A stretch of 64,000 nucleotides of DNA from Anaerococcus degeneri. GTDB taxonomy: Bacteria; Bacillota; Clostridia; Tissierellales; Peptoniphilaceae. Below, one piece after another: positions 1 through 64,000 of this stretch. The position numbers and the translations under genes are program-made. The DNA is taken from contig NZ_JAGGLO010000002.1 in assembly GCF_017874475.1 (NCBI RefSeq), positions 1 through 64,000 of the forward strand. Direction: 5' to 3'. The notes below the pieces were generated by a model that saw nothing but the letters and a program-made list of their open reading frames with translations, was not told the origin of the DNA and made no database searches. Within the stretch, counting starts at the first letter, position 1. Each line of letters starts with the position of its first letter.

Positions 1-369
1 TTTTTTAGTTAAATCAGCAAATATGTGTTTTTTTACTTGATTAGAAATATTACAATGTTTATCAACTATTTTAGACTCAAGTAAGAAGTATTTATCACAA
101 GATTTACAAAACATTTTCTGTTTCTTTAAATCAATTAGTACAGGATGCTCACCTGCCCTAGAGCACCTTACAATAGATGATTTAAATCCGTACTTAATTA
201 GATTATGGTTTAAACCACAATGAGGGCAAACTTGATTAGAATATTTTAATTTAGCTGTTAGAATTGTATGAGTTACACCTTTAATAATTTTGTGATATAT
301 TACATCAGAAAAATTAAGGTTCTTATCTTTGATATTCAACAAATTTGTAATAAAATAATTGTTAGACAT
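1..369 (-). CDS. ISL3-family transposase, N-terminal part (cut by window edge)
   Basis: An open frame of 123 codons runs from an ATG at 369 off the left edge. It contains a C4-type zinc-binding pair (CPHCG near residue 58 and CKSC near residue 90), the arrangement at the N-terminus of ISL3-family transposases. The reading begins MSNNYFITNLLNIKDKN, and an SD-like AAAGGAG lies just upstream (minus strand). An IS-like terminus lies at 445-500, outside the start codon, as expected for an insertion-sequence end. The DDE catalytic domain would lie beyond the window, so intactness cannot be judged. The ISL3 assignment rests on family recall of the zinc finger and the terminal sequence. Confidence 0.8.
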   Translation of the reverse strand, partial: MSNNYFITNLLNIKDKNLNFSDVIYHKIIKGVTHTILTAKLKYSNQVCPHCGLNHNLIKYGFKSSIVRCSRAGEHPVLIDLKKQKMFCKSCDKYFLLESKIVDKHCNISNQVKKHIFADLTKK

Positions 370-444
370 ATTTAATCTCCTTTTTAATTTGTAGCTGATT
401 TAATTATAGGGTAAATGATTAAATATGTCTTCTTTTTTACTAGA

Positions 445-500
445 AAATCGTGCTGACAGAAGTTTCATCTACTTCTACCAACACGATTTATTATAGAACC
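445..500. repeat. ISL3-type terminal inverted repeat, subterminal hairpin
   Basis: Read on the minus strand, position 500 begins GGTTCTATAATAAATCGTG, which resembles ISL3/IS1167-type ends (GG-TCTTT...AAAT-GTG). Positions 445-463 and 471-489 form an imperfect 19-bp stem with three mismatches, all tolerable as G-U pairs, around a short loop. Such subterminal hairpins can block outside transcription into a transposase. The other IS end is outside the window, so no target-site duplication can be checked. Confidence 0.6.
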
Positions 501-510
501 AATTTTTTCA

Positions 511-553
511 ATAAAAAAGACTTACTCAACTGAATTTTGGTGAATAAGTCTTG
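511..553 (-). terminator. Intrinsic terminator of the gltX-sigma operon
   Basis: On the minus strand AAGACTTATTCA pairs with TGAGTAAGTCTT, followed by TTTTATT. It lies 14 bases after the sigma factor stop codon and closes the operon before the insertion sequence. Confidence 0.85.
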
Positions 554-566
554 TAATTAATATTTT

Positions 567-1589
567 TTATCCAATTGAATCTGAATAGTCTTTTAATTTG
601 CCCAAGGCCTGGTTTTCAATTTGTCTTATTCTCTCACGAGATAGGTCGTAAATTGCTCCAATTTGCTCTAGGGTCTTTGGTTTTTCGTTGTCTAGGCCGT
701 ACCTGTAGATTATTATTTGCTTTTCCCTTTCTGTTAGCTGGTCTAGGGCCTGCATTAGGAAGTTTTCCATGTCCTTTTCTAGGATTAGCATATCTACTGG
801 GGTTGACTCATCGCCTACCATATCCATTAGCTCATCACCTGTGGAATCCTCAGAGTCTAAGTTGATGTTTAAGGATGTGGAGTTTACTTGGTTTCTGTTG
901 ATTAGGAATAAATCATCTGCTTGTTTTTTGTTTATTCCTTCATTTTCCAAAATTCTATAAAGCTCTTCATCGCTTGCTTCTGGATTAGCCTTTAGAATTT
1001 GTTTTAATTTATTTAATTTTAAGTACTTACCTGCTGGTATTCTGATTGTATGTCCTTCTTTGTTGATGGCCTTTCTGATTGCCTTATCTATCCACTTGTA
1101 GGCGTAGGTTGTAAATTTGTAGCCTAGGGTAAGGTCAAATTTCTCTGCAGCCCTTATCATACCGAGCATGCCGGATTGGACCAAATCTTCTAGGTCTAGG
1201 TCGTTGCCGTGGGACCTAAAGAAATATGAGGCACGACTCCTTACAAGTCCTTGGTTTTTTTCAACAAGGGCTGAAAGAGCGTTTTGGTTGCCAAGTTGGA
1301 ATTGCTCCACTATCTCTTCGTTGTTTAGGTCAGATAATTTCATCATGTCCTTGCGTTTGATAGGGGCAAGGGAGGTGTTTACTCCCTTTTTGGCAGATCC
1401 AATTAGGTCATCATCATCGTCGAAGTCTTCGTCGTCTTCTTCAGAAATAATGTCTAGAATTTCTTCTTTTTGCTCATCGGTCATCGCATCTACAAGTTCG
1501 ATGAGCTCTTCCTCGCTCAAATCACTTGTATCAAGATAATCTCTAAGCTTTTCTAAATTTTCCTTATCTTTTAAATTTATTTTATCCAT
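567..1589 (-). CDS. Sigma-70 family RNA polymerase sigma factor with acidic N-terminus
   Basis: A 340-residue sigma factor that would direct RNA polymerase to a promoter class. Residues 1-75 are strongly acidic, with a run of Asp/Glu near 50-60. Region 2 spans about 95-175 (DLVQSGMLGMIRAAEKFD, then the aromatic-rich FTTYAYKWIDKAI), region 3 about 180-250, and region 4 about 275-335 ending in a primary-sigma-like helix-turn-helix (LSRERIRQIENQALGKLK). It is the last gene of the gltX-cysS-rlmB-yacP cluster, where Bacillus carries sigH, but it is far longer than SigH (about 215 aa) and its region 4 resembles SigA/group 2 factors. Region 1.1 is not the usual SigA type. Whether it is the housekeeping sigma or an alternative one cannot be decided here. 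Confidence 0.9.
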   Translation of the reverse strand: MDKINLKDKENLEKLRDYLDTSDLSEEELIELVDAMTDEQKEEILDIISEEDDEDFDDDDDLIGSAKKGVNTSLAPIKRKDMMKLSDLNNEEIVEQFQLGNQNALSALVEKNQGLVRSRASYFFRSHGNDLDLEDLVQSGMLGMIRAAEKFDLTLGYKFTTYAYKWIDKAIRKAINKEGHTIRIPAGKYLKLNKLKQILKANPEASDEELYRILENEGINKKQADDLFLINRNQVNSTSLNINLDSEDSTGDELMDMVGDESTPVDMLILEKDMENFLMQALDQLTEREKQIIIYRYGLDNEKPKTLEQIGAIYDLSRERIRQIENQALGKLKDYSDSIG

Positions 1590-1619
1590 CTTATCACCCG
1601 TTTGAATTTATTTACCCAC

Positions 1620-2144
1620 CTAGTCGTCTAGGTCTATTTTAAGCTCATCTAGCTTGGCTTTTAAGGCTTTGGAAATGGGATAGGCGTCGTAATTTTCGTT
1701 AAAATTCGCCTTCTTAGTTTTTTTGATCTTGGATCTTAATATATCAAGATCTGCCTTAAGCTCAAGGGCTGTCATCCTACTTGCACCCTTGACTAGGGCC
1801 ATGTTTTGTACTTGGCCGTCGTCTGTGACTACCTTTACATTGTGCCTTCTGGCAATCCTTGCTAGTTCCGCCTCAATGTAGGTATCTGCAGTTTGAAACC
1901 TCTTGGTAAAAACTATGATCATCCCGTATTTTTCTATGGTCGTCTCCTTGAGCCTATCAAGGTTGTAGGCGTCAAAAACAATGACCATTTTTTCCCCAGA
2001 TAAAAAGCTATATTCAGCCAAGTCTTCGATCAAATCTTCCCTGGCTGTTTCTAGACTTTCTCTGGCTGCCTCTCTGAGCTTTGGCCACTTGTTAATAACA
2101 TTGTAGCCATCGACATAGGTTATATTTTCCTTAATTAAAGCCAT
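1620..2144 (-). CDS. yacP: NYN-domain ribonuclease, YacP/Rae1 family
   Basis: A 174-residue NYN (PIN-like) domain protein. Acidic metal-ligand candidates are seen in VDGYNVINKWP near residue 11, VFDAYN near 56 and TDDGQV near 107, the spacing typical of YacP. In Bacillus the homologue Rae1 is a ribosome-associated endoribonuclease that cuts mRNA in the A site; that function is carried over by homology. Its start overlaps the end of rlmB by 14 bases and it precedes the sigma factor, the same order as rlmB-yacP-sigH in other Firmicutes. Length is normal. Confidence 0.88.
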   Translation of the reverse strand: MALIKENITYVDGYNVINKWPKLREAARESLETAREDLIEDLAEYSFLSGEKMVIVFDAYNLDRLKETTIEKYGMIIVFTKRFQTADTYIEAELARIARRHNVKVVTDDGQVQNMALVKGASRMTALELKADLDILRSKIKKTKKANFNENYDAYPISKALKAKLDELKIDLDD

Positions 2145-2835
2145 TTTGTCTTAAAACCTCATACATGGCAATTGCTGAGGCTACTGATGCATTTAAACTA
2201 TTTACAAAACCCTTCATCGGTATATTAATAAGTATATCACAATTTTCCCTAACAAGTCTAGATAGTCCCTTGCCTTCATTGCCAACTATCAAACAAACCT
2301 TGCCTTTAAGGTCCACTTGGTCTATTGGTGAAGAGGCTTCGCCAGCGAGTCCATAAACCCAAAAACCGGCTTCTTTGATTTCTTCTATGGCCCTGTTAAT
2401 ATTTTTAACCATGATTATATTAATATTGTTGATAGCACCAGCACTTGTTTTATAGACAATTGGGCTTACAGATGCACTCCTTCTTTCAGGAATGATTACC
2501 CCGTCAAAACCAAAGCTTTCTGCACTTCTAATTATGGCACCGAGGTTGTGAGGGTCTTCGATTTGGTCAAGGATTATAAGCCTTTGGTATTTAGAAATGT
2601 CCGATAGGTCCTTATACTGAAAAGATTCCGCCTCTACCATCACTCCCTGGTGGTTCATATCTATTTTATCAAAAAATCTCTTATCTACAAAATTTATCTC
2701 AACATTTGCCCTGTTAAGCTTAGAAATAATCTCGTCTACAATCTTAGAATTTTGCTTGATTACAAAAGCCTTATAGATTTTAACACCCGAATCAATGGCG
2801 TCGATTACAGGTTTTCTGCCGTAAATCTTATCCAT
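2131..2835 (-). CDS. rlmB: 23S rRNA 2'-O-methyltransferase RlmB (SpoU/TrmH family)
   Basis: A SpoU-family methyltransferase predicted to methylate a guanosine of 23S rRNA with SAM. The N-terminal substrate-binding part begins MDKIYGRKPVIDAI. Motif 1 is NLGAIIRSAESFGFDGVI, motif 2 is IVGNEGKGLS and motif 3 is NSLNASVASAIAMYEVLRQ, together forming the knotted SAM site. The start at 2835 is an ATG sharing one base with the cysS stop (TGATG), with a purine-rich ribosome site inside cysS. A GTG five codons upstream (2850) is possible but less likely. The neighbouring mrnC gene of the Bacillus cluster is absent here. Confidence 0.92.
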   Translation of the reverse strand: MDKIYGRKPVIDAIDSGVKIYKAFVIKQNSKIVDEIISKLNRANVEINFVDKRFFDKIDMNHQGVMVEAESFQYKDLSDISKYQRLIILDQIEDPHNLGAIIRSAESFGFDGVIIPERRSASVSPIVYKTSAGAINNINIIMVKNINRAIEEIKEAGFWVYGLAGEASSPIDQVDLKGKVCLIVGNEGKGLSRLVRENCDILINIPMKGFVNSLNASVASAIAMYEVLRQNGFN

Positions 2836-4253
2836 CAGCCTATCTCCCACTTGGTACCTTCTCTGGTATCCTTGAGGATGATGCCCATTTCCTTTAGGTC
2901 ATCACGGATCTTATCAGCTGTGGCAAAATCTCTATTTTTCTTAGCTGCGTTTCTCTCTGCGATTTTTTCTTCTATAAAGGCCTCGTCTACTTGGCTTTCT
3001 TTTTTCTTTGCTAGAAGTCCAAGGACATCATAGAGCCTTTTATAAAGGTCGAAAGTTTTTTCTACAAAGTCCTTAGAAGAATCTCCGTCTAAGTTTGTAT
3101 TTATAAACTTCGCAAGGTCAAATAAAACTGTAATGGCATCTGCTGTATTTAGGTCATCTTCCATTACACTTACAAATTCATTTTCTTTGACATCTAAGAT
3201 TTGAAGTAAATTATTTTCTCTATCTGAGATTTCTTTTTCGCTTGCATTTGAAAGAAGGTCTTCGGCCTTAAAATAGGCATTATTTAGCCTATCTAGGGAA
3301 GCTTGGGCCTGGTCTATTATTTCCTTGGTAAAGTTAATTGGCTGCCTATAAGAAGTTGTGAGAAGCCAAAATCTGATAGTCATCAGGTCGTATTCCTTCT
3401 TGATATCATCAAGGGTAAAGAAATTACCAACAGACTTACTCATCTTTGACCCATTTACCTGGATCATCCCGTTGTGCATCCAATAGTTTGCAAATTTCAC
3501 GTCATTTAGGGCTTCAGATTGGGCGATTTCGTTTTCGTGGTGAGGAAATTCCAAATCTTCCCCGCCAGCGTGGATGTCGATTGTATCTCCAAGGATTTTC
3601 TTATTCATGGTTGAACATTCTATATGCCAACCTGGTCTGCCCTTGCCCCATGGTGAATCCCAAGCAACCTCGCCGTCAAGTTTAGTTGCCTTCCACAAGG
3701 TGAAGTCTGCAGGATTTTTCTTCTTGCCTGCGTCCTTATCATCTAATCTCTGGCTTGCTCCATGGACTAGGTCATCAAGATTTTTCCTTGATAATTTACC
3801 GTAATCGGCTTTTTTGCTCACATCAAAGTAAACATCCCCGTCAGATGCATAGGCCATGCCCTTATCGATTAGACCCTTTACGAAATCGATAATATCATCC
3901 ATAACCTCGGTTGCCCTTGGGTGGATGGTGTCTTCTTCGTCTAGGTTTAGAGCCTTGGCGTCTGTCATGTATTGAGCAATGTAGCGGTCTGTGACTTCCT
4001 TAGTTGTGATGCCTTCTTCGATAGATTTTTTGATTATCTTATCGTCAACATCTGTGAAGTTTACAACATAGGTCACATCATAGCCCCTGTATTGGGCAAA
4101 GCGCCTAAAGGTATCAAAAATTACCAAAGGCCTTGCGTTTCCTATGTGCATATAGTCATAAACTGTAGGTCCGCAGACGTACATTTTTATTTTGTTTTCT
4201 TCAATTGGTTTAAATACTTCCTTAGTTCTGCTAAGAGTATTGTAAATCTTCAT
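2835..4253 (-). CDS. cysS: Cysteinyl-tRNA synthetase
   Basis: A class I aminoacyl-tRNA synthetase charging tRNA-Cys in the cytoplasm. The first zinc-ligand region reads MYVCGPTVYDYMHIGNARP (residues 24-42) and contains the HIGH-type motif HIGN. Further zinc ligands are in WHIECS (about 205) and HHENEIAQSEA. The KMSKS loop is KMSKSVGN (about 268). Length 472 matches the family. The ATG overlaps the gltX stop by one base (TAATG), so translation is coupled. The cysE gene often found between gltX and cysS is missing. Confidence 0.97.
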   Translation of the reverse strand: MKIYNTLSRTKEVFKPIEENKIKMYVCGPTVYDYMHIGNARPLVIFDTFRRFAQYRGYDVTYVVNFTDVDDKIIKKSIEEGITTKEVTDRYIAQYMTDAKALNLDEEDTIHPRATEVMDDIIDFVKGLIDKGMAYASDGDVYFDVSKKADYGKLSRKNLDDLVHGASQRLDDKDAGKKKNPADFTLWKATKLDGEVAWDSPWGKGRPGWHIECSTMNKKILGDTIDIHAGGEDLEFPHHENEIAQSEALNDVKFANYWMHNGMIQVNGSKMSKSVGNFFTLDDIKKEYDLMTIRFWLLTTSYRQPINFTKEIIDQAQASLDRLNNAYFKAEDLLSNASEKEISDRENNLLQILDVKENEFVSVMEDDLNTADAITVLFDLAKFINTNLDGDSSKDFVEKTFDLYKRLYDVLGLLAKKKESQVDEAFIEEKIAERNAAKKNRDFATADKIRDDLKEMGIILKDTREGTKWEIG

Positions 4254-5734
4254 TAAAAATTATCCCTTACGTATTCTAGCCTATCCTTAATTAGGTCTTT
4301 GCCCATAATTAAGAAGGCATTTGATAAATCTGGTCCGTGAACTGATCCTGTAACTGCTGCCCTTACTGGGAACCAAAGGTTCTTGCCCTTGATGCCTGTT
4401 TCTTTTTGTATAGTCTTCATTACTGATTTGGCGAATTCTTGGTCAATTTCATCTATTTCATCTAAGTGGTTTAAAAATGCAGCAAATAAAGTTTTGGCTT
4501 CATCTGTTGAAATTGCTTCTTTTGCGTCATCGTCATATTCTATTTCATCACTCTTGATATAGTAGTTTTTAGCAAGTTTTGGTGCATCTGAGAACTTATC
4601 AATGGCTGATTGCCATGTTTCTGCAAGGAGAACTAATTTGTCGTGGTCATAAGACTCGTCAATTAATCCAGCCTTAATCATGTATGGCTTGATGTCTTCT
4701 GCAAGGATTTCTGGAGATAAGTCTCTTACATAGTGGCCATTGACCCAGTCAAGTTTTTTCTTATCAAAAACAGCACCAGTTTTATTTACCCTATCAAAGT
4801 CAAATTGTTTGGCGAGCTCTTCCATGGTGAAGATTTCTTCTTCGCTATCTGGTGACCAACCAAGAAGTGAAAGGAAGTTTATTAGGCCTTCTGGCATGTA
4901 ACCTTCTTCGATAAAGTCTTCTACCATGCCGTCGCCGTTTCTCTTTGAATATTTTTTGTGGTCCTTATTTAAAACTGTAGGTAGGTGGATATATTCTGGA
5001 GCATCCCAGCCAAAGGCTTCGTAAAGATAAACGTGCTTTGGTGTTGATGAAATCCACTCATCTCCACGAACAACATGGGTAATTCCCATCAAATGGTCGT
5101 CTACAACTACAGCAAAATGGTAGGTTGGGAAACCATCTCTTTTTATAAGGACTTGATCATCTTGATCGTCAGTATTGAAGGTAATTTTGCCCTTAATCCT
5201 GTCGTTAAAAGAAATATCGTAGTCTTTTGGCAATTTTAGTCTAACTGTGTATTCTTCACCATTTGCTACTCTTTGTTTGGCTTCTTCTAGAGGGATAGAC
5301 CTGCAAAGTCCGTCGTATTTTGGTGTAAGACCATCAGCTTTCATTTGGTCTCTGACCTTATCCACTCTTTCTTGAGAGCAGAAGCAATAGTAAGCCTTGC
5401 CTTCTTCGATCAATTGGTCGATGTATTTGTTATAGATACCTTTTTCCACCCTTTCAGATTGGATATATGGACCAAAATCGCCTTTTTCTGTAACATGGCC
5501 GTTTTCATCGAGCATAACACCTTCGTCGATTTCAACTCCTGACCATTTTAGGGCCTTAAGTAGATTTTCCAAAGCGCCTTCTACAAACCTGGTCCTGTCT
5601 GTATCTTCTATTCTCAAAATCATCTTGCCACCAGTATGTCTTGCGTATAGGTAATTGAATAGGGCTGTCCTAAGGCCGCCTATATGCAAATATCCTGTTG
5701 GAGATGGGGCAAATCTTACTCTAACTTCACTCAT
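4253..5734 (-). CDS. gltX: Glutamyl-tRNA synthetase
   Basis: A class I synthetase charging tRNA-Glu. The HIGH-type motif is in FAPSPTGYLHIGGLRTAL (residues 8-25) and the KMSKS-type loop reads KYSKRNGD (about 258). Length 493 is normal. It heads the coupled operon and is preceded by a promoter (5835-5863) and a roughly 90-nt leader with a hairpin. Whether it is discriminating or also charges tRNA-Gln cannot be told without knowing if gatCAB or glnS exists elsewhere. Confidence 0.97.
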   Translation of the reverse strand: MSEVRVRFAPSPTGYLHIGGLRTALFNYLYARHTGGKMILRIEDTDRTRFVEGALENLLKALKWSGVEIDEGVMLDENGHVTEKGDFGPYIQSERVEKGIYNKYIDQLIEEGKAYYCFCSQERVDKVRDQMKADGLTPKYDGLCRSIPLEEAKQRVANGEEYTVRLKLPKDYDISFNDRIKGKITFNTDDQDDQVLIKRDGFPTYHFAVVVDDHLMGITHVVRGDEWISSTPKHVYLYEAFGWDAPEYIHLPTVLNKDHKKYSKRNGDGMVEDFIEEGYMPEGLINFLSLLGWSPDSEEEIFTMEELAKQFDFDRVNKTGAVFDKKKLDWVNGHYVRDLSPEILAEDIKPYMIKAGLIDESYDHDKLVLLAETWQSAIDKFSDAPKLAKNYYIKSDEIEYDDDAKEAISTDEAKTLFAAFLNHLDEIDEIDQEFAKSVMKTIQKETGIKGKNLWFPVRAAVTGSVHGPDLSNAFLIMGKDLIKDRLEYVRDNF

Positions 5735-5791
5735 TAATAACTCCTTTTAGTTTTCTTTTTAAATTATTCTTTTAGATGGATAAGTAAATAA

Positions 5792-5808
5792 GGGAAGTAA
5801 AACTTCCC
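5792..5808 (-). other. Hairpin in the gltX leader
   Basis: GGGAAGT and ACTTCCC flank a 3-base loop inside the predicted gltX leader, followed on the minus strand by TTATTTACTT. It could be a weak attenuator or an mRNA-stabilising hairpin. No T-box core sequence is visible. Confidence 0.5.
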
Positions 5809-5834
5809 CCACAAACTTAACCTTAACTCATCTA

Positions 5835-5863
5835 ATTATAACATCTATTACTACAAAAATCAA
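5835..5863 (-). promoter_or_regulatory. Promoter of the gltX operon
   Basis: On the minus strand TTGATT (5858-5863), 17 bases, then TATAAT (5835-5840). The predicted start near 5828 gives a leader of about 94 nt before gltX. Confidence 0.7.
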
Positions 5864-5877
5864 CCTTGTCAAGGTTG
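5861..5877 (-). terminator. Hairpin terminator after the IIB-like gene
   Basis: CAACCTT and AAGGTTG form a 7-bp stem with a 3-base loop, followed on the minus strand by ATTTTTG. It lies 35 bases beyond the stop at 5912 and overlaps the -35 box of the gltX promoter. Confidence 0.6.
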
Positions 5878-5911
5878 AAAATTGTTTTTTTGATAAATTT
5901 TTGGTTTTTTA

Positions 5912-6370
5912 TTAAATTATTTTTTCTTCTTTATCATTTATCGAGGTTTTTATGAATATTCTTGAACCTTGGTCTTTGATTTTTTCAAAAATTCTCATAT
6001 CCTCATCATCTACCGCCACCATTTCTGTCAAGGATTTTTTGCCAATTGAAAGATGGATTATGCCAACATTTATTTCCTTGATTTGGGCTCCAAAGTCAAT
6101 AATTTTTTCAAGATCTCCTGTATTTTCAACAAGAAGGAAATAATCTCCAGGATTCTTATCAAGAAAATCTTTTACCTCTCCAACCTTTAGGTAGGTTGAC
6201 TCTATGAAATCTGGAATTGTAAGATCCATGACCTCGACCCTAATAGGATCTTCCGCTGTTGTGTCATTGGCAATGATTACTTTTTTTAGATTGTAAGCAC
6301 CACACCAATCTTCAACAACACTGGCATTTGCTAGTCTTGAATCAATTCTTGCAAGAGAAATTTTTCCCAT
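5912..6370 (-). CDS. PTS IIB-like protein (mannose family) lacking the phosphorylated histidine
   Basis: A 152-residue protein with the fold signature of mannose/sorbose-family PTS IIB domains: RIDSRLANASVVEDW at 9-23, then IIANDTTAEDP near 33-43, and GDYFLLVENTGDLEKII mid-protein. Active IIB proteins read RIDDRLIHGQVV with the phosphate-accepting His; here the aligned residue is Asn (RLANAS), so phosphotransfer is unlikely. No IIA, IIC or IID gene is adjacent. The ATG overlaps the HAD phosphatase stop by one base (TGATG), so the two are translated together. A regulatory or sugar-sensing role is a guess; the function is unknown. Confidence 0.75.
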   Translation of the reverse strand: MGKISLARIDSRLANASVVEDWCGAYNLKKVIIANDTTAEDPIRVEVMDLTIPDFIESTYLKVGEVKDFLDKNPGDYFLLVENTGDLEKIIDFGAQIKEINVGIIHLSIGKKSLTEMVAVDDEDMRIFEKIKDQGSRIFIKTSINDKEEKII

Positions 6371-7017
6371 CAGGCCCTCCTAATTACCATTTCGCTTGGA
6401 TCATCAATTATTAGGTCAGGTTTTGCATCTTCAAGAACTTTCCTATCCCTAAAACCCCAAGAGACTCCAACAGTGAAGATTCCGGCGTTTTTTCCGCACT
6501 TCATATCTACTTCGCTGTCGCCAAAATAAATTATATCAGAAAAATCTACATCAAACTTTTCCTTAAGGATCATAATCCCTTCTGGCGATGGTTTTCTCTG
6601 GTAGTCTTCCCTATAGCCTAAAATATCATCAAAATATCCTTCACCAAATACAACAGGAATGACTTTTTTGCAAGTTTCATCTGGTTTATTTGAAAAACAA
6701 ACAAGGGGCTTTCCCGTTTTCTTAAGCTCATCAAGGGCCTCTTTTACCCCATCATAGGCCTTGGTAAGGTAGGCAGGATTATCATCGTAGGCCTTGATAT
6801 AGAAATCTAGAAAATTTTTCCTATAATCTTTATCTTTACTTGCTCCAACATAATCTAGGACTTTTTCACATAAAACAACAGGTCCATTACCAACGAAGGA
6901 TTCAATCCTATTTTTTTCACAGGCTGGCAAGGCAAATTTTTTTAAGCTTTCATTTATAAAATAAGAAATGGTATCTATTGTGTATAACAAGGTACCGTCA
7001 ATATCAAATATATACAT
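6370..7017 (-). CDS. HAD-superfamily phosphatase (phosphoglycolate phosphatase-like)
   Basis: A subclass IA HAD hydrolase of 216 residues. Motif I is FDIDGTLL at the N-terminus, motif II CFSNKPD, the motif III region KPSPEG and motif IV FGDSEVDMKCGKNAG. The cap domain has the all-helical pattern of Gph/PGP-like enzymes, so a small phosphate ester is the likely substrate. The frame is open 52 codons further upstream, but that extension overlaps the divergent pncB promoter region and start. The ATG at 7017 has GAGG at proper spacing and puts the Asp nucleophile at its usual place. Confidence 0.88.
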   Translation of the reverse strand: MYIFDIDGTLLYTIDTISYFINESLKKFALPACEKNRIESFVGNGPVVLCEKVLDYVGASKDKDYRKNFLDFYIKAYDDNPAYLTKAYDGVKEALDELKKTGKPLVCFSNKPDETCKKVIPVVFGEGYFDDILGYREDYQRKPSPEGIMILKEKFDVDFSDIIYFGDSEVDMKCGKNAGIFTVGVSWGFRDRKVLEDAKPDLIIDDPSEMVIRRA

Positions 7018-7147
7018 TTCATCCTCACTTTTTTCTATTATTGTACTTTTCTTTGTAAATTTGCCTATAGGTAAATATTTAAAGAAAGTTTTGACTTTTA
7101 GGGTATAAATATTGGTAAGATAATTAACTGAAAATAAGAAGGAGCTT

Positions 7148-8590
7148 ATGAAAGAGATTAGAAACCTAACCATGCTTAGCGATTTTTATGAATTTACTAT
7201 GGCCAATGGTTATTATGAAAACGGAATGAAAGATACAGTCGCTGTCTTTGACGCCTTTTACAGGAAAAACCCAGACGGCGGTGGCTATGCAATTTTTGCA
7301 GGGTTAAACGATATAATTTCCTATATCAAAAATCTCCATTTCACTGACGAAGATATTGAATATTTCAAGGCCCAGGGTGGTTTTTCTGAAGGATTTTTAG
7401 AATATTTGAGAAATTTCAAATTTACAGGCGACGTTTATGCCTTTCCTGAAGGATCAGTTATGTTTCCAGGAGAGCCAATCATCACTGTCAAGGCCCCAAT
7501 CATAGAGTGTTCTATAATTGAAACCTATTTGCTTTTGTCAATGAATTTTAATTCACTAATTGCAACTAAGACCAACAGGATTGTTAACTCTGCAGGTGAC
7601 AGACTTGTAATGGAATTTGGTGCCAGACGTGCCCAGGGAGCCGATGCCTCTATTACTGGAGCCAGGGCTGCCTACATCGCAGGTGCCCCAATCACATCCA
7701 ACACTTATTCAGCAAAAAAATACGGTTTTAAGGCATCTGGAACTATGGCCCACTCTTGGATTCAAGCCTTTGATACTGAGTACGAGGCCTTTAAAACCTA
7801 CGCAAAAATGTATCCAGAAAATTGCATACTTTTAATCGATACCTACGATACACTTGAATCTGGTCTTGTTAATGCCATGAAGGTCTTTAAAGAAGAATTA
7901 GTCCCAAAGGGCCTTACAGGTGGAGTGAGAATCGACTCAGGAGACCTCGCTTACCTTTCTAAGGAAGTCAGGAAAAGACTTGATGAGAATGGTTTTGAGG
8001 ACTTTAAGATTGTGGCATCAAATTCCTTAGATGAATTTAAAATCGAATCCCTTTTGGCCCAAGGAGCAAAAATCGACTCTTTTGGTATAGGTGAAAGGCT
8101 AATTACAGCCAAGTCTGACCCAGTTTTTGGTGGAGTTTATAAGCTTGTGGCTATTGAAAAAGATGGGGACCTTGAAGCAAAAATCAAAGTCTCTGAAAAT
8201 GTAGAAAAAATTACAACACCAGGCTTTAAGAAGGTCTACAGGCTCTATGACGCTGAAACTGGCAAGGCCGAGGCTGATTATATAGCCCTAAGGGATGAGG
8301 AAGTCGACGATTCCGAACCTCTAGTAATCTTTGACCCACTTTTCACTTGGAAGATGAAAAAAATGAAAAATTACAAGGCTAGAGAGATGCAAGTTAAAAT
8401 CTTCGAAAAAGGTAAGCTAGTCTACGAGGAACCTTCCCTGGAAAAAATCGCCGCCTATAGAAAAGAAGAAGTCGCAAGCCTTTGGGACGAAGTTAAGAGG
8501 TATGATGCCCCACACAATTATTACGTAGACCTTTCCCAAAAACTTTGGAATTTGAAACAAAAACTAATTTTGGAAGCAAAATCAAAATAG
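7148..8590 (+). CDS. pncB: Nicotinate phosphoribosyltransferase
   Basis: A 480-residue type II phosphoribosyltransferase making nicotinate mononucleotide from nicotinate and PRPP for NAD salvage. The N-terminal MLSDFYEFTMANGYY signature, the central EFGARRAQG with its conserved substrate-site residues, the GTMAHSWIQ loop, and the later GVRIDSGDLAYLS and FGIGERLITA loops of the beta-barrel are all present. Start ATG has AAGGAG upstream. It is transcribed divergently from the HAD/IIB pair and ends in a strong terminator. Confidence 0.96.
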   Translation: MKEIRNLTMLSDFYEFTMANGYYENGMKDTVAVFDAFYRKNPDGGGYAIFAGLNDIISYIKNLHFTDEDIEYFKAQGGFSEGFLEYLRNFKFTGDVYAFPEGSVMFPGEPIITVKAPIIECSIIETYLLLSMNFNSLIATKTNRIVNSAGDRLVMEFGARRAQGADASITGARAAYIAGAPITSNTYSAKKYGFKASGTMAHSWIQAFDTEYEAFKTYAKMYPENCILLIDTYDTLESGLVNAMKVFKEELVPKGLTGGVRIDSGDLAYLSKEVRKRLDENGFEDFKIVASNSLDEFKIESLLAQGAKIDSFGIGERLITAKSDPVFGGVYKLVAIEKDGDLEAKIKVSENVEKITTPGFKKVYRLYDAETGKAEADYIALRDEEVDDSEPLVIFDPLFTWKMKKMKNYKAREMQVKIFEKGKLVYEEPSLEKIAAYRKEEVASLWDEVKRYDAPHNYYVDLSQKLWNLKQKLILEAKSK

Positions 8591-8596
8591 AAAAAA

Positions 8597-8633
8597 AGAA
8601 CAGTAAATCTTTTGTGGTTTACTGTTCTTTACA
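8597..8633 (+). terminator. Terminator of pncB
   Basis: AGAACAGTAAA and TTTACTGTTCT form an 11-bp stem around a 10-base loop starting 6 bases after the pncB stop. A-rich and T-rich flanks could make it bidirectional, also serving the convergent gene at 8654. Confidence 0.85.
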
Positions 8634-8653
8634 TTTGTCTTTTTTATCGTTTT

Positions 8654-8869
8654 TTATTTGAAGCTATTTTCTATTAAAAATTGCACTTGTCCTAATGGGA
8701 TATTAAATAGGATACCGTAAATGGCCATTCCTAGCAACAATATTGCAACAACTATGCCTATTTTATAAAGACACTTATTACTAACTTTAGATTTTTTTAC
8801 TTTTATATTGATATAGCTATATATGAGAAACACCGTAAACATAAGAGTAAAAATATAATTTGGTAACAT
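8654..8869 (-). CDS. Small membrane protein, unknown
   Basis: A 71-residue frame with two hydrophobic segments (about 5-22 and 36-56) separated by a Lys-rich loop. It begins 19 bases after the stop of the 171-aa gene upstream, so both may share a transcript. The ribosome site is weak (AAAAGG is too far from the ATG), which lowers confidence. No family is recognised. It may be a small accessory membrane protein or a fortuitous frame. Confidence 0.45.
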   Translation of the reverse strand: MLPNYIFTLMFTVFLIYSYINIKVKKSKVSNKCLYKIGIVVAILLLGMAIYGILFNIPLGQVQFLIENSFK

Positions 8870-8888
8870 ACTTATTATACTTTACCTT

Positions 8889-9404
8889 TTAGTTGCAAAA
8901 CTTATTCCAAAATTCAACCCAGTCACTGTGTTCTTCTCTTTGGTCAATGTAAGTGAATGTTTCTTCGTCATACCAATCGTGATTTACTATATCGTCAATA
9001 GTCTTAGGAACAAAAAAGTTGAAAAATTCCTTCTTGAATGAGTTTCCGTATTGTAAATAATAGGAACCTACCATCTTGGTGAAATTAGTTTTCTTTACAT
9101 CTTGTGGTCTATAAATAAGCGCTTCACCAACCTGAGTTAAATCAGGGCTTACCTCAAGAAAAACTAAACTTAAATCGCTTTCCTTGTAGCCAAGTATAAA
9201 ACTTCTGTACTTATAGGAAACAGTACGAAGTACCGCGAAATTAGCTCCACCTATATCTTCTGAATAAGCATAGATTATTTCATATTCTGATCCATTATCT
9301 ACTTTCCTATCAAAGATTTCTCTCATCAACGACTTATTTCCATCACTTTTTGCTTTATCTAATTCAACTTCTTTTTTTCCTCCAAACAGTCCGAATAGCC
9401 CCAT
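8889..9404 (-). CDS. Hypothetical cytoplasmic protein
   Basis: A 171-residue protein with a glycine-rich hydrophobic start (GLFGLFGGKK) and an acidic, aromatic-rich C-terminal third containing HDWYDEETFTYID. A good GGAGG lies 8 bases before the ATG. There is no signal peptide or transmembrane helix beyond the short N-terminal stretch. I do not recognise the family. It is a single gene or forms a pair with the small membrane protein downstream. Confidence 0.7.
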   Translation of the reverse strand: MGLFGLFGGKKEVELDKAKSDGNKSLMREIFDRKVDNGSEYEIIYAYSEDIGGANFAVLRTVSYKYRSFILGYKESDLSLVFLEVSPDLTQVGEALIYRPQDVKKTNFTKMVGSYYLQYGNSFKKEFFNFFVPKTIDDIVNHDWYDEETFTYIDQREEHSDWVEFWNKFCN

Positions 9405-9539
9405 TTTTTGTTCCTCCGTTTATTTTGTTTTTGAATATAATTATATTTTATCGTACTACTTTTTAGTTATTTTTTCTATCACTTTTTATCGGGCATCAAT
9501 TATTTTTTCATTCGCTCAACTCACTTAAGTGGACAGAAT

Positions 9540-9563
9540 AAAAGGCAGATTGGGCTGCCTTTT
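9540..9563 (-). terminator. Terminator of the dac-manA-GH84 operon
   Basis: AAAAGGCAG and CTGCCTTTT form a compact hairpin with a 6-base loop. The minus-strand T run follows, 8 bases after the GH84 stop. It is symmetric enough to act in both directions. Confidence 0.85.
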
Positions 9564-9570
9564 TGCTTGC

Positions 9571-10833
9571 TTAAATTTTTTGGTAAATTTCTTCCAAAAC
9601 CTCGCTGGTTTTGACATTTATCTCTTCTAAGCCCTTTTCGCCTAAGACTTGTATTTTTATATTTTTTGCCTTCTCAAAATAATTTTCAGCTTGATTTAGA
9701 TTTCCTTCAAGCTTTGCTAAGACTGCACTTACTAGGTTTTCTAAGCTCGATACAAAGGGATTTATCTCCTTGTATAGGGCTTGGTTTGCCTGATTTTTTT
9801 TATAAGATTCTATGGCCTTTATTTTTTCTTCTAGAAGTTTTTTAAGGATTTCTGTATTTTTTTCTTCAAAGGCCTTTTTAAGGTCCATATCTTCGGTAAA
9901 TTTCTTGGTCCCTGTCCTTTGGTAGACCAAGGACCCGTAGAAGCTTGGGGCGATTTTTATCAAATCTTCAGAGGCGACTGGTTCTAGGTATTTGACCGCT
10001 TTTTTAAAAGCCCCTTCCGGCTGATATTTTTCTGGATTTTTCAAATATTCATTCGCTTGGTAGATTGCTATTTTTGAAGCTTCCGCCTGGTTCATTGGGT
10101 TTAGGTAAAAACCGTCAAAATTTATATCTCTTGAATCATAAAATTCAAAAATTTCTAAAAAAATTTCACTAGGCTTATAATCATTTACAGGCCAGTTAAA
10201 CCAAATATAGGGCTTTTTGCTGGTTCTTTTGAAAAAATCTTCGTTTGACTTGTGATTTATAGGATCTACAACCTGGCTACCAGTCCACATAAGGTTGACG
10301 TTTTTTATATCCTTCAAAAGGCCCTCGTATTCATAACCTTTTTCGTCTATCCAAGCGTCGTTATACCAAGGATGGACAAAATAAAGGTAAGAGCCCGTTT
10401 CCTTTTCCACAAAATCTGCCAAGTCTCTTATCAATTTCATATGGTCGAATCTTTTTTCGTAGGCGAGATTTTTGTCAATATCATCAAGACATAGGCCAAA
10501 GGACTTGACTCCCACACCCATTAATTGCCTATATTTAGCGAAAATCTTCCCAATTTCTTCATCGTAAGATTCAAAGTCGAAGGGATTTTGGCCTGGGTGG
10601 ATAGCCCAAGTGAAATCAATATTTTTTTGCCTAGCTAGGTCTGCAAGGGCTTTGATTTTCTCGATTTCTACTGGTGGATAAGGTTCTCGCCACTTTTTGT
10701 TGTGGTAAGGGTCATCTTTTGGCGCATAAATGTACTGGTCCATGGCAATTTCAGATAGGAAATTTATCATAGATTTTCTTTCTTCGAAGGTCCAAGGGAT
10801 ACCGTAAAACCCCTCAATTATTCCTTTTTTCAT
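9571..10833 (-). CDS. GH84-family beta-N-acetylglucosaminidase, cytoplasmic
   Basis: A 420-residue glycoside hydrolase of the GH84 (O-GlcNAcase/NagJ) type. It opens with GIIEGFYGIPWTFEER, has YIYAPKDDPYHNKKWREPYP, and carries the catalytic aspartate pair in GLCLDDID (about residue 117), the DD that drives substrate-assisted catalysis. Later FVHPWYNDAW and FNWPVNDY line the pocket. Unlike secreted clostridial homologues it has no signal peptide or cell-wall domains and ends soon after the catalytic barrel plus a helical tail. It is the last gene of an operon with manA and a D-Ala-D-Ala carboxypeptidase, suggesting amino-sugar or cell-wall fragment salvage (inference). Confidence 0.88.
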   Translation of the reverse strand: MKKGIIEGFYGIPWTFEERKSMINFLSEIAMDQYIYAPKDDPYHNKKWREPYPPVEIEKIKALADLARQKNIDFTWAIHPGQNPFDFESYDEEIGKIFAKYRQLMGVGVKSFGLCLDDIDKNLAYEKRFDHMKLIRDLADFVEKETGSYLYFVHPWYNDAWIDEKGYEYEGLLKDIKNVNLMWTGSQVVDPINHKSNEDFFKRTSKKPYIWFNWPVNDYKPSEIFLEIFEFYDSRDINFDGFYLNPMNQAEASKIAIYQANEYLKNPEKYQPEGAFKKAVKYLEPVASEDLIKIAPSFYGSLVYQRTGTKKFTEDMDLKKAFEEKNTEILKKLLEEKIKAIESYKKNQANQALYKEINPFVSSLENLVSAVLAKLEGNLNQAENYFEKAKNIKIQVLGEKGLEEINVKTSEVLEEIYQKI

Positions 10834-10834
10834 C

Positions 10835-11779
10835 TTAATCCTCCATCGGATTTGCTTCTATGATTGTAAGTTTGCCTGTAATTTTATAGTCCTTAGCATA
10901 ATTTGTCATTAGGAAAAAATCTCCCTTTTTAATTGGATATACTTTTCCGTCAATTTCAATCTCGCCGGCCCCTTCAATCACAGATTCCAATAAATATGGC
11001 TTTTCTCTTTTAAATTTTGCTTCCTTATTTATTTTAAATTCCCTTACCTCAAAATATTCATTAGAGGTTAGGATTTTCCCCTCAAAACCCTGGCCAGACA
11101 AGATTTGGATTTGGTCTTCTTCCTTGGTTATTTTGATAGCTTCTTTGGATTTATCGAGGTGGAGGTCTCTTAAATTGCCCATATCATCCCTCCTATCATA
11201 GTCATAAAGCCTATAGGTGATGTCTGAAGCTTGTTGGATTTCAAGGATTAGGGAGTTTTTTTTGATAGCGTGGACGGTCCCTGCCCTTACAAAGAAAAAG
11301 TCACCTTTTTTTGTAGGCACTTGCTTCAAAAGCTCATCCCACTTTCTCTCGTCAATTAATCTTATGGCCTCATCTTTAGAATCAACCTTGAGTCCAAAAA
11401 TAATTGAGGCAGGATTTTCATTTAAAATATACCAACACTCAGTCTTGCCTTTTGAATTTTCAAGCCTAGCCCCCATCTCATCGTCAGGGTGGACTTGGAT
11501 TGATAGATCGTCCGCCGCATCGATTATTTTTACCAAAAGGGGGAATTCTTTTTCCGATGGATTTCCAAAAAGATCTGGCTTATCTTTATAAATTTCCCTT
11601 AGGGATTTGCCTTTAAATTCGCCATTTAAAATTGTCGAAGCTTCCCCTTCCATGCCAGAAATTGCCCAGTATTCCCCAGTTTTTTCTGATGGTATTGGGT
11701 AAGAATAAAGGTCTTTTAATTTGGATCCGCCCCAGATTTTTTCTGAAAATTTGCCCTCTAAAAATAAAATTTTATCCAT
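10835..11779 (-). CDS. manA: Mannose-6-phosphate isomerase, class I (short Firmicute type)
   Basis: A zinc-dependent cupin isomerase interconverting mannose-6-P and fructose-6-P. Metal ligands are visible in LSIQVHPDD (about residue 97) and KTECWYIL, with a further His in GTVHAIKKNSLILEIQQ. Length 314 fits the Bacillus-type ManA. The start ATG sits one base from the carboxypeptidase stop, and the stop directly abuts GH84, so the three are co-transcribed. Confidence 0.93.
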   Translation of the reverse strand: MDKILFLEGKFSEKIWGGSKLKDLYSYPIPSEKTGEYWAISGMEGEASTILNGEFKGKSLREIYKDKPDLFGNPSEKEFPLLVKIIDAADDLSIQVHPDDEMGARLENSKGKTECWYILNENPASIIFGLKVDSKDEAIRLIDERKWDELLKQVPTKKGDFFFVRAGTVHAIKKNSLILEIQQASDITYRLYDYDRRDDMGNLRDLHLDKSKEAIKITKEEDQIQILSGQGFEGKILTSNEYFEVREFKINKEAKFKREKPYLLESVIEGAGEIEIDGKVYPIKKGDFFLMTNYAKDYKITGKLTIIEANPMED

Positions 11780-11780
11780 A

Positions 11781-12650
11781 CTAATCTCCTATACTTTCGT
11801 AAATCCTCAAAGTTTCTTCAATTTGCCCGTCGTTTAGGTTGTCTATGTCATCATAAGGGACCCCCATAACAACTAAGATATATTCCTTGCCATTTTTTTC
11901 TGCAAGAGTTGCCCAACAAAGTCCAGCCTTATCGGTTGTTCCCGACTTGCCGCCTATTATTTCAAAGCCATTTTGATTGTATTTTTTTAAATGGCTAAGA
12001 ACTGTCGATTCAAGATAGACTCCGTCGGGATGGTCAATGGTTGGCCTTGTCACAAAGTCTCTTTTTGTAAAAATCGCTCTGAAATTGCCATCTTCTAGGC
12101 TATCTTTTATAAGCATGGCGCAGTCTTTAGCTGATTGGTAATTTTTTGGATCATCCATGCCGTCAGCGTTGGCATAGGAAGTATTCTTAAGGCCTAAATC
12201 TTCCGCTTCTTGGTTCATCATAGCCACAAAATTATCCATAGAACCTGAAATGTTTATGGCAAGACTGTCTGCAGCTTCGCCAGCGGACCTTAACATAGTT
12301 GCATAAAGTAAATCCCTGTAGGAAGTGGCTTCACCTCCCCTAAAGCCTGCCATTGACGCATTCATATCAACAGCCCTGTGATAGGCATCAGTATCAACTG
12401 GAGCTGTCTCCGCTAAATCAGTGATGTGTTTTAGGGCCACCCTTACAGTCATGATTTTTGTTAGAGATGCCATTGGAAGCCTCTCGTTTTCGTTTTTAGA
12501 AAGAACTTCCTTATCGTCTGTCAAATTGTAAAGGTAGACCGCTTTTGATATAAACTTTTCATCCTCAGCCTTTTTTTTAACCCTAGAAGTAAGAATAACT
12601 CCTATAATCAAAACTAAGGCAATAATAAATAAATTTCTAATCTTTTTCAT
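11781..12650 (-). CDS. D-alanyl-D-alanine carboxypeptidase (low-molecular-weight PBP)
   Basis: A 289-residue serine peptidase of the DacA/DacF type trimming peptidoglycan stem peptides outside the membrane. An N-terminal hydrophobic segment (residues 7-22) acts as signal or anchor. SxxK is in MASLTKIMT (about 60), the second motif reads SAGEAAD (the usual SxN Asn is Gly here), and the third is GGKSGTT (KSG in place of KTG). The C-terminal beta domain of PBP5 is absent. It is the first gene of the dac-manA-GH84 operon. Confidence 0.9.
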   Translation of the reverse strand: MKKIRNLFIIALVLIIGVILTSRVKKKAEDEKFISKAVYLYNLTDDKEVLSKNENERLPMASLTKIMTVRVALKHITDLAETAPVDTDAYHRAVDMNASMAGFRGGEATSYRDLLYATMLRSAGEAADSLAINISGSMDNFVAMMNQEAEDLGLKNTSYANADGMDDPKNYQSAKDCAMLIKDSLEDGNFRAIFTKRDFVTRPTIDHPDGVYLESTVLSHLKKYNQNGFEIIGGKSGTTDKAGLCWATLAEKNGKEYILVVMGVPYDDIDNLNDGQIEETLRIYESIGD

Positions 12651-12703
12651 ACTTCTATTTTACATTAATCTAAATCTTTAACCATTACAATTTTTGTAAG
12701 TAC

Positions 12704-12733
12704 AAAAAAAGGCCATCCGGAGATAGCCTTTAA
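12704..12733 (-). terminator. Terminator of the FMN lipoprotein gene
   Basis: On the minus strand AAAGGC...GCCTTTTTTT forms a stem with an inner CTCCGGAT loop, 15 bases after the stop codon at 12749. Confidence 0.85.
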
Positions 12734-12748
12734 AAATCTTTTATTTTC

Positions 12749-13135
12749 CTATTTTGCAGCTTCCATTGCGTCTTTTAGGGCAGCTTTGAATGCTTCGCTT
12801 GTAACTGTAGCGCCTGATACATTTTCGATTTCTGCGCTATTTGCTTTTTTGGCTTCTTCAACTAATTTTGGAAGAGCGTCTGCACCGATACCTTCTGATT
12901 CTTTGTGTTCATCAACTGCGATGTCTTTGATTTTATCGCCTTCCATTGTTACTGTAAGCTTGATGTCTCCACCATAACCTGCAGCTGTTGCTGTACCTGT
13001 TTTTTCTGTTGCTTCTTCAGCTTTTTCTTCTGCTGCTGGTGCTTCAGCTTTTTCTTCTGCTGGTTTTTTGTCTGAATTTCCACAAGCTGCAAGTACTAGG
13101 GCAAGTGCGCCTACTAAAAAAATATTTTTTTTCAT
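12749..13135 (-). CDS. FMN-binding domain lipoprotein (PplA-like)
   Basis: A 128-residue lipoprotein. The signal peptide ends in the lipobox LAAC (Cys18), followed by a Glu/Ala/Lys-rich linker (about 22-50) and one FMN-bind domain. The flavin attachment motif is seen as VSGATVTSEAF (about 103), where the Thr would receive covalent FMN from an ApbE-type transferase. Similar proteins (PplA in Listeria, RnfG-like subunits) carry electrons outside the membrane. No apbE, ndh2 or rnf genes are in this window, so its partners lie elsewhere. It is monocistronic with its own promoter and terminator. Confidence 0.9.
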   Translation of the reverse strand: MKKNIFLVGALALVLAACGNSDKKPAEEKAEAPAAEEKAEEATEKTGTATAAGYGGDIKLTVTMEGDKIKDIAVDEHKESEGIGADALPKLVEEAKKANSAEIENVSGATVTSEAFKAALKDAMEAAK

Positions 13136-13180
13136 ATTACTCTCCTTAAAATATTCTGTTTTTGTAATATTTACTTATAA

Positions 13181-13209
13181 AGTATACCTTATATTTACCT
13201 AAAAATCAA
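13181..13209 (-). promoter_or_regulatory. Promoter of the FMN lipoprotein gene
   Basis: Minus-strand TTGATT (13204-13209), a 17-base spacer, and TATACT (13181-13186), about 46 bases before the start codon. Confidence 0.6.
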
Positions 13210-13225
13210 GGATAATTCCCTTAAT

Positions 13226-14596
13226 TTACACTTTGAAGACCTTTTCAATAACCTCTCTTATATTTGCTAACTGTATGATTTTTATAGATTTAAAATCCTT
13301 TTGCTCTAGGCTATTTTTAGCCAGATAGACCTTGTCATATCCCAATCTTTCAAGCTCTTTGACCCTTTGTTTGGCTTGGGGTACTTTTTTTAGTTCTCCA
13401 GTAAGGCCAACTTCTGCTATGAAAACAACCTTGTCTGAGATTGGCTTTTTTAGGCAAGAAGAAGCGATAGACATTATTATTGCAAGGTTTACAGATGGTT
13501 CGGAAAGTTTTAGCCCACCTGTGGTCTTGATTATAACATTCATGTCAAATAAGTATAACCCCGCCCTTTCTTGAAGGATTGAAATTAAGGTATTTAGGTC
13601 ATCACGCCTTAGGGAATCGCCTATTCTTTGTGGATATGGCATAAAGGACTTTGAAACTAAGGATTCTATCTCAACTTCGAGGAGTCTTGACCCTTCCTTT
13701 GTTACAGAAATGGCTGAGCCTTCGATTTCGCTATCCCTTTGGGTGATGAAATACTCGCTTGGGTTTGTAATTTCTATTAGGCCTTCCTCATCCATTGAAA
13801 AAAGTCCAATCTCTCCCGTCCTTCCAAACCTATTTTTGCTTGAGGTTAGGACTCTTAAATCTTCATCGGGACTTCCGTCTAGGATTAGGACTGTGTCTAC
13901 CAAGTGTTCAAGAGTACGAAGTCCCGCCATTTCCCCAGTCTTTGTCATATGGCCTACCATGATGAAGGCGCGTTTCTTTTCTGGATTTTTTGCCATTTCC
14001 ACAGCCTTACCTGCCACTTCTATGGTCTGGGTAGGAGACCCCTGCTTGTTGTCAAATTCCTGGAGAGAAAAAGTCTGAATGGAGTCTAAAATTACAATAT
14101 CAGCCCCTGTTGCCCTTATTTCCTTAATGGCAAGGTCCATGGAATTGGTAGAAAGGATCCAAAGATTTTTGGGTTCGTCTTTCATAATTCTTTGTGACCT
14201 TGATTTTATCTGGCTTTCACTTTCTTCTCCCGAAACGTAAAGGACTTTGAGCCCCTCATCAGCATAGGATTTTGATAATTGTAATAGAAGCGTAGATTTG
14301 CCTGCACCTGGGCGGGCTGTAAGTATTGAAACCGAATCACGGACGAGGCCACCACCTACTGCCCTATCAAATTCCTCATAGGCTGAGTGGATTCTCTCCG
14401 ACTCGTTAATTTCAATTTCCCTTAGCTTTTTGGCTTTTTTATCATCATCGAGGACGACTTTTTTGCCAGCCTTTTCTTCTTTGATTGTTGTTTCTACAAG
14501 GCTCCCCCACTTTTTGCAAGACGGGCACTGGCCAGCCCAAACATTTTGAATATGGCCGCAATTGGTACATTCGTAGGCTTTTTTGACCTTAGCCAT
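13226..14596 (-). CDS. radA: DNA repair protein RadA
   Basis: A RecA-like ATPase promoting branch migration in recombinational repair. The N-terminal zinc finger is CTNCGHIQNVWAGQCPSC (about 10-27), Walker A is ARPGAGKST (about 95), the RadA-specific motif is SSKNRFG (about 250), and the C-terminal third is the Lon-protease-like domain without the catalytic dyad. The ATG at 14596 has GAGG nearby and begins inside the gshA stop region. A TTG five codons upstream (14611) is less likely. Length 456 is standard. It lies directly downstream of gshA. Confidence 0.95.
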   Translation of the reverse strand: MAKVKKAYECTNCGHIQNVWAGQCPSCKKWGSLVETTIKEEKAGKKVVLDDDKKAKKLREIEINESERIHSAYEEFDRAVGGGLVRDSVSILTARPGAGKSTLLLQLSKSYADEGLKVLYVSGEESESQIKSRSQRIMKDEPKNLWILSTNSMDLAIKEIRATGADIVILDSIQTFSLQEFDNKQGSPTQTIEVAGKAVEMAKNPEKKRAFIMVGHMTKTGEMAGLRTLEHLVDTVLILDGSPDEDLRVLTSSKNRFGRTGEIGLFSMDEEGLIEITNPSEYFITQRDSEIEGSAISVTKEGSRLLEVEIESLVSKSFMPYPQRIGDSLRRDDLNTLISILQERAGLYLFDMNVIIKTTGGLKLSEPSVNLAIIMSIASSCLKKPISDKVVFIAEVGLTGELKKVPQAKQRVKELERLGYDKVYLAKNSLEQKDFKSIKIIQLANIREVIEKVFKV

Positions 14597-15890
14597 TGTT
14601 TGCCTCAACAAACCTATTTACAGAAAATTCGTAAACGGCCCTCTTTGGATTATCCTTGTAAATTTTTGCAAAAATATCCCTTGGAACTATGCCAAAATCA
14701 AGCATGGCCTCAAGCTCATCTAGGTATTTATTTTCATTTTCATCTAGGACTGGTCTTATAATATCTATGATATCTAAAACATGTTGGTAGATTTCAACGT
14801 TTTCATAAAGGGCGAAAATCCCCATTCTTGATGCGTTGTTCTTAAGCTTTTGAGCCTCGTCATAGGTCATATCCTTAAATAATTCGTGGACTTTTTCAAA
14901 AGTTTGGTCGACAAAAAATATTCCCTTAATTAAAGCCGCAGCCGCCATATTGTAAGGATATGGGATATTATCAGGCATCCTGATTTCCATATAAGTTTTA
15001 ACCCTCACATCTGGAAAAACTATGGATAGACCGTGATTAACCATTATGTCGGCATTTTCCTCTGTCATTAGTTCATCTAGGGTCTTTCTTCCGACATAGA
15101 CTTCACCCTCAGAGCTTGGCATGAAAATCATTGGTGTATCAAGGATTTTTTCAGCATACTTGGCGTATGACAAATCAGAATCAAAGGCAAAGTCATATAG
15201 GCCAGTCCTGTCCCTGTCTGTATATTCCCAAATTGTTTGCCTTAGGTTCCTGTCGATGTAGGTCTCTCCCTCAAAAATTAGGGCATTATCAAAGACTGAA
15301 TACAAAAATGGGCTGAGGGCGTTGGCGAGAAAGTATTTCTTTTTGAAATCTTCTTCGTTTTTATAATCCACAGCAAGCTGCATAGAGCAAGTTCCCTTCA
15401 TCATATTGTGGGCGTACTCTCCACCGTATTTTTCAAAATATTTGTACATAAAATCGTAGCGAGCCTTTGGAATTATCTTCATATCATCAATCTTGGTTTT
15501 TGGATGGTAACCAAGGGTCACCAAAAGAAGGCCCCTTCTTTCAAAAAGAGGAACAAGCCTTGCCATATGGGTCCTATAAACTTCAAAAAGGTCATCTACC
15601 TTGGTCTTTGCCCTTAGGGCAAGTTCGAATTGGCCAGCAGGTTCTATTGAAATATCCACATTCCCATCAGAAAAGGCCATACCGGACTCGTCTGTTTTTT
15701 CATAGCCAAGGTCTACTAAGTCTTCAAGGATTTGTCCAATCCCGTCTTCGCCATAAAAAGATTGGCTCTCCAAAGTTTCCTTATTTACAACAAAGTGCTC
15801 TATTTCAAAGCCCAGCCTAAAGTTACTTTCGTCCTTCTCGCCAGACTTTATAAAATCTACAATTTTTTGAATTTTTTCTAATCTTTCCAT
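14589..15890 (-). CDS. gshA: Glutamate-cysteine ligase (GCS2-type)
   Basis: A 433-residue ATP-dependent ligase of the plant/alphaproteobacterial GCS2 family, joining glutamate and cysteine. Diagnostic segments include FRLGFEIEHFVVN (residues 21-33), SIEPAGQFELAL (about 75-90), MMKGTCSMQLAVDY with its conserved TCS-Q, and a late YMEIRMPDNIPYPYNMAAAAL. No glutathione synthetase domain or gshB is fused or adjacent, so the product may be gamma-glutamylcysteine unless gshB lies elsewhere. Its stop overlaps the radA start. Confidence 0.85.
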   Translation of the reverse strand: MERLEKIQKIVDFIKSGEKDESNFRLGFEIEHFVVNKETLESQSFYGEDGIGQILEDLVDLGYEKTDESGMAFSDGNVDISIEPAGQFELALRAKTKVDDLFEVYRTHMARLVPLFERRGLLLVTLGYHPKTKIDDMKIIPKARYDFMYKYFEKYGGEYAHNMMKGTCSMQLAVDYKNEEDFKKKYFLANALSPFLYSVFDNALIFEGETYIDRNLRQTIWEYTDRDRTGLYDFAFDSDLSYAKYAEKILDTPMIFMPSSEGEVYVGRKTLDELMTEENADIMVNHGLSIVFPDVRVKTYMEIRMPDNIPYPYNMAAAALIKGIFFVDQTFEKVHELFKDMTYDEAQKLKNNASRMGIFALYENVEIYQHVLDIIDIIRPVLDENENKYLDELEAMLDFGIVPRDIFAKIYKDNPKRAVYEFSVNRFVEANNG

Positions 15891-15939
15891 AATAACCCCT
15901 TTACTCTTATCATTATACGAATATTTGCCAAATAAACCA

Positions 15940-15948
15940 TGGTATAAT
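15940..15948 (+). promoter_or_regulatory. Extended -10 promoter of ogt
   Basis: TG-G-TATAAT (TG at 15940-15941, TATAAT at 15943-15948). Initiation about 7 bases downstream falls at the ATG at 15955, so the mRNA would have essentially no leader. There is no Shine-Dalgarno sequence in the 6 bases between. Confidence 0.7.
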
Positions 15949-15954
15949 AGACTT

Positions 15955-16419
15955 ATGAAATACGGATTTTTTGAAAGCCCACTAGGAATTATAAAAATCT
16001 CCTACGAGGAAAAGATAAGGAAAATTGAATTAGTGGATGAAATCGATGAAAATAGCGAAGAAAATGACCTATTCATCCTATTTAAAAACCAGCTTTTAGA
16101 ATACTTTGAAGGAAAAAGAACAAGCTTTGACCACCTAGAACTTCTAGACCCAAAAGGCACAGCCTTTCAAAAATCAGTATGGCAGGCCCTATTAAAAATC
16201 CCCTACGGAAAAACTCGCTCTTATAAAGAAATCGCAAAAGCCATAGGAAAACCAGGGGCCACCCAAGCTGTAGGTACAGCCATCGGCAAAAACCCCATCC
16301 TTGTCATAATACCTTGCCACAGGGTAATAAAAACGGACGGTTCTATTGGTGGTTTTGCCTATGGAAGCCAGATAAAAAGAAGACTTTTAGAAATCGAGGG
16401 CATAAATTTTCCTTCATAG
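15955..16419 (+). CDS. ogt: Methylated-DNA-protein cysteine S-methyltransferase
   Basis: A 154-residue suicide repair protein that takes the methyl group from O6-methylguanine. The active site is IPCHRVI with the acceptor Cys (about residue 122), preceded by the helix-turn-helix region YGKTRSYKEIAKAIGKPGATQAVG and followed by GGFAYGSQIKRRLLEIE. The frame extends 10 codons upstream, but that segment covers the -10 box. The ATG at 15955 gives the normal family start (YGFFESPLG). Translation probably begins on a leaderless transcript. Confidence 0.93.
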   Translation: MKYGFFESPLGIIKISYEEKIRKIELVDEIDENSEENDLFILFKNQLLEYFEGKRTSFDHLELLDPKGTAFQKSVWQALLKIPYGKTRSYKEIAKAIGKPGATQAVGTAIGKNPILVIIPCHRVIKTDGSIGGFAYGSQIKRRLLEIEGINFPS

Positions 16420-16515
16420 GGAAATTATTTATCTTTTCCCAAAGAAAAAACTAAAGTTTTTCTAATGAAATTCACAAAAATCTTTAAGAATAAATTTCAA
16501 AATATTTTCCACACA

Positions 16516-16543
16516 AAAAGAGTCGGGTGTCCGACTCTTTTTT
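16516..16543. terminator. Bidirectional terminator between ogt and the sugar ABC operon
   Basis: AAAAAGAGTCGG and CCGACTCTTTTTTT form a 12-bp stem with a GTGT loop. A and T runs on both sides serve the convergent ogt and ABC operon. It touches the stop codon of the ATPase gene. Confidence 0.9.
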
Positions 16544-17628
16544 TAGTTAATTCTGTTTGTAGTTTCTCCGTCAAAGAAGTGGAGGGCTTCTGGGTCTAGG
16601 CTAAAGGTGTGGCTTTCGCCTATTCTGTATTCGAAGTGGCCTGGTTGGCTTACTACGAGTTCTGTGCCGTCGTCCATCTTTGCATAGATGATTTGTTCCT
16701 TACCAAGCATTTCTATAACTTCTATAGTTCCAGTTACAGAGTTATATTCATGTTCGCCAGGGATAAATCTTTCTGATCTGATTCCTAAAGAAACTTCCTT
16801 ACCTTCATAGTTTTTAAGGATGGCTGCGTCTTTGTCATTTGCTCTTATTTTCATAAGGCCAGATTTATTGACAAAGATACCATTTTCTATCTTTCCTTCT
16901 ATGATGTTCATAGTTGGAGAACCGATAAATCCTGCTACGAAGAGGTTTTCTGGTCTTTGGTAGAATTCTGTTGGAGCTCCTACTTGTTGGATTTTACCTT
17001 GGTCAAGAAGGATGATTTTTGTTGCCATGGTCATAGCTTCTGTTTGGTCGTGGGTTACATAGCAGCTTGTTGTTTCTAGCTGGTTGTGAATCCTTACGAT
17101 TTCAACTCTCATGTGTTCACGAAGCTTAGCATCAAGGTTTGAAAGTGGTTCGTCCATGAGGAATACTGATGGTTTTCTAACAATCGCACGTCCTAGGGCA
17201 ACCCTTTGTCTTTGACCACCTGAGATGTCTGATGGTCTAGAATATAGGTAGTCTCTTAATTGTAAGATGTCTGCCGCTTCTTGAACTCTTTGGTCTATGA
17301 CTTCTTTTCTCTCATTTTTCATTTTTAGGGAGAAAGCCATGTTATCATATACTGTCATGTGTGGGTAGAGGGCGTAGGATTGGAATACCATTGCTATATC
17401 CCTGTCCTTTGGCTCTACTGTATTCATTATTTTATCACCGAAGTATAGGGTACCTTCTGTAATTGAGTTAAGGCCCGCTATCATTCTTACTAGGGTTGAT
17501 TTACCACAACCAGATGGGCCTAAGATGGCACAAAAGTCCTTGTCTTTGATGTCTAGGTCTATGTGTCTTATGGTAAATTTATCCCTACCTTCGTATTTTT
17601 TTCCTAAATTATCTAATTTAACTCTCAT
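16543..17628 (-). CDS. msmK: Sugar ABC transporter ATP-binding protein (MsmK/MalK type)
   Basis: A 361-residue ATPase driving sugar import. Walker A GPSGCGKST is near residue 37, the Q-loop is in MVFQSYALYPHMTVYDN, the signature is SGGQRQRVALGRAI, and Walker B is VFLMDEPLSNLDAKLR. The C-terminal 120 residues form the OB-fold regulatory domain typical of MalK/UgpC/MsmK, where the PTS or inducer exclusion often acts. It is the last gene of the five-gene operon beginning with the binding protein at 22357. Confidence 0.93.
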   Translation of the reverse strand: MRVKLDNLGKKYEGRDKFTIRHIDLDIKDKDFCAILGPSGCGKSTLVRMIAGLNSITEGTLYFGDKIMNTVEPKDRDIAMVFQSYALYPHMTVYDNMAFSLKMKNERKEVIDQRVQEAADILQLRDYLYSRPSDISGGQRQRVALGRAIVRKPSVFLMDEPLSNLDAKLREHMRVEIVRIHNQLETTSCYVTHDQTEAMTMATKIILLDQGKIQQVGAPTEFYQRPENLFVAGFIGSPTMNIIEGKIENGIFVNKSGLMKIRANDKDAAILKNYEGKEVSLGIRSERFIPGEHEYNSVTGTIEVIEMLGKEQIIYAKMDDGTELVVSQPGHFEYRIGESHTFSLDPEALHFFDGETTNRIN

Positions 17629-17632
17629 TATT

Positions 17633-18526
17633 TTATCCTTTCACTGCACCTGATGACAATCCTCCAACTAGCTCATCTTGTAGGAACAAGAATAGAAGCA
17701 TAACAGGGATGGCTGATAAGAAACCTCCTGCTGCAAAGGCCGGTTGGTTCATATTTCTAACGTCTGAAATTAATGTAAATAGGCCTGTTGCCAAGGTGTA
17801 ATCTGCTGGATTTGTCAAGAGTATTTTTGGCATCATGTAATCAAGAAATGGTCCTATAAAGCACTGGAGGGCAATTATAGCTAGCATTGGTCTTGCAAGT
17901 GGCATGATTATTAGCCTATAAACTTGGAAGTTTGAACATCCGTCTATCCTTGCAGCCTCATCAAGCTCTTGGGAAATTGAATCAAGGTAGCCCTTTAAGA
18001 TGAAGGTATTACCTGCTATTGCCCCGCCTGAATAGATTAGAATTAGCATCATTGGACGAGAAAATACTGGTACTACACCTGAGATAATTGTGTGGATAGC
18101 GTAGTAGGCAGTGATTCCCGCAAATGCTGGGATAATCTGAACTAGCATTATGGTTATAAGACTTGCTTTCTTGCCCTTAAATCTAAATCTTGAGTAGGCA
18201 TAGCCTGTAAAAGATACAAAGATTAGGGTAAGGATTGTTGTTGCTGTTGCTATTTTTAGTGTATTTACTACCCATCTTAAGAACTGTGTTTTTTCAAACA
18301 AGTACTTAAAGTTATTTACTGAGAAGACAAAGTCTCCTGTCATTGATATATATTGGCCTTGGTTGCCGTTAAATGATGATACAACCATGATTACTAGAGG
18401 TACTAGAATTATCGCAGCCCATATAAATAAGATTAGGTAGGATATTGTCAAAGCCACCTTGCCTGCAGCTGTAAGTGGCTGAAGGTCTGATAGGTAGAGG
18501 TCTTTATTTTTCTTTTTCTTAAACAT
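17633..18526 (-). CDS. Sugar ABC transporter permease (MalG type)
   Basis: A 297-residue integral membrane permease with six predicted helices. The cytoplasmic EAA loop that docks on the ATPase is seen as LDEAARIDGCSNFQVYRLI (about 195-213), and the C-terminus ends GGLSSGAVKG as in MalG-type subunits. It lies 2 bases from the partner permease and 5 bases before the ATPase gene. Confidence 0.92.
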   Translation of the reverse strand: MFKKKKNKDLYLSDLQPLTAAGKVALTISYLILFIWAAIILVPLVIMVVSSFNGNQGQYISMTGDFVFSVNNFKYLFEKTQFLRWVVNTLKIATATTILTLIFVSFTGYAYSRFRFKGKKASLITIMLVQIIPAFAGITAYYAIHTIISGVVPVFSRPMMLILIYSGGAIAGNTFILKGYLDSISQELDEAARIDGCSNFQVYRLIIMPLARPMLAIIALQCFIGPFLDYMMPKILLTNPADYTLATGLFTLISDVRNMNQPAFAAGGFLSAIPVMLLFLFLQDELVGGLSSGAVKG

Positions 18527-18527
18527 A

Positions 18528-20558
18528 CTAATACTCCTTGAAGGCTGATGATTTCATGTAGCCGAAGAAGGAAATGATTATAAGTATTATTGAGATAAAT
18601 ACAGTAATCGCAGCTCCTATAGCCTGGTACTGACTGTTCATAGTCAAGTTGTAGATGTATGAAATCAAAATATCACTTGATCCCGCTAAGTTACCATAGA
18701 CTTGTGGATTGAATGGGCCACCGCCGTTAAATAGGTAAATTATTGAGAAGTTGTTAAAGTTGAATGTGTATTGGTTGATTAGCATTGGAGATATTTGGAA
18801 AAGTACCAAAGGTATTGTTATCTTTAATGTCCTTTGGAATCCTGTTGCTCCGTCTATGCTTGCTGCTTCATATAAGTCCTTTGGTATAGCTTGGAGTACA
18901 CCAGTTGTAAGTAGGAATATATAAGAATGTCCCAACCAACCTTGAAGTAGTACTAGGGCAGCTCTGGTTTGAACTGTGTTGTTTTTAATATCTAAAGATG
19001 TGTTAAACAAGGTGTTTACTGCTTCTGTTATTACACCGCCACGGCTGGTCATGATTGAGAAGAACATGATTGTGATAAAGGCAGGTATTGCCCATGGCAA
19101 TAGATAGATAGTTCTAAAGAACTTTTTGCCTTTAATTCTCTCGTTGTTGACCATTAGGGCAAAGATGAAGCCCAAAACGATTGCAAGTGTAGAAGCTAGT
19201 ATTGTCCACATAATTGTCCAACCGAATATATGCCAGAAGGCCTTACCTGCTATACCTTGGCCTCTTGCTATGGATACATAGTTAGCAAGTCCTACCCACT
19301 CAAATTTGTTTTGGTGTTGTGGGTCCATATTTGTAAATGAAATAAGGATAGCTGTTACTATTGGTACAATTACTATAAAGATGATTACCAAAAGAGCTGG
19401 TGAGGTTATTAAATATGGGAATCCATCAGTTCTTAGATATTTTCTTGTTTCAAAGTATGAATTTGGTCTAATTCCTTGAATTTCTCCCTTTTCTGTCTTA
19501 TATGCATCCAAAAATGATCCTATAAAGATTGCAAGAGCTATAAATACAAAGGCAAGGGCGAGTATACCCTCTATCATAAAGATGATTGACCTATCAAGTC
19601 TCTTACCACCTTGGGCTAGGGAAATAAGACCTGCTATACCTTGGCCTTGGTAGTTTCCAAAGCCTAGGGCATATGGAATTGCTATAAAGAATATAAATAA
19701 GGCTCCTACTAAAAACATTAGGCCCTTTTGCCATTGACCGTTTAATAGTTGGCCAAGTCCTGGGATTGGGGCTGTGATTATGGATTTAAAAGGTCTTTCC
19801 TTGTCGACTTCGACAGGGGTCCTTCTTCTAGCATCTGATCTTTCTTCTTCTAAGATTTTTAAAGAATGTTTGAGGTCTTCTTTTAATTTATATTTATAAG
19901 ACTCAATCTCTTCTTTTATAGATCTTTCAGGGTTCCTGTAATCTAGCTTTATGTTTTGGTCTTTAAATTTCTGTTTTAGTTGTTCTTTGGTAGCCTTGTA
20001 GGCTTTTTTTGAAATTCTTTCTTCTTTGAAGGCTTCTTCTATTTCAGCTACGTCGTGTTCGTATTTTTCCTTTAAGACCTTCCTGTCGGCCTCAATAAAC
20101 TTACTTTTTTCCGCGATATCTTCGGCTGTTAAGTTTTTTTGGCGTTCTTCAGCGTCTTTTAGGGAATCTTTTAGGAATTGGTCGTGGTCTAAGATTTTTG
20201 GTATCTCTGTGACATCTAGGTCATTTAGCCTATAGTCAAGAAGGCTTTCATAGGATAAGTCCTTGTTTTCCTCATAGAAGGCCTGCATTTTTTCTGCCAC
20301 GAGTTTTTCTATATATAGGTCTTTTAGTTTACCATCTGCTGGAAGGTTTTTATCAGAATTCGCTTCGGTTTTCGCTTTTTCTAATAGAGCTTTTTTCTGA
20401 TTCTCATATTCTTTTAACTTAATATTGTATGGATGGTTTTCTTTAGTATATTTAGGGCTAGTACCGTTTTCCTTAGCTTCGATAAGATCAATTATATATT
20501 GATTTTTCCTAGGATAGGTCACTCCCCTCCTATCTATAAGGCTTTTTTCATAAGTCAT
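18528..20558 (-). CDS. Sugar ABC transporter permease (MalF type) with a large N-terminal coiled-coil extension
   Basis: The C-terminal 300 residues are a MalF-type permease with EAA loop YEAASIDGATGFQRTLKIT (about 570). Ahead of this lie about 255 highly charged residues rich in Lys/Glu that look like a cytoplasmic helical/coiled-coil region, and then a small membrane module (PIPGLGQLLNGQWQKGLMF, about 265-285, followed by two more helices). The total of 676 residues is more than twice a minimal permease. The extension has no motif I recognise. It could sense or tether a cytoplasmic partner. Confidence 0.88.
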   Translation of the reverse strand: MTYEKSLIDRRGVTYPRKNQYIIDLIEAKENGTSPKYTKENHPYNIKLKEYENQKKALLEKAKTEANSDKNLPADGKLKDLYIEKLVAEKMQAFYEENKDLSYESLLDYRLNDLDVTEIPKILDHDQFLKDSLKDAEERQKNLTAEDIAEKSKFIEADRKVLKEKYEHDVAEIEEAFKEERISKKAYKATKEQLKQKFKDQNIKLDYRNPERSIKEEIESYKYKLKEDLKHSLKILEEERSDARRRTPVEVDKERPFKSIITAPIPGLGQLLNGQWQKGLMFLVGALFIFFIAIPYALGFGNYQGQGIAGLISLAQGGKRLDRSIIFMIEGILALAFVFIALAIFIGSFLDAYKTEKGEIQGIRPNSYFETRKYLRTDGFPYLITSPALLVIIFIVIVPIVTAILISFTNMDPQHQNKFEWVGLANYVSIARGQGIAGKAFWHIFGWTIMWTILASTLAIVLGFIFALMVNNERIKGKKFFRTIYLLPWAIPAFITIMFFSIMTSRGGVITEAVNTLFNTSLDIKNNTVQTRAALVLLQGWLGHSYIFLLTTGVLQAIPKDLYEAASIDGATGFQRTLKITIPLVLFQISPMLINQYTFNFNNFSIIYLFNGGGPFNPQVYGNLAGSSDILISYIYNLTMNSQYQAIGAAITVFISIILIIISFFGYMKSSAFKEY

Positions 20559-20563
20559 TATAA

Positions 20564-20968
20564 TTACCTTTCTTGTCTTGTTATTACTATTAGTAAGAAA
20601 ATATTTAAAATAAGTCCTAGATAATAAAATACAGATCCTAGGCTAAAAGAAAAAAATAGGTTGACTATAGAAATAAGAGTCATTGCCCCGAAAAATAGCT
20701 TATAGGTTTTGTTAATTCCGTATTTTTTAATAGTAAAAAAGGTGTATAGGGATATAGTTATGGGATTTATTACCTTTATAAATAAAGAAAAAATGATTGA
20801 ATTTAAAAAATCATCATAACTAAGTCCTGGTTTAATTTTAGAAATACTTTCAAAAACACTTGGGTCTTTGGCTAACATCATTGCTTCTAGGCTGAAGTTT
20901 AGGATGATTGCTGCGGATATTAGAAGTATTTTTAGTAGGAATTTATTTCTTTGCTTTTCTTTTTCCAT
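20564..20968 (-). CDS. Membrane protein in the sugar ABC operon, unknown
   Basis: A 134-residue protein with about four hydrophobic helices, a positively charged N-terminus (MEKEKQRNKFLLK) and a short charged C-terminus. It sits between the binding-protein gene and the MalF-type permease, 5 bases from the latter, so it is co-transcribed. I recognise no family. By position it may assist or modulate the transporter (inference). Confidence 0.7.
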   Translation of the reverse strand: MEKEKQRNKFLLKILLISAAIILNFSLEAMMLAKDPSVFESISKIKPGLSYDDFLNSIIFSLFIKVINPITISLYTFFTIKKYGINKTYKLFFGAMTLISIVNLFFSFSLGSVFYYLGLILNIFLLIVITRQER

Positions 20969-21019
20969 ATTTTTTTAAATATAAGGGGCTAAGCTTGTTA
21001 GCCGCCCCTTAAGATTTTT

Positions 21020-22357
21020 TTAATGGTTAAAGTTTGCCATCATTGAATCAAATGATGCTTTTAATTCTGCGTATGCTGCTTTTTCGTCAGCTGGTTTTAC
21101 AGAGTTCCAAGAAAGTATTGCGTTTTTGTAGGTATCCCATACATCGCCCCACTCTTTGAATAGTGGTCTTGCTGGAGCTTCTTTGTAAGATTCGATTGTA
21201 GCTGCGATGATTTTCTTGTCAGTTTCTGGAAGATCCATTCCTTGATAAGTTTCAGCGCTTACGTTTTCAAGTACCTTACCTGTAGCTTTGTATAGGTCAG
21301 CTGCAAATTCTGGGTTTACAATTTCTTTGATCATTGCTTCTGCTATAGCAACTTTGTCAGCATCTTCTTCGATTCTAGCGTTCATTGCAAGTCCCCATCC
21401 ACCTTGCCAGTGAGTTAGAGCTTTGCCTGCAAGTTGAAGTTGTCCGATTGGATAAATTTCTAGGTTGCCTTCGCCAGCTTGTTCTGAAATTGGAGCTGCA
21501 TCCCATGGTCCACCAAGTCTAGCAACACCGCCCTTGCCTGGTTTGAATGTATCGTCGATATATCCCCAACCAGCGTCAGCGTCAAATAATTGTGTTCCTG
21601 CTTCGTTGTGTTTTTTCCAGTAATCAAATAGGGCTTTAACTGTTGCTTGTTTTTCTGGTTCAAGCTCATCCCATTCTTTTGTGAAGTCTGAGAATAATTT
21701 ACCATCTTTATCTTTTCCAAGAAGTTCGATTCCTGAAGAGTTTGTTGCTGCAACACCGTACCAAGCATCAAAGATTGGGAATAGTACTGTTGATTCGTCA
21801 GCTACTTTACTAATGTCGATTGGTTTTGAAAGGTCGATGCCTTTTTCTTCAGCATTTTTCTTGTTTACATAGGTAATAAGTGTTTCGATGTTGAATGGAA
21901 ATGCAAAATATTCACCGTCGATGTTGAAGTTTCCACCGATTCCCTTATCAAAGTCATCCCAACCACCGATTTCACCAGCAAGTTTTTTAGAATCGATTCC
22001 AGCTAGTATATCGTTTCCGTGAAGACCGTAAAGTCTGTCTGCTGGGATTGCAAATAGGTCAGCAACGTCTTCGTTTGAAGCGTCTGTAGCATCGATTATA
22101 TCTAGGTGATCGAATGCTCCCATTTTCTTGAATTCGATTTCTGCGTTAGGGAATTTTTCCTTAACTCTTTCTGCTGCTTTTTCGTAGTGTGGAAGCCATG
22201 CTTCTTCTACTTGTACGCTTAATTTTGCGCTAGCTTCAGTGTTAGCTGCTTCTTTACCAGTATCAGCAGCTTCTTTTCCGCCATCTTTAGCTCCACCACA
22301 TGCTGCCATAACAAAGGCAAGTGATAAAGCCATTATTGTTTTTATTCCTTTTTTCAT
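21020..22357 (-). CDS. Maltodextrin-type sugar-binding lipoprotein
   Basis: A 445-residue extracellular solute-binding protein (family 1). The signal peptide ends in the lipobox MAAC (about residue 20), followed by an Ala/Glu/Lys spacer. The mature domain has the SBP_bac_1 features FAFPFNIETLITYVNKK and HWQGGWGLAMNARIEED. A maltose/maltodextrin or related oligosaccharide is the likely ligand, but the sugar cannot be fixed from sequence alone. It is the first gene of the operon, with AGGAGG at the start and a well-defined promoter and operator upstream. Confidence 0.88.
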   Translation of the reverse strand: MKKGIKTIMALSLAFVMAACGGAKDGGKEAADTGKEAANTEASAKLSVQVEEAWLPHYEKAAERVKEKFPNAEIEFKKMGAFDHLDIIDATDASNEDVADLFAIPADRLYGLHGNDILAGIDSKKLAGEIGGWDDFDKGIGGNFNIDGEYFAFPFNIETLITYVNKKNAEEKGIDLSKPIDISKVADESTVLFPIFDAWYGVAATNSSGIELLGKDKDGKLFSDFTKEWDELEPEKQATVKALFDYWKKHNEAGTQLFDADAGWGYIDDTFKPGKGGVARLGGPWDAAPISEQAGEGNLEIYPIGQLQLAGKALTHWQGGWGLAMNARIEEDADKVAIAEAMIKEIVNPEFAADLYKATGKVLENVSAETYQGMDLPETDKKIIAATIESYKEAPARPLFKEWGDVWDTYKNAILSWNSVKPADEKAAYAELKASFDSMMANFNH

Positions 22358-22378
22358 ATTTCCTCCTAAAAAATGATA

Positions 22379-22392
22379 TGAAAGCGTTTATT
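22379..22392 (-). promoter_or_regulatory. cre-like catabolite operator
   Basis: TGAAAGCGTTTATT on the plus strand matches the CcpA/LacI-family cre consensus (TGWAANCGNTNWCA) at most positions. It begins about 2 bases downstream of the predicted start of the sugar operon, where a bound repressor would block elongation. A local LacI-type maltose regulator could use it instead of CcpA. Confidence 0.65.
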
Positions 22393-22400
22393 ACACCATT

Positions 22401-22429
22401 ATTATATCTAACTATCAAAATTCTGCCAA
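22401..22429 (-). promoter_or_regulatory. Promoter of the sugar ABC operon
   Basis: Minus-strand TTGGCA (22424-22429), exactly 17 bases, then TATAAT (22401-22406). The predicted start near 22394 is about 37 bases before the ATG. Confidence 0.8.
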
Positions 22430-22632
22430 ACTTTTTCGGTATCGTTCTCTATTATGGAGTTGCAACGTTTTGTCCAGGTCTTAGATAAGGTTGAAGCCAT
22501 GCCATTTGCGAGCCTTTAGCCTTTGTTATTTTTTTTACAAGAAAAATTAATTTTTCCTTTCATATTTCATTTTTTTAACCAAAAGGTACATTATTTATAT
22601 AAGATTTTATAAAAAATATAAGGAGAATTACT

Positions 22633-24138
22633 ATGGCATGTACAACCATACTTGTAGGTAAAAAAGCAAGTTTTGATGGATCAACCCTAGTTGCCAGAAA
22701 TGAAGATTCCGGCAGTGGCCAATATAATGCAAAAAAATTCGTTTTTGTAAAAAAAGAAGACCAGCCAAAGGTCTATAAATCAGTGATTTCAAAGGTGGAA
22801 ATTCCTCTCCCAGAAAATCCTCTTTCCTATACAGCCATGCCAGAAGCAGTTTCTGGCCAAGGAATTTGGGCAGCTTGCGGTGTTAATTCAAAAAACGTCG
22901 CTATGACTGCAACTGAAACAATTACCTCAAATGAAAGAGTCCTTGGAGCAGACCCTCTTGTAGTCTACCAAAAATCTGTCGGCACAAAAGGAGAGGCTGA
23001 TTATAAGGAAGAAATTCCTGGTGGAATCGGCGAAGAAGACATTGTTTCGATTGTCCTTCCCTATATAAATTCAGCAAGGGAAGGTGTTATCCGCCTGGGA
23101 TCACTTCTAGAAGAATACGGAACTTACGAGAAAAACGGCATCGCCTTCCAAGATGAAAATGAAATTTGGTGGCTCGAAACAATTGGCGGCCACCACTGGA
23201 TTGCGAGAAAAGTCCCAGACGATTCCTATGTAATTATGCCAAACCAACTAGGTCTTGATTATTTTGACCTAGAAGACGCCCTAGGAAAGGGTGAGAATTT
23301 CTTGTGTTCAGCTGACCTAAAGGATTTTATAGAAAAATACCACCTAGACCTATCCCTTGATGGAAGTTTAAATCCAAGAGATACCTTTGGTAGCCACTCA
23401 GATGCAGACCATGTCTACAACACCCCAAGGGCTTGGGTTTTACAAAGATATTTTAACCCAATGTCAAATACCTACGACGGCATAGATGCCGACCTAAGAC
23501 CAGATGATGACGATATACCATGGGCAAGAGTCCCTGAGAGGAAAATCACAGTAGAAGACATAAAATACGCCCTCTCCCACCATTTCCAAGGCACACCATA
23601 CGACCCATACAAGAAACACGGAGACACATCTCAGGCAGGAGCCTTCCGACCAATCGGCATAAATAGGAATAATTTCCTAGGCCTTACCCAAATAAGATCT
23701 GACAAACCAGACGCCATAAAGACCATAGAATGGCTTGCTCTAGGCTCAAACACCTTTAACGCCATGGCCCCATTTTATGTAAATATTACCGACACCCCAG
23801 CCTATCTTAGGGATACAACAGCAAGGGTCACTACTGAATCCTTCTACTGGATAAACCGCATAATTGCAGCCTTAGCCGACCCATATTTCGCCGACACTGC
23901 AAATTTAATAGAGCGTTATCAGGAAAAGATAGGATCTTTCGCTTGGGAAATGATTTATAAGACAGACGAGAAAATCATAAAGGAAAATCTTTCAAGAGAA
24001 GATTCCCTAGAAATTCTTGAAAAAACCAACGATCAAATTGCAAAAATGCTTCAAAAAGAAACCGACGACCTACTTGACCAAGTCCTCTTGGTAGCATCAA
24101 ATAAGATGACCAACAGCTTTTCAAGGTCAGACGCCTGA
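22633..24138 (+). CDS. pepD: C69-family dipeptidase
   Basis: A 501-residue Ntn-hydrolase peptidase. The protein starts MACTTILVGKKAS. In this family removal of the first residues exposes a nucleophilic Cys (Cys3). The downstream SFDGSTLVARNEDSG is diagnostic. Other conserved segments are EIWWLETIGGHHWIARKVP (about 175) and NPRDTFGSHSDADHVYNTPR. It is probably cytoplasmic, since it has no signal peptide. AAGGAG lies 8 bases before the ATG. A small hairpin follows, then an unknown gene on the same strand. Confidence 0.93.
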   Translation: MACTTILVGKKASFDGSTLVARNEDSGSGQYNAKKFVFVKKEDQPKVYKSVISKVEIPLPENPLSYTAMPEAVSGQGIWAACGVNSKNVAMTATETITSNERVLGADPLVVYQKSVGTKGEADYKEEIPGGIGEEDIVSIVLPYINSAREGVIRLGSLLEEYGTYEKNGIAFQDENEIWWLETIGGHHWIARKVPDDSYVIMPNQLGLDYFDLEDALGKGENFLCSADLKDFIEKYHLDLSLDGSLNPRDTFGSHSDADHVYNTPRAWVLQRYFNPMSNTYDGIDADLRPDDDDIPWARVPERKITVEDIKYALSHHFQGTPYDPYKKHGDTSQAGAFRPIGINRNNFLGLTQIRSDKPDAIKTIEWLALGSNTFNAMAPFYVNITDTPAYLRDTTARVTTESFYWINRIIAALADPYFADTANLIERYQEKIGSFAWEMIYKTDEKIIKENLSREDSLEILEKTNDQIAKMLQKETDDLLDQVLLVASNKMTNSFSRSDA

Positions 24139-24143
24139 AAATT

Positions 24144-24165
24144 TCCCGACCATGCTCGGGTTTTA
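24144..24165 (+). terminator. Short hairpin after pepD
   Basis: CCCGA and TCGGG enclose a 6-base loop, followed by TTTTAA, 6 bases after the pepD stop. The short stem suggests partial termination before the gene at 24203. Confidence 0.55.
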
Positions 24166-24202
24166 ACTTTAAAAATACAATAAATAAAATAAAGGAGAAT
24201 TT

Positions 24203-24850
24203 ATGTCAAAAACCCTCGGACCAATCCACTACCTAATGTATGAAAAAATCAAATTTCAAGATAAAATCACCGATTTTTTAATGGACGGAGATTTTTCTCA
24301 GATAGAATATGAGCCTGTTTCAAAAAGGCCCCTAGAGGAAATCTTAGACCAAGAAAATATCCACGGTTTTCTCCAAGAAAAGGTAGATATAGTTGAAAGT
24401 CGCCTAGCCAAAGCCCTTAGTCTTTGCGATAATCCTAGCGACAAGCTTTTTAAACTCGGCCAAGAATGTGGCAAGGACAAAGATTTTTCAAGCTTTGAGG
24501 AAATTTTTACCGACCTAAATACTTATCTACTCGACGGCATGCCTTGTGATCAGGGCCTTTCAGCCGTCCTTGATGGAGAAAGTTTGTATTTAATTACCAA
24601 TAACAACCTCCACAAAAAATATGAAGAGGAAATAAATCTTGAAAATTCAAGAAATGCTTCTTGCGAGGGCGGCCATAGCCACGACCATCACGAGTCTTTT
24701 GAACTTGGAAATGGCCTAGTTAGCGAATTGAATAATGAAGAATCGACCTATCACAAGTACAGGCTAGATTTTCTAAGAGGATATTTTTCAGCAAGTCCCT
24801 ATGAGGTCGAACTTGTAAATGGAATAAATTACAAAATCACAAAAAAATAA
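24203..24850 (+). CDS. Hypothetical protein with His/Asp-rich metal-binding-like loop
   Basis: A 215-residue cytoplasmic protein starting MSKTLGPIHYLMYEKIKFQD. The GPIHY-YEKI-FQ opening looks like a conserved family signature, but I cannot name the family with certainty. Near residue 158 is a cluster of histidines (GGHSHDHHESFELG) that could bind a metal. Several cysteines (about 96, 111, 122 and 156) are spread along the chain. AAAGGAG lies 7 bases before the ATG. It follows pepD at 64 bases and may be partly co-transcribed. Function unknown. Confidence 0.75.
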   Translation: MSKTLGPIHYLMYEKIKFQDKITDFLMDGDFSQIEYEPVSKRPLEEILDQENIHGFLQEKVDIVESRLAKALSLCDNPSDKLFKLGQECGKDKDFSSFEEIFTDLNTYLLDGMPCDQGLSAVLDGESLYLITNNNLHKKYEEEINLENSRNASCEGGHSHDHHESFELGNGLVSELNNEESTYHKYRLDFLRGYFSASPYEVELVNGINYKITKK

Positions 24851-24871
24851 GACCCGCAAGGGTCAAATGAA

Positions 24872-24915
24872 CTGACCCCCTTTAGTTGGTTTTTTAGTCC
24901 AACTTTGGGGGTCAG
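24872..24915. terminator. Large hairpin between convergent genes
   Basis: CTGACCCCC pairs with GGGGGTCAG and AGTTGG with CCAACT, making a nearly continuous 15-bp stem with a T-rich loop. It lies between the ends of the plus-strand 24203 gene and the minus-strand AraC gene and probably stops both transcripts, though neither side has a long T run. A smaller GACCC-GCAA-GGGTC hairpin precedes it at 24851. Confidence 0.6.
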
Positions 24916-24955
24916 CTTATTATTAGTTTAAAGCTGATAAGGGACGGTTTTATTA

Positions 24956-26212
24956 TTAGTTTTCATCAAAACCCCAATCTTCAATTTTTATATTTTTCCT
25001 AAATTTATTAGGATTTGCATTATAGAACTTTTTAAAATTTCTATTATAGGTCCTTACACTATCATAGCCAACCCTTTTTGAAATGTCAGCAATACTTTCG
25101 TCGCTGTCTAACAAAAGCCTTATCGACTTATTTATTCTAATATAATTAATAAAACAATTGTAATTTTTTTCAACCAGATACTTTAACTGATAATTTAATT
25201 CCTGTTCACTTATATCGAATTTTTCTGCCACATCACTTGCATTTAGGCTCTTATCAGAGTTATCATAAATAAAATCTACTATCTTGTAGGCGACTGGATT
25301 GTCTTTAATCTTACTAATCTTGTTAATTTTTTTGTAGACATTCCTAAATTCGCTGGCCTTGTAATTTCTTTTTGTAGAAAAAATCTTAGAAATATAAGAA
25401 AAATCAGAAAAATTCAATATATTTGATATCTCCTTCAGACTAAGATTTGTATACAAAAGGAAATTTTCCACCCTTGCAAGTCTCATTTCTAAAAGCAGGT
25501 CTGAGAAGCTATAACCTGTCAATTTTCTAATATATTCACCAATGCTAGAAGGACTTATATAAAAAATATTAGATAGGTCTTCTAGGGACAAATTTTGGCT
25601 CAAATTTAAGTAAATATATTGGAAAATCTGATCATATTCAATGGAGTCCCTCTCCTTGTTTGAAATTTCTTTAGCCTGTTTTGTGAAATTATAGATTAGT
25701 TGAAGAATTTGCGAGCTTATAAATACACTTGAAAACTTATTTGTCGATTCTTTCTTGGATTTTGTTGATTCAATCCCTAACTCCTGCCTGAGATTGTCGA
25801 AAATATTACAATTTTGTTTAAAAGTTTTGGCATCGCAATTAACCACGTTGTTTTGGGCAAAAAGTGCAATCAAGCTTAGTTCTTCGTTGAAAAAATTGAG
25901 GTGCGACTTGATAAGCTCGTTAAAAAGATCAAAATTAAAAATAATAATATTATATACAAGTTTTTGATCTACATTGACTATTTTTGAATATTGATAAGGC
26001 AAGATGCAAACCAAGGATCCTTCCTTGATATTATATGTCCTACCCTGTATATTTATTTGCCCACTGCCCTCACAAACAATTATAAACCTCGCTTGCCTAT
26101 GGAGGATTGGATCTGTTTCCCCACCTATAACTTCCCTGTCACAAGTTACAATCGAGGTTACATCATAAGATGAGCACATGTGAGTTTGGACAAATACTTT
26201 ATCCTTCTCCAT
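24956..26212 (-). CDS. AraC-type regulator with cupin and two tandem HTH domains (ocd-linked)
   Basis: A 418-residue regulator. Residues about 25-110 form a cupin-like sensor (LHRQARFIIVCEGSGQI), then a helical linker. A first AraC-type domain spans about 195-295 (LSLEDLSNIFYISPSSIGEY with NLSLKEISNILNFSDFSYIS) and a second about 310-412 (NASDVAEKFDISEQELNYQ with ESIADISKRVGYDSVRTYNR). Most AraC proteins carry only one such 100-residue unit. It is divergent from ornithine cyclodeaminase and is a clear paralogue of the regulator at 53044, which sits divergent from arcB. It likely controls ocd in response to an amino acid (inference). Confidence 0.88.
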   Translation of the reverse strand: MEKDKVFVQTHMCSSYDVTSIVTCDREVIGGETDPILHRQARFIIVCEGSGQINIQGRTYNIKEGSLVCILPYQYSKIVNVDQKLVYNIIIFNFDLFNELIKSHLNFFNEELSLIALFAQNNVVNCDAKTFKQNCNIFDNLRQELGIESTKSKKESTNKFSSVFISSQILQLIYNFTKQAKEISNKERDSIEYDQIFQYIYLNLSQNLSLEDLSNIFYISPSSIGEYIRKLTGYSFSDLLLEMRLARVENFLLYTNLSLKEISNILNFSDFSYISKIFSTKRNYKASEFRNVYKKINKISKIKDNPVAYKIVDFIYDNSDKSLNASDVAEKFDISEQELNYQLKYLVEKNYNCFINYIRINKSIRLLLDSDESIADISKRVGYDSVRTYNRNFKKFYNANPNKFRKNIKIEDWGFDEN

Positions 26213-26237
26213 AAAAACACCTCCTTAACTTAAATAA

Positions 26238-26265
26238 ATTATAAAGCAAAATCAATAAATTACAA
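26238..26265 (-). promoter_or_regulatory. Promoter of the ocd-linked AraC regulator
   Basis: Minus-strand TTGTAA (26260-26265), 16 bases, TATAAT (26238-26243), close upstream of AAGGAGGTG and the ATG at 26212. Confidence 0.6.
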
Positions 26266-26283
26266 TAGGTATTTTCTATGAAA

Positions 26284-26310
26284 TCGGACAAAAAACTAGA
26301 CAAAATTTGT
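26284..26310. promoter_or_regulatory. Candidate operator shared by the tandem-HTH AraC regulators
   Basis: TCGGACAAAAA at 26284-26294 is followed by a second GACAAAA (26299-26305), a 12-base direct repeat in the divergent regulator/ocd region. The identical 11-mer occurs at 52861-52871 in the divergent region between the paralogous regulator and arcB. Function is inferred from this coincidence only. Confidence 0.45.
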
Positions 26311-26356
26311 AATATTAACGGAATGAATAAAACGTATTCCTAAGGCTTAGCTTCTA

Positions 26357-26365
26357 TGATATAAT
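26357..26365 (+). promoter_or_regulatory. Extended -10 promoter of ocd
   Basis: TG-A-TATAAT at 26357-26365 with no good -35 box, as expected for an activator-dependent promoter. Start near 26372 leaves a leader of about 57 nt. Confidence 0.6.
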
Positions 26366-26428
26366 TTAATTATCAAATTTGATTCAAGAATTTAGTAGCT
26401 ACTATAAATATAAATATAGGAGATTATA

Positions 26429-27463
26429 ATGGAAATATTCGATAGCGCAAAAACTCTTTACCTCGATTTACCAACAGTAGCAGCCTTTATAAAAGATGAA
26501 GGCGTTGAAACAATAATGGAAAAATTAATTCCCTACATGGAAGAAGATTATTCTAAGTGGGACGAATTTGCAAAGATTCCTAGACCAACCCATCATTCTC
26601 CAGTTGGAGTCAATGAGCTAATGCCAGTTGGTAACCAAGAAATCTTTACTTGCAAATATGTAAATGGTCACCCATCAAACCCTAAGGATAAGTGCCTAAC
26701 AGTAGTAGCTATAGGTCTACTTGCTGATGTAGCTCACGGCTATCCAAAAATGCTATGCGAAATGACCCTACTTACAGCAATAAGGACTGCAGCTAACTCT
26801 GTAATGGCTGCAAAATATCTTGCTAAGGAAAATCCTAAAAAAATGGCCCTTATAGGAAACGGCTGCCAAAGCGAATTTCAAGCAATAGCTTTCCACAAGC
26901 TTCTAGGTATAGAAGAAATAAATCTCTATGATATAGATGAAAAAGCTACAGACAAGCTAATTAAAAACCTATCTCATATTAAAGATCTTAAACTCAACAA
27001 ATGCTCTAGCACAAGAGAAGCCTGCAAAGGTGTTGATATAATCACAACTGTAACAGCAGATAAAAAATTCTCCATAATCTTAACAGAAGATATGATAGAA
27101 AAGGGAGTTCATATTAACTGTGTAGGCGGAGACTGCCCAGGCAAAACTGAACTTGATTCAAAAATCCTATTTATGGGCGACGTCTATGTAGAATTTGAAC
27201 CTCAAAGTAGAATTGAAGGCGAAATCCAACACATGGATGAAGATTTCAAAGTTACAGAAATTGCAGAAGTTATAAAAACAGGCAAGAGAATAGACCGCAA
27301 AGAAGACGATATAACAATATTTGACTCAGTGGGTTTTGCCCTTGAAGACTTCTCAATCCTTAGACTCATATACGATTTAGCTAGAGAAAATAATATAGGT
27401 AAAATGGAACTTCTAGTACCAGCAATGGAAGACTGCAAAAACCTATACGGTCTACTAAAATAA
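26429..27463 (+). CDS. ocd: Ornithine cyclodeaminase
   Basis: A 344-residue NAD-dependent enzyme converting ornithine to proline and ammonia. It closely follows bacterial OCD rather than distant mu-crystallins: KYVNGHPSNPKDKCLTVVAI, LLTAIRTAANSVMAAKYLA, the Rossmann segment KMALIGNGCQSEFQA (about 136-150), and the catalytic-Asp loop GGDCPGKTELDSK (about 227-240). The late segment DSVGFALEDFSILR is also conserved. AGGAG precedes the ATG. It is divergent from a dedicated AraC-type regulator. Product proline would feed Stickland fermentation (inference). Confidence 0.95.
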   Translation: MEIFDSAKTLYLDLPTVAAFIKDEGVETIMEKLIPYMEEDYSKWDEFAKIPRPTHHSPVGVNELMPVGNQEIFTCKYVNGHPSNPKDKCLTVVAIGLLADVAHGYPKMLCEMTLLTAIRTAANSVMAAKYLAKENPKKMALIGNGCQSEFQAIAFHKLLGIEEINLYDIDEKATDKLIKNLSHIKDLKLNKCSSTREACKGVDIITTVTADKKFSIILTEDMIEKGVHINCVGGDCPGKTELDSKILFMGDVYVEFEPQSRIEGEIQHMDEDFKVTEIAEVIKTGKRIDRKEDDITIFDSVGFALEDFSILRLIYDLARENNIGKMELLVPAMEDCKNLYGLLK

Positions 27464-27509
27464 TATCTACTAAAGCTAGGATACCTAATAAAATAAACAA
27501 TAAAAAAAT

Positions 27510-27592
27510 AGCTTCATTATAAAAACTCTTGAAACTTGTGACTTAGACTAATGTATAATTTCTGATGAGTTTAAATAATGAAGCTTTTTTTA
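27510..27592. terminator. Long-range hairpin after ocd
   Basis: AGCTTCATTAT (27510-27520) pairs with ATAATGAAGCT (27575-27585), and AAACTC (27523-27528) with GAGTTT (27567-27572). T7 follows on the plus strand and a T run also occurs on the minus strand. The loop of about 38 bases is unusually long for a terminator. A TTGAAA/TATAAT pair (19-base spacing) lies within it. Confidence 0.7.
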
Positions 27593-27651
27593 TAATCATT
27601 TCCTAGACAAACTAATAAAAACCCTGAATCCATCCAAAAAATTTTGCCGTA

Positions 27652-28473
27652 TTAAAAAGGATTATAAAACCTGCCCCCATTTAGGAAAAATAGGGAAATC
27701 CCGATTGCAAGTAGAACTAAAGTGATAAATAAGGCCACAAAGTCCTTTTTCCCAAATGGTCTGGCCCTATACCAGGTCCTGGTTGGATTTTTTCCAAAAC
27801 GCCTTAGTTCCATGGCGCAGGCTATGGTTTCGATTCTCTCTAGGCTGTCAAAAATCAAAGGAATTACTATAGCAGAACTCGCCTTAATTCTCTTTATAAG
27901 TCCCGCCTTGGAACTCATTTCAATCCCCCTAGCCTGGCTGGCCTCTCTGATGTCAAAATAAGAATTTTGTATATCCGGTATATACCTTAGGGCAAGGGCC
28001 ACTGCATAGGAAATTTTGTAGGATAGGCCAATCCTATTGAGGCTTCCCGAAAATTCTGACGGGTCTGTCGCAAAAATAAAAATCAGCGCCAAGGGAATGG
28101 TTGAAAAATACTTTAAAGCTACGTTAAATTCGTAAAAAACTTGTTCTAAAGTTAGGGCATATTTTCCAGTTCCAAATAAAACCGTCCTAGACCCATAGAG
28201 TTTTACCCCGTAAGCTGGCTCAAAGATGTAAATTGCAAGGATGTTTATAAGTGAAAATATCACGACAACCTTTACCAAAAATGCCACATCCTCCCAGCGA
28301 ACCTCGGCAATTTTCATTGCAAATAAGGATATGCCCATGACAAGGATTAGAAATCTTGTATCGTAGCTTGTCATAACTATTACCGAAAGAAGGATGAAGG
28401 AAATTAGCTTAGTTGTTCCCGAAAGCTCGTGAATTACCGTATCGTTTTTTATATAACCTAAGGTCTTATTCAT
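27652..28473 (-). CDS. ecfT: ECF transporter T component (EcfT)
   Basis: A 273-residue transmembrane energising subunit of an ECF importer. It has five to six helices and the T-protein coupling signatures ASQARGIEMSSK (an Ala-Arg-Gly motif, about 173-184) and MELRRFGKNPTRTWYRARP (about 215-233). The start at 28473 has AAAGGAGG at ideal spacing; an ATG six codons upstream lacks one. It overlaps the ATPase stop by 8 bases and is the last gene of the S-box operon. Confidence 0.9.
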   Translation of the reverse strand: MNKTLGYIKNDTVIHELSGTTKLISFILLSVIVMTSYDTRFLILVMGISLFAMKIAEVRWEDVAFLVKVVVIFSLINILAIYIFEPAYGVKLYGSRTVLFGTGKYALTLEQVFYEFNVALKYFSTIPLALIFIFATDPSEFSGSLNRIGLSYKISYAVALALRYIPDIQNSYFDIREASQARGIEMSSKAGLIKRIKASSAIVIPLIFDSLERIETIACAMELRRFGKNPTRTWYRARPFGKKDFVALFITLVLLAIGISLFFLNGGRFYNPF

Positions 28474-30181
28474 GGCGTTTCCTCCTTTCATAGCCTATAA
28501 AAGCCTCTATAAAGTCAAGGGCCTCCATATTTTTAAGCCTTTGTCCTAATTTAAAAAGCGAAGTCTCGGCGAGGTTTGCCCTGTCAATTAGGTCTCTCTG
28601 GCTAAAAAGTTCTGCAGGAGTCGTATCGGCCAGGATTTTCTTCTCACCAATTACAATTGCCCTGTCTGTATATTCTTCAATTAGGTGCATGTCGTGGCTT
28701 ATCATAAGGATTGTTAGGCCATATTTTTTGTTAATTTCCCTTATAAATTCCATCATTTTTGTATAATGGTTTAAGTCTTGACCGGCTGTTGGTTCGTCTA
28801 AGATTATGACCTCTGGATCTAAAACTAAAATTGAAGCTATGGTGACCCTTCTTTTTTGCCCATAGGAAAGGGCTGAGATTGGCCATTTTCTAAAGGAATA
28901 AAGGCCACAAATTTCAAGGGCTTTGTTTACTTTTTCTTTAATTTCTTCTTCAGAAAGTCCCCTCACCCTAAGGCCAAAGGCGACTTCATCATAAATCATG
29001 GCCTTTGAGATCATGGCATTTGGATTTTGAAGGATAAAGCCGATAGAATCAGCAATTTCCTTTATGGAAAGGTCTTTAGAATCCTTGCCGCCTATAAAAA
29101 TCCTTCCCTCATCAGGCCTTAAAAACCCACACAAAAGCTTGGCAAGGGTTGATTTTCCGGCCCCATTTGGTCCAAGAATCGAAATAATTTCCCCCTTGTC
29201 AATCTCAAGGGAAATATTTTGCAAAATATTTTCTTTTTCGTAGGCAAAGGTCAAATTTTCTATTTTTATAAGATTTTGACCAGATTTTTCATCTTCCTTT
29301 CTTTCTTGACTCTCAGCCCAGTTTTCGATTTTTTCTAAGTCTTTTTCAAGTATCTGGACTTGGTCAAAGTCGGCGAGCTTGTCATAAGAAGAAAAATCTA
29401 TGCCAGCGTATTTCATGGCATCTATATAAAGAGGCCTTCTAATGCCTATTTTCTCTAATATATCAGTCTTCAAAAGGTCGGTCGGACTTAGATCTGCGAC
29501 AAGATTCCCATCAGCAATTACGACTATCCTATCTGGGTCAAGTAAGAGTGCCTCTTCTAGCCTGTGCTCAATCACTATTACCGTATAGCCAAGTTTGTCA
29601 GCGAGCTTTTTTAAAAGCTTCATGGTTTTCCTGCCCGACTGTGGGTCAAGGTTGGCCAAAGGCTCATCAAGTAAAAGGATTGGCACATCTGAAACCAAGA
29701 CTCCAGCAATTGAAACCGACTGTTTTTGCCCGCCAGAAAGTTCTCCAGGTTTCATGTCTAATAATTTCCCAAGGCCCAATTCATCCGCCCACTTGTGCAC
29801 GATTTTTTTCATCTCTTCCTGGTCCACATTGTCATTTTCTAAGGAAAAGGCAATGTCTTCTGCCACCGTAAGGCCTACAAATTGACCATCTGTGTCTTGA
29901 AGGACTGTGCCAACTGAAAGGGATAGGTCAAAAATCGAAGAGTCTGTGAGATTCTTCCCATCAATTAGACAAGACCCTGTCAAATCACCAGGAAAGGTGT
30001 TTGGGATTTGGCCATTTAGGCTTTTGGCGAGGGTTGATTTGCCAGAGCCTGATGGGCCCACGATTAGGATCTTCTCACCTTTTTTCACCTTCAAATCGAT
30101 GTCAAAAAGCGAAGGCTCAGCCTGGGCCTTGTATTTAAAATTGTATTTGTCAAAAACCACCAGGTCTTGTCTATTTTCCAT
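28466..30181 (-). CDS. ECF transporter double ATP-binding protein (fused EcfA1/A2)
   Basis: A 571-residue fusion of two ABC ATPases. The first has GPSGSGKST (about 43), signature LSGGQKQSV and Walker B ILLLDEPLANLDP. The second has GPNGAGKST (about 335), the variant signature LSYGQKRRV and Walker B VIILDEPTAGQD. Many ECF systems use two separate subunits; the fused form occurs in group I modules dedicated to one S protein. It sits between the S and T genes, 3 bases after the S gene, implying a private transporter. Confidence 0.93.
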   Translation of the reverse strand: MENRQDLVVFDKYNFKYKAQAEPSLFDIDLKVKKGEKILIVGPSGSGKSTLAKSLNGQIPNTFPGDLTGSCLIDGKNLTDSSIFDLSLSVGTVLQDTDGQFVGLTVAEDIAFSLENDNVDQEEMKKIVHKWADELGLGKLLDMKPGELSGGQKQSVSIAGVLVSDVPILLLDEPLANLDPQSGRKTMKLLKKLADKLGYTVIVIEHRLEEALLLDPDRIVVIADGNLVADLSPTDLLKTDILEKIGIRRPLYIDAMKYAGIDFSSYDKLADFDQVQILEKDLEKIENWAESQERKEDEKSGQNLIKIENLTFAYEKENILQNISLEIDKGEIISILGPNGAGKSTLAKLLCGFLRPDEGRIFIGGKDSKDLSIKEIADSIGFILQNPNAMISKAMIYDEVAFGLRVRGLSEEEIKEKVNKALEICGLYSFRKWPISALSYGQKRRVTIASILVLDPEVIILDEPTAGQDLNHYTKMMEFIREINKKYGLTILMISHDMHLIEEYTDRAIVIGEKKILADTTPAELFSQRDLIDRANLAETSLFKLGQRLKNMEALDFIEAFIGYERRKRHE

Positions 30182-30184
30182 ATC

Positions 30185-30736
30185 TTAATCTCTTTTTAGC
30201 GAATTATCTGCTGTTCTTGTTTTTGCGTAAGTTGCGATTAAAATTGTGCCCAAAATGCCAACTGCAAGGGAATTAAGGCCTGCTGATACAAAACCTTGGG
30301 CAAAAACCTTGTTGGCAGGTTCTGAATAAATTAAAATATCCAAAACTGGCGCAATTACTCCCCAACAAACCACATTTACAAGAACTTGACCGATATTAAA
30401 CTTAACCATGTCTTTTTTAGAAAATACACCATTAGAGAGGTCTATTTTTGAACCAACAAAACCATAACCAAGACCGGTTATACCTGATGTAATAACCCAA
30501 GACCACCATAGTCCGTAGGTCAAAAGGTCCTTAATGGCGTGACCAATAAATCCGATTAGGCCACCTGCTACTGGTCCAAAAAGAACAGACATAAGGGCCA
30601 AAAATGGGTAGGTTGTCTCAACAGAAGTGTTTGGTATAAAGCCAACTGGGATTGATAGGAACCTTCCCAAAACAAAAAACACAGCAGCACCGATTCCGAT
30701 AGCTACAATTGTAGTCATAGAATTATTCTTTTTCAT
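30185..30736 (-). CDS. ECF transporter substrate-binding S component, UPF0397 family
   Basis: A 183-residue membrane protein with five to six helices. It closely resembles UPF0397 proteins: [20 protein letters not shown], then [34 protein letters not shown] and the late [17 protein letters not shown]. These are S components of ECF importers. The ligand is not established to my knowledge. Here the gene directly follows a SAM hydrolase and lies behind a SAM riboswitch, which points to methionine or a SAM-derived compound (inference). Confidence 0.88.
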
Positions 30737-31572
30737 TATTGCTCCTTTTTAATAAAAATACTCCAATCTGCCCCTGTACCGATTTGGTAGGTAGCAGAAA
30801 ATGACGCTTGGTTTATTGCTATACCAAGATTGATTAACGAATTGATATAGGCTACAGTTTCTCCCAAGCCTACATCTGCAAAGGAATGTCCAAAAGTCAT
30901 CTGATTTTCATATTTTTTTATATCCTTATAATAAATAATGACCTTAATCATATCACCTTGCTTAATACCAGCTTCATTTAACAAATCTAAGCTGATATTT
31001 GTCCATAAAGATCCAAACCTAATATCTAGAATGTCAACAGTGCCTTCTATAACTCCATCAGTGATTTTAGCATCTTTTATAGTTTCATAGCATAAATCAT
31101 CTAGGCTAAGCTCATCTAGGAAATCATAATAAGATAAGTCGCCTGCAAGTTTTGCCCCGTTGTAGGCATAGACGTCCCTGCCGTGGAAGGTATGAGAATT
31201 TTCAGAAAAAGGAAGTCTATCCTTTATCTCGTCAATAATCCTAGCAGATTCAAGACCTATATATTTTGCTACATGGGAAATAGTGCCATTATCTGGTGTA
31301 ACTATATAGTGACCAGACTTGGTTTTTACAACTATAGAATGGCGGCTAGACCCAACTCCAGGGTCAACTACTGATACAAAAACTGTACCCTCTGGCCAGT
31401 ACTTTATAGTTTGTAAAAGCCTATAAGATGCTTCGAAAATATTGTAGGGCATAATTTCGTGAGTTAAATCATCTATGTTTAAAGCAGGATTTACCATAAA
31501 ACTTACACCGTGCATGGCAGAAACTGCCCCGTCACCTAAACCGAAATCCGATTGAAATACTAAAGTGTTCAT
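30736..31572 (-). CDS. SAM hydroxide adenosyltransferase (DUF62, SAM hydrolase)
   Basis: A 278-residue member of the fluorinase/chlorinase/DUF62 fold family, which hydrolyses S-adenosylmethionine to adenosine and methionine. Conserved parts are the N-terminal [19 protein letters not shown] (residues 4-22), [15 protein letters not shown] (about 73-87), APDNG-like VTPDNGTIS and FHGRDVYAY. The hydroxide-binding Asp-Arg-His set appears intact by eye. The ATG at 31572 has AAAGGA upstream; an ATG five codons earlier (31587) lacks one. It is the first gene behind the SAM-I riboswitch. Confidence 0.9.
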
Positions 31573-31652
31573 ATAAATTCCTTTCATATTATTACTAAGA
31601 TATTATATCAACATAAATACTCTAGTCAATTTCAAAAATAAATTTTGGACAC

Positions 31653-31680
31653 TAAAAAACACCCATCGTCCGATGGATGT
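31653..31680 (-). terminator. Expression-platform terminator of the SAM riboswitch
   Basis: ACATCCATCG and CGATGGGTGT form a 10-bp stem (minus strand) followed by TTTTTT. The upstream segment GATGGATTTTTT overlaps the aptamer's 3' side and can pair with part of the stem, giving the expected switch. Confidence 0.85.
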
Positions 31681-31687
31681 GAGAAAA

Positions 31688-31772
31688 AATCCATCAGCCA
31701 AGCTTTAGCACCTTACAAAAAGTAGGTTGCTGAAGGATCACAGAGCTTGTCTCTCCCCTTCTCTTTATGGTA
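31688..31772 (-). promoter_or_regulatory. SAM-I (S-box) riboswitch
   Basis: On the minus strand the S-box core is readable: AAGAGAAGGGGAGAGA, then GCTC-TGTGA-CC, the invariant AGCAACC (31725-31731) and GGTGCTAAAGC (31702-31712), with the P1 3' strand ATGGA before the terminator. High SAM should favour termination and switch off the SAM hydrolase/ECF operon. A TATAAT at 31778-31783 just upstream would start the leader. Confidence 0.88.
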
Positions 31773-31835
31773 ATCTTATTATACTGCTTTTGATGGAATT
31801 TGCTATTTTTTATTAAATTAAGATAATTTCTTACT

Positions 31836-31864
31836 TTAAAAAAATTTTATAAATCTGTTATAAT
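31836..31864 (+). promoter_or_regulatory. Promoter of the small toxin gene
   Basis: TTAAAA (31836-31841), 17 bases, then extended -10 TG-T-TATAAT (TATAAT 31859-31864). Start near 31871 gives a leader of about 40 nt. Confidence 0.75.
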
Positions 31865-31911
31865 TATTATGTTACTATCCCTATACTGGTGACAGGAAGG
31901 TGGTGTTTCAA

Positions 31912-32013
31912 ATGAATGTTCTATTTCCTTTAATAGTAGCTGTCGTGGCAAATGTAATAAGCTATTACTTTTGCAAATGGCTAGACAGCTTCTTAGACAA
32001 AGATAGTAACTAG
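31912..32013 (+). CDS. Fst-like type I toxin, 33-aa membrane peptide
   Basis: A short frame absent from usual gene calls: one hydrophobic helix (residues 3-20, with VAVVANVISYYFC), then KWLDSFLDKDSN, a charged tail. Size (33 aa), single helix and charged end match Fst/par toxins of Gram-positive bacteria. AGGTGG sits 8 bases before the ATG; an in-frame GTG three codons upstream is an alternative. The start region CAAATGAA...CTATTTCCTTTA is repeated downstream inside two antisense RNA genes, and the transcript ends in a hairpin shared with the first of them. Membrane damage as mechanism is inferred from the family. Confidence 0.8.
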   Translation: MNVLFPLIVAVVANVISYYFCKWLDSFLDKDSN

Positions 32014-32021
32014 CCTAAGAT

Positions 32022-32093
32022 AAAAAAAAGACAGGAGTTTTTATGACCTTCTCCTGTCTTTTTTGTGTTCCAAATGAACTATTTCCTTTATTC
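32022..32093 (-). ncRNA. Type I antitoxin RNA, copy 1
   Basis: Minus-strand promoter TTGAAT (32122-32127), 16 bases, TATAAT (32100-32105) would start an RNA near 32093. It carries the complement of CAAATGAA and CTATTTCCTTTA (32071-32090), the two blocks at the toxin start codon (31909-31916 and 31921-31932), and ends in the hairpin GACAGGAG/CTCCTGTC (32030-32058) with T8. Toxin mRNA and this RNA converge on the same bidirectional terminator, as in par of pAD1. Confidence 0.75.
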
Positions 32094-32227
32094 ATAATCA
32101 TTATACGTCCAAACACACTAAATTCAAGCAATGATAACTTTAAAGAAAAAAGACAGGAGTTTTTATGACCTTCTCCTGTCTTTTTTGTGTTCCAAATGAA
32201 CTATTTCCTTTATTCGTAATCATTATA
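32023..32227. repeat. Direct duplication of the antitoxin/terminator unit
   Basis: Two units of about 83 bp (32023-32105 and 32145-32227) differ by only one or two bases across hairpin, antisense block and -10 box. The 39-bp spacer between them is unrelated. Confidence 0.9.
32144..32215 (-). ncRNA. Type I antitoxin RNA, copy 2
   Basis: A near-exact duplicate of copy 1, offset by 122 bases, with TATAAT at 32222-32227 and hairpin at 32152-32180. Its -35 (TTCAAT, 32244-32249) is weaker. The antisense blocks are at 32193-32212. It would act in trans on the toxin mRNA because it does not overlap that gene. Confidence 0.65.
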
Positions 32228-32275
32228 GGACCTTCGGCATAAAATTGAACCTTACATGTCTTTTAAATCCCAATT

Positions 32276-33463
32276 TTAATCTTCCCCCAAATACTTCACC
32301 ACAACAGCAGCCATGGCCTTGGCACAGATTTTCATAGCATCTTCTCTGATGTCAAATTTTGGGTGATGGTGTGGATATGGGGCATCTTCCTTTTTTGCAC
32401 CTACATAGAAAAAGCAAGATGGCCTTTCCTTAGCATAATAAGAAAAATCTTCAGAGGGTGGTTGAGGACCGCAGTCGATTATGTCTGTCACTTCCTTGAT
32501 TTTAGCCTCTTTAACAGCATCCACAACCAGCTGGGTCATAGCTGGGTCATTGTATAAAACCGGATAATCGTCGGTGTATTCTATTTCAACTCCGACCTTA
32601 AAAGTTTCCCCAATTCCCTTGGCTATGGTCTTTATTTCCTCTTCAATAGTTTTTTTAGTCTCATCTGCCATGGCTCTAACGTCACCCTCAATTGTTACAG
32701 AGTCCTTAATGATATTAAAAGTTCCCTTGCCGTCAAAAGATCCAATAGTCACAACTCCCACTTCATATGGGGAAAGCCTACGGCTTACAACAGTTTGAAC
32801 AGCTGTTACAAAATGACTTGCAGCTACGATTGAGTCATTTGACAAATGAGGCATAGATCCATGACCGCCTTTCCCTTGGAATTTTATCTTAAACATGGCC
32901 CTGCCAGTCTGGGTGTTGCCCTTGTGGTATTGGATTGTCCCGTAATCCATGGCACTCATGACGTGGATGCCAAAGACATTATCAACCCCATCGAGGACTC
33001 CAGTTTCAATCATTCCCTTGGCACCTCCAGGTGGGACTTCTTCGGCGTGTTGGTGGATTATTATAATTTTGCCAGCAAGCTTATCTTTTTTCTCACGGAG
33101 TATATCTGCAAGCACCATGAGATAGCCTGTATGGGCATCGTGGCCACAAGCGTGCATGACACCCTCGTTTTTGGAAGCAAAGGAAAGCCCTGTTTCTTCC
33201 TTGATAGTAAGGGCATCAAAGTCAGCCCTCAAAGCAATAGTCTTACCAGGTTTGCCAGTGTCAATTACCACCCTAAGGCCATTGCCACCCATGTGGCTTG
33301 TAATTTCTACATCCTTGCCCTTATAAAAACCTTCAACAAGTTGAGCAGTTTCCACTTCCTCAAAAGAAAGTTCAGCATTATGGTGGATTTTTCTACGAAA
33401 ATCAACCATCTCGTCAAAACGAGAATCTATTTCCATGAAAATTTCATCTAATATTTTATTCAA
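32276..33463 (-). CDS. M20-family amidohydrolase/aminoacylase
   Basis: A metallopeptidase-fold amidohydrolase of the hippurate hydrolase/IAA-amino acid hydrolase group. Metal-ligand segments are MHACGHDAHTGYL (about 105-117), HQHAEEVPPGGAKGMIE (about 140) and GGHGSMPH, with SEDFSYY and PHHHPKFD near the C-terminus. It likely cleaves N-acyl amino acids or amino-acid amides in the cytoplasm. The best start is TTG at 33463 with AGAGGTGA at correct spacing. A GTG at 33472 would overlap that ribosome site. It is monocistronic. Confidence 0.88.
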   Translation of the reverse strand: MNKILDEIFMEIDSRFDEMVDFRRKIHHNAELSFEEVETAQLVEGFYKGKDVEITSHMGGNGLRVVIDTGKPGKTIALRADFDALTIKEETGLSFASKNEGVMHACGHDAHTGYLMVLADILREKKDKLAGKIIIIHQHAEEVPPGGAKGMIETGVLDGVDNVFGIHVMSAMDYGTIQYHKGNTQTGRAMFKIKFQGKGGHGSMPHLSNDSIVAASHFVTAVQTVVSRRLSPYEVGVVTIGSFDGKGTFNIIKDSVTIEGDVRAMADETKKTIEEEIKTIAKGIGETFKVGVEIEYTDDYPVLYNDPAMTQLVVDAVKEAKIKEVTDIIDCGPQPPSEDFSYYAKERPSCFFYVGAKKEDAPYPHHHPKFDIREDAMKICAKAMAAVVVKYLGED

Positions 33464-33480
33464 AAAAATCACCTCTTGTT

Positions 33481-33508
33481 ATTATTTTACCCAAAAATTT
33501 GAGGTCAA
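33481..33508 (-). promoter_or_regulatory. Putative promoter of the M20 gene
   Basis: Minus-strand TTGACC (33503-33508), 16 bases, AATAAT (33481-33486), a few bases before the ribosome site. Confidence 0.45.
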
Positions 33509-33656
33509 AATAATAAATAAGATGAAGAAGGTTTAAATTCTTGTTTACTAGACTCCTTTACCATATTGGTAATACAAAAGTGTTTATACACTTAGTTTAA
33601 CCCGAGTGCAGTCAAGAAGAAATAAAGTTTATAAGACTTAATTCAATTTAAAATTC

Positions 33657-33677
33657 AAAATATTTTATCTTGGATAA
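33657..33677. repeat. Isolated end fragment of the TTATCY-RGATAA repeat family
   Basis: This stretch containing TTATCTTGGATAA is the reverse complement of 59659-59679, which lies at the end of the larger repeat. It overlaps the flank of the clpC terminator. Confidence 0.55.
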
Positions 33678-33708
33678 AAAAAACTAGGAGAATAATTCCC
33701 CTAGGAAA
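33676..33708 (-). terminator. Terminator of the ctsR-clpC operon
   Basis: Minus-strand CTAGGGGAA and TTCTCCTAG form the stem, followed by T8, directly after the clpC stop at 33713. Confidence 0.88.
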
Positions 33709-33712
33709 AAAT

Positions 33713-36154
33713 TTAATTTACTTTTTGTGTTTCTTTAGAAGTCTTAGAAATTTTACTCTTTGAAATATTTCTAAAACATAATTTATCTTTTTGAACGTAT
33801 AACCTAATGGTCATGTCCTTATCAAGCTTATTATCAAGAATATCTTCAGCAAGCCTGTCATCTATCATCTTTGTGATGTGGCGTTCTAGTGGTCTTGCCC
33901 CGTATTCTGAGTTGAAACCTTCCTTGGCTAAGAGGTTTACAACCTTTTCGTCATAGACTATGTCAATGCCGATTTCATTGAGTCTTTCCCTTGTTTTTTC
34001 AAGCATAAGGCCAGTGATTTCCCTAATATTAGCTTGGCTTAGGGAATTGAACATGATTGTTCCATCTAGCCTGTTTAAAAATTCTGGCGCAAAGGAATCC
34101 TTGATGGCCTTTGTTATTATTTCCTTGTTACGTTCGTTGTCAGTCTCTTCCTTATCTTCCGCAAGGTCAAAACCGATTGATGTCGCCTTGGTAAGGCTTG
34201 ATACACCAACATTCGATGTCATGATTATGATGGTATTTTTAAAATCAATGGTCCTACCTTGGCCGTCTGTTAATCTTCCGTCATCTAGGATTTGTAGAAG
34301 GAGGTTAAAGACGTCTGGATGAGCCTTTTCAATTTCGTCAAAGAGGATTACCGAATATGGATTGGTCCTTACAGCCTCAGTTAATTGGCCACCTTCTTCG
34401 TATCCAACATAGCCAGGAGGTGATCCTACCAAACGGCTTACGGCAAATTTCTCCATATATTCACTCATATCCATCCTAATTAGCCTGTCTTCTGAACCGA
34501 AAAGGGCTTGGGCTAAGCTTTTTGCAAGGTAAGTCTTACCCACACCAGTAGGTCCTACAAAGATGAAAGACCCGATTGGTTTTTTAGGATCTTTAAGACC
34601 TACCCTTGCCCTTTTGATTGCACGGGCCACAGAGGAAATCGCATCATCTTGGCCAATAACTGTTCCAGCCAAATTCTTATCAAGACTAGCATACTTGGCT
34701 TTTTCGTCTTCTGTGAGTCTTTCAACCGGAACCTTAGACCAAGAAGCGACAATATTTGCTATATCATCATAGGCAATAGCTAGCTTATAGCCTTTACTTT
34801 CCTCTTCATTTTCCTCTTCTAGGTCAAATTTCTTTTGATTTATTATATCACGGAGCTTGGCGGCCTTTTCGAAGTCTTGGTCAAGGACTGCCTGATCCTT
34901 TTCCGTCTTTAGTTTCTCCAGTATATCCTCATTGGTATCTGTATTTTCTTCCTCATCGTCAAAGGCCAAAATCCTTAGCTTTGATGCCGCTTCGTCAATT
35001 AGGTCGATGGCCTTATCCGGCAAGTACCTATCGGTGATATACCTGTCAGATAAGTCAACAGCCGCATTTATAGCCTCGTCTGTGATTTCCACCTTGTGGT
35101 GGTCTTGGTAAATAGACTTTAGGCCTTTAATGATTTTTTTAGAATCTTCTAGGCTTGGCTCGTCAACTTGGACTTCCTGCATACGACGGGCAAGGGCAGA
35201 GTCCTTTTCCACGTGTTTTCTGTATTCGTCAATGGTTGTAGCCCCTATTACCTGCAAGTCCCCCTTGGCCAAAATTGGCTTTAGGATATTTGCTGCATCC
35301 ATTGATCCTTCGGCAGCACCTGCCCCAAGTACCATGTGAAACTCATCTATAAATAGAATCAAATCATCACGGTTAGCGGCTTCTTCGAATAATTTTTTTA
35401 GCCTATCTTCAAAATCGCCCCTATACTTAGTACCCGCAATCATGGAAGCAAGGTCCAGACTTAAAATAGTTTTGTCCTTCATTATTCCAGGCAGATTACC
35501 ATTTACAAGTTCATATGCAAGGCCTTCTGCGATAGCTGTCTTGCCCACGCCTGGTTCCCCGATTAGGATTGGATTATTTTTGGTTCTTCTCATTAGGATT
35601 TGGATTATCCTCTTGATTTCCTCATCCCTGCCTATTACCGGGTCGATTTTTCCTGCCTTGGATAGGTCGTTTAAGTTGGTGCAGAAATTTGTGATATTTT
35701 CACTAAATTTAGAAGTCGCCTTGCCTTCTGATTTTTCGGCCCTAACCATAGTTAGAAGTTGCTTTTTGATGGTTTCCTTGTCCACTCCTGAGAGCAAAAA
35801 CATGATGTTTGTGAAGGAATCTTCATCATTTATGATTGCCAAAAGGACATCTTCCTCGCTAGTCGCTAAGGCTCTCCTGTTGTTGGCGTAAAATCTCGCA
35901 GTTTCTAATATTTTCCTTACTTTTTTGCTATATTCAGTTGCAGGCCTTACAGCTGTCCCCCTGCCAATATTGTTAATGACAATGGACCTTAAAAGCTCGT
36001 AATTAGCTCCAGCCGCCTCTAGGGCCTTAGTCGCCCCTGACCCTGTTTTCATGAGGGCAAGGAGGAGGTGTTCAGTCCCAATATAGTCGTGGTTTAGACT
36101 GTAGGACTCACGCCTTGCCTGCTGGGTTAGTCTGTTTAATCTATTGTTTTCCAT
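33713..36154 (-). CDS. clpC: ClpC, Clp protease ATP-binding subunit
   Basis: An 813-residue AAA+ unfoldase feeding ClpP. The N-terminal repeat domain (1-140) starts [23 protein letters not shown]1 has GEPGVGKTA and [13 protein letters not shown]-like middle segment (about 420-445) follows. D2 has GPTGVGKTY and [14 protein letters not shown], and the ClpP-docking loop is seen as SIGFD (about 670). All ATPase residues look intact. The start overlaps mcsB by 14 bases with a GGGGGAAAG ribosome site. It is the last gene of the ctsR heat-shock operon. Confidence 0.96.
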
Positions 36155-37121
36155 GGCTTTCCCCCATTTCTTTCATCAAATATTCGTACCTTACGGCATC
36201 GAAATTTTCCTTATACTTATGTGAAGAAAGATTTTTGATCAAATTATTTAGTTCGTCTTCTGATAATTTCACATCAAAACCCAAAAGCTGGTATTTCTTA
36301 AGCCTATAAAGGCCCTTCATCATCTTATCAAGGCTCTTAACCAAGCCTGTTTCGAGACTCTTTTCAATTAAATCAATCTCTTCTTCTACTTCTCTATCAT
36401 CTATATTATTTAAAATCCTATAATCTCTCCTAAACCTTCTCTCGTTTTTGACCAGAGTTTCTAGGTCTTTTTCTATCTTTTTGAGGTAAGCTTCAGGATT
36501 ATCCCTGTAATTTCCATAATTTTTTAACAAATATAGGTCATCTGCATAGGACTTAAGGCCTTGTGGCACAAATTTCTGTGGGTATAGGCCCGCATAGACC
36601 ATGGCCTGCTCAAAACCTGCGTAGGTTTTTGGATTATCAATTAGGCCGAAAAGGAATAATTTTATCCAAATTTCAAGGCCTGTACCTGCATTTCTAGCCC
36701 CACTTGTCAGATAACCGTATTCGCTAGAAAAGGCAAAATCAAAGTGGTCGTCGAGGACTTTTTCAATTTCGACTGCCTTTTTGTAGGCCCCGGTCAAATC
36801 CAAGTCAAAATTGGAAATATTTATGGAAATGTGGTCCCTATCGTTAATTACAAGGGTAGTATCGCCCTCAAAAACAATGCCAACCTGGGCGAGTTTACCA
36901 GTAACATCTGGACTTAGGACCATTTCTGAAATCAATCTGTCAATGGTTTCATCATCCAAATCGGAAAGCAAAACCAGCCTGTCGCCAAAAACATTCCTTA
37001 CCATATCCATTATTACAAGACTTTCGTCATAGGTCATAGTTGTTGGGAAATCATAGCCCTTTATATTTCGTCTTATAGATAGGTTAGTAGAGATTAGGAC
37101 ATCTTTTGCATAATCTATCAA
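36141..37121 (-). CDS. mcsB: McsB-like protein (arginine kinase fold) with altered active site
   Basis: Placed between mcsA and clpC and clearly McsB-like in segments such as FPTTMTYDES, DHISINISNFD and EYGYLTSGARNAGTGL. McsB uses ATP to phosphorylate protein arginines, marking clients and inactivating CtsR. Here the ATP-phosphate-binding arginines I recall from Bacillus McsB seem lost: SSRIR reads STNLS, DHIRI reads DHISI, RASVM reads EIWIK, and RGIYGE reads AGLYPQ. Length 326 is also shorter than about 360. It is probably a pseudokinase scaffold. Start is TTG overlapping the mcsA stop (TTGA), with AGGTG upstream. Confidence 0.82.
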   Translation of the reverse strand: MIDYAKDVLISTNLSIRRNIKGYDFPTTMTYDESLVIMDMVRNVFGDRLVLLSDLDDETIDRLISEMVLSPDVTGKLAQVGIVFEGDTTLVINDRDHISINISNFDLDLTGAYKKAVEIEKVLDDHFDFAFSSEYGYLTSGARNAGTGLEIWIKLFLFGLIDNPKTYAGFEQAMVYAGLYPQKFVPQGLKSYADDLYLLKNYGNYRDNPEAYLKKIEKDLETLVKNERRFRRDYRILNNIDDREVEEEIDLIEKSLETGLVKSLDKMMKGLYRLKKYQLLGFDVKLSEDELNNLIKNLSSHKYKENFDAVRYEYLMKEMGESHGKQ

Positions 37122-37702
37122 TTTTTCACCTGCATATTTAGTTTATCAATTTTTTCCTTAAGGTCAGCTGCCAGCTCGTAATCCTCTGTTTGAACAGATT
37201 CGTTGAGCCTTTTAGAGAGTTCTTTGATCTCATCAGCAACTTCCTTAAACTTTCTTTCCGCCCTTGGGTAGGCGCCCTTATAGTCGCTAAAATTATTGTA
37301 GGTCTTTAAAACCTTGTCTGTAAGGGTCTTATCTAAATTATAGCAATGGGCACAACCAAAGACTCCATTTCTAATATTCGACTCCAAATTCCCACAATAT
37401 GGGCAGGATTTTTCGTCTACATTTAATATATAAGATAATTCTTTGTTAGCCTGGTTGTATTTATATTCATAAAATCCGTCTATAACTTCCTCAAGACTCG
37501 GGATAAACTTTTGCAAAAGCCCTTCCAAATCCTTTGGATTGAAAGAAATATTTTCCCCACTAATTTTTGTCGGATCAAAATTTTCTGGAGCATTTGAATA
37601 TTTTTTCATACAATCTGAACAAAGGTGGATATTGTGGCTATTGCCGTTAAAAATCACCTTAAGGCTCACACTGGCTTCCTTGCCGCATTTATCACATTTC
37701 AT
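37118..37702 (-). CDS. mcsA: McsA, zinc-finger activator protein
   Basis: A 194-residue protein with two CxxC zinc-binding pairs in the N-terminal half (CDKCGKEAS with CSDCMKKY, then CPYCGNLES with CAHCYN) and a C-terminal UVR-type helix pair (YELAADLKEKIDKLN). McsA partners McsB and CtsR in heat and metal stress. It starts 1 base after ctsR and overlaps mcsB by 4 bases, the standard operon order. Confidence 0.93.
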   Translation of the reverse strand: MKCDKCGKEASVSLKVIFNGNSHNIHLCSDCMKKYSNAPENFDPTKISGENISFNPKDLEGLLQKFIPSLEEVIDGFYEYKYNQANKELSYILNVDEKSCPYCGNLESNIRNGVFGCAHCYNLDKTLTDKVLKTYNNFSDYKGAYPRAERKFKEVADEIKELSKRLNESVQTEDYELAADLKEKIDKLNMQVKN

Positions 37703-37703
37703 A

Positions 37704-38165
37704 TTAACTCCTTGCCAAAATACTCAAAAGAAGGCTTCTGACAATCGAGGCCCTGACTGTGTTTCGGCCCTTAGCTTCAATATCTGCCAGGGTTTTGTCA
37801 CTTGTCGCATACCTAGCCATCAGGTACTCGTTTTTGTCAAAATATTCCCTCTCATAAAGGTCTCTAAAAAGATTATTGGCGTTTGATTCGCTCATTTCCT
37901 TGGCCAAATTCCTAAGTAAATAGGAAATATAGTCGTCTTCTTCAACAATGCTTATTATTTTTATAAAGCCATTGCCGCCACGCTTACTCTCAATTAGGTA
38001 GCCATTATAAGGTGTAAACCTGGTTGAAAGCACGTAATTTATCTGGCTTGGCGAACAATCAAACTGACTCGCCAGCTCATTTCTCCCAATTTCCAAAGCG
38101 CCGTCCACGCTATCTTCGAGCATCAGCTTTAGAAATCTTTCTATTTGATTAGTTAAACCTGCCAT
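37704..38165 (-). CDS. ctsR: CtsR, class III heat-shock repressor
   Basis: A 153-residue dimeric repressor with an N-terminal winged helix-turn-helix (LASQFDCSPSQINYVLSTRF, about 30-49) and the glycine-rich wing RGGNGFIKI (about 62-70). In Bacillus that loop (RGGGGYIRI) is the temperature sensor; here one Gly is Asn. GGAG precedes the ATG. It heads the operon and has a CtsR box in its own leader. Confidence 0.94.
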   Translation of the reverse strand: MAGLTNQIERFLKLMLEDSVDGALEIGRNELASQFDCSPSQINYVLSTRFTPYNGYLIESKRGGNGFIKIISIVEEDDYISYLLRNLAKEMSESNANNLFRDLYEREYFDKNEYLMARYATSDKTLADIEAKGRNTVRASIVRSLLLSILARS

Positions 38166-38201
38166 AATCTCCTGTCTTTCTGTATTTCTAGGTCAAAGCT
38201 T

Positions 38202-38218
38202 ACTGACTATCTCTGACC
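38202..38218 (-). promoter_or_regulatory. CtsR box in the ctsR leader
   Basis: Minus-strand heptads GGTCAGA and AGTCAGT separated by GAT fit the CtsR pattern RGTCANANANRGTCAAA in spacing, with base changes. A further plus-strand GGTCAAA lies at 38191-38197. Confidence 0.7.
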
Positions 38219-38257
38219 ATTACTTGTAAAATAAAGGAAGCGACGCTTCCTAAATTA

Positions 38258-38286
38258 ATTATACTAGTTTAGTAGGAATTTACAAA
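38258..38286 (-). promoter_or_regulatory. Promoter of the ctsR operon
   Basis: Minus-strand TTTGTA (38281-38286), 17 bases, TATAAT (38258-38263). The start near 38251 coincides with a GGAAGCG-CGCTTCC hairpin (38236-38250). The CtsR box lies in the roughly 85-nt leader. Confidence 0.6.
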
Positions 38287-38300
38287 GTAAATATCTTTTT

Positions 38301-38336
38301 GAAAACAAAAGCGCCCCGAGAATCGGCCAGGGCACT
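38301..38336 (-). terminator. Terminator of the YugP-like gene
   Basis: Minus-strand GTGCCC...GGGCGC with inner CCGA-TTC-TCGG, then TTTTGTTTTC, 23 bases after the stop at 38359. Confidence 0.75.
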
Positions 38337-38358
38337 AATTTTCTATTGAAAATTCCTC

Positions 38359-39060
38359 CTAATCCCTACGGTTCCTGCCCCCAAACAAGAGGAAGAGCCT
38401 CAATAATTGAAGGGCTGTGGCAAGGGTTGCTGCCACATAGGTTAGGGCGGCAGACCTTAGCATATCCTTAGCCCCTGTGATCTCGCTTTCATCAAGGATA
38501 CGGGTCCTTTCAAGAGCTACAATGGCACGTCTTGACGCATCAAATTCCACAGGTAGGGTCACGATTTGGAATAAAAGTGTAAGGGAAAATAAGGCTAGAC
38601 CTATGGTTATAAGTTTTTGTTGGGACATAAAGACTCCCGCTAAAAGGATTGGAAAAGACAATCTCGACCCAAAATTAACCGCAGGCACCATATATGATTT
38701 GACCTTAAGTGGGATATAGCCTTCCTTAAACTGGATAACGTGGCCAATCTCGTGGAGGGCAACAGCCAAAGATGCTATTGACGAATCATGGAAAGAAGTG
38801 TCAGATAAGGCAACTTCCTTAGTCATAGGATTAAAATAATCCGACAAGGATCCAGGAATCCTCTTAATAGAAATATCCCTGTAATTATTATAATCAAGGA
38901 CCATCTGAGCAGCTTCCGCCCCAGTCATCCCGCGTTTCGACCTGATTTTTCTATACTTATTAAATTTTGAAGTGATATTAGCCTGGGCCAGCATTGAAAT
39001 TACAAGGCCAATCAAGACTAAAAAGTAAGTCTTATCAAAATAAAATCCATATGGATACAT
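38359..39060 (-). CDS. Zinc membrane metalloprotease, YugP/DUF neutral zinc peptidase family
   Basis: A 233-residue membrane protein of the YugP type: an N-terminal helix, a cytoplasmic or extracytoplasmic domain with the HExxH zinc motif in VALHEIGHVIQF (about 110-121), then two to three more helices (SFPILLAGVF and following). The downstream LPVEFDASRRAI is also conserved and likely holds the third ligand. The ATG at 39060 has AGAGG at proper distance, giving the family-typical start MYPYGFYFD. Its promoter carries a CtsR box, so it appears to belong to the heat-shock regulon, fitting a membrane quality-control role (inference). Confidence 0.9.
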   Translation of the reverse strand: MYPYGFYFDKTYFLVLIGLVISMLAQANITSKFNKYRKIRSKRGMTGAEAAQMVLDYNNYRDISIKRIPGSLSDYFNPMTKEVALSDTSFHDSSIASLAVALHEIGHVIQFKEGYIPLKVKSYMVPAVNFGSRLSFPILLAGVFMSQQKLITIGLALFSLTLLFQIVTLPVEFDASRRAIVALERTRILDESEITGAKDMLRSAALTYVAATLATALQLLRLFLLFGGRNRRD

Positions 39061-39102
39061 AATATTCCTCTTTTCTATTTTCAAAAAATTGGTATTAGAT
39101 CT

Positions 39103-39141
39103 ATTATATTCAAATTTTGTTAAAAGTCAAAGAAGGTCAAA
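39103..39141 (-). promoter_or_regulatory. CtsR-controlled promoter of the metalloprotease gene
   Basis: Minus-strand TTGACT (39125-39130), 16 bases, TATAAT (39103-39108). On the plus strand AGTCAAA-GAA-GGTCAAA (39125-39141) matches the CtsR consensus essentially perfectly and covers the -35 box. Confidence 0.88.
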
Positions 39142-39148
39142 GTTCTTT

Positions 39149-39400
39149 TCACTAAGTGAGTCTAGTATTCCAGGAATATTTTCTTTTTTTATTAATCCGA
39201 GATTAACTGTATCATCTATATTATCTCAGTCATTTACATGACTGCTCTGTAACTGGGGGAACCCCAAGGGACCTTCCGCAGGATCCCTTGGGGCTCCCCC
39301 TTAGAACGAAGATTCAACTGTAAATAAAATTATCACATATTAAATAGATAACTTATCTCGGATAAGAAAAAAGATATTTTGTCTCGGATAAAAAAGTTAT
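39149..39400. repeat. Intergenic repeat, copy A (about 250 bp)
   Basis: Its left half (TTCACTAAGTGAGTCTAG, then AATCCGAGATTAACTGTATC and TCATTTACATGAC) matches the reverse complement of 60430-60555. Its right half (GAAGATTCAACTGTAAATAA and CTTATCTCGGATAAG) matches the reverse complement of 59659-59745. The centre is a GC-rich hairpin (GGGACCTTCCGCAGGATCCC within GGGGGA...CTCCCCC). It carries several TTATCTCGGATAA-like palindromes and no coding frame. It fills the gap between the YugP and GNAT genes. Confidence 0.8.
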
Positions 39401-39832
39401 TTATTTTATTTCCAAAACCATCTTAATATGTTCAATACCATCTAGCAAAAATGGCTCTGAGTCTTCCACGAAACCCACTTTTTTATATAATTTTTTGGCG
39501 TAGGTTTGGGCTTCTATGATAATTTTCTTGGCCTGGTATTTTTCCTTTGCTGCCCTTATAGCTTCTTTTAGGATTAAACTTCCGTGGCCTTTTCTTCTTT
39601 CTTTGGCAATGACCCTGCCTAGATGGATTTGGCCGTCTTCCTTGTAGACCCTGGCGTAGGCGAGGATTTCTCCTTCATTTTCCAAATAAATATGAATTGC
39701 ATCATAATCTTTGCCGTCTATTTCCGGGTAGGGACAGGCTTGTTCTACCACAAAAACATAGACCCTGAGTCTTAGGATCTCGTAAAGTTCACGGTTTGTT
39801 AAGTCATCAAAAGTTTTAATTATACTCTGCAT
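39401..39832 (-). CDS. GNAT acetyltransferase, ElaA family
   Basis: A 143-residue acetyltransferase. ElaA hallmarks are LRLRVYVFVVEQACPYPEIDGKD (about 20-42) and the acetyl-CoA loop HLGRVIAKERRKGHGSLIL (about 70-88). Substrate unknown. The chosen ATG at 39832 gives the family-typical length. A TTG five codons upstream is possible. Its stop lies right at the end of repeat copy A, so no separate terminator is visible. Confidence 0.88.
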   Translation of the reverse strand: MQSIIKTFDDLTNRELYEILRLRVYVFVVEQACPYPEIDGKDYDAIHIYLENEGEILAYARVYKEDGQIHLGRVIAKERRKGHGSLILKEAIRAAKEKYQAKKIIIEAQTYAKKLYKKVGFVEDSEPFLLDGIEHIKMVLEIK

Positions 39833-40097
39833 TATTATCCCATCCAAATTCCATAAATTTGTAAATATCTTTTATCCTGTTAATCTCTTATCCTAAAACA
39901 ATTATAACAGATTGTGTTGAGAATAAAACCTGTTTTTACCCGATTATCATTAAACATCCAAATTTTCATAAAGCAAATTCCTAACCTTATATAACCTATC
40001 AATATCTTTAGAGACGTTACTAATAAATAGGAAAATAATCCAAAACGTCCTGGATATTTCAAATATTTTAAAAAATACAAACAGATTATCAATATTT

Positions 40098-40140
40098 ATT
40101 GAAATTCCCGGATGAATATTGTATAATGATTCTCATTATC
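40098..40140 (+). promoter_or_regulatory. Fur-box promoter of the coiled-coil surface protein
   Basis: TTGAAA (40098-40103), exactly 17 bases, TATAAT (40121-40126). From 40121 the sequence TATAATGATTCTCATTATC is nearly the Fur 19-mer GATAATGATAATCATTATC and covers the -10 box, so iron-loaded Fur would block transcription. The rest of the 39833-40176 gap is AT-rich without other signals. Confidence 0.8.
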
Positions 40141-40176
40141 AATATATTACTTTATTTATGAGTAAAAGGAGAATTT

Positions 40177-42009
40177 ATGAAAAAAACAAAAATTATAGCC
40201 CTAGCTATGTCAGTAAGTCTTGTACTCGGAGGAGCCTACATCATAGACTCAAAAACCAACATAGCCTATGCTGAAGAAGAAAAAAACATCGCCCAACAAA
40301 TAGAAGAAAAAAAAGCTAATATTCAAGAACTTGAGAAAGAAAACTCAAAACTCGATAAAGAAGTTTCTGACCTAGAAAAAAATCTAGAAAATTTAAATAA
40401 ATTAAATAAGGAACTTGAAGTCTTAACTTCAGAAGCAGACAAATTATACGAAATTTATGCAACTAAATATGAAGAATGGGAAAGGCTAGATAAACTCGTT
40501 AAAGACGGTATAGCTAAGCGAGAAGCCTTATGCGACGAATATAATGCCTTGGTTGAACAGTTGAAAAATGACCCAACAAATAAAGATCTAGAATCCAAAA
40601 AAACTGCCAAAGCCTACCAATGGGGCGACCAAGTTGAAAAAGTAAAAGAAGATACCCAAAAAAGAACTGAGCAATATCTTGCAATGAAAGACGATGAAGA
40701 AAAATATGCAGAAGCCGACGCCAAGTATCTTGAGAAAAAAGCTGAAGTAAGCGAAGAAGAAGAAAAGACCAAAGGTATTTCTGAGAAAATCGAAGAAAAA
40801 AAAGAAAAAATAAAAAATAATAGCAGAAAAATCAATGTTCTAAAAGAACAAAGAAAAACTCTTGAGGATTTAAAATCCAAAGAGGATAAAGAAAATATAG
40901 ATGATAATGAAGACGGCGATGAAAAACAGAAACCTGTTGAACAGCAAATTGCTGATGATAAGAATAAACTTGATAAGCTAAAAGACGAAAACAAAAAACA
41001 AAATGAAGAAATAGATAAGTTAAAAGAACAAATGGTAGACACCCCTAGCCTAAGAGAAGAATTTGAAAAATTAAAAGAAAATAGGGATGCTAAATACAAT
41101 ATTTATGTAAATAAAAATAAAGAGCTAGATGAACGCAGGATGGAATATTCAAAGGCAAATGAATTAAAGAACGAACTAAAAAACAAATATAAAGATGCCC
41201 AAAAAAAACTCGATAAAGATCCAGGTAATGCAGCTCTACAAAAAGAAGTAGATGAAATATTAAAAAATTGGCAAGAGAATAATGAAAAGTTAGAAAAAGC
41301 CGAGCAAGCTTGCACAGAACTAGATAATGAAATAGATTCAATAAATAATGATTATAAAACCATTAATAAAAGATACAAAGAATTTAAAACTGACCTTGAA
41401 GCCAAAGAAGATAAAAATCAAGAACTAGAATTTAAAATAGGAGTAATAAACAAAAAAATCAAAAAAAATGAATCAAAAATAAAAGTCCTAAACAGCAAGC
41501 TAGAAGCTAACAATGCCAAAGTTCTTAATAAGTATAAAGAAAATGCTAATAAAGAAATTGACGGACTTTCTAACCTCAGCGAAGAGGAAAAGAAAGTGGC
41601 TAAGGATAAGGTTCATAAGGCCGATACTGTAGAAAAGGTCAACCAAGCCCTTGAAAATGCAAAGAAATTAGCTGAGAAAAATTTAGCTAAGGCCAAGGAA
41701 GAGGAAAGGAAGAATAAGGAGAAAAAAGATTATAATCCAATCCTTCCAGACCCAGACTATAATTACTACCTAGGCGGAGACAAGGACAAAGATACCAAGA
41801 AAAAGACCCTCTCAGCCAAGACTGTCCTCAGACTAAAAGAGGCTGTCGAGAGAAGCAAGACCGCCATTAAAGCAGCTGAGCTCCTAATGGAAATAGCTCC
41901 AAAGAAAGTAGCTGACGTCAAACCACAGCTATTACAACTAATCAAAAAATCCAAAGAACTTCAAAAAATAGCAGAAAAAATCCTAGCCGAAAATGGTTAT
42001 GCTTATTAG
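40177..42009 (+). CDS. Secreted coiled-coil protein with GA-module-like segment
   Basis: A 610-residue protein with a signal peptide (cleavage near AYAEEE, about residue 32). It is followed by about 420 residues of Lys/Glu-rich coiled coil containing two FEKLKENRDAKYN-like repeats, then a three-helix unit near 455-505 (NANKEIDGLSNLSEEEKKVA...ADTVEKVNQALENAKKLA) like the GA/FIVAR modules of albumin- or matrix-binding proteins. A Pro/Tyr linker (ILPDPDYNYYLGG) leads to a basic C-terminal helical tail. No LPXTG sorting signal is seen, so it is released or held non-covalently. Iron-dependent expression is implied by the Fur box. Albumin binding is unproven. Confidence 0.8.
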   Translation: MKKTKIIALAMSVSLVLGGAYIIDSKTNIAYAEEEKNIAQQIEEKKANIQELEKENSKLDKEVSDLEKNLENLNKLNKELEVLTSEADKLYEIYATKYEEWERLDKLVKDGIAKREALCDEYNALVEQLKNDPTNKDLESKKTAKAYQWGDQVEKVKEDTQKRTEQYLAMKDDEEKYAEADAKYLEKKAEVSEEEEKTKGISEKIEEKKEKIKNNSRKINVLKEQRKTLEDLKSKEDKENIDDNEDGDEKQKPVEQQIADDKNKLDKLKDENKKQNEEIDKLKEQMVDTPSLREEFEKLKENRDAKYNIYVNKNKELDERRMEYSKANELKNELKNKYKDAQKKLDKDPGNAALQKEVDEILKNWQENNEKLEKAEQACTELDNEIDSINNDYKTINKRYKEFKTDLEAKEDKNQELEFKIGVINKKIKKNESKIKVLNSKLEANNAKVLNKYKENANKEIDGLSNLSEEEKKVAKDKVHKADTVEKVNQALENAKKLAEKNLAKAKEEERKNKEKKDYNPILPDPDYNYYLGGDKDKDTKKKTLSAKTVLRLKEAVERSKTAIKAAELLMEIAPKKVADVKPQLLQLIKKSKELQKIAEKILAENGYAY

Positions 42010-42137
42010 GCGGATTTGACAAAAATAAATCACAAAATAATATTATAAACAAGAGATAATAGAAAAATTTAATCCTATAAATAATTCCCAATCCAAAAGG
42101 GAAAAAGATTAAAAAAACACTCTTATCTAACTAAAAG

Positions 42138-42163
42138 ACCCGGGCGAAAAGCCCGAGTTTTTT
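42138..42163 (+). terminator. Terminator of the coiled-coil protein gene
   Basis: CCGGGC-GAAAA-GCCCG stem followed by AGTTTTTTT. Confidence 0.9.
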
Positions 42164-42464
42164 TGCCCAAATAAACCCTTGTCAGGATTTAGGTTGGTAG
42201 ACAAAAATTTTTACAGTCTCTTTTCTAAAATCTAAACATTACAAAAGAAAAAATCCCCACACATATACTTATGTAGTGAGAGGAGAATATATTATATCTT
42301 ATTATTATATCTTGTATTATTCTCTTAGTATTTTTTTGCAATAGGGTGCTGACAATTTTTCGCTATGGGGTATGCAAATTTTTGCCTATGGGTATTAGAG
42401 TTTACTTATATACTAGGGCAATTTTCTCCTAGCCTTGGTGGGGTTTTTATCTTAAAAAAATCTT
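42164..42464. other. Gene-free AT-rich stretch with an imperfect 24-bp tandem repeat
   Basis: No credible coding frame. At about 42336-42410 three degenerate units of roughly 24 bases follow each other (GCAATAGGGTGCTGACAATT, then GCTATGGGGTATGCAAATT, then CCTATGGGTATTAG). Around 42282-42330 an AT-rich inverted repeat is framed by GAGGAGAATA and TATTCTCTT. Function unknown. Confidence 0.4.
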
Positions 42465-42488
42465 CAAAAAAGACCCCAGATGGGGCCA
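42465..42488 (-). terminator. Terminator of the 115-aa membrane protein gene
   Basis: Minus-strand CCCCATCTGGGG with flanking GG/TC, then TTTTTT, 4 bases after the stop. Confidence 0.8.
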
Positions 42489-42491
42489 AAT

Positions 42492-42839
42492 TTATAGGTT
42501 TATAAGTCCAAAAGTCAAAAACATGATGTATTCTTTGATGAAGTCGAGAAATGTCTTATCAAAGCCAATTCCAATTACTATATAAAATACGTGCACTGCC
42601 GCAAATATTATTACAAAAAGCAAAATAAGGTTGTCGTATTTTTTTCTTAAGAAAATCCCTATTATAATCAGCCACAAGGACAAGCTTAAGGGCAAAAGGA
42701 TTGGGTTTAAAAAAGTATTTTCAAAGTCATATCCAAGACCAAAGTCTTCCCCAAGAAAGATAGTAAAAACAGTATAGGCGATTACAAGTAGGCTTGCTAT
42801 ACAATATAGGTTTCGTTTTTTGTCATAATTCTTATCCAT
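42492..42839 (-). CDS. Hypothetical membrane protein
   Basis: A 115-residue protein with a basic start (MDKNYDKKRN) and three hydrophobic helices (about 12-28, 46-64, 70-92) plus a hydrophobic C-terminal end. AAAGGA lies 8 bases before the ATG and a terminator follows directly, so it is monocistronic. No family recognised. Confidence 0.65.
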   Translation of the reverse strand: MDKNYDKKRNLYCIASLLVIAYTVFTIFLGEDFGLGYDFENTFLNPILLPLSLSLWLIIIGIFLRKKYDNLILLFVIIFAAVHVFYIVIGIGFDKTFLDFIKEYIMFLTFGLINL

Positions 42840-42929
42840 ATAAGATCCTTTGATTTCAAAATTTAATCAGGTTTTCTTATATGTATTATATCACATTTAT
42901 AGCTAAAGTATATTTTTACATAAAAAGAA

Positions 42930-42946
42930 GTGGGCATTATGCCCAC
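42930..42946. terminator. Terminator hairpin, probably of the arc operon
   Basis: GTGGGCAT and ATGCCCAC are a perfect 8-bp palindrome with TTCTTTTTATG on the minus strand and CGTCTTTTTT on the plus strand. It is the first strong terminator beyond arcC. Confidence 0.75.
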
Positions 42947-42992
42947 CGTCTTTTTTCAGGAGTCTATTAAGTCTCTTTTATTTTAAGCAACG

Positions 42993-43202
42993 CCTTTCCT
43001 AAGGAACGTAATCTTTTTACAATCAATGCTCCTGTTCGTCGCATCTATTGTAAAAAATTACGGAAGGTTTCTCATCAATTTTCCTGCGGACTTTGTCCTT
43101 GTAAAATTGTGAGAATCGTTCAAATTTTGCCAACTGAAGCCCTATCCCGATTTGATGAAATCAAATCGATGGAAGGACTGATACTTTAGTGAAAATTTGA
43201 AC
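42993..43202. repeat. Nested inverted repeats at the end of arcC
   Basis: Two structures. First, CGTAATCTTTTTACAAT (43007-43023) pairs with its near complement at 43047-43062. Second, GTTCAAATTTT (43118-43128) pairs with AAAATTTGAAC (43192-43202), enclosing ACTGAAG/CTTTAGT and a perfect CGATTTGAT-GAA-ATCAAATCG hairpin (43148-43168). The last arm reaches the arcC stop codon. There is no open frame. It may be a mobile-element remnant or a 3' UTR structure. Confidence 0.6.
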
Positions 43203-44131
43203 TACCTTTCTATATAGGTTCCTGTCTCGCCTTTTAGGCCGTCTAGAGCTTTTTCTAGGGATGTGATTAAAGCTTTTGCGCCTTCTTTGCTTCTTACAAA
43301 GGATAGGGCTGCTTCAACTTTTGGCTTCATTGAGCCTTCTGCAAATTCACCATCTGCTAGGTATTTTTCAGCTTCTTCGATTGTGAGGCTTCCTAGCCAT
43401 TCTTGGTTTGGTTCACCGAAGTGGATGGCTACTTTTTCTACTGCTGTGAGGATTACAAGTATGTCTGCTCCTACTAGTTCAGCAACTTTTGCAGATGTGA
43501 AGTCTTTGTCGATTACTGCGTCAACGCCGATTAGTTTATCATTTTCTTTGATTACAGGGATTCCGCCGCCGCCTGCTGCTACTACGATCATTCCGTCGTT
43601 GTAGAGTTTTTCGACTGCTTTTTTCTCAATTATATCGATTGGTTTTGGACTTGGTACTACTCTTCTGTAGCCTCTGCCTGCGTCTTCTTTGAAGGTGAAG
43701 CCTTTTTCAGCTTGTTTGTCAGCTTCTTCTTTAGAATAGAATGATCCAATTGGTTTTGTTGGATTTTGGAAGGCTGGGTCTTCTTTGTCTACCAATACTT
43801 GGGTTACAAGTGATACTACGGTTTTGTCCATTTCTCTTTTTGCTAGTTCGTTTTCGATAGCGTTTTGAAGATGGTAGCCAATATAGCCTTGGCTCATGGC
43901 TCCGCATTCAGCAAATGGCATTTCAGCTGTTTTTGCTTCTGATTTGCTGGCTGTATCCATGGCTAGGTTGATCATGCCTACTTGTGGGCCGTTGCCGTGG
44001 GATATTATTACTTGGTTGCCTTCTGCTACTAGGTCTACGATTGATTTAGCAGTTACTGCTACTGCTTTTTTTTGCTCTTCTGGGCTGTTTCCTAGTGCGT
44101 TTCCGCCTAGGGCAAGTACGATTTTTTTCAT
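43202..44131 (-). CDS. arcC: Carbamate kinase
   Basis: A 309-residue amino-acid-kinase-fold enzyme making ATP from carbamoyl phosphate and ADP. Seen are KIVLALGGNALG at the N-terminus, VIISHGNGPQVG (about 40-51), the PF-ECGAMSQGYIGYHLQ helix, and the C-terminal ATP-site segment AGGGGIPVI (about 185). It is the last gene of the arcB operon and provides the energy-yielding step after ornithine carbamoyltransferase. Confidence 0.96.
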   Translation of the reverse strand: MKKIVLALGGNALGNSPEEQKKAVAVTAKSIVDLVAEGNQVIISHGNGPQVGMINLAMDTASKSEAKTAEMPFAECGAMSQGYIGYHLQNAIENELAKREMDKTVVSLVTQVLVDKEDPAFQNPTKPIGSFYSKEEADKQAEKGFTFKEDAGRGYRRVVPSPKPIDIIEKKAVEKLYNDGMIVVAAGGGGIPVIKENDKLIGVDAVIDKDFTSAKVAELVGADILVILTAVEKVAIHFGEPNQEWLGSLTIEEAEKYLADGEFAEGSMKPKVEAALSFVRSKEGAKALITSLEKALDGLKGETGTYIER

Positions 44132-44152
44132 TGTTTCTCCTTAAGTTTGATT

Positions 44153-45247
44153 TTAGTTGTTTAAGGCTCTGTCAACATTTCTGATAAAGTCTTGAACGTT
44201 TGTTACCATTGATACAGCTGTAACTGTTCCCCTATCTGATAGTTTGTTTACAGCGAATTCTTGGATGTCGATTGTGTACATGTATACTGGTCTTACTACG
44301 CCGTCAAATACGTTGTAGGATGGGGTCATATTTCCTGTTGCGATTGTGTAGAGGATTGCGCCCATCATGATGATTGTAGATGTTTTTCTAGCGTGTTTTC
44401 TCATTTCGTTTTGAGCAGCATATACGTTGTTGATTGTTTCAGGGAGTCCTAGTCTGTCACGGATTGTGCCTGCTATTACCACTGGAACGTCCATTTCAAC
44501 ACAAGCTTTCATGAAGCCGTCTTTTACAAGTCCGCTTTCTACAAGGGCTTTGGTTGAGCCGTATTTTCTTGCTAGGTTGATTGTTTTGTATAAGTTTTTG
44601 GTTGTGTTTTGTTCTTTTTCGAATTTTTCTTGGCCCCAAGTTGTGCCGTAGATTCCTTTTTCAAGATCGAATGCTGCAGTTTCTGTACCACAGAAGATTG
44701 CATTTACATAACCATTTCTTACTAGTCTTTCAAGAGCTGCTCTTGAATCTCTGTCGAGTGCTAGGGCCGCTCCTACGATTAATGTTACATAACCATTGTG
44801 TTCTTTTTCATATTTTAGTACTTCGTAGAGGTTGTCATAGTCAATTGAGAAGGCTGTTTCTCTTGAACGACCAGCTCTGAATGCGAAAGTGTCTTGGTGG
44901 GCATCTCCTTCTAGGAAGCCTTGGGTCCATACATAGATACCTTCTGAAGCATCTTCTGTACGTCCGATTACTACCTTGTCACCTTTTTTAAGGTTTCTAA
45001 ATTCAACTATGTTTACGCTTTCTTCACCTGGTGTGTCGTTTGCTACACAAACTGTATCCATTCTAGATTGAGCAGCTAATACCCATTTGTCATTTATTTT
45101 GAAGTATTCTGGATAAACTGAAAGAGCGTGGTAGTTTCTTGGGCTTAGACCATCTTCTTTTACTTCTTCTAGGGTTACATTTGGTGCATTTTTAAGAAAG
45201 TCTTTTTCAAAATCTGGGTGATGGTATTTTGGCATTTCAAATTTCAT
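44153..45247 (-). CDS. Ornithine cyclodeaminase-like (archaeal/AgrE C-terminal type), divergent paralogue
   Basis: A 364-residue protein paralogous to the next gene upstream, of the LOR/SDH-type family (TIGR00300, archaeal ornithine cyclodeaminase and the C-terminal part of cyanobacterial AgrE). The family pattern is present but eroded: the GGNA-ATHD motif reads GTETAAFDLEKG, GH-NHL reads TTKNLY, and GSIRDDGPLP reads GTIRDRLGLP. The end (VSMVTNVQDFIRNVDRALN) is well kept. It is probably a non-catalytic or altered-specificity partner of the 45247 protein. Its ATG overlaps that gene's stop by one base (TAATG). Confidence 0.7.
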   Translation of the reverse strand: MKFEMPKYHHPDFEKDFLKNAPNVTLEEVKEDGLSPRNYHALSVYPEYFKINDKWVLAAQSRMDTVCVANDTPGEESVNIVEFRNLKKGDKVVIGRTEDASEGIYVWTQGFLEGDAHQDTFAFRAGRSRETAFSIDYDNLYEVLKYEKEHNGYVTLIVGAALALDRDSRAALERLVRNGYVNAIFCGTETAAFDLEKGIYGTTWGQEKFEKEQNTTKNLYKTINLARKYGSTKALVESGLVKDGFMKACVEMDVPVVIAGTIRDRLGLPETINNVYAAQNEMRKHARKTSTIIMMGAILYTIATGNMTPSYNVFDGVVRPVYMYTIDIQEFAVNKLSDRGTVTAVSMVTNVQDFIRNVDRALNN

Positions 45248-46422
45248 TATTGTATCTCTCCTTCGTTTTTATCTGCTTTTTTGTCAGCTTCTACGTATTC
45301 CATTTCAGGAATTTCCATTTCTCTAGCAAAAGCCTTGTTTGCTGGGCTTATTAGAGCTTTTTCGCAGTTTACTACGAAATCTTGTACGTTTGTTACCATT
45401 GGCACGTATGCAAGATTTTCTCTAGCTGCTCCTACTTTGTGTACTACGTTTTCTGTTACGTCTACACAGTATAGGTAAACTGGTGAAATTTTTCCATCTT
45501 TTCTTACCCTATAGCTAGATGCCATGTTGGCTACTGATAGGGAGTGGAGCATGGTTGCTATACAAATAATTACTGTTGCCTTATCAAGTTCTTTCTTTGT
45601 TTCTGTAAGTGCTCTATCTTCATCGCCTATTACTTCTGGAAGTGGACCGTCATCTCTGATTGATCCTGAAAGTACAAATGGAACGTCCATGTCTGATAGG
45701 GTCTTGATGATACCGTCTTTTACATTTCCGCTTGCGATAAATTCTTTTATAGAACCAGTTGTTCTTACTTCGTTTAATAGGTCAAGGTGGTTATAGTGAC
45801 CCATTGGTTGATTTTCTTGGGTGTAGATATTTTGACCAAGAGCTGTATTTAAGAATCCACCTTCAAGGTCGTGGGTTGCCATAGCGTTTCCGCCTAATAG
45901 ACAGTTGATATAGCCATTTTCTGCTAATTGGTTTAGAGCTTTTCTAGTATCATAGTCAAATACTACTGAAGGACCTAGTACCCATACTATATAACCATCT
46001 TCTGAATCTCTTTCATGTTGTAAGAGTTCGAATAGGTTGTCATAGTCTTCAGAGAATGATGTTTCTACGGCCTTACCTGGTTTAGAATATACATCGTCTG
46101 GGAAGGCGTTGTTATGAACAAAAATGCCGTCTTCGATTGTTCCGTCTTCGCTTATTACGACTTTATCGCCTTTTTCTAGTTCTCTAATTTCTTTTACTAC
46201 AATTTTGCCGTCTTTTAGGACTGCAACGCAGTTTAAAGATGTATGTTCAGGTAGTTGCCATTCGCCATTAACTTTATAAAATGTTGGCATGTGGCGGGTT
46301 AAGTAGAAATCATCAGGTGCAACACCGTCTTTCTCTACTTCTTGTAGGCTAATGTCTGCTGCTTTCTTGAACTTTTCTTCTGAAAAGTCTGGTGTAACAA
46401 ATTCTGGTACTTTAAATTCCAT
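45247..46422 (-). CDS. Ornithine cyclodeaminase, archaeal/AgrE C-terminal type
   Basis: A 391-residue protein with the LOR/SDH conserved N-terminal region (APDDFYLTRHMPTFYKVNGE) and the nucleotide-binding part with family motifs GGNAMATHDLEGG (about 205-217), GHYNHLDLLNEVR, and VLSGSIRDDGPLPEV (about 277-291). Archaeal members convert ornithine to proline. Within an operon of catabolic arcB and arcC this is the expected next step for ornithine. It is unrelated in sequence to the classical ocd at 26429, so the genome has two kinds. The C-terminal 30 residues are an acidic tail. Confidence 0.78.
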   Translation of the reverse strand: MEFKVPEFVTPDFSEEKFKKAADISLQEVEKDGVAPDDFYLTRHMPTFYKVNGEWQLPEHTSLNCVAVLKDGKIVVKEIRELEKGDKVVISEDGTIEDGIFVHNNAFPDDVYSKPGKAVETSFSEDYDNLFELLQHERDSEDGYIVWVLGPSVVFDYDTRKALNQLAENGYINCLLGGNAMATHDLEGGFLNTALGQNIYTQENQPMGHYNHLDLLNEVRTTGSIKEFIASGNVKDGIIKTLSDMDVPFVLSGSIRDDGPLPEVIGDEDRALTETKKELDKATVIICIATMLHSLSVANMASSYRVRKDGKISPVYLYCVDVTENVVHKVGAARENLAYVPMVTNVQDFVVNCEKALISPANKAFAREMEIPEMEYVEADKKADKNEGEIQ

Positions 46423-46426
46423 TCTT

Positions 46427-48967
46427 CTACTCCTTATTTTTATTTTCTTTTAATTCGACAGTGAACTTATTTTCACAATCAAAATCCAAAGTTAATTCTG
46501 AGAATGCTTTTATTTCGCTTTCGAGATTTTTCTCGCAAATCAAAAAGTAAACATCCTGCTCTATAAGCTTCTTTAAGCTCCTAGCATCAAAACCTTCTTC
46601 CTTGGCATAGACGCCGAATTTATCAAAAAATCCGTCCGCATAGGAGAGTTTTATCTGTCTATCTGCTAGGGCTTTTTCTAACTCCCTGAAATTTAGGGAA
46701 ATAAGCTTATCTAATTTATCATCATCTAGAGGGCTTAGTTTAAAGACATAATCGACATATTTGCCAAAGTCTACGTCGAGTTTTTCTTTGACAAATTCAT
46801 CATAATCAGTATCTTCGTCTACAGTCATGGTTAGGACTACAATTGAGTTTTTAAGATTTATATCTCGTCCCTTATTGTCCTTGATTGTCCCGTCTTGGAT
46901 GATTTGTAGGACCAAGTTTTGCACCTCAAAGTGGGCGTTTTCGATATTTTCAAAAACCAACACACTATAAGGTCTAGTCCTTAATGCCTGGGTCAATACT
47001 CCTCCGAATTCGTATCCAACATAGCCAGGAGGGGCACCAATCAGCTTGGTGATTGATGACTTATCAGTAAACTCGCTCATATCGAAGCTAAGTAGGGATT
47101 TTTCTCCCTCATAGAGATAGTCTGCCAAAAGTTTGGCTATATAAGACTTACCCGAAGATGATGGTCCTGAAACAATAAAACTTAGGACTGGCCTTTTTCT
47201 CTCAAAGAGACCGCCTTCTGATATGATATAAGTATTTATAATCTTATCGATCATATCATCGCCGCCTACGAATTCTTCCTTAAGTTTTTCTCTAACAAGT
47301 TTAATAGAATCAAGTTTGTCATATTGGAGCTTAGACTTTGGCATTCCGCTCATCTTTGAAATAATATCTTTGACTTCCGAAACGCCAACTTTTGTCCTTA
47401 GCGGATAATATTCACCTTTATCCTCTATTTTCTTTAATTTTTCGCTTACTTTTTCTTTTAGACTTACGAACTTATCAAGGTTTTCAAAGTCTCTCTTATC
47501 CTTGGCTTCTTCTATCTCAAAGCCAATGATGTCGATTTCTCTTTCAAGCTTGACTAGACTTTCTTGTCTTTCTTTTTCTTTTTCATATAGGTCAGTTTTT
47601 TCAGCAAGTTCTTCTTCAAGCTTTTTAATCTCTTCTTCTTTTTCCTTGGACCTATGAGTCGATAAGCTGTCTTTTTCGTTTTTGAGAGCTATATTTTCCA
47701 TTTCAAGCTGGACAATTTTCCTATGGAGCTTGTCTAGCTCTTCTGGTTTTTGATCCCTTGCCATTTTTACCTGGGCACAAGCCTCATCGATTACATCTAT
47801 TGCCACATCTGGGAGTTTTCTTTCAGTCAAAAACCTCTTTGAAAGTTTAACCGCCTCTGTGATAGCAGGGTCTGTTATCTTTATCATGTGGTGGTTTTCG
47901 TATTTGGATTTGATTCCCCTCATGATGGCAATTGTCGTTTCAACGCTTGGCTCTTCGATTAGGATTTTTTGAAAACGCCTATCAAGGGCCTTGTCTACCT
48001 CGATGTGCTTTCTGTACTCTTCGATGGTAGTGGCGCCTATTGTTAAAATCTCGCCACGTGCCAGCATCGGTTTTAGCATATTGGCTGTATCCATTGTCCC
48101 ACTTGCAGATCCTGAACCTATTATGTTGTGGATTTCATCTATAAATAGAATTATCCTTCCCTTTGAGTCCTTTATAATTTCAAGGATTTTCTTAAGTCTT
48201 TCTTCAAAATCTCCCCTGTATTTCGCTCCAGCAACGAGGGCTGTCATATCTAGGGAAAATATAATCTTATCTTTTAAATCATCTGGCACGTCACCTGCCA
48301 CTATCCTCTGGACAATACCTTCAACTATGGCAGTTTTACCAACGCCCGCATCCCCGATTAAAACCGGATTGTTTTTTATCCTTCTAGATAAAATCCTGAT
48401 GGCGTTTCTGGTTTCTTCCTCCCTACCAATAACAGGATCGAGCCTTCCTTCGATGGCTTCCTTGGTGAGGACTGTCCCGTATTTTTCAAGGTTGATTATA
48501 GTTTCTTGGTCGACGCCCTTTAGTAGGTATTCGTTAAATTTCTTGGCAACTAATTCGTTAAAATTTTGATAAGTTAGACCGTGTGTCGCCGCAAGTTTTG
48601 CTGTTGGCATATCGGCTTCTCTTAGGAGGGCCAAAACCAAGTGTTCGGTCTTTATTTTTTCTTCAAACTGGTTTCTAGAAATTTCTTCTGCTATCAAAAG
48701 GGCTCTTTGGTAAGACCTAGATGTGTAAAGTGAGGAAATCCCCTTGGCTGACCTTAGTTTGGTCAGGGCATTTTCTGTATCATCCAAAACATCTTGGTAG
48801 ATTACCTTCAATTCCTTGAAATAGGTCCTTATTAATTTTTCCTCTAAGGTCAAAATAGCATAGAAAATGTGAAGGTCAGATACCTCTACGTTATTTTTTC
48901 TGATAGCAACCTTATTGGCTTCTTTAATAATTTCCACAGAAGATTGTGAATACTTACTTATGTCCAT
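46427..48967 (-). CDS. ClpB/ClpC-like AAA+ ATPase with degenerate second ATPase domain
   Basis: An 846-residue Hsp100 protein. The N-domain (1-150) and D1 look functional: Walker A GDAGVGKTA (about 210), Walker B ILFIDEIHN and Arg finger ALDRRFQKI. A coiled-coil middle region (about 420-540) follows. D2 has Walker A GPSSSGKSY but Walker B reads VLVFENIENAH where DE is expected, and the NRID arginine-finger region reads GKYVDYVFKL, so D2 should not hydrolyse ATP. No ClpP-docking IGF/LGF loop is seen. It lies between a membrane protein and the ornithine-enzyme pair in a metabolic operon, suggesting a dedicated chaperone for those enzymes (inference). Confidence 0.82.
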   Translation of the reverse strand: MDISKYSQSSVEIIKEANKVAIRKNNVEVSDLHIFYAILTLEEKLIRTYFKELKVIYQDVLDDTENALTKLRSAKGISSLYTSRSYQRALLIAEEISRNQFEEKIKTEHLVLALLREADMPTAKLAATHGLTYQNFNELVAKKFNEYLLKGVDQETIINLEKYGTVLTKEAIEGRLDPVIGREEETRNAIRILSRRIKNNPVLIGDAGVGKTAIVEGIVQRIVAGDVPDDLKDKIIFSLDMTALVAGAKYRGDFEERLKKILEIIKDSKGRIILFIDEIHNIIGSGSASGTMDTANMLKPMLARGEILTIGATTIEEYRKHIEVDKALDRRFQKILIEEPSVETTIAIMRGIKSKYENHHMIKITDPAITEAVKLSKRFLTERKLPDVAIDVIDEACAQVKMARDQKPEELDKLHRKIVQLEMENIALKNEKDSLSTHRSKEKEEEIKKLEEELAEKTDLYEKEKERQESLVKLEREIDIIGFEIEEAKDKRDFENLDKFVSLKEKVSEKLKKIEDKGEYYPLRTKVGVSEVKDIISKMSGMPKSKLQYDKLDSIKLVREKLKEEFVGGDDMIDKIINTYIISEGGLFERKRPVLSFIVSGPSSSGKSYIAKLLADYLYEGEKSLLSFDMSEFTDKSSITKLIGAPPGYVGYEFGGVLTQALRTRPYSVLVFENIENAHFEVQNLVLQIIQDGTIKDNKGRDINLKNSIVVLTMTVDEDTDYDEFVKEKLDVDFGKYVDYVFKLSPLDDDKLDKLISLNFRELEKALADRQIKLSYADGFFDKFGVYAKEEGFDARSLKKLIEQDVYFLICEKNLESEIKAFSELTLDFDCENKFTVELKENKNKE

Positions 48968-48973
48968 ATTTAC

Positions 48974-50149
48974 CTATCCTATCACCATAAATATAAGATG
49001 GGCAGCTATACCTGCTCCGAGTCCTCCTATAGTATGGCACAAAATTGCATTACCTGTCATTTCTTTTGTCTCTAAGGCGTCCATCATGGCTATGTGGGTT
49101 GATAAATAGCCTGACCAGCACATACAAATTGATGTAAATACTGCTATATCGTTTGCTGTCACAATGCCTCTGCCAGACATATCTGTTACAACACCAATGG
49201 CTGCTCCTGCAGAACCTAGGGCTGTAATTGGTACAGCTATGGCTTCTGGTGAGTTAAAACCAAAAAGTGGGTTGAATATAAAGGCAAGTTTTTCGCCTAT
49301 CATTGGTAATATTGCAATTCCTTGGTTGGCTTCGCCTGTATAACCGTTTGGTCCTGCTCCATTTGTAAGCATAACTACTAGGGTACAAATGAGGCAAACG
49401 CCTGGGATTATTGCAACACCCATGTCTACTCCGACCTTACCACCGTCTAGGAAGGCTGTTATAAACCTAGCTCCTGCAGAACCTTCTCTGACTTTTCTAT
49501 ATCCATCTGGTACGTTTCCTGCTCCCTTGGTTTCAACCATAGCTTCTGTGCCATAATATTTTTTGGTCCTGGAAATCATAAGTCTAACTGATATGATAGA
49601 ACCAACTACTGCACCGAGGAGGCCAACAAGGGCACCTTTAATCGCATTGTCAACTGGTAGGGCCATCATAGATGTAACTGTGATAAGACCCATACCAAAG
49701 GAAGTTCCTAGGTTGGTTAGGGCTGGCATCTGGTATTTTTTGAAATACTTTCTAAAGTTGTCATCTGCTGCAAGTGTTAGTATGGCTGGGTTATCAGACA
49801 TAAAACAATTTAGCATACCAAGAGAAGATGCACCTGGTAGGTCGTATATAGGCTTCATTATCTTTGAAACTAGCCTGTTTACTAAGGCAATAACGCCAAA
49901 TTCTGAAAATATAGCAGATATACCACCTGCTAAAACTGCAACGGCCATCAAATATAGGCAGACGTTCATCAAAAGGTCGTATGATGTCATCATCATAGTC
50001 TTGATCATATTTGTCCCGCCCATTATAGAACCCATATAGATAAAGAGGCCTAGGAAGGCTGCCAGAAATATAAATACCTCTGGGCCAACATCTTTCTTTA
50101 TGGTTTTATCCATTTTTAATTCGTCTCTTATTTCATTTAATTCTTCCAT
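48974..50149 (-). CDS. Membrane transport protein with nucleoside-recognition/GATE-like domains
   Basis: A 391-residue membrane protein with about eight to ten helices. Two GATE-like stretches are visible: GASSLGMLNCFMSDNPAILT (about 100-120) and the late FNSPEAIAVPITALGSAGAA. Such proteins are annotated as nucleoside-recognition domain proteins, but their substrates are usually unknown. In this operon, next to an AGCS symporter and arcB, an amino-acid substrate such as citrulline, arginine or ornithine is plausible (inference). It begins after a hairpin and abuts the Clp gene by 6 bases. Confidence 0.72.
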   Translation of the reverse strand: MEELNEIRDELKMDKTIKKDVGPEVFIFLAAFLGLFIYMGSIMGGTNMIKTMMMTSYDLLMNVCLYLMAVAVLAGGISAIFSEFGVIALVNRLVSKIMKPIYDLPGASSLGMLNCFMSDNPAILTLAADDNFRKYFKKYQMPALTNLGTSFGMGLITVTSMMALPVDNAIKGALVGLLGAVVGSIISVRLMISRTKKYYGTEAMVETKGAGNVPDGYRKVREGSAGARFITAFLDGGKVGVDMGVAIIPGVCLICTLVVMLTNGAGPNGYTGEANQGIAILPMIGEKLAFIFNPLFGFNSPEAIAVPITALGSAGAAIGVVTDMSGRGIVTANDIAVFTSICMCWSGYLSTHIAMMDALETKEMTGNAILCHTIGGLGAGIAAHLIFMVIG

Positions 50150-50202
50150 TAAATCATCCTTAACAAGATAAATCTTGAATTTATATTTTTTTCAAATGCC
50201 TT

Positions 50203-50239
50203 AACTAAAAATATCCGAAAGAATCGGACATTTTTAGTT
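50203..50239. terminator. Hairpin between the AGCS symporter and the membrane protein gene
   Basis: AACTAAAAATATCCGA and TCGGACATTTTTAGTT form a stem of about 15 bp with one mismatch around AAGAA. It could reduce transcription from arcB and the symporter into the downstream genes. Confidence 0.65.
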
Positions 50240-50271
50240 TTATGCATCTGTTAATTAAACTTTAGTTTAAT

Positions 50272-51642
50272 TTATTTTTCTTTTGCTCCTGGGTAATATT
50301 TAGGATTCTTGAAGAAGTCATCTACAAGTTCTCTAATTTCACCACTTAGAAGAATCATACCAACCATGTTGGTAAATACTACTAATCCTAGGGTCGCATC
50401 AAGGAATACACCTGCGTTATCAAATGATACGAATCCACCAAGAAGGATCATAGCACATGCTATAAATCTTACTATTTTACCTACTGTTGTACCAAATAGG
50501 TATTCACCTTGTTTTTCAGCGTAGAATACGATTACTACGATTGTAGAAAGTACAAATAGGAATAGTGATAGAGCTATAACAGCTGTACCGATTTGACCGA
50601 AAGCTGTGTTGAACGCTCTTTCAACTCCGATATCTTTCATGTCTGGGTTTTGCCATAGACCTGTTGTTAAAACAACTAGGGCAGAGATTGTACAAACTAT
50701 AACTGTATCAGCGATTACTTCAAATACGCCCCACATACCTTGACGGCATGGATGGTCTGTAACTGCTGTAGCGTGTGCGTATGGAGCTGAACCCATACCA
50801 GCTTCGTTAGAGTAGCATCCTCTAGCTGCACCGGCTTTGATAAGTGCTGAGATACCTGCACCTGCGATACCGCCGCCTACTGCTCTTGGGTTAAATGCGC
50901 CAACAAAGATTGCTTTGAAAGCTGCTGGTATTTGATTAGCGTGCATGATTATAACTACAAGACCCATGATGATGTATAGGGCTGCCATGAATGGAACCAT
51001 TTTTTCTGTTACTTGAGCGATTCTCTTGATTCCGCCGTAAGCTACGAGTACTACTAAGAGTGTAATTACTACAGCTCCTACTAAACGGCTAAGTCCTAAT
51101 TGTTCAAGTGGGCCTACTGCTGAGATTGTTTGTAGAGTGATTGATGGTAGGATTTCAAGCATGAAGAAAAATGATACTAAGAATCCCATGATTTTACCTG
51201 CTGTACCGCCAATACCTTTTTTGAATGTATAAGCTGGTCCACCTACGAACTCGCCATCTACGTTTTTCTCACGGTATTTAATACCTAATACGATTTCTGC
51301 AAATTTTGTTCCTTGACCGATAATAGCTGCTATCCACATCCAGAATACTGCTCCTGGACCTGCTGTAAATATAATTGATGGAGCAACTACGATATTTGCT
51401 GCACCTATTGATGAAGCAAGGGCTGCTGATGCTGCTTGGAATGGTGAAACTGAACCTTCGCCGCCAACATCTGATGCAAACATTTTTCCAAACGTTTGCT
51501 TAATAATAAATGGTAAGTATCTAAGTTGTACAAATCCCATTCTAAATGATATTAAAAGACCTCCGCCTAGTAATACTATAAGGATAGGCCATCCCCAGAA
51601 CCAACCTGTAAGTTTTGATATCATATCTAATATTGCTTGCAT
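50272..51642 (-). CDS. Sodium:alanine (AGCS family) symporter
   Basis: A 456-residue symporter with about eleven helices. AGCS signatures seen are GGGLLISFRMGFVQLRYLP (about 25-44), EGSVSPFQAASAALASSIG (about 60-78), IGQGTKFAEIVLGIKYRE and ARGCYSNEAGMGSAPYAHA. It imports a small neutral amino acid with sodium. Its place right after arcB suggests the operon's substrate or a co-substrate. It is preceded by a long structured leader and followed by a hairpin. Confidence 0.92.
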   Translation of the reverse strand: MQAILDMISKLTGWFWGWPILIVLLGGGLLISFRMGFVQLRYLPFIIKQTFGKMFASDVGGEGSVSPFQAASAALASSIGAANIVVAPSIIFTAGPGAVFWMWIAAIIGQGTKFAEIVLGIKYREKNVDGEFVGGPAYTFKKGIGGTAGKIMGFLVSFFFMLEILPSITLQTISAVGPLEQLGLSRLVGAVVITLLVVLVAYGGIKRIAQVTEKMVPFMAALYIIMGLVVIIMHANQIPAAFKAIFVGAFNPRAVGGGIAGAGISALIKAGAARGCYSNEAGMGSAPYAHATAVTDHPCRQGMWGVFEVIADTVIVCTISALVVLTTGLWQNPDMKDIGVERAFNTAFGQIGTAVIALSLFLFVLSTIVVIVFYAEKQGEYLFGTTVGKIVRFIACAMILLGGFVSFDNAGVFLDATLGLVVFTNMVGMILLSGEIRELVDDFFKNPKYYPGAKEK

Positions 51643-51665
51643 AATAATTCCTTTTTAATTTTATG

Positions 51666-51742
51666 GAGCCTTGGCCAATAGGTTTCCTCTTAGACTAATG
51701 AAGATTTTCAAGAATCTAAGTTTACTTCCTAAGGCCAGCCCC
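51666..51742 (-). other. Structured intergenic hairpin between arcB and the symporter gene
   Basis: Nested complementary blocks: TTGGCC with GGCCAG, TAGG with CCTA and CTTAGA with TCTAAG, leaving a 20-base loop. There is no T run, so it looks like an mRNA-stabilising or processing stem rather than a terminator. Confidence 0.5.
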
Positions 51743-51762
51743 ATCCTTGTATTTTTTATAGT

Positions 51763-51784
51763 CTAGTTTCGTCTAAAAACTAGC
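51763..51784 (-). terminator. Hairpin overlapping the arcB stop codon
   Basis: CTAGTTT and AAACTAG enclose a 7-base loop. The stem includes the arcB TAG stop and is followed by ACTATAAAAAA. Weak termination would lower expression of the downstream genes relative to arcB. Confidence 0.5.
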
Positions 51785-52772
51785 AAAGTGTTGCATACAT
51801 AACTGCTTTGATTGTATGCATTCTGTTTTCTGCTTCTTCAAATACTAATGATTGTGCGCTTTCAAATACTTCGTCTGTTACTTCTATTGATTCCATACCA
51901 TATTTTTCAAATATTTCTTGTCCAACTTTTGTTTCTTTATCGTGGAATGATGGTAGGCAGTGTAGGAAGATAGCTTCTTTGTCTGCGTTAGCCATAACTT
52001 CTTTTGTTACTTGATATGGTTTAAGGATCTTAATTCTCTTTTCCCATTCTTCTTTTGGTTCACCCATAGATACCCAAACGTCTGTGTAGATTACGTTAGC
52101 ATCTTTGCTTGCTGCGTCTACATCTTCTGTAAGTGTAACTGTTGAGAAGTTTTCTGCTGCGATTTTTTCGCATTCTTTAACTAGCCATTCTTCTGGGAAT
52201 AATTCTTTTGGAGCACATGCTACAAAGTCAACACCAAGTTTAGCACAAACTAACATTAGAGAGTTTGCCATGTTGTTTCTAGCATCACCAAAGTATACAA
52301 ATTTTAGACCTTTTAGACGTCCAAAATGTTCTTCGATTGTTAGCATATCAGCTAGCATTTGTGTTGGGTGCCATTGGTCTGTTAGACCATTCCATACTGG
52401 AACACCAGAGTATTTAGCAAGCTCTTCAACGTGTTCTTGTTTGAATCCTCTAAATTCGATACCATCATACATTCTACCAAGAACTCTAGCAGTATCAGCT
52501 ACAGATTCTTTGTGGCCGATTTGAGATCCTGTTGGATCAAGATATGTTACGCCCATACCTAGGTCATAACCAGCTACTTCAAATGAACATCTTGTTCTTG
52601 TAGATGTTTTTTCGAATATGATAGCAATGTTTTTGCCTTCAAGATATCTGTGTGGGATACCAGCTCTCTTCATGTCCTTGAAGTTTTTAGATAAATCTAA
52701 TAAGTATCTGATGTCCTCTGTTGAAAAATCCATTAATTTTAAGAATGATTTTCCTCTAAAATTCTTTGCCAT
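51780..52772 (-). CDS. arcB: Ornithine carbamoyltransferase, catabolic type
   Basis: A 330-residue transcarbamoylase. The carbamoyl-phosphate loop is [12 protein letters not shown] (about 55-66), followed by [31 protein letters not shown] motifs, the ornithine-site HPTQMLAD, and HCLPSFHD near the end. The sequence resembles catabolic ArcB more than anabolic ArgF, and it shares an operon with carbamate kinase, so it probably runs citrulline to ornithine plus carbamoyl phosphate. The ATG at 52772 has GGAGAG. The open frame upstream of it lies in the regulatory region and is not coding. No arcA is present in the window. Confidence 0.94.
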
Positions 52773-52860
52773 AATAATCTCTCCTTTATTATTATTTGTT
52801 ACCAATAGATTTTTAGTAACGATTTCACACTTATATAATATCACAATTTTAAAATCGGGT

Positions 52861-52888
52861 TCGGACAAAAATGTCGAATTTTTTTGTC
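52861..52888. promoter_or_regulatory. Candidate operator between arcB and its AraC regulator
   Basis: TCGGACAAAAA (52861-52871), followed by TGTCGAA and TTTTTTTGTC. The 11-mer is identical to that at 26284-26294 in the ocd/regulator region. The arcB -10 (TATTAT, 52835-52840) has no recognisable -35 box, fitting activation from this site. Confidence 0.5.
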
Positions 52889-53043
52889 AGAAATTTAAAA
52901 ATCCTCAAAAAGACCACTTTGATTGAAATTTTTTGGCAATTTAAGAAAAAGCAAACGTTTTTTTAAAAATATTATAAAAAAACCGCAAAAAATCTTGAAA
53001 ATAAAAAAAGAAAAAATACCATAATATAAGGAGGCTTTCTTTT

Positions 53044-54291
53044 ATGGGCAAAAAATATATAACCTTGCAGGATTCGTTTTCCTCATCTATGACCGAGTCA
53101 AACCTCATCAGTTTTGACATACAGTCAGACAACGGAAAAACCCTGCCCCTTATGCACAAGCACAGCAGATTTTTGTATATCCTAGAAGGAGAAGGCAAGA
53201 TTAAAATCCAAGATAAGGTCTATAAGATGGCGCCTGGCGCCGTTATCTCTATCCTTCCTTGGCAAACTTCAGAAATAATCGAAGTAGAAAAAAATATTTC
53301 CTACTACCTTTTAGTTTATAACTTTAATTTAATAAATATTTACACTAAAAGCCAGCTAAATCTAAATAAAGAAGAGGTTGACTTTATTAAGTGTCTCTAT
53401 TCGAGCGAATCAGCTCTTTATGATCTCGAAGCCTGCGATAAAATCGAGGAAATCTTTGAAGATATAAGAAAAGAAGTGGGGGTCCATTCCCTAAACCTAA
53501 TCATCCACATCAAGAAAAAATTCTCAACAATTTACCTTATGTGCAAGATAAGTGAGCTTTTGATAATCTACATGAGATATATAAACGACGATGACACCTT
53601 TGGAGAATCTGTCGCCGCAAGGCCTGAAAACATCTTTATGTATATGTTTTTAAACTCATCCAAGGACATAAGTCTTGAAGTCTTGTCTAAAATTTTTCTT
53701 ATGTCAGAATCGGCCATTAGCCAATATATAAAGGATGTGACAGGGCTTGGTTTTCTTGATATCCTCCATGAAATCAGGATTTATAAGGCAAAATTTCTTT
53801 TAAGCCACACAGATATGACCCTAAAGGAGATTGCAAAGGCAGTTCATTATTCAGATCCTGCCCAACTTTCCAAGGTTTTTCAGTCTAAACAAGCCATTTC
53901 TACCAAAGATTTTAGGCGACTTAACCAAATAATTGAAGGCAAGGAATCTTTCACTTTTAAGCCTGAAGATTTAAAACTCATTGACTTTGTCAATGAAAAC
54001 TATGCAGAAGACATTGATATAATGGAAGTTTCCAAAAAATTTGACATCACTCCGAGAAATATAAACAAGATTTTTGTCTATTTTATGGAACAAAACTTCT
54101 ATTCCTACCTCCACCAAGTAAGAGTCCATGCGGCTTGTGACCTCTTAGTAAACACTGACGAGCCAATCACAGATATAGCCATAGGTGTTGGTTACAATTC
54201 ACCAAAGACACTTTTGAGAAACTTTTTAAAACACGTAGGCATGACTCCATCAGAATTTAGGTCGGGTCATTTAGCAGACTTGCCAAAATAA
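53044..54291 (+). CDS. AraC-type regulator with cupin and two tandem HTH domains (arc-linked)
   Basis: A 415-residue paralogue of the regulator at 24956. The N-terminal cupin (HKHSRFLYILEGEGKIKIQD, about 39-58) is followed by a helical linker. The first HTH unit spans about 195-295 (LSKIFLMSESAISQYIKD and KEIAKAVHYSDPAQLSKVF) and the second about 305-405 (VSKKFDITPRNINKIF and TDIAIGVGYNSPKTLLRNF). AAGGAGG lies before the ATG. It is divergent from arcB, so control of the arginine/citrulline operon is the likely role. The inducer is unknown. Confidence 0.9.
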   Translation: MGKKYITLQDSFSSSMTESNLISFDIQSDNGKTLPLMHKHSRFLYILEGEGKIKIQDKVYKMAPGAVISILPWQTSEIIEVEKNISYYLLVYNFNLINIYTKSQLNLNKEEVDFIKCLYSSESALYDLEACDKIEEIFEDIRKEVGVHSLNLIIHIKKKFSTIYLMCKISELLIIYMRYINDDDTFGESVAARPENIFMYMFLNSSKDISLEVLSKIFLMSESAISQYIKDVTGLGFLDILHEIRIYKAKFLLSHTDMTLKEIAKAVHYSDPAQLSKVFQSKQAISTKDFRRLNQIIEGKESFTFKPEDLKLIDFVNENYAEDIDIMEVSKKFDITPRNINKIFVYFMEQNFYSYLHQVRVHAACDLLVNTDEPITDIAIGVGYNSPKTLLRNFLKHVGMTPSEFRSGHLADLPK

Positions 54292-54308
54292 ATATTTTTA
54301 ATATGTGA

Positions 54309-54499
54309 TAAGTGGAAGATGGCTCCCATTCAGGCTATAGACAAAGTCATTTTCTGATGTTATTCAGACGAACGAAGTGAGGAAGAATCCTGTAATTTAT
54401 GGGATTCCTCATCGAATCCTGATGGATTCTCTGTCGGAATGACGTATGTTTATATACTTTGTCGACATTCTGAGTGGGAGATGGCTCCCACTTTTTATT
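54309..54499. repeat. MITE-like element with imperfect terminal inverted repeats
   Basis: Ends read GTGGAAGATGGCTCCCATTC on the left and, as reverse complement of the right end, GTGGGAGCCATCTCCCACTC. The similarity continues inward through GACAAAGT and a CATTC-GAC block over about 60 bp. The centre holds GACGAACGAAGTGAGGA, a type of intergenic repeat core seen in many genomes. The right end (AGTGGGAG-ATGG-CTCCCACT, then TTTTTATT, 54474-54499) may serve as terminator for the AraC gene. There is no coding frame. Confidence 0.65.
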
Positions 54500-54529
54500 T
54501 GTTTGGGCAAGGAGAAAAGGACTAAACTA

Positions 54530-54806
54530 TGTACGAAGTCCAAGTCCCCCCACCCAGAGAAGAAAGGAATAAAACCACTTTGAGGATTGAGAGAAGAAAG
54601 GAAATATACTTTAAAATCCTCAGTGCCCCTAATTTTTGAAGATGGGCTTCTACAGAAAGGTGGTTTTATCTTTATATGGTTTCTTTCTTTTTCTTAACTT
54701 AAGGGGTAATACGAATTTTTATTAATTTTCGTAGCCTTTCTAATAAAAAGATAGAAACCACTGCCCAGCAATTTGCAAGGCATACTATGGGTTTATAGGC
54801 TTTTTT
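54530..54806 (+). ncRNA. Candidate structured noncoding RNA
   Basis: A gene-free stretch with nested pairings. ATAAAACCACTTT (54569-54581) pairs with 54656-54669 and encloses TGAGGATT/AATCCTCA and GCCC/GGGC, a three-way junction. Next TGGTTTCT-TTTTT (54677-54692) pairs with AAAAAG-AGAAACCA (54745-54760), enclosing TACGAA/TTCGTA. A weak hairpin before TTTTTT (54801-54806) could end a plus-strand RNA. TTGTTT and TAAACT (54499-54528, spacing 18) is a poor promoter. It matches no RNA class I know. Confidence 0.4.
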
Positions 54807-54865
54807 GAATAAATGGAGACTTTGTTTTCAAATATTTCTCAAAGCCTAGTTAATTTATGTTTTGC

Positions 54866-54903
54866 CCTGATTTTATAAAATTATTTAACTTTATAAAATC
54901 AGG
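54866..54903. repeat. Perfect 14-bp inverted repeat
   Basis: CCTGATTTTATAAA and TTTATAAAATCAGG flank a 10-base loop. There is no T run beyond it on either strand. Confidence 0.7.
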
Positions 54904-54910
54904 CTTTAAC

Positions 54911-54954
54911 CAATAAAAAAAGTATAGAAATATCCCTGGGGGATTTTTCTATAC
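54911..54954 (-). terminator. Terminator of the DUF3842 gene
   Basis: Minus-strand GTATAGAAA and TTTCTATAC with inner ATCCCCC/GGGGAT, followed by T7ATT. It lies about 90 bases past the stop. A smaller GACGGC-AAA-GCCGT hairpin (about 54997-55013) lies between. Confidence 0.8.
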
Positions 54955-55045
54955 CTTCATAGTATAAATGTAAATTAAACTTTCATCTTCTGATCATAAC
55001 GGCTTTGCCGTCAGGCACCACTTTCTTGTGGGCCACAGATAAAAG

Positions 55046-55450
55046 CTATATATTTTTTTCGAGCTCTTCTAGAGCCAGACTTATTAATTTCTTCATAGAA
55101 TAATCGCTCACACCTACAATTACATTGTCATCGTGTAGGAAGGGGATCAAAATTCTTTTTGCCCTTGATGTAGAAACGGCTTCTGCCATTTTGCTGGTAA
55201 TTTCACCACACATAGAATTTGTAAGTAGGATTCCAATTGGGCCTATGATTATATCTGCCAGTTGGGCATTGTAAATCAAAGCATTTTCGCCTGTTGCTGC
55301 GCGAGTGGCACCTGCCTTTAACATGGCGCTTGTGGCGTGGGAATTTGTCCCAACACAGGTAATGTCTAAATCTTTATGGTTTTCTCTAATGGAGCTTACA
55401 AGCTGTTTGCCAAGCCCTCCGCCCTGGGCGTCAATAACTAATACTTTCAT
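55046..55450 (-). CDS. DUF3842 family protein
   Basis: A 134-residue small Rossmann-like protein of the DUF3842 family: KVLVIDAQGGGLGKQLV at the N-terminus, GTNSHATSAMLKAGATRAATGENA (about 35-58), and ADIIIGPIGILLTNSMCGEIT. The glycine-rich start suggests nucleotide binding. Function is unknown. It is typical of anaerobic Firmicutes. GAGGTT precedes the ATG. It is monocistronic. Confidence 0.88.
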   Translation of the reverse strand: MKVLVIDAQGGGLGKQLVSSIRENHKDLDITCVGTNSHATSAMLKAGATRAATGENALIYNAQLADIIIGPIGILLTNSMCGEITSKMAEAVSTSRAKRILIPFLHDDNVIVGVSDYSMKKLISLALEELEKNI

Positions 55451-55795
55451 ATAACCTCTATTCTATTAATTTTATTATAGCATAAAATTGTTATTTTTTA
55501 AACTTTTAAAGAAGAAATAAATATAAGGCAAAATTTTTAACAAGTTTTGTCCTTTTTGTAATTTTTTCAATAAGAAAAGGGCCCCGTAGGCCCCTTCCCA
55601 ATAGAAAAGAATAAGTTAGTCCTAGTTTTCATAAGGGAAAACTATAAGGAATTAATAATGAAAAACCTAGCTATTTGATAGCTGTTTATATTATAACATA
55701 AATTTCAACTTATGCAAACTTTTTCAGACCTTTTTATTAATCAGTGTTTTTCAACATTTGCGTGTTTTCCTGTCGTTTTCCCTTTCTTTTTCAAC
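55451..55795. other. Intergenic stretch with terminator hairpins after ktrA
   Basis: No gene seen. AGCTAT-TTG-ATAGCT (55669-55683) with a minus-strand GGTTTTT is probably the ktrA terminator. TAGTTTTC/GAAAACTA (55623-55644) and a GC-rich AAGGGGCC/GGGCCCTT hairpin with TTTTCTTATT (55568-55599) follow. The rest is AT-rich. Confidence 0.6.
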
Positions 55796-56452
55796 TTATT
55801 TTTCGCTAGAAACTTTTTCTACATCTTCTTTTTTGCCCAGCAAAACAATCAGGTCATTTTTTTCTATTTTTATGTGTGGACCTGGATTTATAATTGTGCC
55901 CCCATTTCTTTCAAAAGCGACAACATTTAGGTTGTATTTATTTCTGAAATCCAAATCCATAAGATCCTTGCCTATCCAAGCCTGGTGGACTCTAACTTCT
56001 GCGAGTGAAAATTCATTAGAAAATTCTATAAATTCTAGGAGGTTTGATCCAGAAATTACCCTAGCTAGTCTCTCACCACTGTCGAGTTCTGGGAAAATTA
56101 TCTTGTCGGCTCCGATTTTTTCTAAAATCCTCTCGTGGGTGGCTGTTGTAGCCTTGGCAATTACTGTAGTTATCCCTGCATCCTTGCATAGCAAGGTAGC
56201 CTCGATAGATGCTTCGATGTTTGATCCTGTTGCAATTACTGCTATGTCGAAGTTTTTGATGCCCAAATCCTTCATAGCTTCTTCGTCAGTCATATCAGCC
56301 TGGGCGGCATAGGTCACTTGGTCGGCCATCCTTTGGACTTTGGTATAGTCCCTATCAACGGCCATGACTTCCACGCCTTTTTCAAATAATTTTTTAGCAA
56401 GGGCTGAGCCAAACCTGCCCAAACCCAATACTAGTACGTTTTTTTCTTTCAT
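55796..56452 (-). CDS. ktrA: Potassium uptake regulatory subunit KtrA/TrkA
   Basis: A 218-residue RCK protein. The nucleotide-binding Rossmann core reads VLVLGLGRFGSALAKKL (about 6-22) with a conserved acidic residue in MAVDRD, followed by the RCK_C domain (about 140-218). It gates the membrane subunit encoded by the next gene upstream in response to ATP/ADP or cyclic di-AMP, as known for Ktr systems. It follows ktrB by 9 bases. Confidence 0.93.
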   Translation of the reverse strand: MKEKNVLVLGLGRFGSALAKKLFEKGVEVMAVDRDYTKVQRMADQVTYAAQADMTDEEAMKDLGIKNFDIAVIATGSNIEASIEATLLCKDAGITTVIAKATTATHERILEKIGADKIIFPELDSGERLARVISGSNLLEFIEFSNEFSLAEVRVHQAWIGKDLMDLDFRNKYNLNVVAFERNGGTIINPGPHIKIEKNDLIVLLGKKEDVEKVSSEK

Positions 56453-56461
56453 ATTTTCTCC

Positions 56462-57808
56462 TTAACCTATACTTATAAAACTCTCTGGATACCTAATTAG
56501 GCTCTTTTTAGCCTTCATGCCAAAGGCAAAGGCCATGGTCATTGGACCTATACGACCCAAATACATGCACAAGGTAATTAAATTCTTGCCTGCATCTGTA
56601 AGTTGGGGTGTGATTCCCTTACTTGCCCCTACCGTTGCGAGGGCGGAAACTGTTTCATACAAAATATCTACAAGGGGTGCACTTTCTGTAATGGTGAGCA
56701 TAAAGCTTACAGAAATGACGATGACTATGGAAACCAAGAAGATTGCCAAGGCCTTTCTGACAGTTTCTGTACTTATATGTCTACCAAAAACAACTGGTTC
56801 GCTCTCGCCCCTTACAACTGCGTGGGTTGATAAAAATAGGACGCCGAGGGTTGTTGTCTTAATACCACCTGCGGTAGATCCTGGAGAACCTCCCACAAAC
56901 ATGAGCCCCATAAGCATAAGAGCAGTAGAATCCTTGATTTTTGATAAGTCTACAGAATAAAAACCTGCAGTCCTTGCTACAACTGATTGGAAGAAGGATT
57001 CAAGTATTGACCCCTTTAGGCTTTCATATTGGAGGACCCCGTCTTCGTTTTCCAAAAATAGGAACATTAAAGTTCCAAAAATTAGGAGGATGGCTGTTAC
57101 CATGAGAACCAATTTGGAGTAGGTTGATAATTTCTTAAAAGACCTCCTCCTAAAAAGTTCACTTGTCACCACAAAACCCAAACCACCGACAATTACAAGG
57201 GCACAAAGGGTGAGGTTGATTAACAAATCTTCCCTAAAAGGATAAATAGAATCTCCCAAAATATCAAAACCAGCATTACAAAATGCGGAAATCGAGTGAA
57301 ATACCGCATACCAAACGCCTTTGCCAGCCCCATACAAGGGCACAAATTTTATAGAAAGGAGGATGGCTCCTAGGATTTCTGTCGCAAAAGTGAAAGCCAA
57401 AACATATTTAAAAAGGACAATCATGCCCTCAAGACTTTCGACATTTAGCTGTTCCTTTAGGATTTGCCTAGACTTCATTCCGATTTTCTTGCCTAGAATC
57501 AAAGGAATAATTGAAGCCAAACTCATGACCCCAAGTCCTCCGATTTGGATTAGGATAATGATTATAATGTGGCCGTAGGTGTTCCAATGTTCGAGTGTAT
57601 TAACGGGAGTGAGGCCCGTTACACAAGAAGCACTTGCTGCCACAAATAAAGAGTCGACCAAGGGTGTCGCCTGGCCAGATTTGGTAAAAAATGGGAGGGA
57701 TAAAAGTAGGCCGCCCACAGTAATAAGGATAGCAAAACCCAAACTCAAGACCATTGGCGGGTTAAGGCTAATCTTATCGTATAATTTATTGATAAAGTTT
57801 TTGTTCAT
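56462..57808 (-). CDS. ktrB: Potassium channel-like membrane subunit KtrB/TrkH
   Basis: A 448-residue TrkH/KtrB-type K+ translocating subunit with repeated membrane-pore-membrane units. Selectivity-loop glycines are in ASCVTGLTPVN (about 70), FCNAGFDILG (about 195), VARTAGFYSVD (about 290) and TVGASKGITP. The ATG at 57808 has AGGAG; the open frame 21 codons upstream is not needed. It is divergent from the DUF2207 gene and forms an operon with ktrA. Confidence 0.93.
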   Translation of the reverse strand: MNKNFINKLYDKISLNPPMVLSLGFAILITVGGLLLSLPFFTKSGQATPLVDSLFVAASASCVTGLTPVNTLEHWNTYGHIIIIILIQIGGLGVMSLASIIPLILGKKIGMKSRQILKEQLNVESLEGMIVLFKYVLAFTFATEILGAILLSIKFVPLYGAGKGVWYAVFHSISAFCNAGFDILGDSIYPFREDLLINLTLCALVIVGGLGFVVTSELFRRRSFKKLSTYSKLVLMVTAILLIFGTLMFLFLENEDGVLQYESLKGSILESFFQSVVARTAGFYSVDLSKIKDSTALMLMGLMFVGGSPGSTAGGIKTTTLGVLFLSTHAVVRGESEPVVFGRHISTETVRKALAIFLVSIVIVISVSFMLTITESAPLVDILYETVSALATVGASKGITPQLTDAGKNLITLCMYLGRIGPMTMAFAFGMKAKKSLIRYPESFISIG

Positions 57809-57950
57809 AATAGCTCCTATAAGTCTATGATACCTCGAGAGGAATCTTACCACCAATAAGACCCAGGTCAAAGCCTATTTGCAAAGTTATTTTTATACAA
57901 TTAATTATGTTACCTGGTTTTTTCTTGTATAATATTTTAAAGGAGGATTT

Positions 57951-59654
57951 ATGAAAAAAATATTTATAACACTCGCTATTATTTTTGGGATTTTTATCCC
58001 ACAAAAGGCCCATGCTGACGAATTTAGAGAAATTTCCATTGAGGCAAATATCGATGAAAAGGGTATTGGGTCTATAGAAGAAACATGGAAAATCAACGAA
58101 ACCAACGAAGATTATACAGAAAGATATAAGACCATAAACAACTTAAGAGGACTTAAAATCGAAGACTTTAGCCTAGAGGCCTTTGGCAAAACTTTCGAAA
58201 ATAGGGAACCTTGGGATACAGACCTTGATTTTAACGAAAAGGCCTACAAGTCAGGCGTCATCAAAAGGGACGAAGACGAAGTTGAACTTTGTTGGGGGAT
58301 TTCAAATTACGCTGACAATACCTATAAGCTAAAATATAAAATAAATCCTCTAGCAATCGGATTAAACGATTCAGATATGGTGTTTTTCACCTTTGTTGGA
58401 GATGGTTTTGACCCTGAGCCTGAAAAAGTAAATATCAAAATTAAGGGCTATAAGCCATTTTCTGACATCAAGTTTTGGGCTTTTGGCCTTAAGGGTTTAA
58501 TCCAAGAAGAAAACGGCCAAATCATCCTAGAATCAACTGGCGACGTGTCCTACACAACAGTCATGATTAAATTTCCAAAAGGAACTTTCGCTACATCCTA
58601 CAAGGAAAATAAGAACTTCGCAGACTACGCCAACCAGGCAGTTAAAGGATCTAAATGGGAAGAAAAGGAAGGAATGGCCTACAAAATCCCTATGCCGATG
58701 TGGGCCAAGGTCCTAATTGGCCTAGCCAGTGCCCTTGGTCTAAGTGGAATATTTGGGGGAATTAAGGTAAGCAAATTGTATTTTGATGAAAAAGCCCTTG
58801 CCAACGCCAAAGACCTACCACACCCAAAAGATTTTAAAGATAAATACTACAGGGGCCTCCCTTACGACGGCCATATAGAAGATTTATCCTACCTTATAAA
58901 GCAAATCCCAATCATAGGTGGCGACCTCGGAGCAGCCTACATGAACGTCTTCATTTTAAAATGGGCCATGGAAGGCCATATTGACCTGGGAGATAGTGAG
59001 CCAGGTATTTTTGAATCCCAGGCCATAAAAATCCTTTCAAGGCCAGAAGACATGGGTCCTATAGAAGAAAGTATTTTTGATATGGTCTATAAGGCAAGCT
59101 TAAGGAAAAATGACGGATTGCTCACTGACTCCGATTTTTCCAAATATCTAAAAGCAAATCGAGATAACCTAGATAATATCTACGACGACCTCGAAGATAA
59201 ATCAATAGAAGCCTTAAAAAATGGCGGATATATCGAGGACTACGAATACGAAAAGACCTTCTTAAATTCAAGAAAAACCGGCAAGGAACTAAGGATTACT
59301 GAAAAGGGTCTAGGTCTTTACGAAAATATTTTGGGCTTTAAATCCTATTTAAGAGAATATGCCGATGAGGGAACAAAATCTCCAGAAGAGATGAAAAATT
59401 GGAAGGAATATCTCCTCTACTCCATACTTTTGAATGTGGATAGCAATTTCCAAGAATTTGTAGACGAAAACTATAAACAGGAACCATACTTCATCTACCA
59501 CCCATACTTTTACACAAACGCCGAATCCTACTCAAAATCCATCAACCAATCCTATGCCAATACTACTGGGTTTTCAAATGCAGGATTTGGAGGCCAAACT
59601 TCCGTAGGAGGAGGTGGCGGATCCTTTGGTGGTGGAGGGGGAGGAGGAAGATAG
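57951..59654 (+). CDS. DUF2207 domain membrane protein
   Basis: A 567-residue membrane protein. It has a signal peptide (cleavage near KAHADEF), an extracytoplasmic DUF2207 beta domain (about 25-230), one central helix (about 250-272), and a cytoplasmic part with winged-helix-like segments. The C-terminus is very Gly-rich (SVGGGGGSFGGGGGGGR), typical of the family. Function is unknown. AAAGGAGG precedes the ATG and TATAAT lies at 57928-57933. The downstream stop runs straight into a repeat region. Confidence 0.88.
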   Translation: MKKIFITLAIIFGIFIPQKAHADEFREISIEANIDEKGIGSIEETWKINETNEDYTERYKTINNLRGLKIEDFSLEAFGKTFENREPWDTDLDFNEKAYKSGVIKRDEDEVELCWGISNYADNTYKLKYKINPLAIGLNDSDMVFFTFVGDGFDPEPEKVNIKIKGYKPFSDIKFWAFGLKGLIQEENGQIILESTGDVSYTTVMIKFPKGTFATSYKENKNFADYANQAVKGSKWEEKEGMAYKIPMPMWAKVLIGLASALGLSGIFGGIKVSKLYFDEKALANAKDLPHPKDFKDKYYRGLPYDGHIEDLSYLIKQIPIIGGDLGAAYMNVFILKWAMEGHIDLGDSEPGIFESQAIKILSRPEDMGPIEESIFDMVYKASLRKNDGLLTDSDFSKYLKANRDNLDNIYDDLEDKSIEALKNGGYIEDYEYEKTFLNSRKTGKELRITEKGLGLYENILGFKSYLREYADEGTKSPEEMKNWKEYLLYSILLNVDSNFQEFVDENYKQEPYFIYHPYFYTNAESYSKSINQSYANTTGFSNAGFGGQTSVGGGGGSFGGGGGGGR

Positions 59655-60668
59655 TTTTCTTATCCAAGATAAAATATTTTCTTTCTTATCCGAGATAAGT
59701 TATCTATCTTATATGTGATGATTTTATTTACAATTGAATCTTCGTAAAAAGGGGAGCCCTAGGGAACGTTTCGCACGTTCCCTCATCGGCTCCCCTTAAA
59801 CCCCTTCCGTTACACCCTCCGGGCGACCCCTCTCGGGGGATATTGTGTTTGCCTATCGGCAAACCTGTTGGTATAGCGGAGCCCTTGTTTAAGTTGGACT
59901 ATATCCAAACTTTTTTAAAATCCCAACCCTCCTAAAAATCGCAATCTCGTCTGACTTGTACATTTTATTTAAAAATTAGTTCACAGTATTTATAATACTT
60001 TTATTCGTAAAGAGCTGTCAGTGCAATTTTTTTGACGGAGTCTTGGGATTTTAAAATACTTGACTTTAAGACTTTTAATCTCTTCGTATAAGAAAGATAA
60101 AACTCATTTAGCAATGTTTGGCGAAAGCCAAACGAGCTTGGCAGCTCTGGAACTTTGAGTACAAGTCTCTCTTTTATCGGGAAAAGATTTCTAATCGAGG
60201 GCACCGTAAATAAAATCGCTTGTCTGAGGCGAAGCCGAGTTTGCGATTTTTAGGTGACCGATGATTAGAAATCCGTGAGGAGATACGAACACTAATACAA
60301 GGACGTTCTCTCTACATAAAAAAGCTTGCGATAAGCAAGCTTCATTATCCGCCCTCCGCAAAAGGAGCCGCTCGGGGTTGTAGCCGAGAGGGGTTTAAGG
60401 GGAGGCGGGTGAGGGACCCTGCGGAAGGTCCCTTGGGCCTCCCCTTTGAACGGAGGGGTCATGTAAATGACCTAAATTATTTAGATGATACAGTTAATCT
60501 CGGATTAACGCAAATAAGATAATAATCCTGGATTAATAGACTCACCTAGTGAAAAAATCCTAAGGTTTTTCATAAATTTCTACTGCGGTGCTTTGCACCT
60601 TGAGAAATTTTGAAAACCGTAAAAACTTTTATTTAAAAGTTTTTACTACCATTAATCTCGGATAGATT
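59655..60668. repeat. Compound intergenic repeat region (halves B and C of the family)
   Basis: No supportable gene in about 1 kb. 59659-59805 (B) matches the reverse complement of the right half of copy A (39301-39390) and 60395-60560 (C) that of the left half. Between them are roughly 590 bp absent from A. B and C each hold a GGGGAG...GGGA-C...TCCC...CTCCCC hairpin followed by TTAAACCCC, in inverted orientation to each other. The interior has hairpins TTTGCC/GGCAAA (59849), AAGTTGGA/TCCAAACTT with T6 (59891-59916), a 90-bp imperfect palindrome (60184-60273) and AAGCTTGC/GCAAGCTT (60321-60342). Confidence 0.75.
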
Positions 60669-62195
60669 CTAAACAAATAGCATTGCCCCTGGTCCTAGTG
60701 GGATTTTAAATATCATCCAGATTACTAAGAGCAAGGTCCAGAAGATCAAGAATGCTATCGAATATGGTAGCATGGTTGATATCAATGTTCCAAACCCCCT
60801 GTCTTTGTCGTATTTTTGCATGAATATTACTATCATTGCAAAATAGTTCATTAGTGGACTTATAATGTTGGTTGATGAGTCGGCTATCCTGTATGCCATT
60901 TGGCTTAGTTCTGGGGATAGTCCCAAATTCATAAACATTGGCACAAAGATTGGTGCCATGATTGCCCATTTAGCTGAGGCTGATCCTATAAATAGGTTGA
61001 TGAAGGCTGATAGGATGATAAATAGGATTACTAATGGTACTCCTCTTAGGCTGATTGATTCCAAAAATTCAGCTCCCTTTACAGATAGGATTGTGCCGAG
61101 ATTTGTGTAGGCAAAAAATGACACGAATTGGGCTGCAAAAAATGCTAGAACCAAAAATCCGCTCATTGATTCCATCGACTTGGTCATGGCTCCTATTAAG
61201 TCAGTTGAGTTCTTAAATTTCCCTGTTGTCCTTCCAAAAACATATCCTGGAATTAGGAACATAAACAAAATCGCCGCGATTAGCCCCTTGCCCATAAAAG
61301 TTTCGAGGGTCATCTTGCCTTGAGCGTTGGCCTGTCTTAAAATCGCATTTTCTGGCACCATTAAAATTGCCATTACTACAGCGAAGATTAGAAATGCTAT
61401 TAAAGAATTTTTTAGACCCTTTTTTTCTATATCTGTTAGTGGCTTGTCTTCGTGGACATAGGCCCCTGTGTACTCTCCTAGGTTTGGTATAACGACCTTT
61501 TCTGTCACAACTGTCGCTACGATTGTTAGAACAAGGGTAGAAACAATTAGAAAATACCAGTTAGCTTGAGGATATACTGTGTAGTCGATATTTGCCGCCC
61601 TTAGGGCTTCGTTGGTGATCCCTCCCAGAAGCACATCTGTTGGTCCAAAGATGAGGTTGGCAGAAAATCCACCAGAAACTCCTGCAAAGGCCGCAGCAAG
61701 ACCTGCTATTGGATGTTTGCCAGCTGAGGCAAAAATCATGGCCCCAAGTGGGACTACCACTACATAACCTGCATCAGATGCGATGTTTGAAACAATTCCT
61801 GTAAAGACAACAGCTCCTGTAAGGATCATTGGTGGCACATTTGAAAGCATCTTCTTAAGGCCAGCATCAAAAAATCCTGCATCTTCAGCCACACCTACAC
61901 CAAGCATGGCGACTAAAACTACACCAAGTGGCGCAAAGGATGTGAAGTTATCAACTAGGGACGAAAACATATAGCGGATGCCTTCCGGATTTAAGAGGCT
62001 AATAGCCTCGATTGTAGATTCCGCTTCTGCCTTGGCGTCATAGTATGATACAGAAACTCCCGCAGATGCACAAATTTGCGCAATTACAGCAAGTATTCCA
62101 ATCATTATTACAAAAATTATAGCAGGGTGGGGCAAGGCATTTCCGACTTTTTCAATCTTAGCCAGCACCCCTCCCTTATTTTTATTCTTAGACAT
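60669..62195 (-). CDS. AbgT-family transporter
   Basis: A 508-residue membrane protein of the AbgT (p-aminobenzoyl-glutamate) family. Diagnostic segments are VGNALPHPAIIFV at the start, FAPLGVVLVAMLGVGVAEDAGFF (about 93-115), SNIASDAGYVVVVPLGA, and the hairpin-containing GSASAKWAIMAPIFVPMFM near 410. Substrate may be aminobenzoyl-glutamate or another acylated amino acid or dipeptide. AbgT proteins are also reported as drug exporters. GGAGG lies before the ATG. It is monocistronic. Confidence 0.93.
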   Translation of the reverse strand: MSKNKNKGGVLAKIEKVGNALPHPAIIFVIMIGILAVIAQICASAGVSVSYYDAKAEAESTIEAISLLNPEGIRYMFSSLVDNFTSFAPLGVVLVAMLGVGVAEDAGFFDAGLKKMLSNVPPMILTGAVVFTGIVSNIASDAGYVVVVPLGAMIFASAGKHPIAGLAAAFAGVSGGFSANLIFGPTDVLLGGITNEALRAANIDYTVYPQANWYFLIVSTLVLTIVATVVTEKVVIPNLGEYTGAYVHEDKPLTDIEKKGLKNSLIAFLIFAVVMAILMVPENAILRQANAQGKMTLETFMGKGLIAAILFMFLIPGYVFGRTTGKFKNSTDLIGAMTKSMESMSGFLVLAFFAAQFVSFFAYTNLGTILSVKGAEFLESISLRGVPLVILFIILSAFINLFIGSASAKWAIMAPIFVPMFMNLGLSPELSQMAYRIADSSTNIISPLMNYFAMIVIFMQKYDKDRGFGTLISTMLPYSIAFLIFWTLLLVIWMIFKIPLGPGAMLFV

Positions 62196-62335
62196 AAGTC
62201 CTCCTTTTTATTAAATTCTTATATATTCTAAGTTTTAAAATTTTCCTTAAAAAATTAACACCTTTCTAATATACGATTTTTTTCAACTAAATTCACCTAA
62301 AACATTTCAAAACTCATATAAAACCCACTTCCTCG

Positions 62336-62404
62336 ACCGTTTGTCGCCGAATTTTGACCTTTTATCAGAAAATGAATGCATAAGTTGGACCTAAGATTTA
62401 TAAT
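62336..62404 (+). promoter_or_regulatory. Promoter of the LytTR gene with direct-repeat LytTR sites
   Basis: ACCGTTTGT (62336-62344) and ACCTTTTAT (62357-62365) are direct repeats with exactly 12 bases between, fitting the LytTR consensus [TA][AC][CA]GTTN[AG][TG]. TATAAT follows at 62399-62404 without a good -35 box. Autoregulation is inferred. Confidence 0.6.
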
Positions 62405-62421
62405 AGAATCAGGAGGTAGAG

Positions 62422-62862
62422 ATGAAAGTTGACATAATAATTGATCAAACCATCGACGAAACCCAGGTAAAAATATTTGCCAAAGAATATTCAAAGGAGG
62501 TCGAAACCATAAAGGATTTGCTGGCTGACAGGTTAATTGACAAGCTTGTGGCCTTTCGTGATAAGGAAGTTTTCATCCTTTCTCACGAAGTAATTATAAG
62601 AATTTTTGCCCAAGATAAGTCCGTCTTTATTAAAACGAAAAACGGAACTTTTTCGTCAAGGCTTACTGTTTCTGAATTGGATAAGAGGCTTGATAAGAAA
62701 AAATTTATCAGAATATCTCGTTCAGATATTGTAAATCTTGACTTTGTAAAAAAACTCGACCTTTCATTTACAGGAACAATAGCAGTCGAGCTTACAAATG
62801 GTGATGTGGCCTATGTTTCTAGGCGAAATTTAAAAGAATTTAGGAGGGCCTTGGGCCTATAA
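62422..62862 (+). CDS. LytTR-family DNA-binding regulator
   Basis: A 146-residue stand-alone regulator. The N-terminal 45 residues are a small alpha-beta region. Residues about 50-146 are the LytTR DNA-binding domain, with IIRIFAQDKSVFIKTKNG, RISRSDIVNLDFVKKL and a final YVSRRNLKEFRRALG helix. No response-regulator domain is present. It is followed 9 bases later by a DUF3021 membrane protein, the usual pairing in Firmicutes, and sits next to an ABC-2 exporter it may control. Confidence 0.93.
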   Translation: MKVDIIIDQTIDETQVKIFAKEYSKEVETIKDLLADRLIDKLVAFRDKEVFILSHEVIIRIFAQDKSVFIKTKNGTFSSRLTVSELDKRLDKKKFIRISRSDIVNLDFVKKLDLSFTGTIAVELTNGDVAYVSRRNLKEFRRALGL

Positions 62863-62871
62863 GGAGGAATT

Positions 62872-63297
62872 ATGAAAAATTTTAAAGATTTATTAGGTGG
62901 TTTTTTGGCAAGTGTAGGTATCGGAGCCTTGATCGAGGCAATTTTATCTATACTATTTAAAGAAAATATAGTTGGAGTTCCAGACTTTGTAGCAAGCCAA
63001 GCGCCAGGTTATGCAAAAATTATCCAATGTCTAGTTTATGGTGGCTTTGGTTTAGTATCTGTCCTAATGGGGGCAGTTTTCAAAAACCAAACTAGGGGAG
63101 CCTACATAAATCAAACCATCCACTTTTGTGCAATGCTTATCTATTTTATCTTTGCAGGTCTTTACCTAAGGTGGTTTAATGATGCTTCCTCTATTGTAAT
63201 TTCTGCCATCTACTTTGTTGGTATTTATTTACTAATCTCTTTGGCCTTTTATCTTTACGAAAAAAATATGATAGGAAAAATCAATAACAAGTTATAA
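62872..63297 (+). CDS. DUF3021 family membrane protein
   Basis: A 141-residue protein with four hydrophobic helices (about 10-30, 52-70, 82-100, 108-130), matching DUF3021 membrane partners of stand-alone LytTR regulators. They are thought to restrain or sense for the regulator at the membrane. AAGGAGG lies before the ATG, and a strong terminator follows. Confidence 0.88.
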   Translation: MKNFKDLLGGFLASVGIGALIEAILSILFKENIVGVPDFVASQAPGYAKIIQCLVYGGFGLVSVLMGAVFKNQTRGAYINQTIHFCAMLIYFIFAGLYLRWFNDASSIVISAIYFVGIYLLISLAFYLYEKNMIGKINNKL

Positions 63298-63300
63298 GTA

Positions 63301-63330
63301 AAAATGGTCCCAGATTCGGGACCATTTTTG
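63301..63330. terminator. Bidirectional terminator between DUF3021 and the ABC permease
   Basis: AAAAATGGTCCC and GGGACCATTTTT form a 12-bp stem around AGATTC between convergent genes. Confidence 0.92.
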
Positions 63331-63333
63331 TTT

Positions 63334-63951
63334 TTAAAATTCCTTTGCCTTATAAATCCTAGCTGAAATTTTAAGCGAAAGAAAACTTATTAAGATTGTT
63401 AGAATCACAAGACCTAGGGCCAAGATATTTTTATTAATACTCATGCCAAAATTTATAAATTCCAAGAGTTTTTCTTTGTTTGCCCCAAAGTAGGAAAAGC
63501 TTCCAAAGATTAAAAAGTAAAAGAAGACGAATATCATCCTAGACTTTTCAGCTCCAAACTTATACATGAGGGGAAGTTGGACTAGGGCTATGAAGTTTGA
63601 GAAAAATAGGACACTTGCACAGTAAAGAGCGAGCGGCATCTTTACTCTGTATCCTATGATTAGGCTTACGATTAGGGCAAAGATGGAGAGAATCCAAACA
63701 AAACCGTACCTTGATCCCACGATTTTTTCCTTGCCAATTCCTGTTGATATCAAATACTTATCAATATGGCTTTCAGCGTCAATTCCAAACAAGATTCCCA
63801 AAAGGATTGTTGGAATCAGGATAAAGGTCAGAGGAAAAAGTTCCAGTTGACCTTCTTTATTGAAAACAAAGGCAACGGCGACCATGATTAGTGTCATAAG
63901 CCCAATCGATGACTTTGTTGTTGTTAAATCCTTATATATCAAGGCTTTCAT
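63334..63951 (-). CDS. ABC-2 type transporter permease
   Basis: A 205-residue membrane protein with six predicted helices. It starts MKALIYKDLTTTKSS, the usual opening of small ABC-2 permeases (bacitracin/lantibiotic-type exporters). Its ATG lies inside the end of an ABC ATPase gene that continues beyond the window. The convergent LytTR-DUF3021 pair often regulates such exporters. Substrate unknown. Confidence 0.85.
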   Translation of the reverse strand: MKALIYKDLTTTKSSIGLMTLIMVAVAFVFNKEGQLELFPLTFILIPTILLGILFGIDAESHIDKYLISTGIGKEKIVGSRYGFVWILSIFALIVSLIIGYRVKMPLALYCASVLFFSNFIALVQLPLMYKFGAEKSRMIFVFFYFLIFGSFSYFGANKEKLLEFINFGMSINKNILALGLVILTILISFLSLKISARIYKAKEF

Positions 63952-64000
63952 TGTAGGCCTCCTTTATCATATAGACCATAATATCTTCGATTGATGGTTT
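63932..64000 (-). CDS. ABC transporter ATP-binding protein, C-terminal end (cut by window edge)
   Basis: The last 22 codons of a frame entering from the right edge, reading PSIEDIMVYMIKEAYNES before the TAA at 63932-63934. The PS-ED-MV pattern is the usual C-terminus of BcrA-type exporter ATPases. It overlaps the permease start by 20 bases, with AAAGGAGG for the permease inside it. Confidence 0.7.
   Translation of the reverse strand, partial: KPSIEDIMVYMIKEAYNESLDI

Follow-up and report, generated by a model that had tools for sequence, protein, structure and literature searches.

We found that a minus-strand gene cluster of Anaerococcus degeneri encodes two tandem paralogues of an ornithine cyclodeaminase family that have lost complementary sets of conserved residues, and a ClpB-like Hsp100 protein that accompanies such pairs in many relatives. 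The cluster lies in a window of 64,000 nucleotides, which is the whole stretch of DNA that was analysed. Our preferred reading is an operon for arginine or citrulline fermentation, in which a heteromeric ornithine cyclodeaminase would act at the last carbon step and would be served by the Hsp100 protein. We judge the chances of this reading to be about even.

Gene organization

In transcription order, the cluster consists of arcB, agcS, a gene for a CD0519-type membrane protein, a gene for a ClpB-like ATPase for which we coined the name clpO, ocd2, ocd1 and arcC. The initial annotation had named these genes in this order on the minus strand; all are open frames, and curated models assign their families. 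The first gene, arcB (positions 51780-52772), encodes an ornithine carbamoyltransferase that scores 437.9 bits against TIGR00658 (cut-off 280.85) and, in a curated profile search, also exceeds the NF003286/PRK04284 cut-off with 528.3 bits. Judging from the sequence, the ATG at 52772 (330 amino acids, AAGGAG upstream) is a likelier start than the one at 52868. The Na+/amino-acid symporter gene agcS (50272-51642) matches TIGR00835 with 359.7 bits (cut-off 272.65) and PF01235, and is followed by the gene of a CD0519/CD1768-family membrane protein, a putative transporter (48974-50149; NF049989, 580.3 bits, cut-off 300). A CD0519/CD1768-type gene adjoins the ocd pair and its Hsp100 gene in Facklamia, too. 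Next are clpO (46427-48967; PF17871, PF07724), ocd2 (45247-46422), which encodes a putative subunit of the cyclodeaminase family, and ocd1 (44153-45247), which encodes the putative partner subunit. The last gene, arcC (43202-44131), encodes a carbamate kinase (TIGR00746, 391.8 bits, cut-off 358.25).

The intergenic gaps from arcB to arcC are 137, 122, 6, 4, -1 and 21 bp. A pattern scan gives a minus-strand, terminator-like hairpin 3′ of arcC (42929-42947), which is moderately informative, because 22 terminator-like sites occur in the region where 8.5 are expected. The genes previously listed for this interval are all there, but the interval also contains a divergent AraC-family regulator gene on the plus strand (53044-54291; PF12833, 117.2 bits, above cut-off). 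The regulator possibly has a cupin-like sensor, with a Cupin_2 match below the cut-off (24.7 versus 27.2 bits). In several relatives, an AraC-family gene likewise stands divergent beside the cluster.

The catabolic gene set proposed earlier is present in the form of ornithine carbamoyltransferase, carbamate kinase and an amino-acid symporter. The gene arcA was said to be absent, which is correct for the operon and incorrect for the genome. The operon thus does not have the combination of arcA, arcB and arcC by which an arginine deiminase operon is recognized. Loss of arcA from the genome is ruled out by an arcA-family match at G000:C10:65490-66689, whose 470.7 bits are slightly below the cut-off of 489.1.

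Paralogous proteins of the cyclodeaminase family

Both paralogues exceed the cut-off (440 bits) of NF052526 (ODC_var, a "putative NPN-dependent" ornithine cyclodeaminase; NCBIfam, June 2026), with 465.2 bits for Ocd1 and 446.7 for Ocd2. This single model takes in the single-copy form as well as Ocd1 and Ocd2. Their scores against TIGR00300 (194.7 and 204.0 bits) are below its cut-off of 410.8, and both have matches to PF21570 (164 and 166.8 bits, cut-off 27). Both also match solved LOR/SDH, ArgZ and AgrE structures. The predicted model of Ocd2 (m038d76ba5871, pLDDT 86.8) aligns with 3c2q, ArgZ and AgrE at Z-scores of 37.3, 33.9 and 31.0 and 33-35% identity, and that of Ocd1 (m379e2451225c, pLDDT 79.9) matches 3c2q with a Foldseek E-value of 3e-29. 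Among the 50 matches listed for the Ocd2 model, the closest folds outside the family are deoxyhypusine synthases, of which Trypanosoma brucei 6dft comes first (Z 16.8 over 215 residues, 9% identical, tied with others).

Tandem pairs occur in 44 of the 249 genomes of the order. A total of 45 pair genomes, used below, includes G241, whose two contig-end fragments may be one gene. The ocd copies form two well-supported clades of similar inner order, and every genome in the tree that has one clade also has the other; the tree leaves out L062 (G101; no called ORF), G200, G201, G207, G236, G241, G243 (single-copy) and G214. In a separate step, the best 80 of 539 confirmed relatives were retained. 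The initial annotation had made its reading depend on conservation in relatives and on family membership. The tandem pair is indeed conserved, and the paralogues fall within a cyclodeaminase family.

The two genes look like the products of one duplication with complementary residue loss. On canonical and single-copy relatives, we defined 62 strict invariants and called a residue kept in at least 80% of rows and lost in less than 20%. By this measure, 25 invariants are kept in both clades, 11 in ocd1 only and 13 in ocd2 only, none is lost in both, and 13 are intermediate (Fisher p 0.024; p 0.086 at one looser setting). Neither clade has the full ancestral set in one chain, since ocd1 lacks 13 of these residues and ocd2 lacks 11. 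The first three runs were done without the 10 most divergent pair loci, and a separate fourth run on those loci alone gave reciprocal loss again. Ocd2 keeps H184, H212, RDDGP (D258) and H293, and does not have the R62/M63/D338-type residues of Ocd1. Ocd1 keeps R62, M63, F121, F123, Q279, G305, D338 and G340, and does not have the conserved histidines. Given these complementary losses, we predict that the two proteins form a heteromer whose active site is composite, similar to the deoxyhypusine synthase of trypanosomes.

The reciprocal loss could instead mean that the paralogues have two different functions. Ocd2 might work as a conventional ornithine cyclodeaminase with NAD+, and Ocd1 might use another substrate or be a regulator, in which case the Hsp100 gene would be that of a general chaperone and incidental. 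Such a role for Ocd2 fits its canonical histidines and RDDGP, and also structure 6lrg, which is among the matches and whose title gives AgrE crystallised with ornithine and NAD+. It also fits the pair genomes that lack LarE (see below). However, Ocd2 lacks 11 strict invariants still present in Ocd1 and is therefore not an intact canonical enzyme, neither clade occurs alone in the tree, and the Hsp100 protein belongs to a distinct lineage that is linked to the pair across unrelated hosts. We consider two separate enzymes unlikely.

The earlier description of two ornithine cyclodeaminase paralogues thus holds as to their kinship with archaeal and ArgZ-type enzymes. Two independent cyclodeaminases, however, are improbable, because each paralogue has lost family-invariant residues that its partner keeps. 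If the two form a heteromer, the assay suggested earlier, of the 45247 product alone with ornithine and NAD, might well come out negative, because the partner, and possibly a nickel-pincer cofactor, would be missing.

Nickel-pincer nucleotide genes

The A. degeneri genome carries larE-larB-larC1-larC2 away from the cluster. It also carries LarA, which could account for its LarE. LarE (counted at E 1e-30) is present in 34 of the 45 pair genomes, while 11 have neither LarE nor LarB, so the nickel-pincer nucleotide (NPN) is not strictly required unless it is salvaged. LarE is missing from 16 of 23 single-copy genomes. In several lineages, lar genes adjoin the pair. LarE is on the contig of the pair in 24 of 34 genomes and within 20 kb in 10 of 34, for which the binomial p is 1.4e-9 with phylogeny ignored; by our reading, these ten cases represent about five lineages.

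Raw tables associate the pair with LarE (p 1.5e-9 in 249 genomes; 16 of 16 versus 1 of 15 within the genus), but a statistically secure link fails phylogenetic pairing, with 3 same, 0 opposite and 4 neutral of 7 (p 0.25). The pairing tree had 61 of the 249 genomes and 32 of the 45 with a pair, and it flatters the link, because it held just 2 of the 11 pair genomes that lack LarE. Without genomes that have LarA (counted at a minimum of 100 bits, reached in 60 of the 74 genomes that show a match), the result is 3.5 same and 0 opposite of 6. LarA versus LarE does no better on the same tree (4 same and 0.3 opposite of 9, p 0.125). Of the 46 genomes that hold both DUF3842 and LarE, 20 have them no more than 4 kb apart. 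We set DUF3842 aside as a member of the system because it tracks LarA more closely than the pair.

Neither paralogue matches Lar_N (PF09861) at E 0.1. The 50 VIA-align matches listed include no LarA chain, which is not an exclusion, since VIA-align examines Foldseek's own matches. Authors in the NPN field estimate that larB, larE and larC occur without larA in about 15% of genomes, and they deem it likely that an NPN-binding protein other than LarA, with a different fold, exists (PMC11796402). In one lineage (G013, G015 and G063), the pair, clpO and lar genes occur together in genomes without a Lar_N match. The NF052526 family cannot explain every LarA-free case, because the control Synechococcus elongatus carries LarE and LarB but shows neither Lar_N nor an NF052526 match.

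The NCBIfam names of NF052526 and TIGR00300 imply that NPN dependence has already been proposed; the NF052526 name is silent on a heteromer and on Hsp100. In the literature searched, which is short of most subscription journals, we found no paper linking NPN to ornithine or a cyclodeaminase and, among the matches listed, no published account of the cluster. Six papers mention ornithine cyclodeaminase as well as ClpB, and each of them names the cyclodeaminase a single time.

A further alternative is that the pair is an NPN enzyme for an amino acid other than ornithine, with arc genes as mere neighbours in some lineages. Three loci (L039, L042 and L048) have the pair with clpO and lar genes and no arcB or arcC within the 20 kb examined, and arc genes are near few single-copy relatives in the DNA around the locus. 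By contrast, many pair loci also include arcB or arcC, canonical members are named ornithine cyclodeaminases by NCBIfam, and one structure binds ornithine, going by the title of 6lrg. We regard a substrate other than ornithine as quite improbable.

The pair-linked Hsp100 protein

An Hsp100 protein inside a fermentation operon had been called odd, with good reason: clpO is an extra copy in its own genome and accompanies the pair in many relatives. A true ClpB elsewhere rules out that clpO is the sole ClpB of the genome. ClpO scores 765.5 bits against TIGR03346 (ClpB), below the cut-off of 1232.1, and so is not a ClpB equivalog. Its N domain is borderline (Clp_N, 20.6 bits, cut-off 20.7). The ATPase motifs of ring 1 are intact. 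In ring 2, the Walker B DE is changed to EN, and the sensor-1 N and the R finger are lost.

Among the 249 genomes, there are 17 clpO copies, none more than about 6 kb from the pair, scoring 1239-1421 bits versus at most 955.4 for housekeeping ClpB. Ring 2 is degenerate in all 17 clpO genomes. In a tree of 55 Hsp100 rows (52 different sequences, with L132/L037 and L141/L044 being the same genomes twice and L229/L123 the same gene twice), one change splits 29 pair-linked rows, one of them from Facklamia, from 24 housekeeping rows. When the Hsp100s are tested for one clade with ClpC-type rows outside, this arrangement is not rejected (p-AU 0.397), but the free tree leads by 2.1 log units. A chance neighbourhood is ruled out by the separation of pair-linked from housekeeping rows and by the presence of pair-linked copies in further families of the order, as well as in Facklamia. 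ClpO appears to have moved between bacteria together with the enzyme pair. It is not indispensable, because 19 of the 45 pair genomes yielded no pair-linked Hsp100.

It is very unlikely that ClpO is a captured disaggregase paralogue in decay and unrelated to the enzyme: ring-2 Walker B, sensor 1 and arginine finger are lost across the clade, L045 and L046 also lack the ring-2 Walker A, and the G125 copy appears frameshifted, but the ring 1 motifs persist across long branches, as do both pore loops, and all 17 copies above 1239 bits are open-framed near the pair (the stop counted in G152 merely ends its 819-aa frame).

Proposed pathway

In the fermentation pathway that we favour, citrulline would be imported, or would come from arginine via an ArcA encoded elsewhere. 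ArcB would convert citrulline to ornithine and carbamoyl phosphate, from which ArcC would make ATP, and the Ocd1-Ocd2 complex would convert ornithine to proline and ammonia. Ocd2 would contribute the HDLE, GHxNH, RDDGP and LH residues and Ocd1 the SRMD, FxFR and D-R-G residues, so that each heterodimer would have one composite and one dead site. The hydride carrier could be NPN, made by the LarE-LarB-LarC operon that lies away from the cluster, or else NAD+. ClpO would be a dedicated Hsp100 remodeller of the cyclodeaminase, in which ring 1 would hydrolyse ATP and ring 2 would hold the substrate without hydrolysis. Its most likely target would be inactive complexes, wrongly assembled or cofactor-damaged, that it would take apart.

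The most specific version of this model is an obligate-heterodimer NPN ornithine cyclodeaminase with one composite and one dead site and a co-inherited Hsp100 'activase', one ring of which is a non-hydrolysing substrate holder. We offer it tentatively, and think it somewhat unlikely to hold in full.

Relation to known systems

The archaeal ornithine cyclodeaminase of TIGR00300 (3c2q, Methanococcus maripaludis) and the C-terminal domain of cyanobacterial AgrE/ArgZ have the same fold as Ocd1 and Ocd2 and share invariant residues with them. However, the residue set is complete in a single chain in those enzymes and is divided between two chains here. The arginine deiminase pathway operon also has arcB, arcC and a transporter. 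In that pathway, ornithine is exchanged by ArcD, whereas here arcA is missing from the operon and ornithine would be processed further. ClpO resembles ClpB as a two-ring Hsp100 with lid and D2-small domains, and differs from it as an extra copy, under the ClpB cut-off, with a degenerate ring 2. With the LarA lactate racemase superfamily, the pair may have a cofactor in common, but it has no Lar_N sequence match.

Trypanosomatid deoxyhypusine synthase has a related fold and a different reaction. Its two paralogues, DHSc and DHSp, form heterodimers in which one of the shared sites is live and the other dead (PMC7581365). Loss there is one-sided, in that DHSp has no catalytic residues, whereas the losses in Ocd1 and Ocd2 are reciprocal. 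Such reciprocal decay offers a bacterial example of a possible route from homomer to obligate heteromer. The cluster is also a compact test set for one candidate non-LarA NPN family, because the pair, clpO and lar genes occur together without Lar_N in the lineage noted above. If the NPN version of the model is true, ClpO would be an Hsp100 dedicated to one metabolic enzyme of the NPN cofactor class, and its inheritance with that enzyme would raise the question of whether cofactor enzymes are repaired by protein unfoldases.

Two paralogues probably derived from one duplication

We found that ocd1 (44153-45247) and ocd2 (45247-46422) both score above the cut-off of the NCBIfam family NF052526 ("putative NPN-dependent ornithine cyclodeaminase", where NPN is the nickel-pincer nucleotide) and far under that of TIGR00300, the canonical family. 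Their PDB matches are 3c2q, a Methanococcus LOR/SDH protein, as well as AgrE and ArgZ in their C-terminal part.

The initial annotation suggested looking for the genes in relatives, and the pair is indeed conserved. A profile search detected NF052526 in 68 of 249 genomes of the order: 44 carry adjacent copies, one (G241) has two fragments at contig ends and 23 have a single copy. Counts below use 45 pair genomes (the 44 plus G241) and 23 single-copy genomes. In a tree of 103 rows, ocd1 and ocd2 form two well supported clades of similar inner order, and no genome in this tree has a member of just one clade. Support is weak (90/52) for the grouping of four single-copy relatives with the ocd1 side, and L090, a fifth such relative, sits at the base. 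For this unrooted tree, the simplest reading is that one duplication gave rise to the two clades.

Reciprocal loss of conserved residues

The two paralogues have lost different parts of the ancestral conservation. Our reference set consisted of 62 columns that are invariant across 11 canonical and five single-copy rows, and a residue was counted as kept if at least 80% of the rows in a clade have it. Among standard pairs, both clades retain 25 of the 62. Eleven are retained solely in ocd1 (R62, M63, F121, F123, Q279, I302, A303, G305, L336, D338 and G340) and 13 solely in ocd2 (L133, P151, N179, H184, L195, G208, H212, L251, S254, D258, G259, P260 and H293). No column of the 62 is lost in both clades, the other 13 being intermediate (Fisher p 0.024). 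Two alternative settings gave 14, 14 and 1 of 80 columns (ocd1 only, ocd2 only and neither; p 0.086) and 27, 26 and 3 of 172 (p 0.016), while the ten most divergent pair loci alone gave 32, 23 and 6 of 172 (p 0.040).

Given this reciprocal loss, the simplest reading of the alignment is a composite site from both chains. The ancestral homomer would have had active sites assembled from two chains, and after duplication Ocd1 and Ocd2 would each supply one half. The predicted fold fits such sites, as deoxyhypusine synthases are the top non-family matches among the matches listed (T. brucei 6dft first, Z 16.8, tied with others at Z 15 to 16.5); for the ocd1 model, Foldseek ranked 8put first outside the family. 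Mean confidence of the AlphaFold models is pLDDT 79.9 for ocd1 and 86.8 for ocd2. Uncertain stretches of the ocd1 model are 117-135, 204-209, 211-213 and 339-343, and the region at about 204-213 adjoins the site of the lost canonical GHxNH motif. We infer that Ocd1 and Ocd2 probably form a heteromer. As far as our literature searches reach, there is no published account of this reciprocal decay of two paralogues.

An Hsp100 lineage linked to the pair

The presence of an Hsp100 gene in this operon had been considered odd, and the genome bears this out. The gene, which we call clpO (46427-48967, minus strand), is extra: the genome has a separate ClpB above the ClpB cut-off (1273.3 bits) and a further Hsp100, encoded in the window (33713-36154), that we label ClpC-like. 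A profile built from 12 cluster copies and run on the 249 genomes gave well separated scores. It matched 17 genomes at 1239-1421 bits, every copy lying about 6 kb at most from the pair. Matches at 969-1009 bits are pair-adjacent ClpB proteins in four genomes of two other families, each with a second ClpB, and all remaining matches score at most 955.4 bits. In a second Anaerococcus lineage of four more genomes (L038, L043, L044 and L050), a different type of Hsp100 is encoded a few genes away from the pair; its ring 2 motifs are intact, and its ring-1 pore loop is altered (GLRG versus KYRG). An Hsp100 gene also directly follows the pair in a Bacillota MAG and in Facklamia languida (Aerococcaceae), where the block of pair, Hsp100 and CD0519 protein looks like horizontal transfer.

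In a 55-row tree, a single label change separates 29 pair-linked rows (27 genomes) from 24 housekeeping ClpB rows. The data do not reject a tree in which the 29 rows are constrained to group together and the two ClpC-like rows fall outside them (p-AU 0.397), the free tree being 2.1 log units better. The 17 clpO rows have intact ring 1 motifs and retain both pore loops. In their ring 2, the Walker B pair is altered and the sensor-1 asparagine is gone, and none of the 13 rows examined for it retains the arginine finger; other pair-linked Hsp100 types retain the ring 2 motifs. One clpO copy (G125) is apparently frameshifted. Since no pair-linked Hsp100 was found in 19 of the 45 pair genomes, some on short contigs, it is an accessory. 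Linkage and motifs give roughly even odds that ClpO acts on the Ocd complex as a remodeller. Our literature searches revealed no published account of this Hsp100 lineage, with its degenerate ring and its co-inheritance with the pair.

Association with nickel-pincer nucleotide genes

The proposal of NPN dependence is already known, as it stands in the NCBIfam name of NF052526. Genes for LarE, LarB and LarC adjoin the pair at five loci (L039, L042, L048, L073 and L083), and do so on the opposite strand at a sixth (L040); representatives of these were confirmed. BLAST matches to larB and larC occur near the pair in L144, and to larB, larC and larE near the single-copy gene of Peptacetobacter hominis (L209). 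Of the 45 pair genomes, 34 have LarE, which in 10 of them lies no more than 20 kb from the pair, and 17 of the 34 lack a LarA hit scoring at least 100 bits. Within the genus, LarE occurs in 16/16 pair genomes versus 1/15 others. Two of the control genomes, M. jannaschii and H. volcanii, have matches to LarE, LarB and, under the cut-off, NF052526, with no match to Lar_N (the LarA domain). Synechococcus elongatus has LarE and LarB without Lar_N or NF052526, a case that this family leaves unexplained.

Neither LarE nor LarB was found in 11 of the 45 pair genomes, nor LarE in 16 of the 23 single-copy genomes. Phylogenetically independent comparisons of pair and LarE gave three same and none opposite (p 0.25); the underlying tree took in just two of the 11 LarE-lacking pair genomes. 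Of 60 genomes with LarA itself, 18 have no LarE, so a missing LarE is not decisive against NPN. A passage of PMC11796402 raises the question of an NPN protein other than LarA. We consider putative NPN dependence likely for many pairs, and use of NPN in the A. degeneri genome is somewhat favored.

Anaerococcus (L213, G000:C2:139000-152000; L048, 3754-5090) has LarC divided between the ORFs larC1 and larC2, and L073 has it in one. A frameshift between larC1 and larC2 is known in lactobacilli. Beside larC2 in L039, L042 and L048 (1576-3757) is a siderophore-type binding protein, whose best NCBIfam match is under the cut-off, accompanied by what we read as a permease; the two could possibly function in nickel uptake. 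DUF3842 (PF12953) is encoded in the window (55046-55450, minus strand), L073 (5571-5993), L083 (17665-18093) and L209. Of the 249 genomes, 67 have it; LarE is also present in 46 of these and is no more than 4 kb away in 20. DUF3842 tracks LarA most closely (41/67). It may be an accessory of the NPN pathway.

Operon and pathway

Open frames and curated models confirm the predicted minus-strand cluster of seven genes, which are, in transcription order, arcB, agcS, a CD0519/CD1768-type membrane protein gene, the ClpB-like ATPase gene, ocd2, ocd1 and arcC. The last five are separated by 6, 4, -1 and 21 bp, a terminator-like hairpin lies 3′ of arcC, and an AraC regulator (53044-54291) is divergent from the operon. 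The nearest named relative among the best 80 of 539, Anaerococcus lactolyticus ATCC 51172, has an identical gene order and an ocd1 that is 97% identical. The reported absence of arcA holds for the operon, but not for the genome, where a match on another contig reaches 470.7 bits against a cut-off of 489.1. The cluster in G015 has a neighboring arcA match that exceeds the cut-off (C1:1471491).

Elsewhere in the window are a SAM riboswitch (31660-31773, minus strand, 56.9 bits) and a 610-aa protein (40177-42009, plus strand) with, as judged by eye, a signal-like start and coiled-coil-like repeats. Genes that we label ktrB-trkA-like, for potassium transport, adjoin DUF3842 (55796-57871), and such genes also adjoin or neighbor the single-copy ocd gene in Tepidibacter (L147 and L149).

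Ornithine is the predicted substrate of Ocd1 and Ocd2, an assignment that we regard as fairly likely. The pathway, from citrulline to ornithine with ATP and on to proline, is ordinary; the enzyme is unusual.
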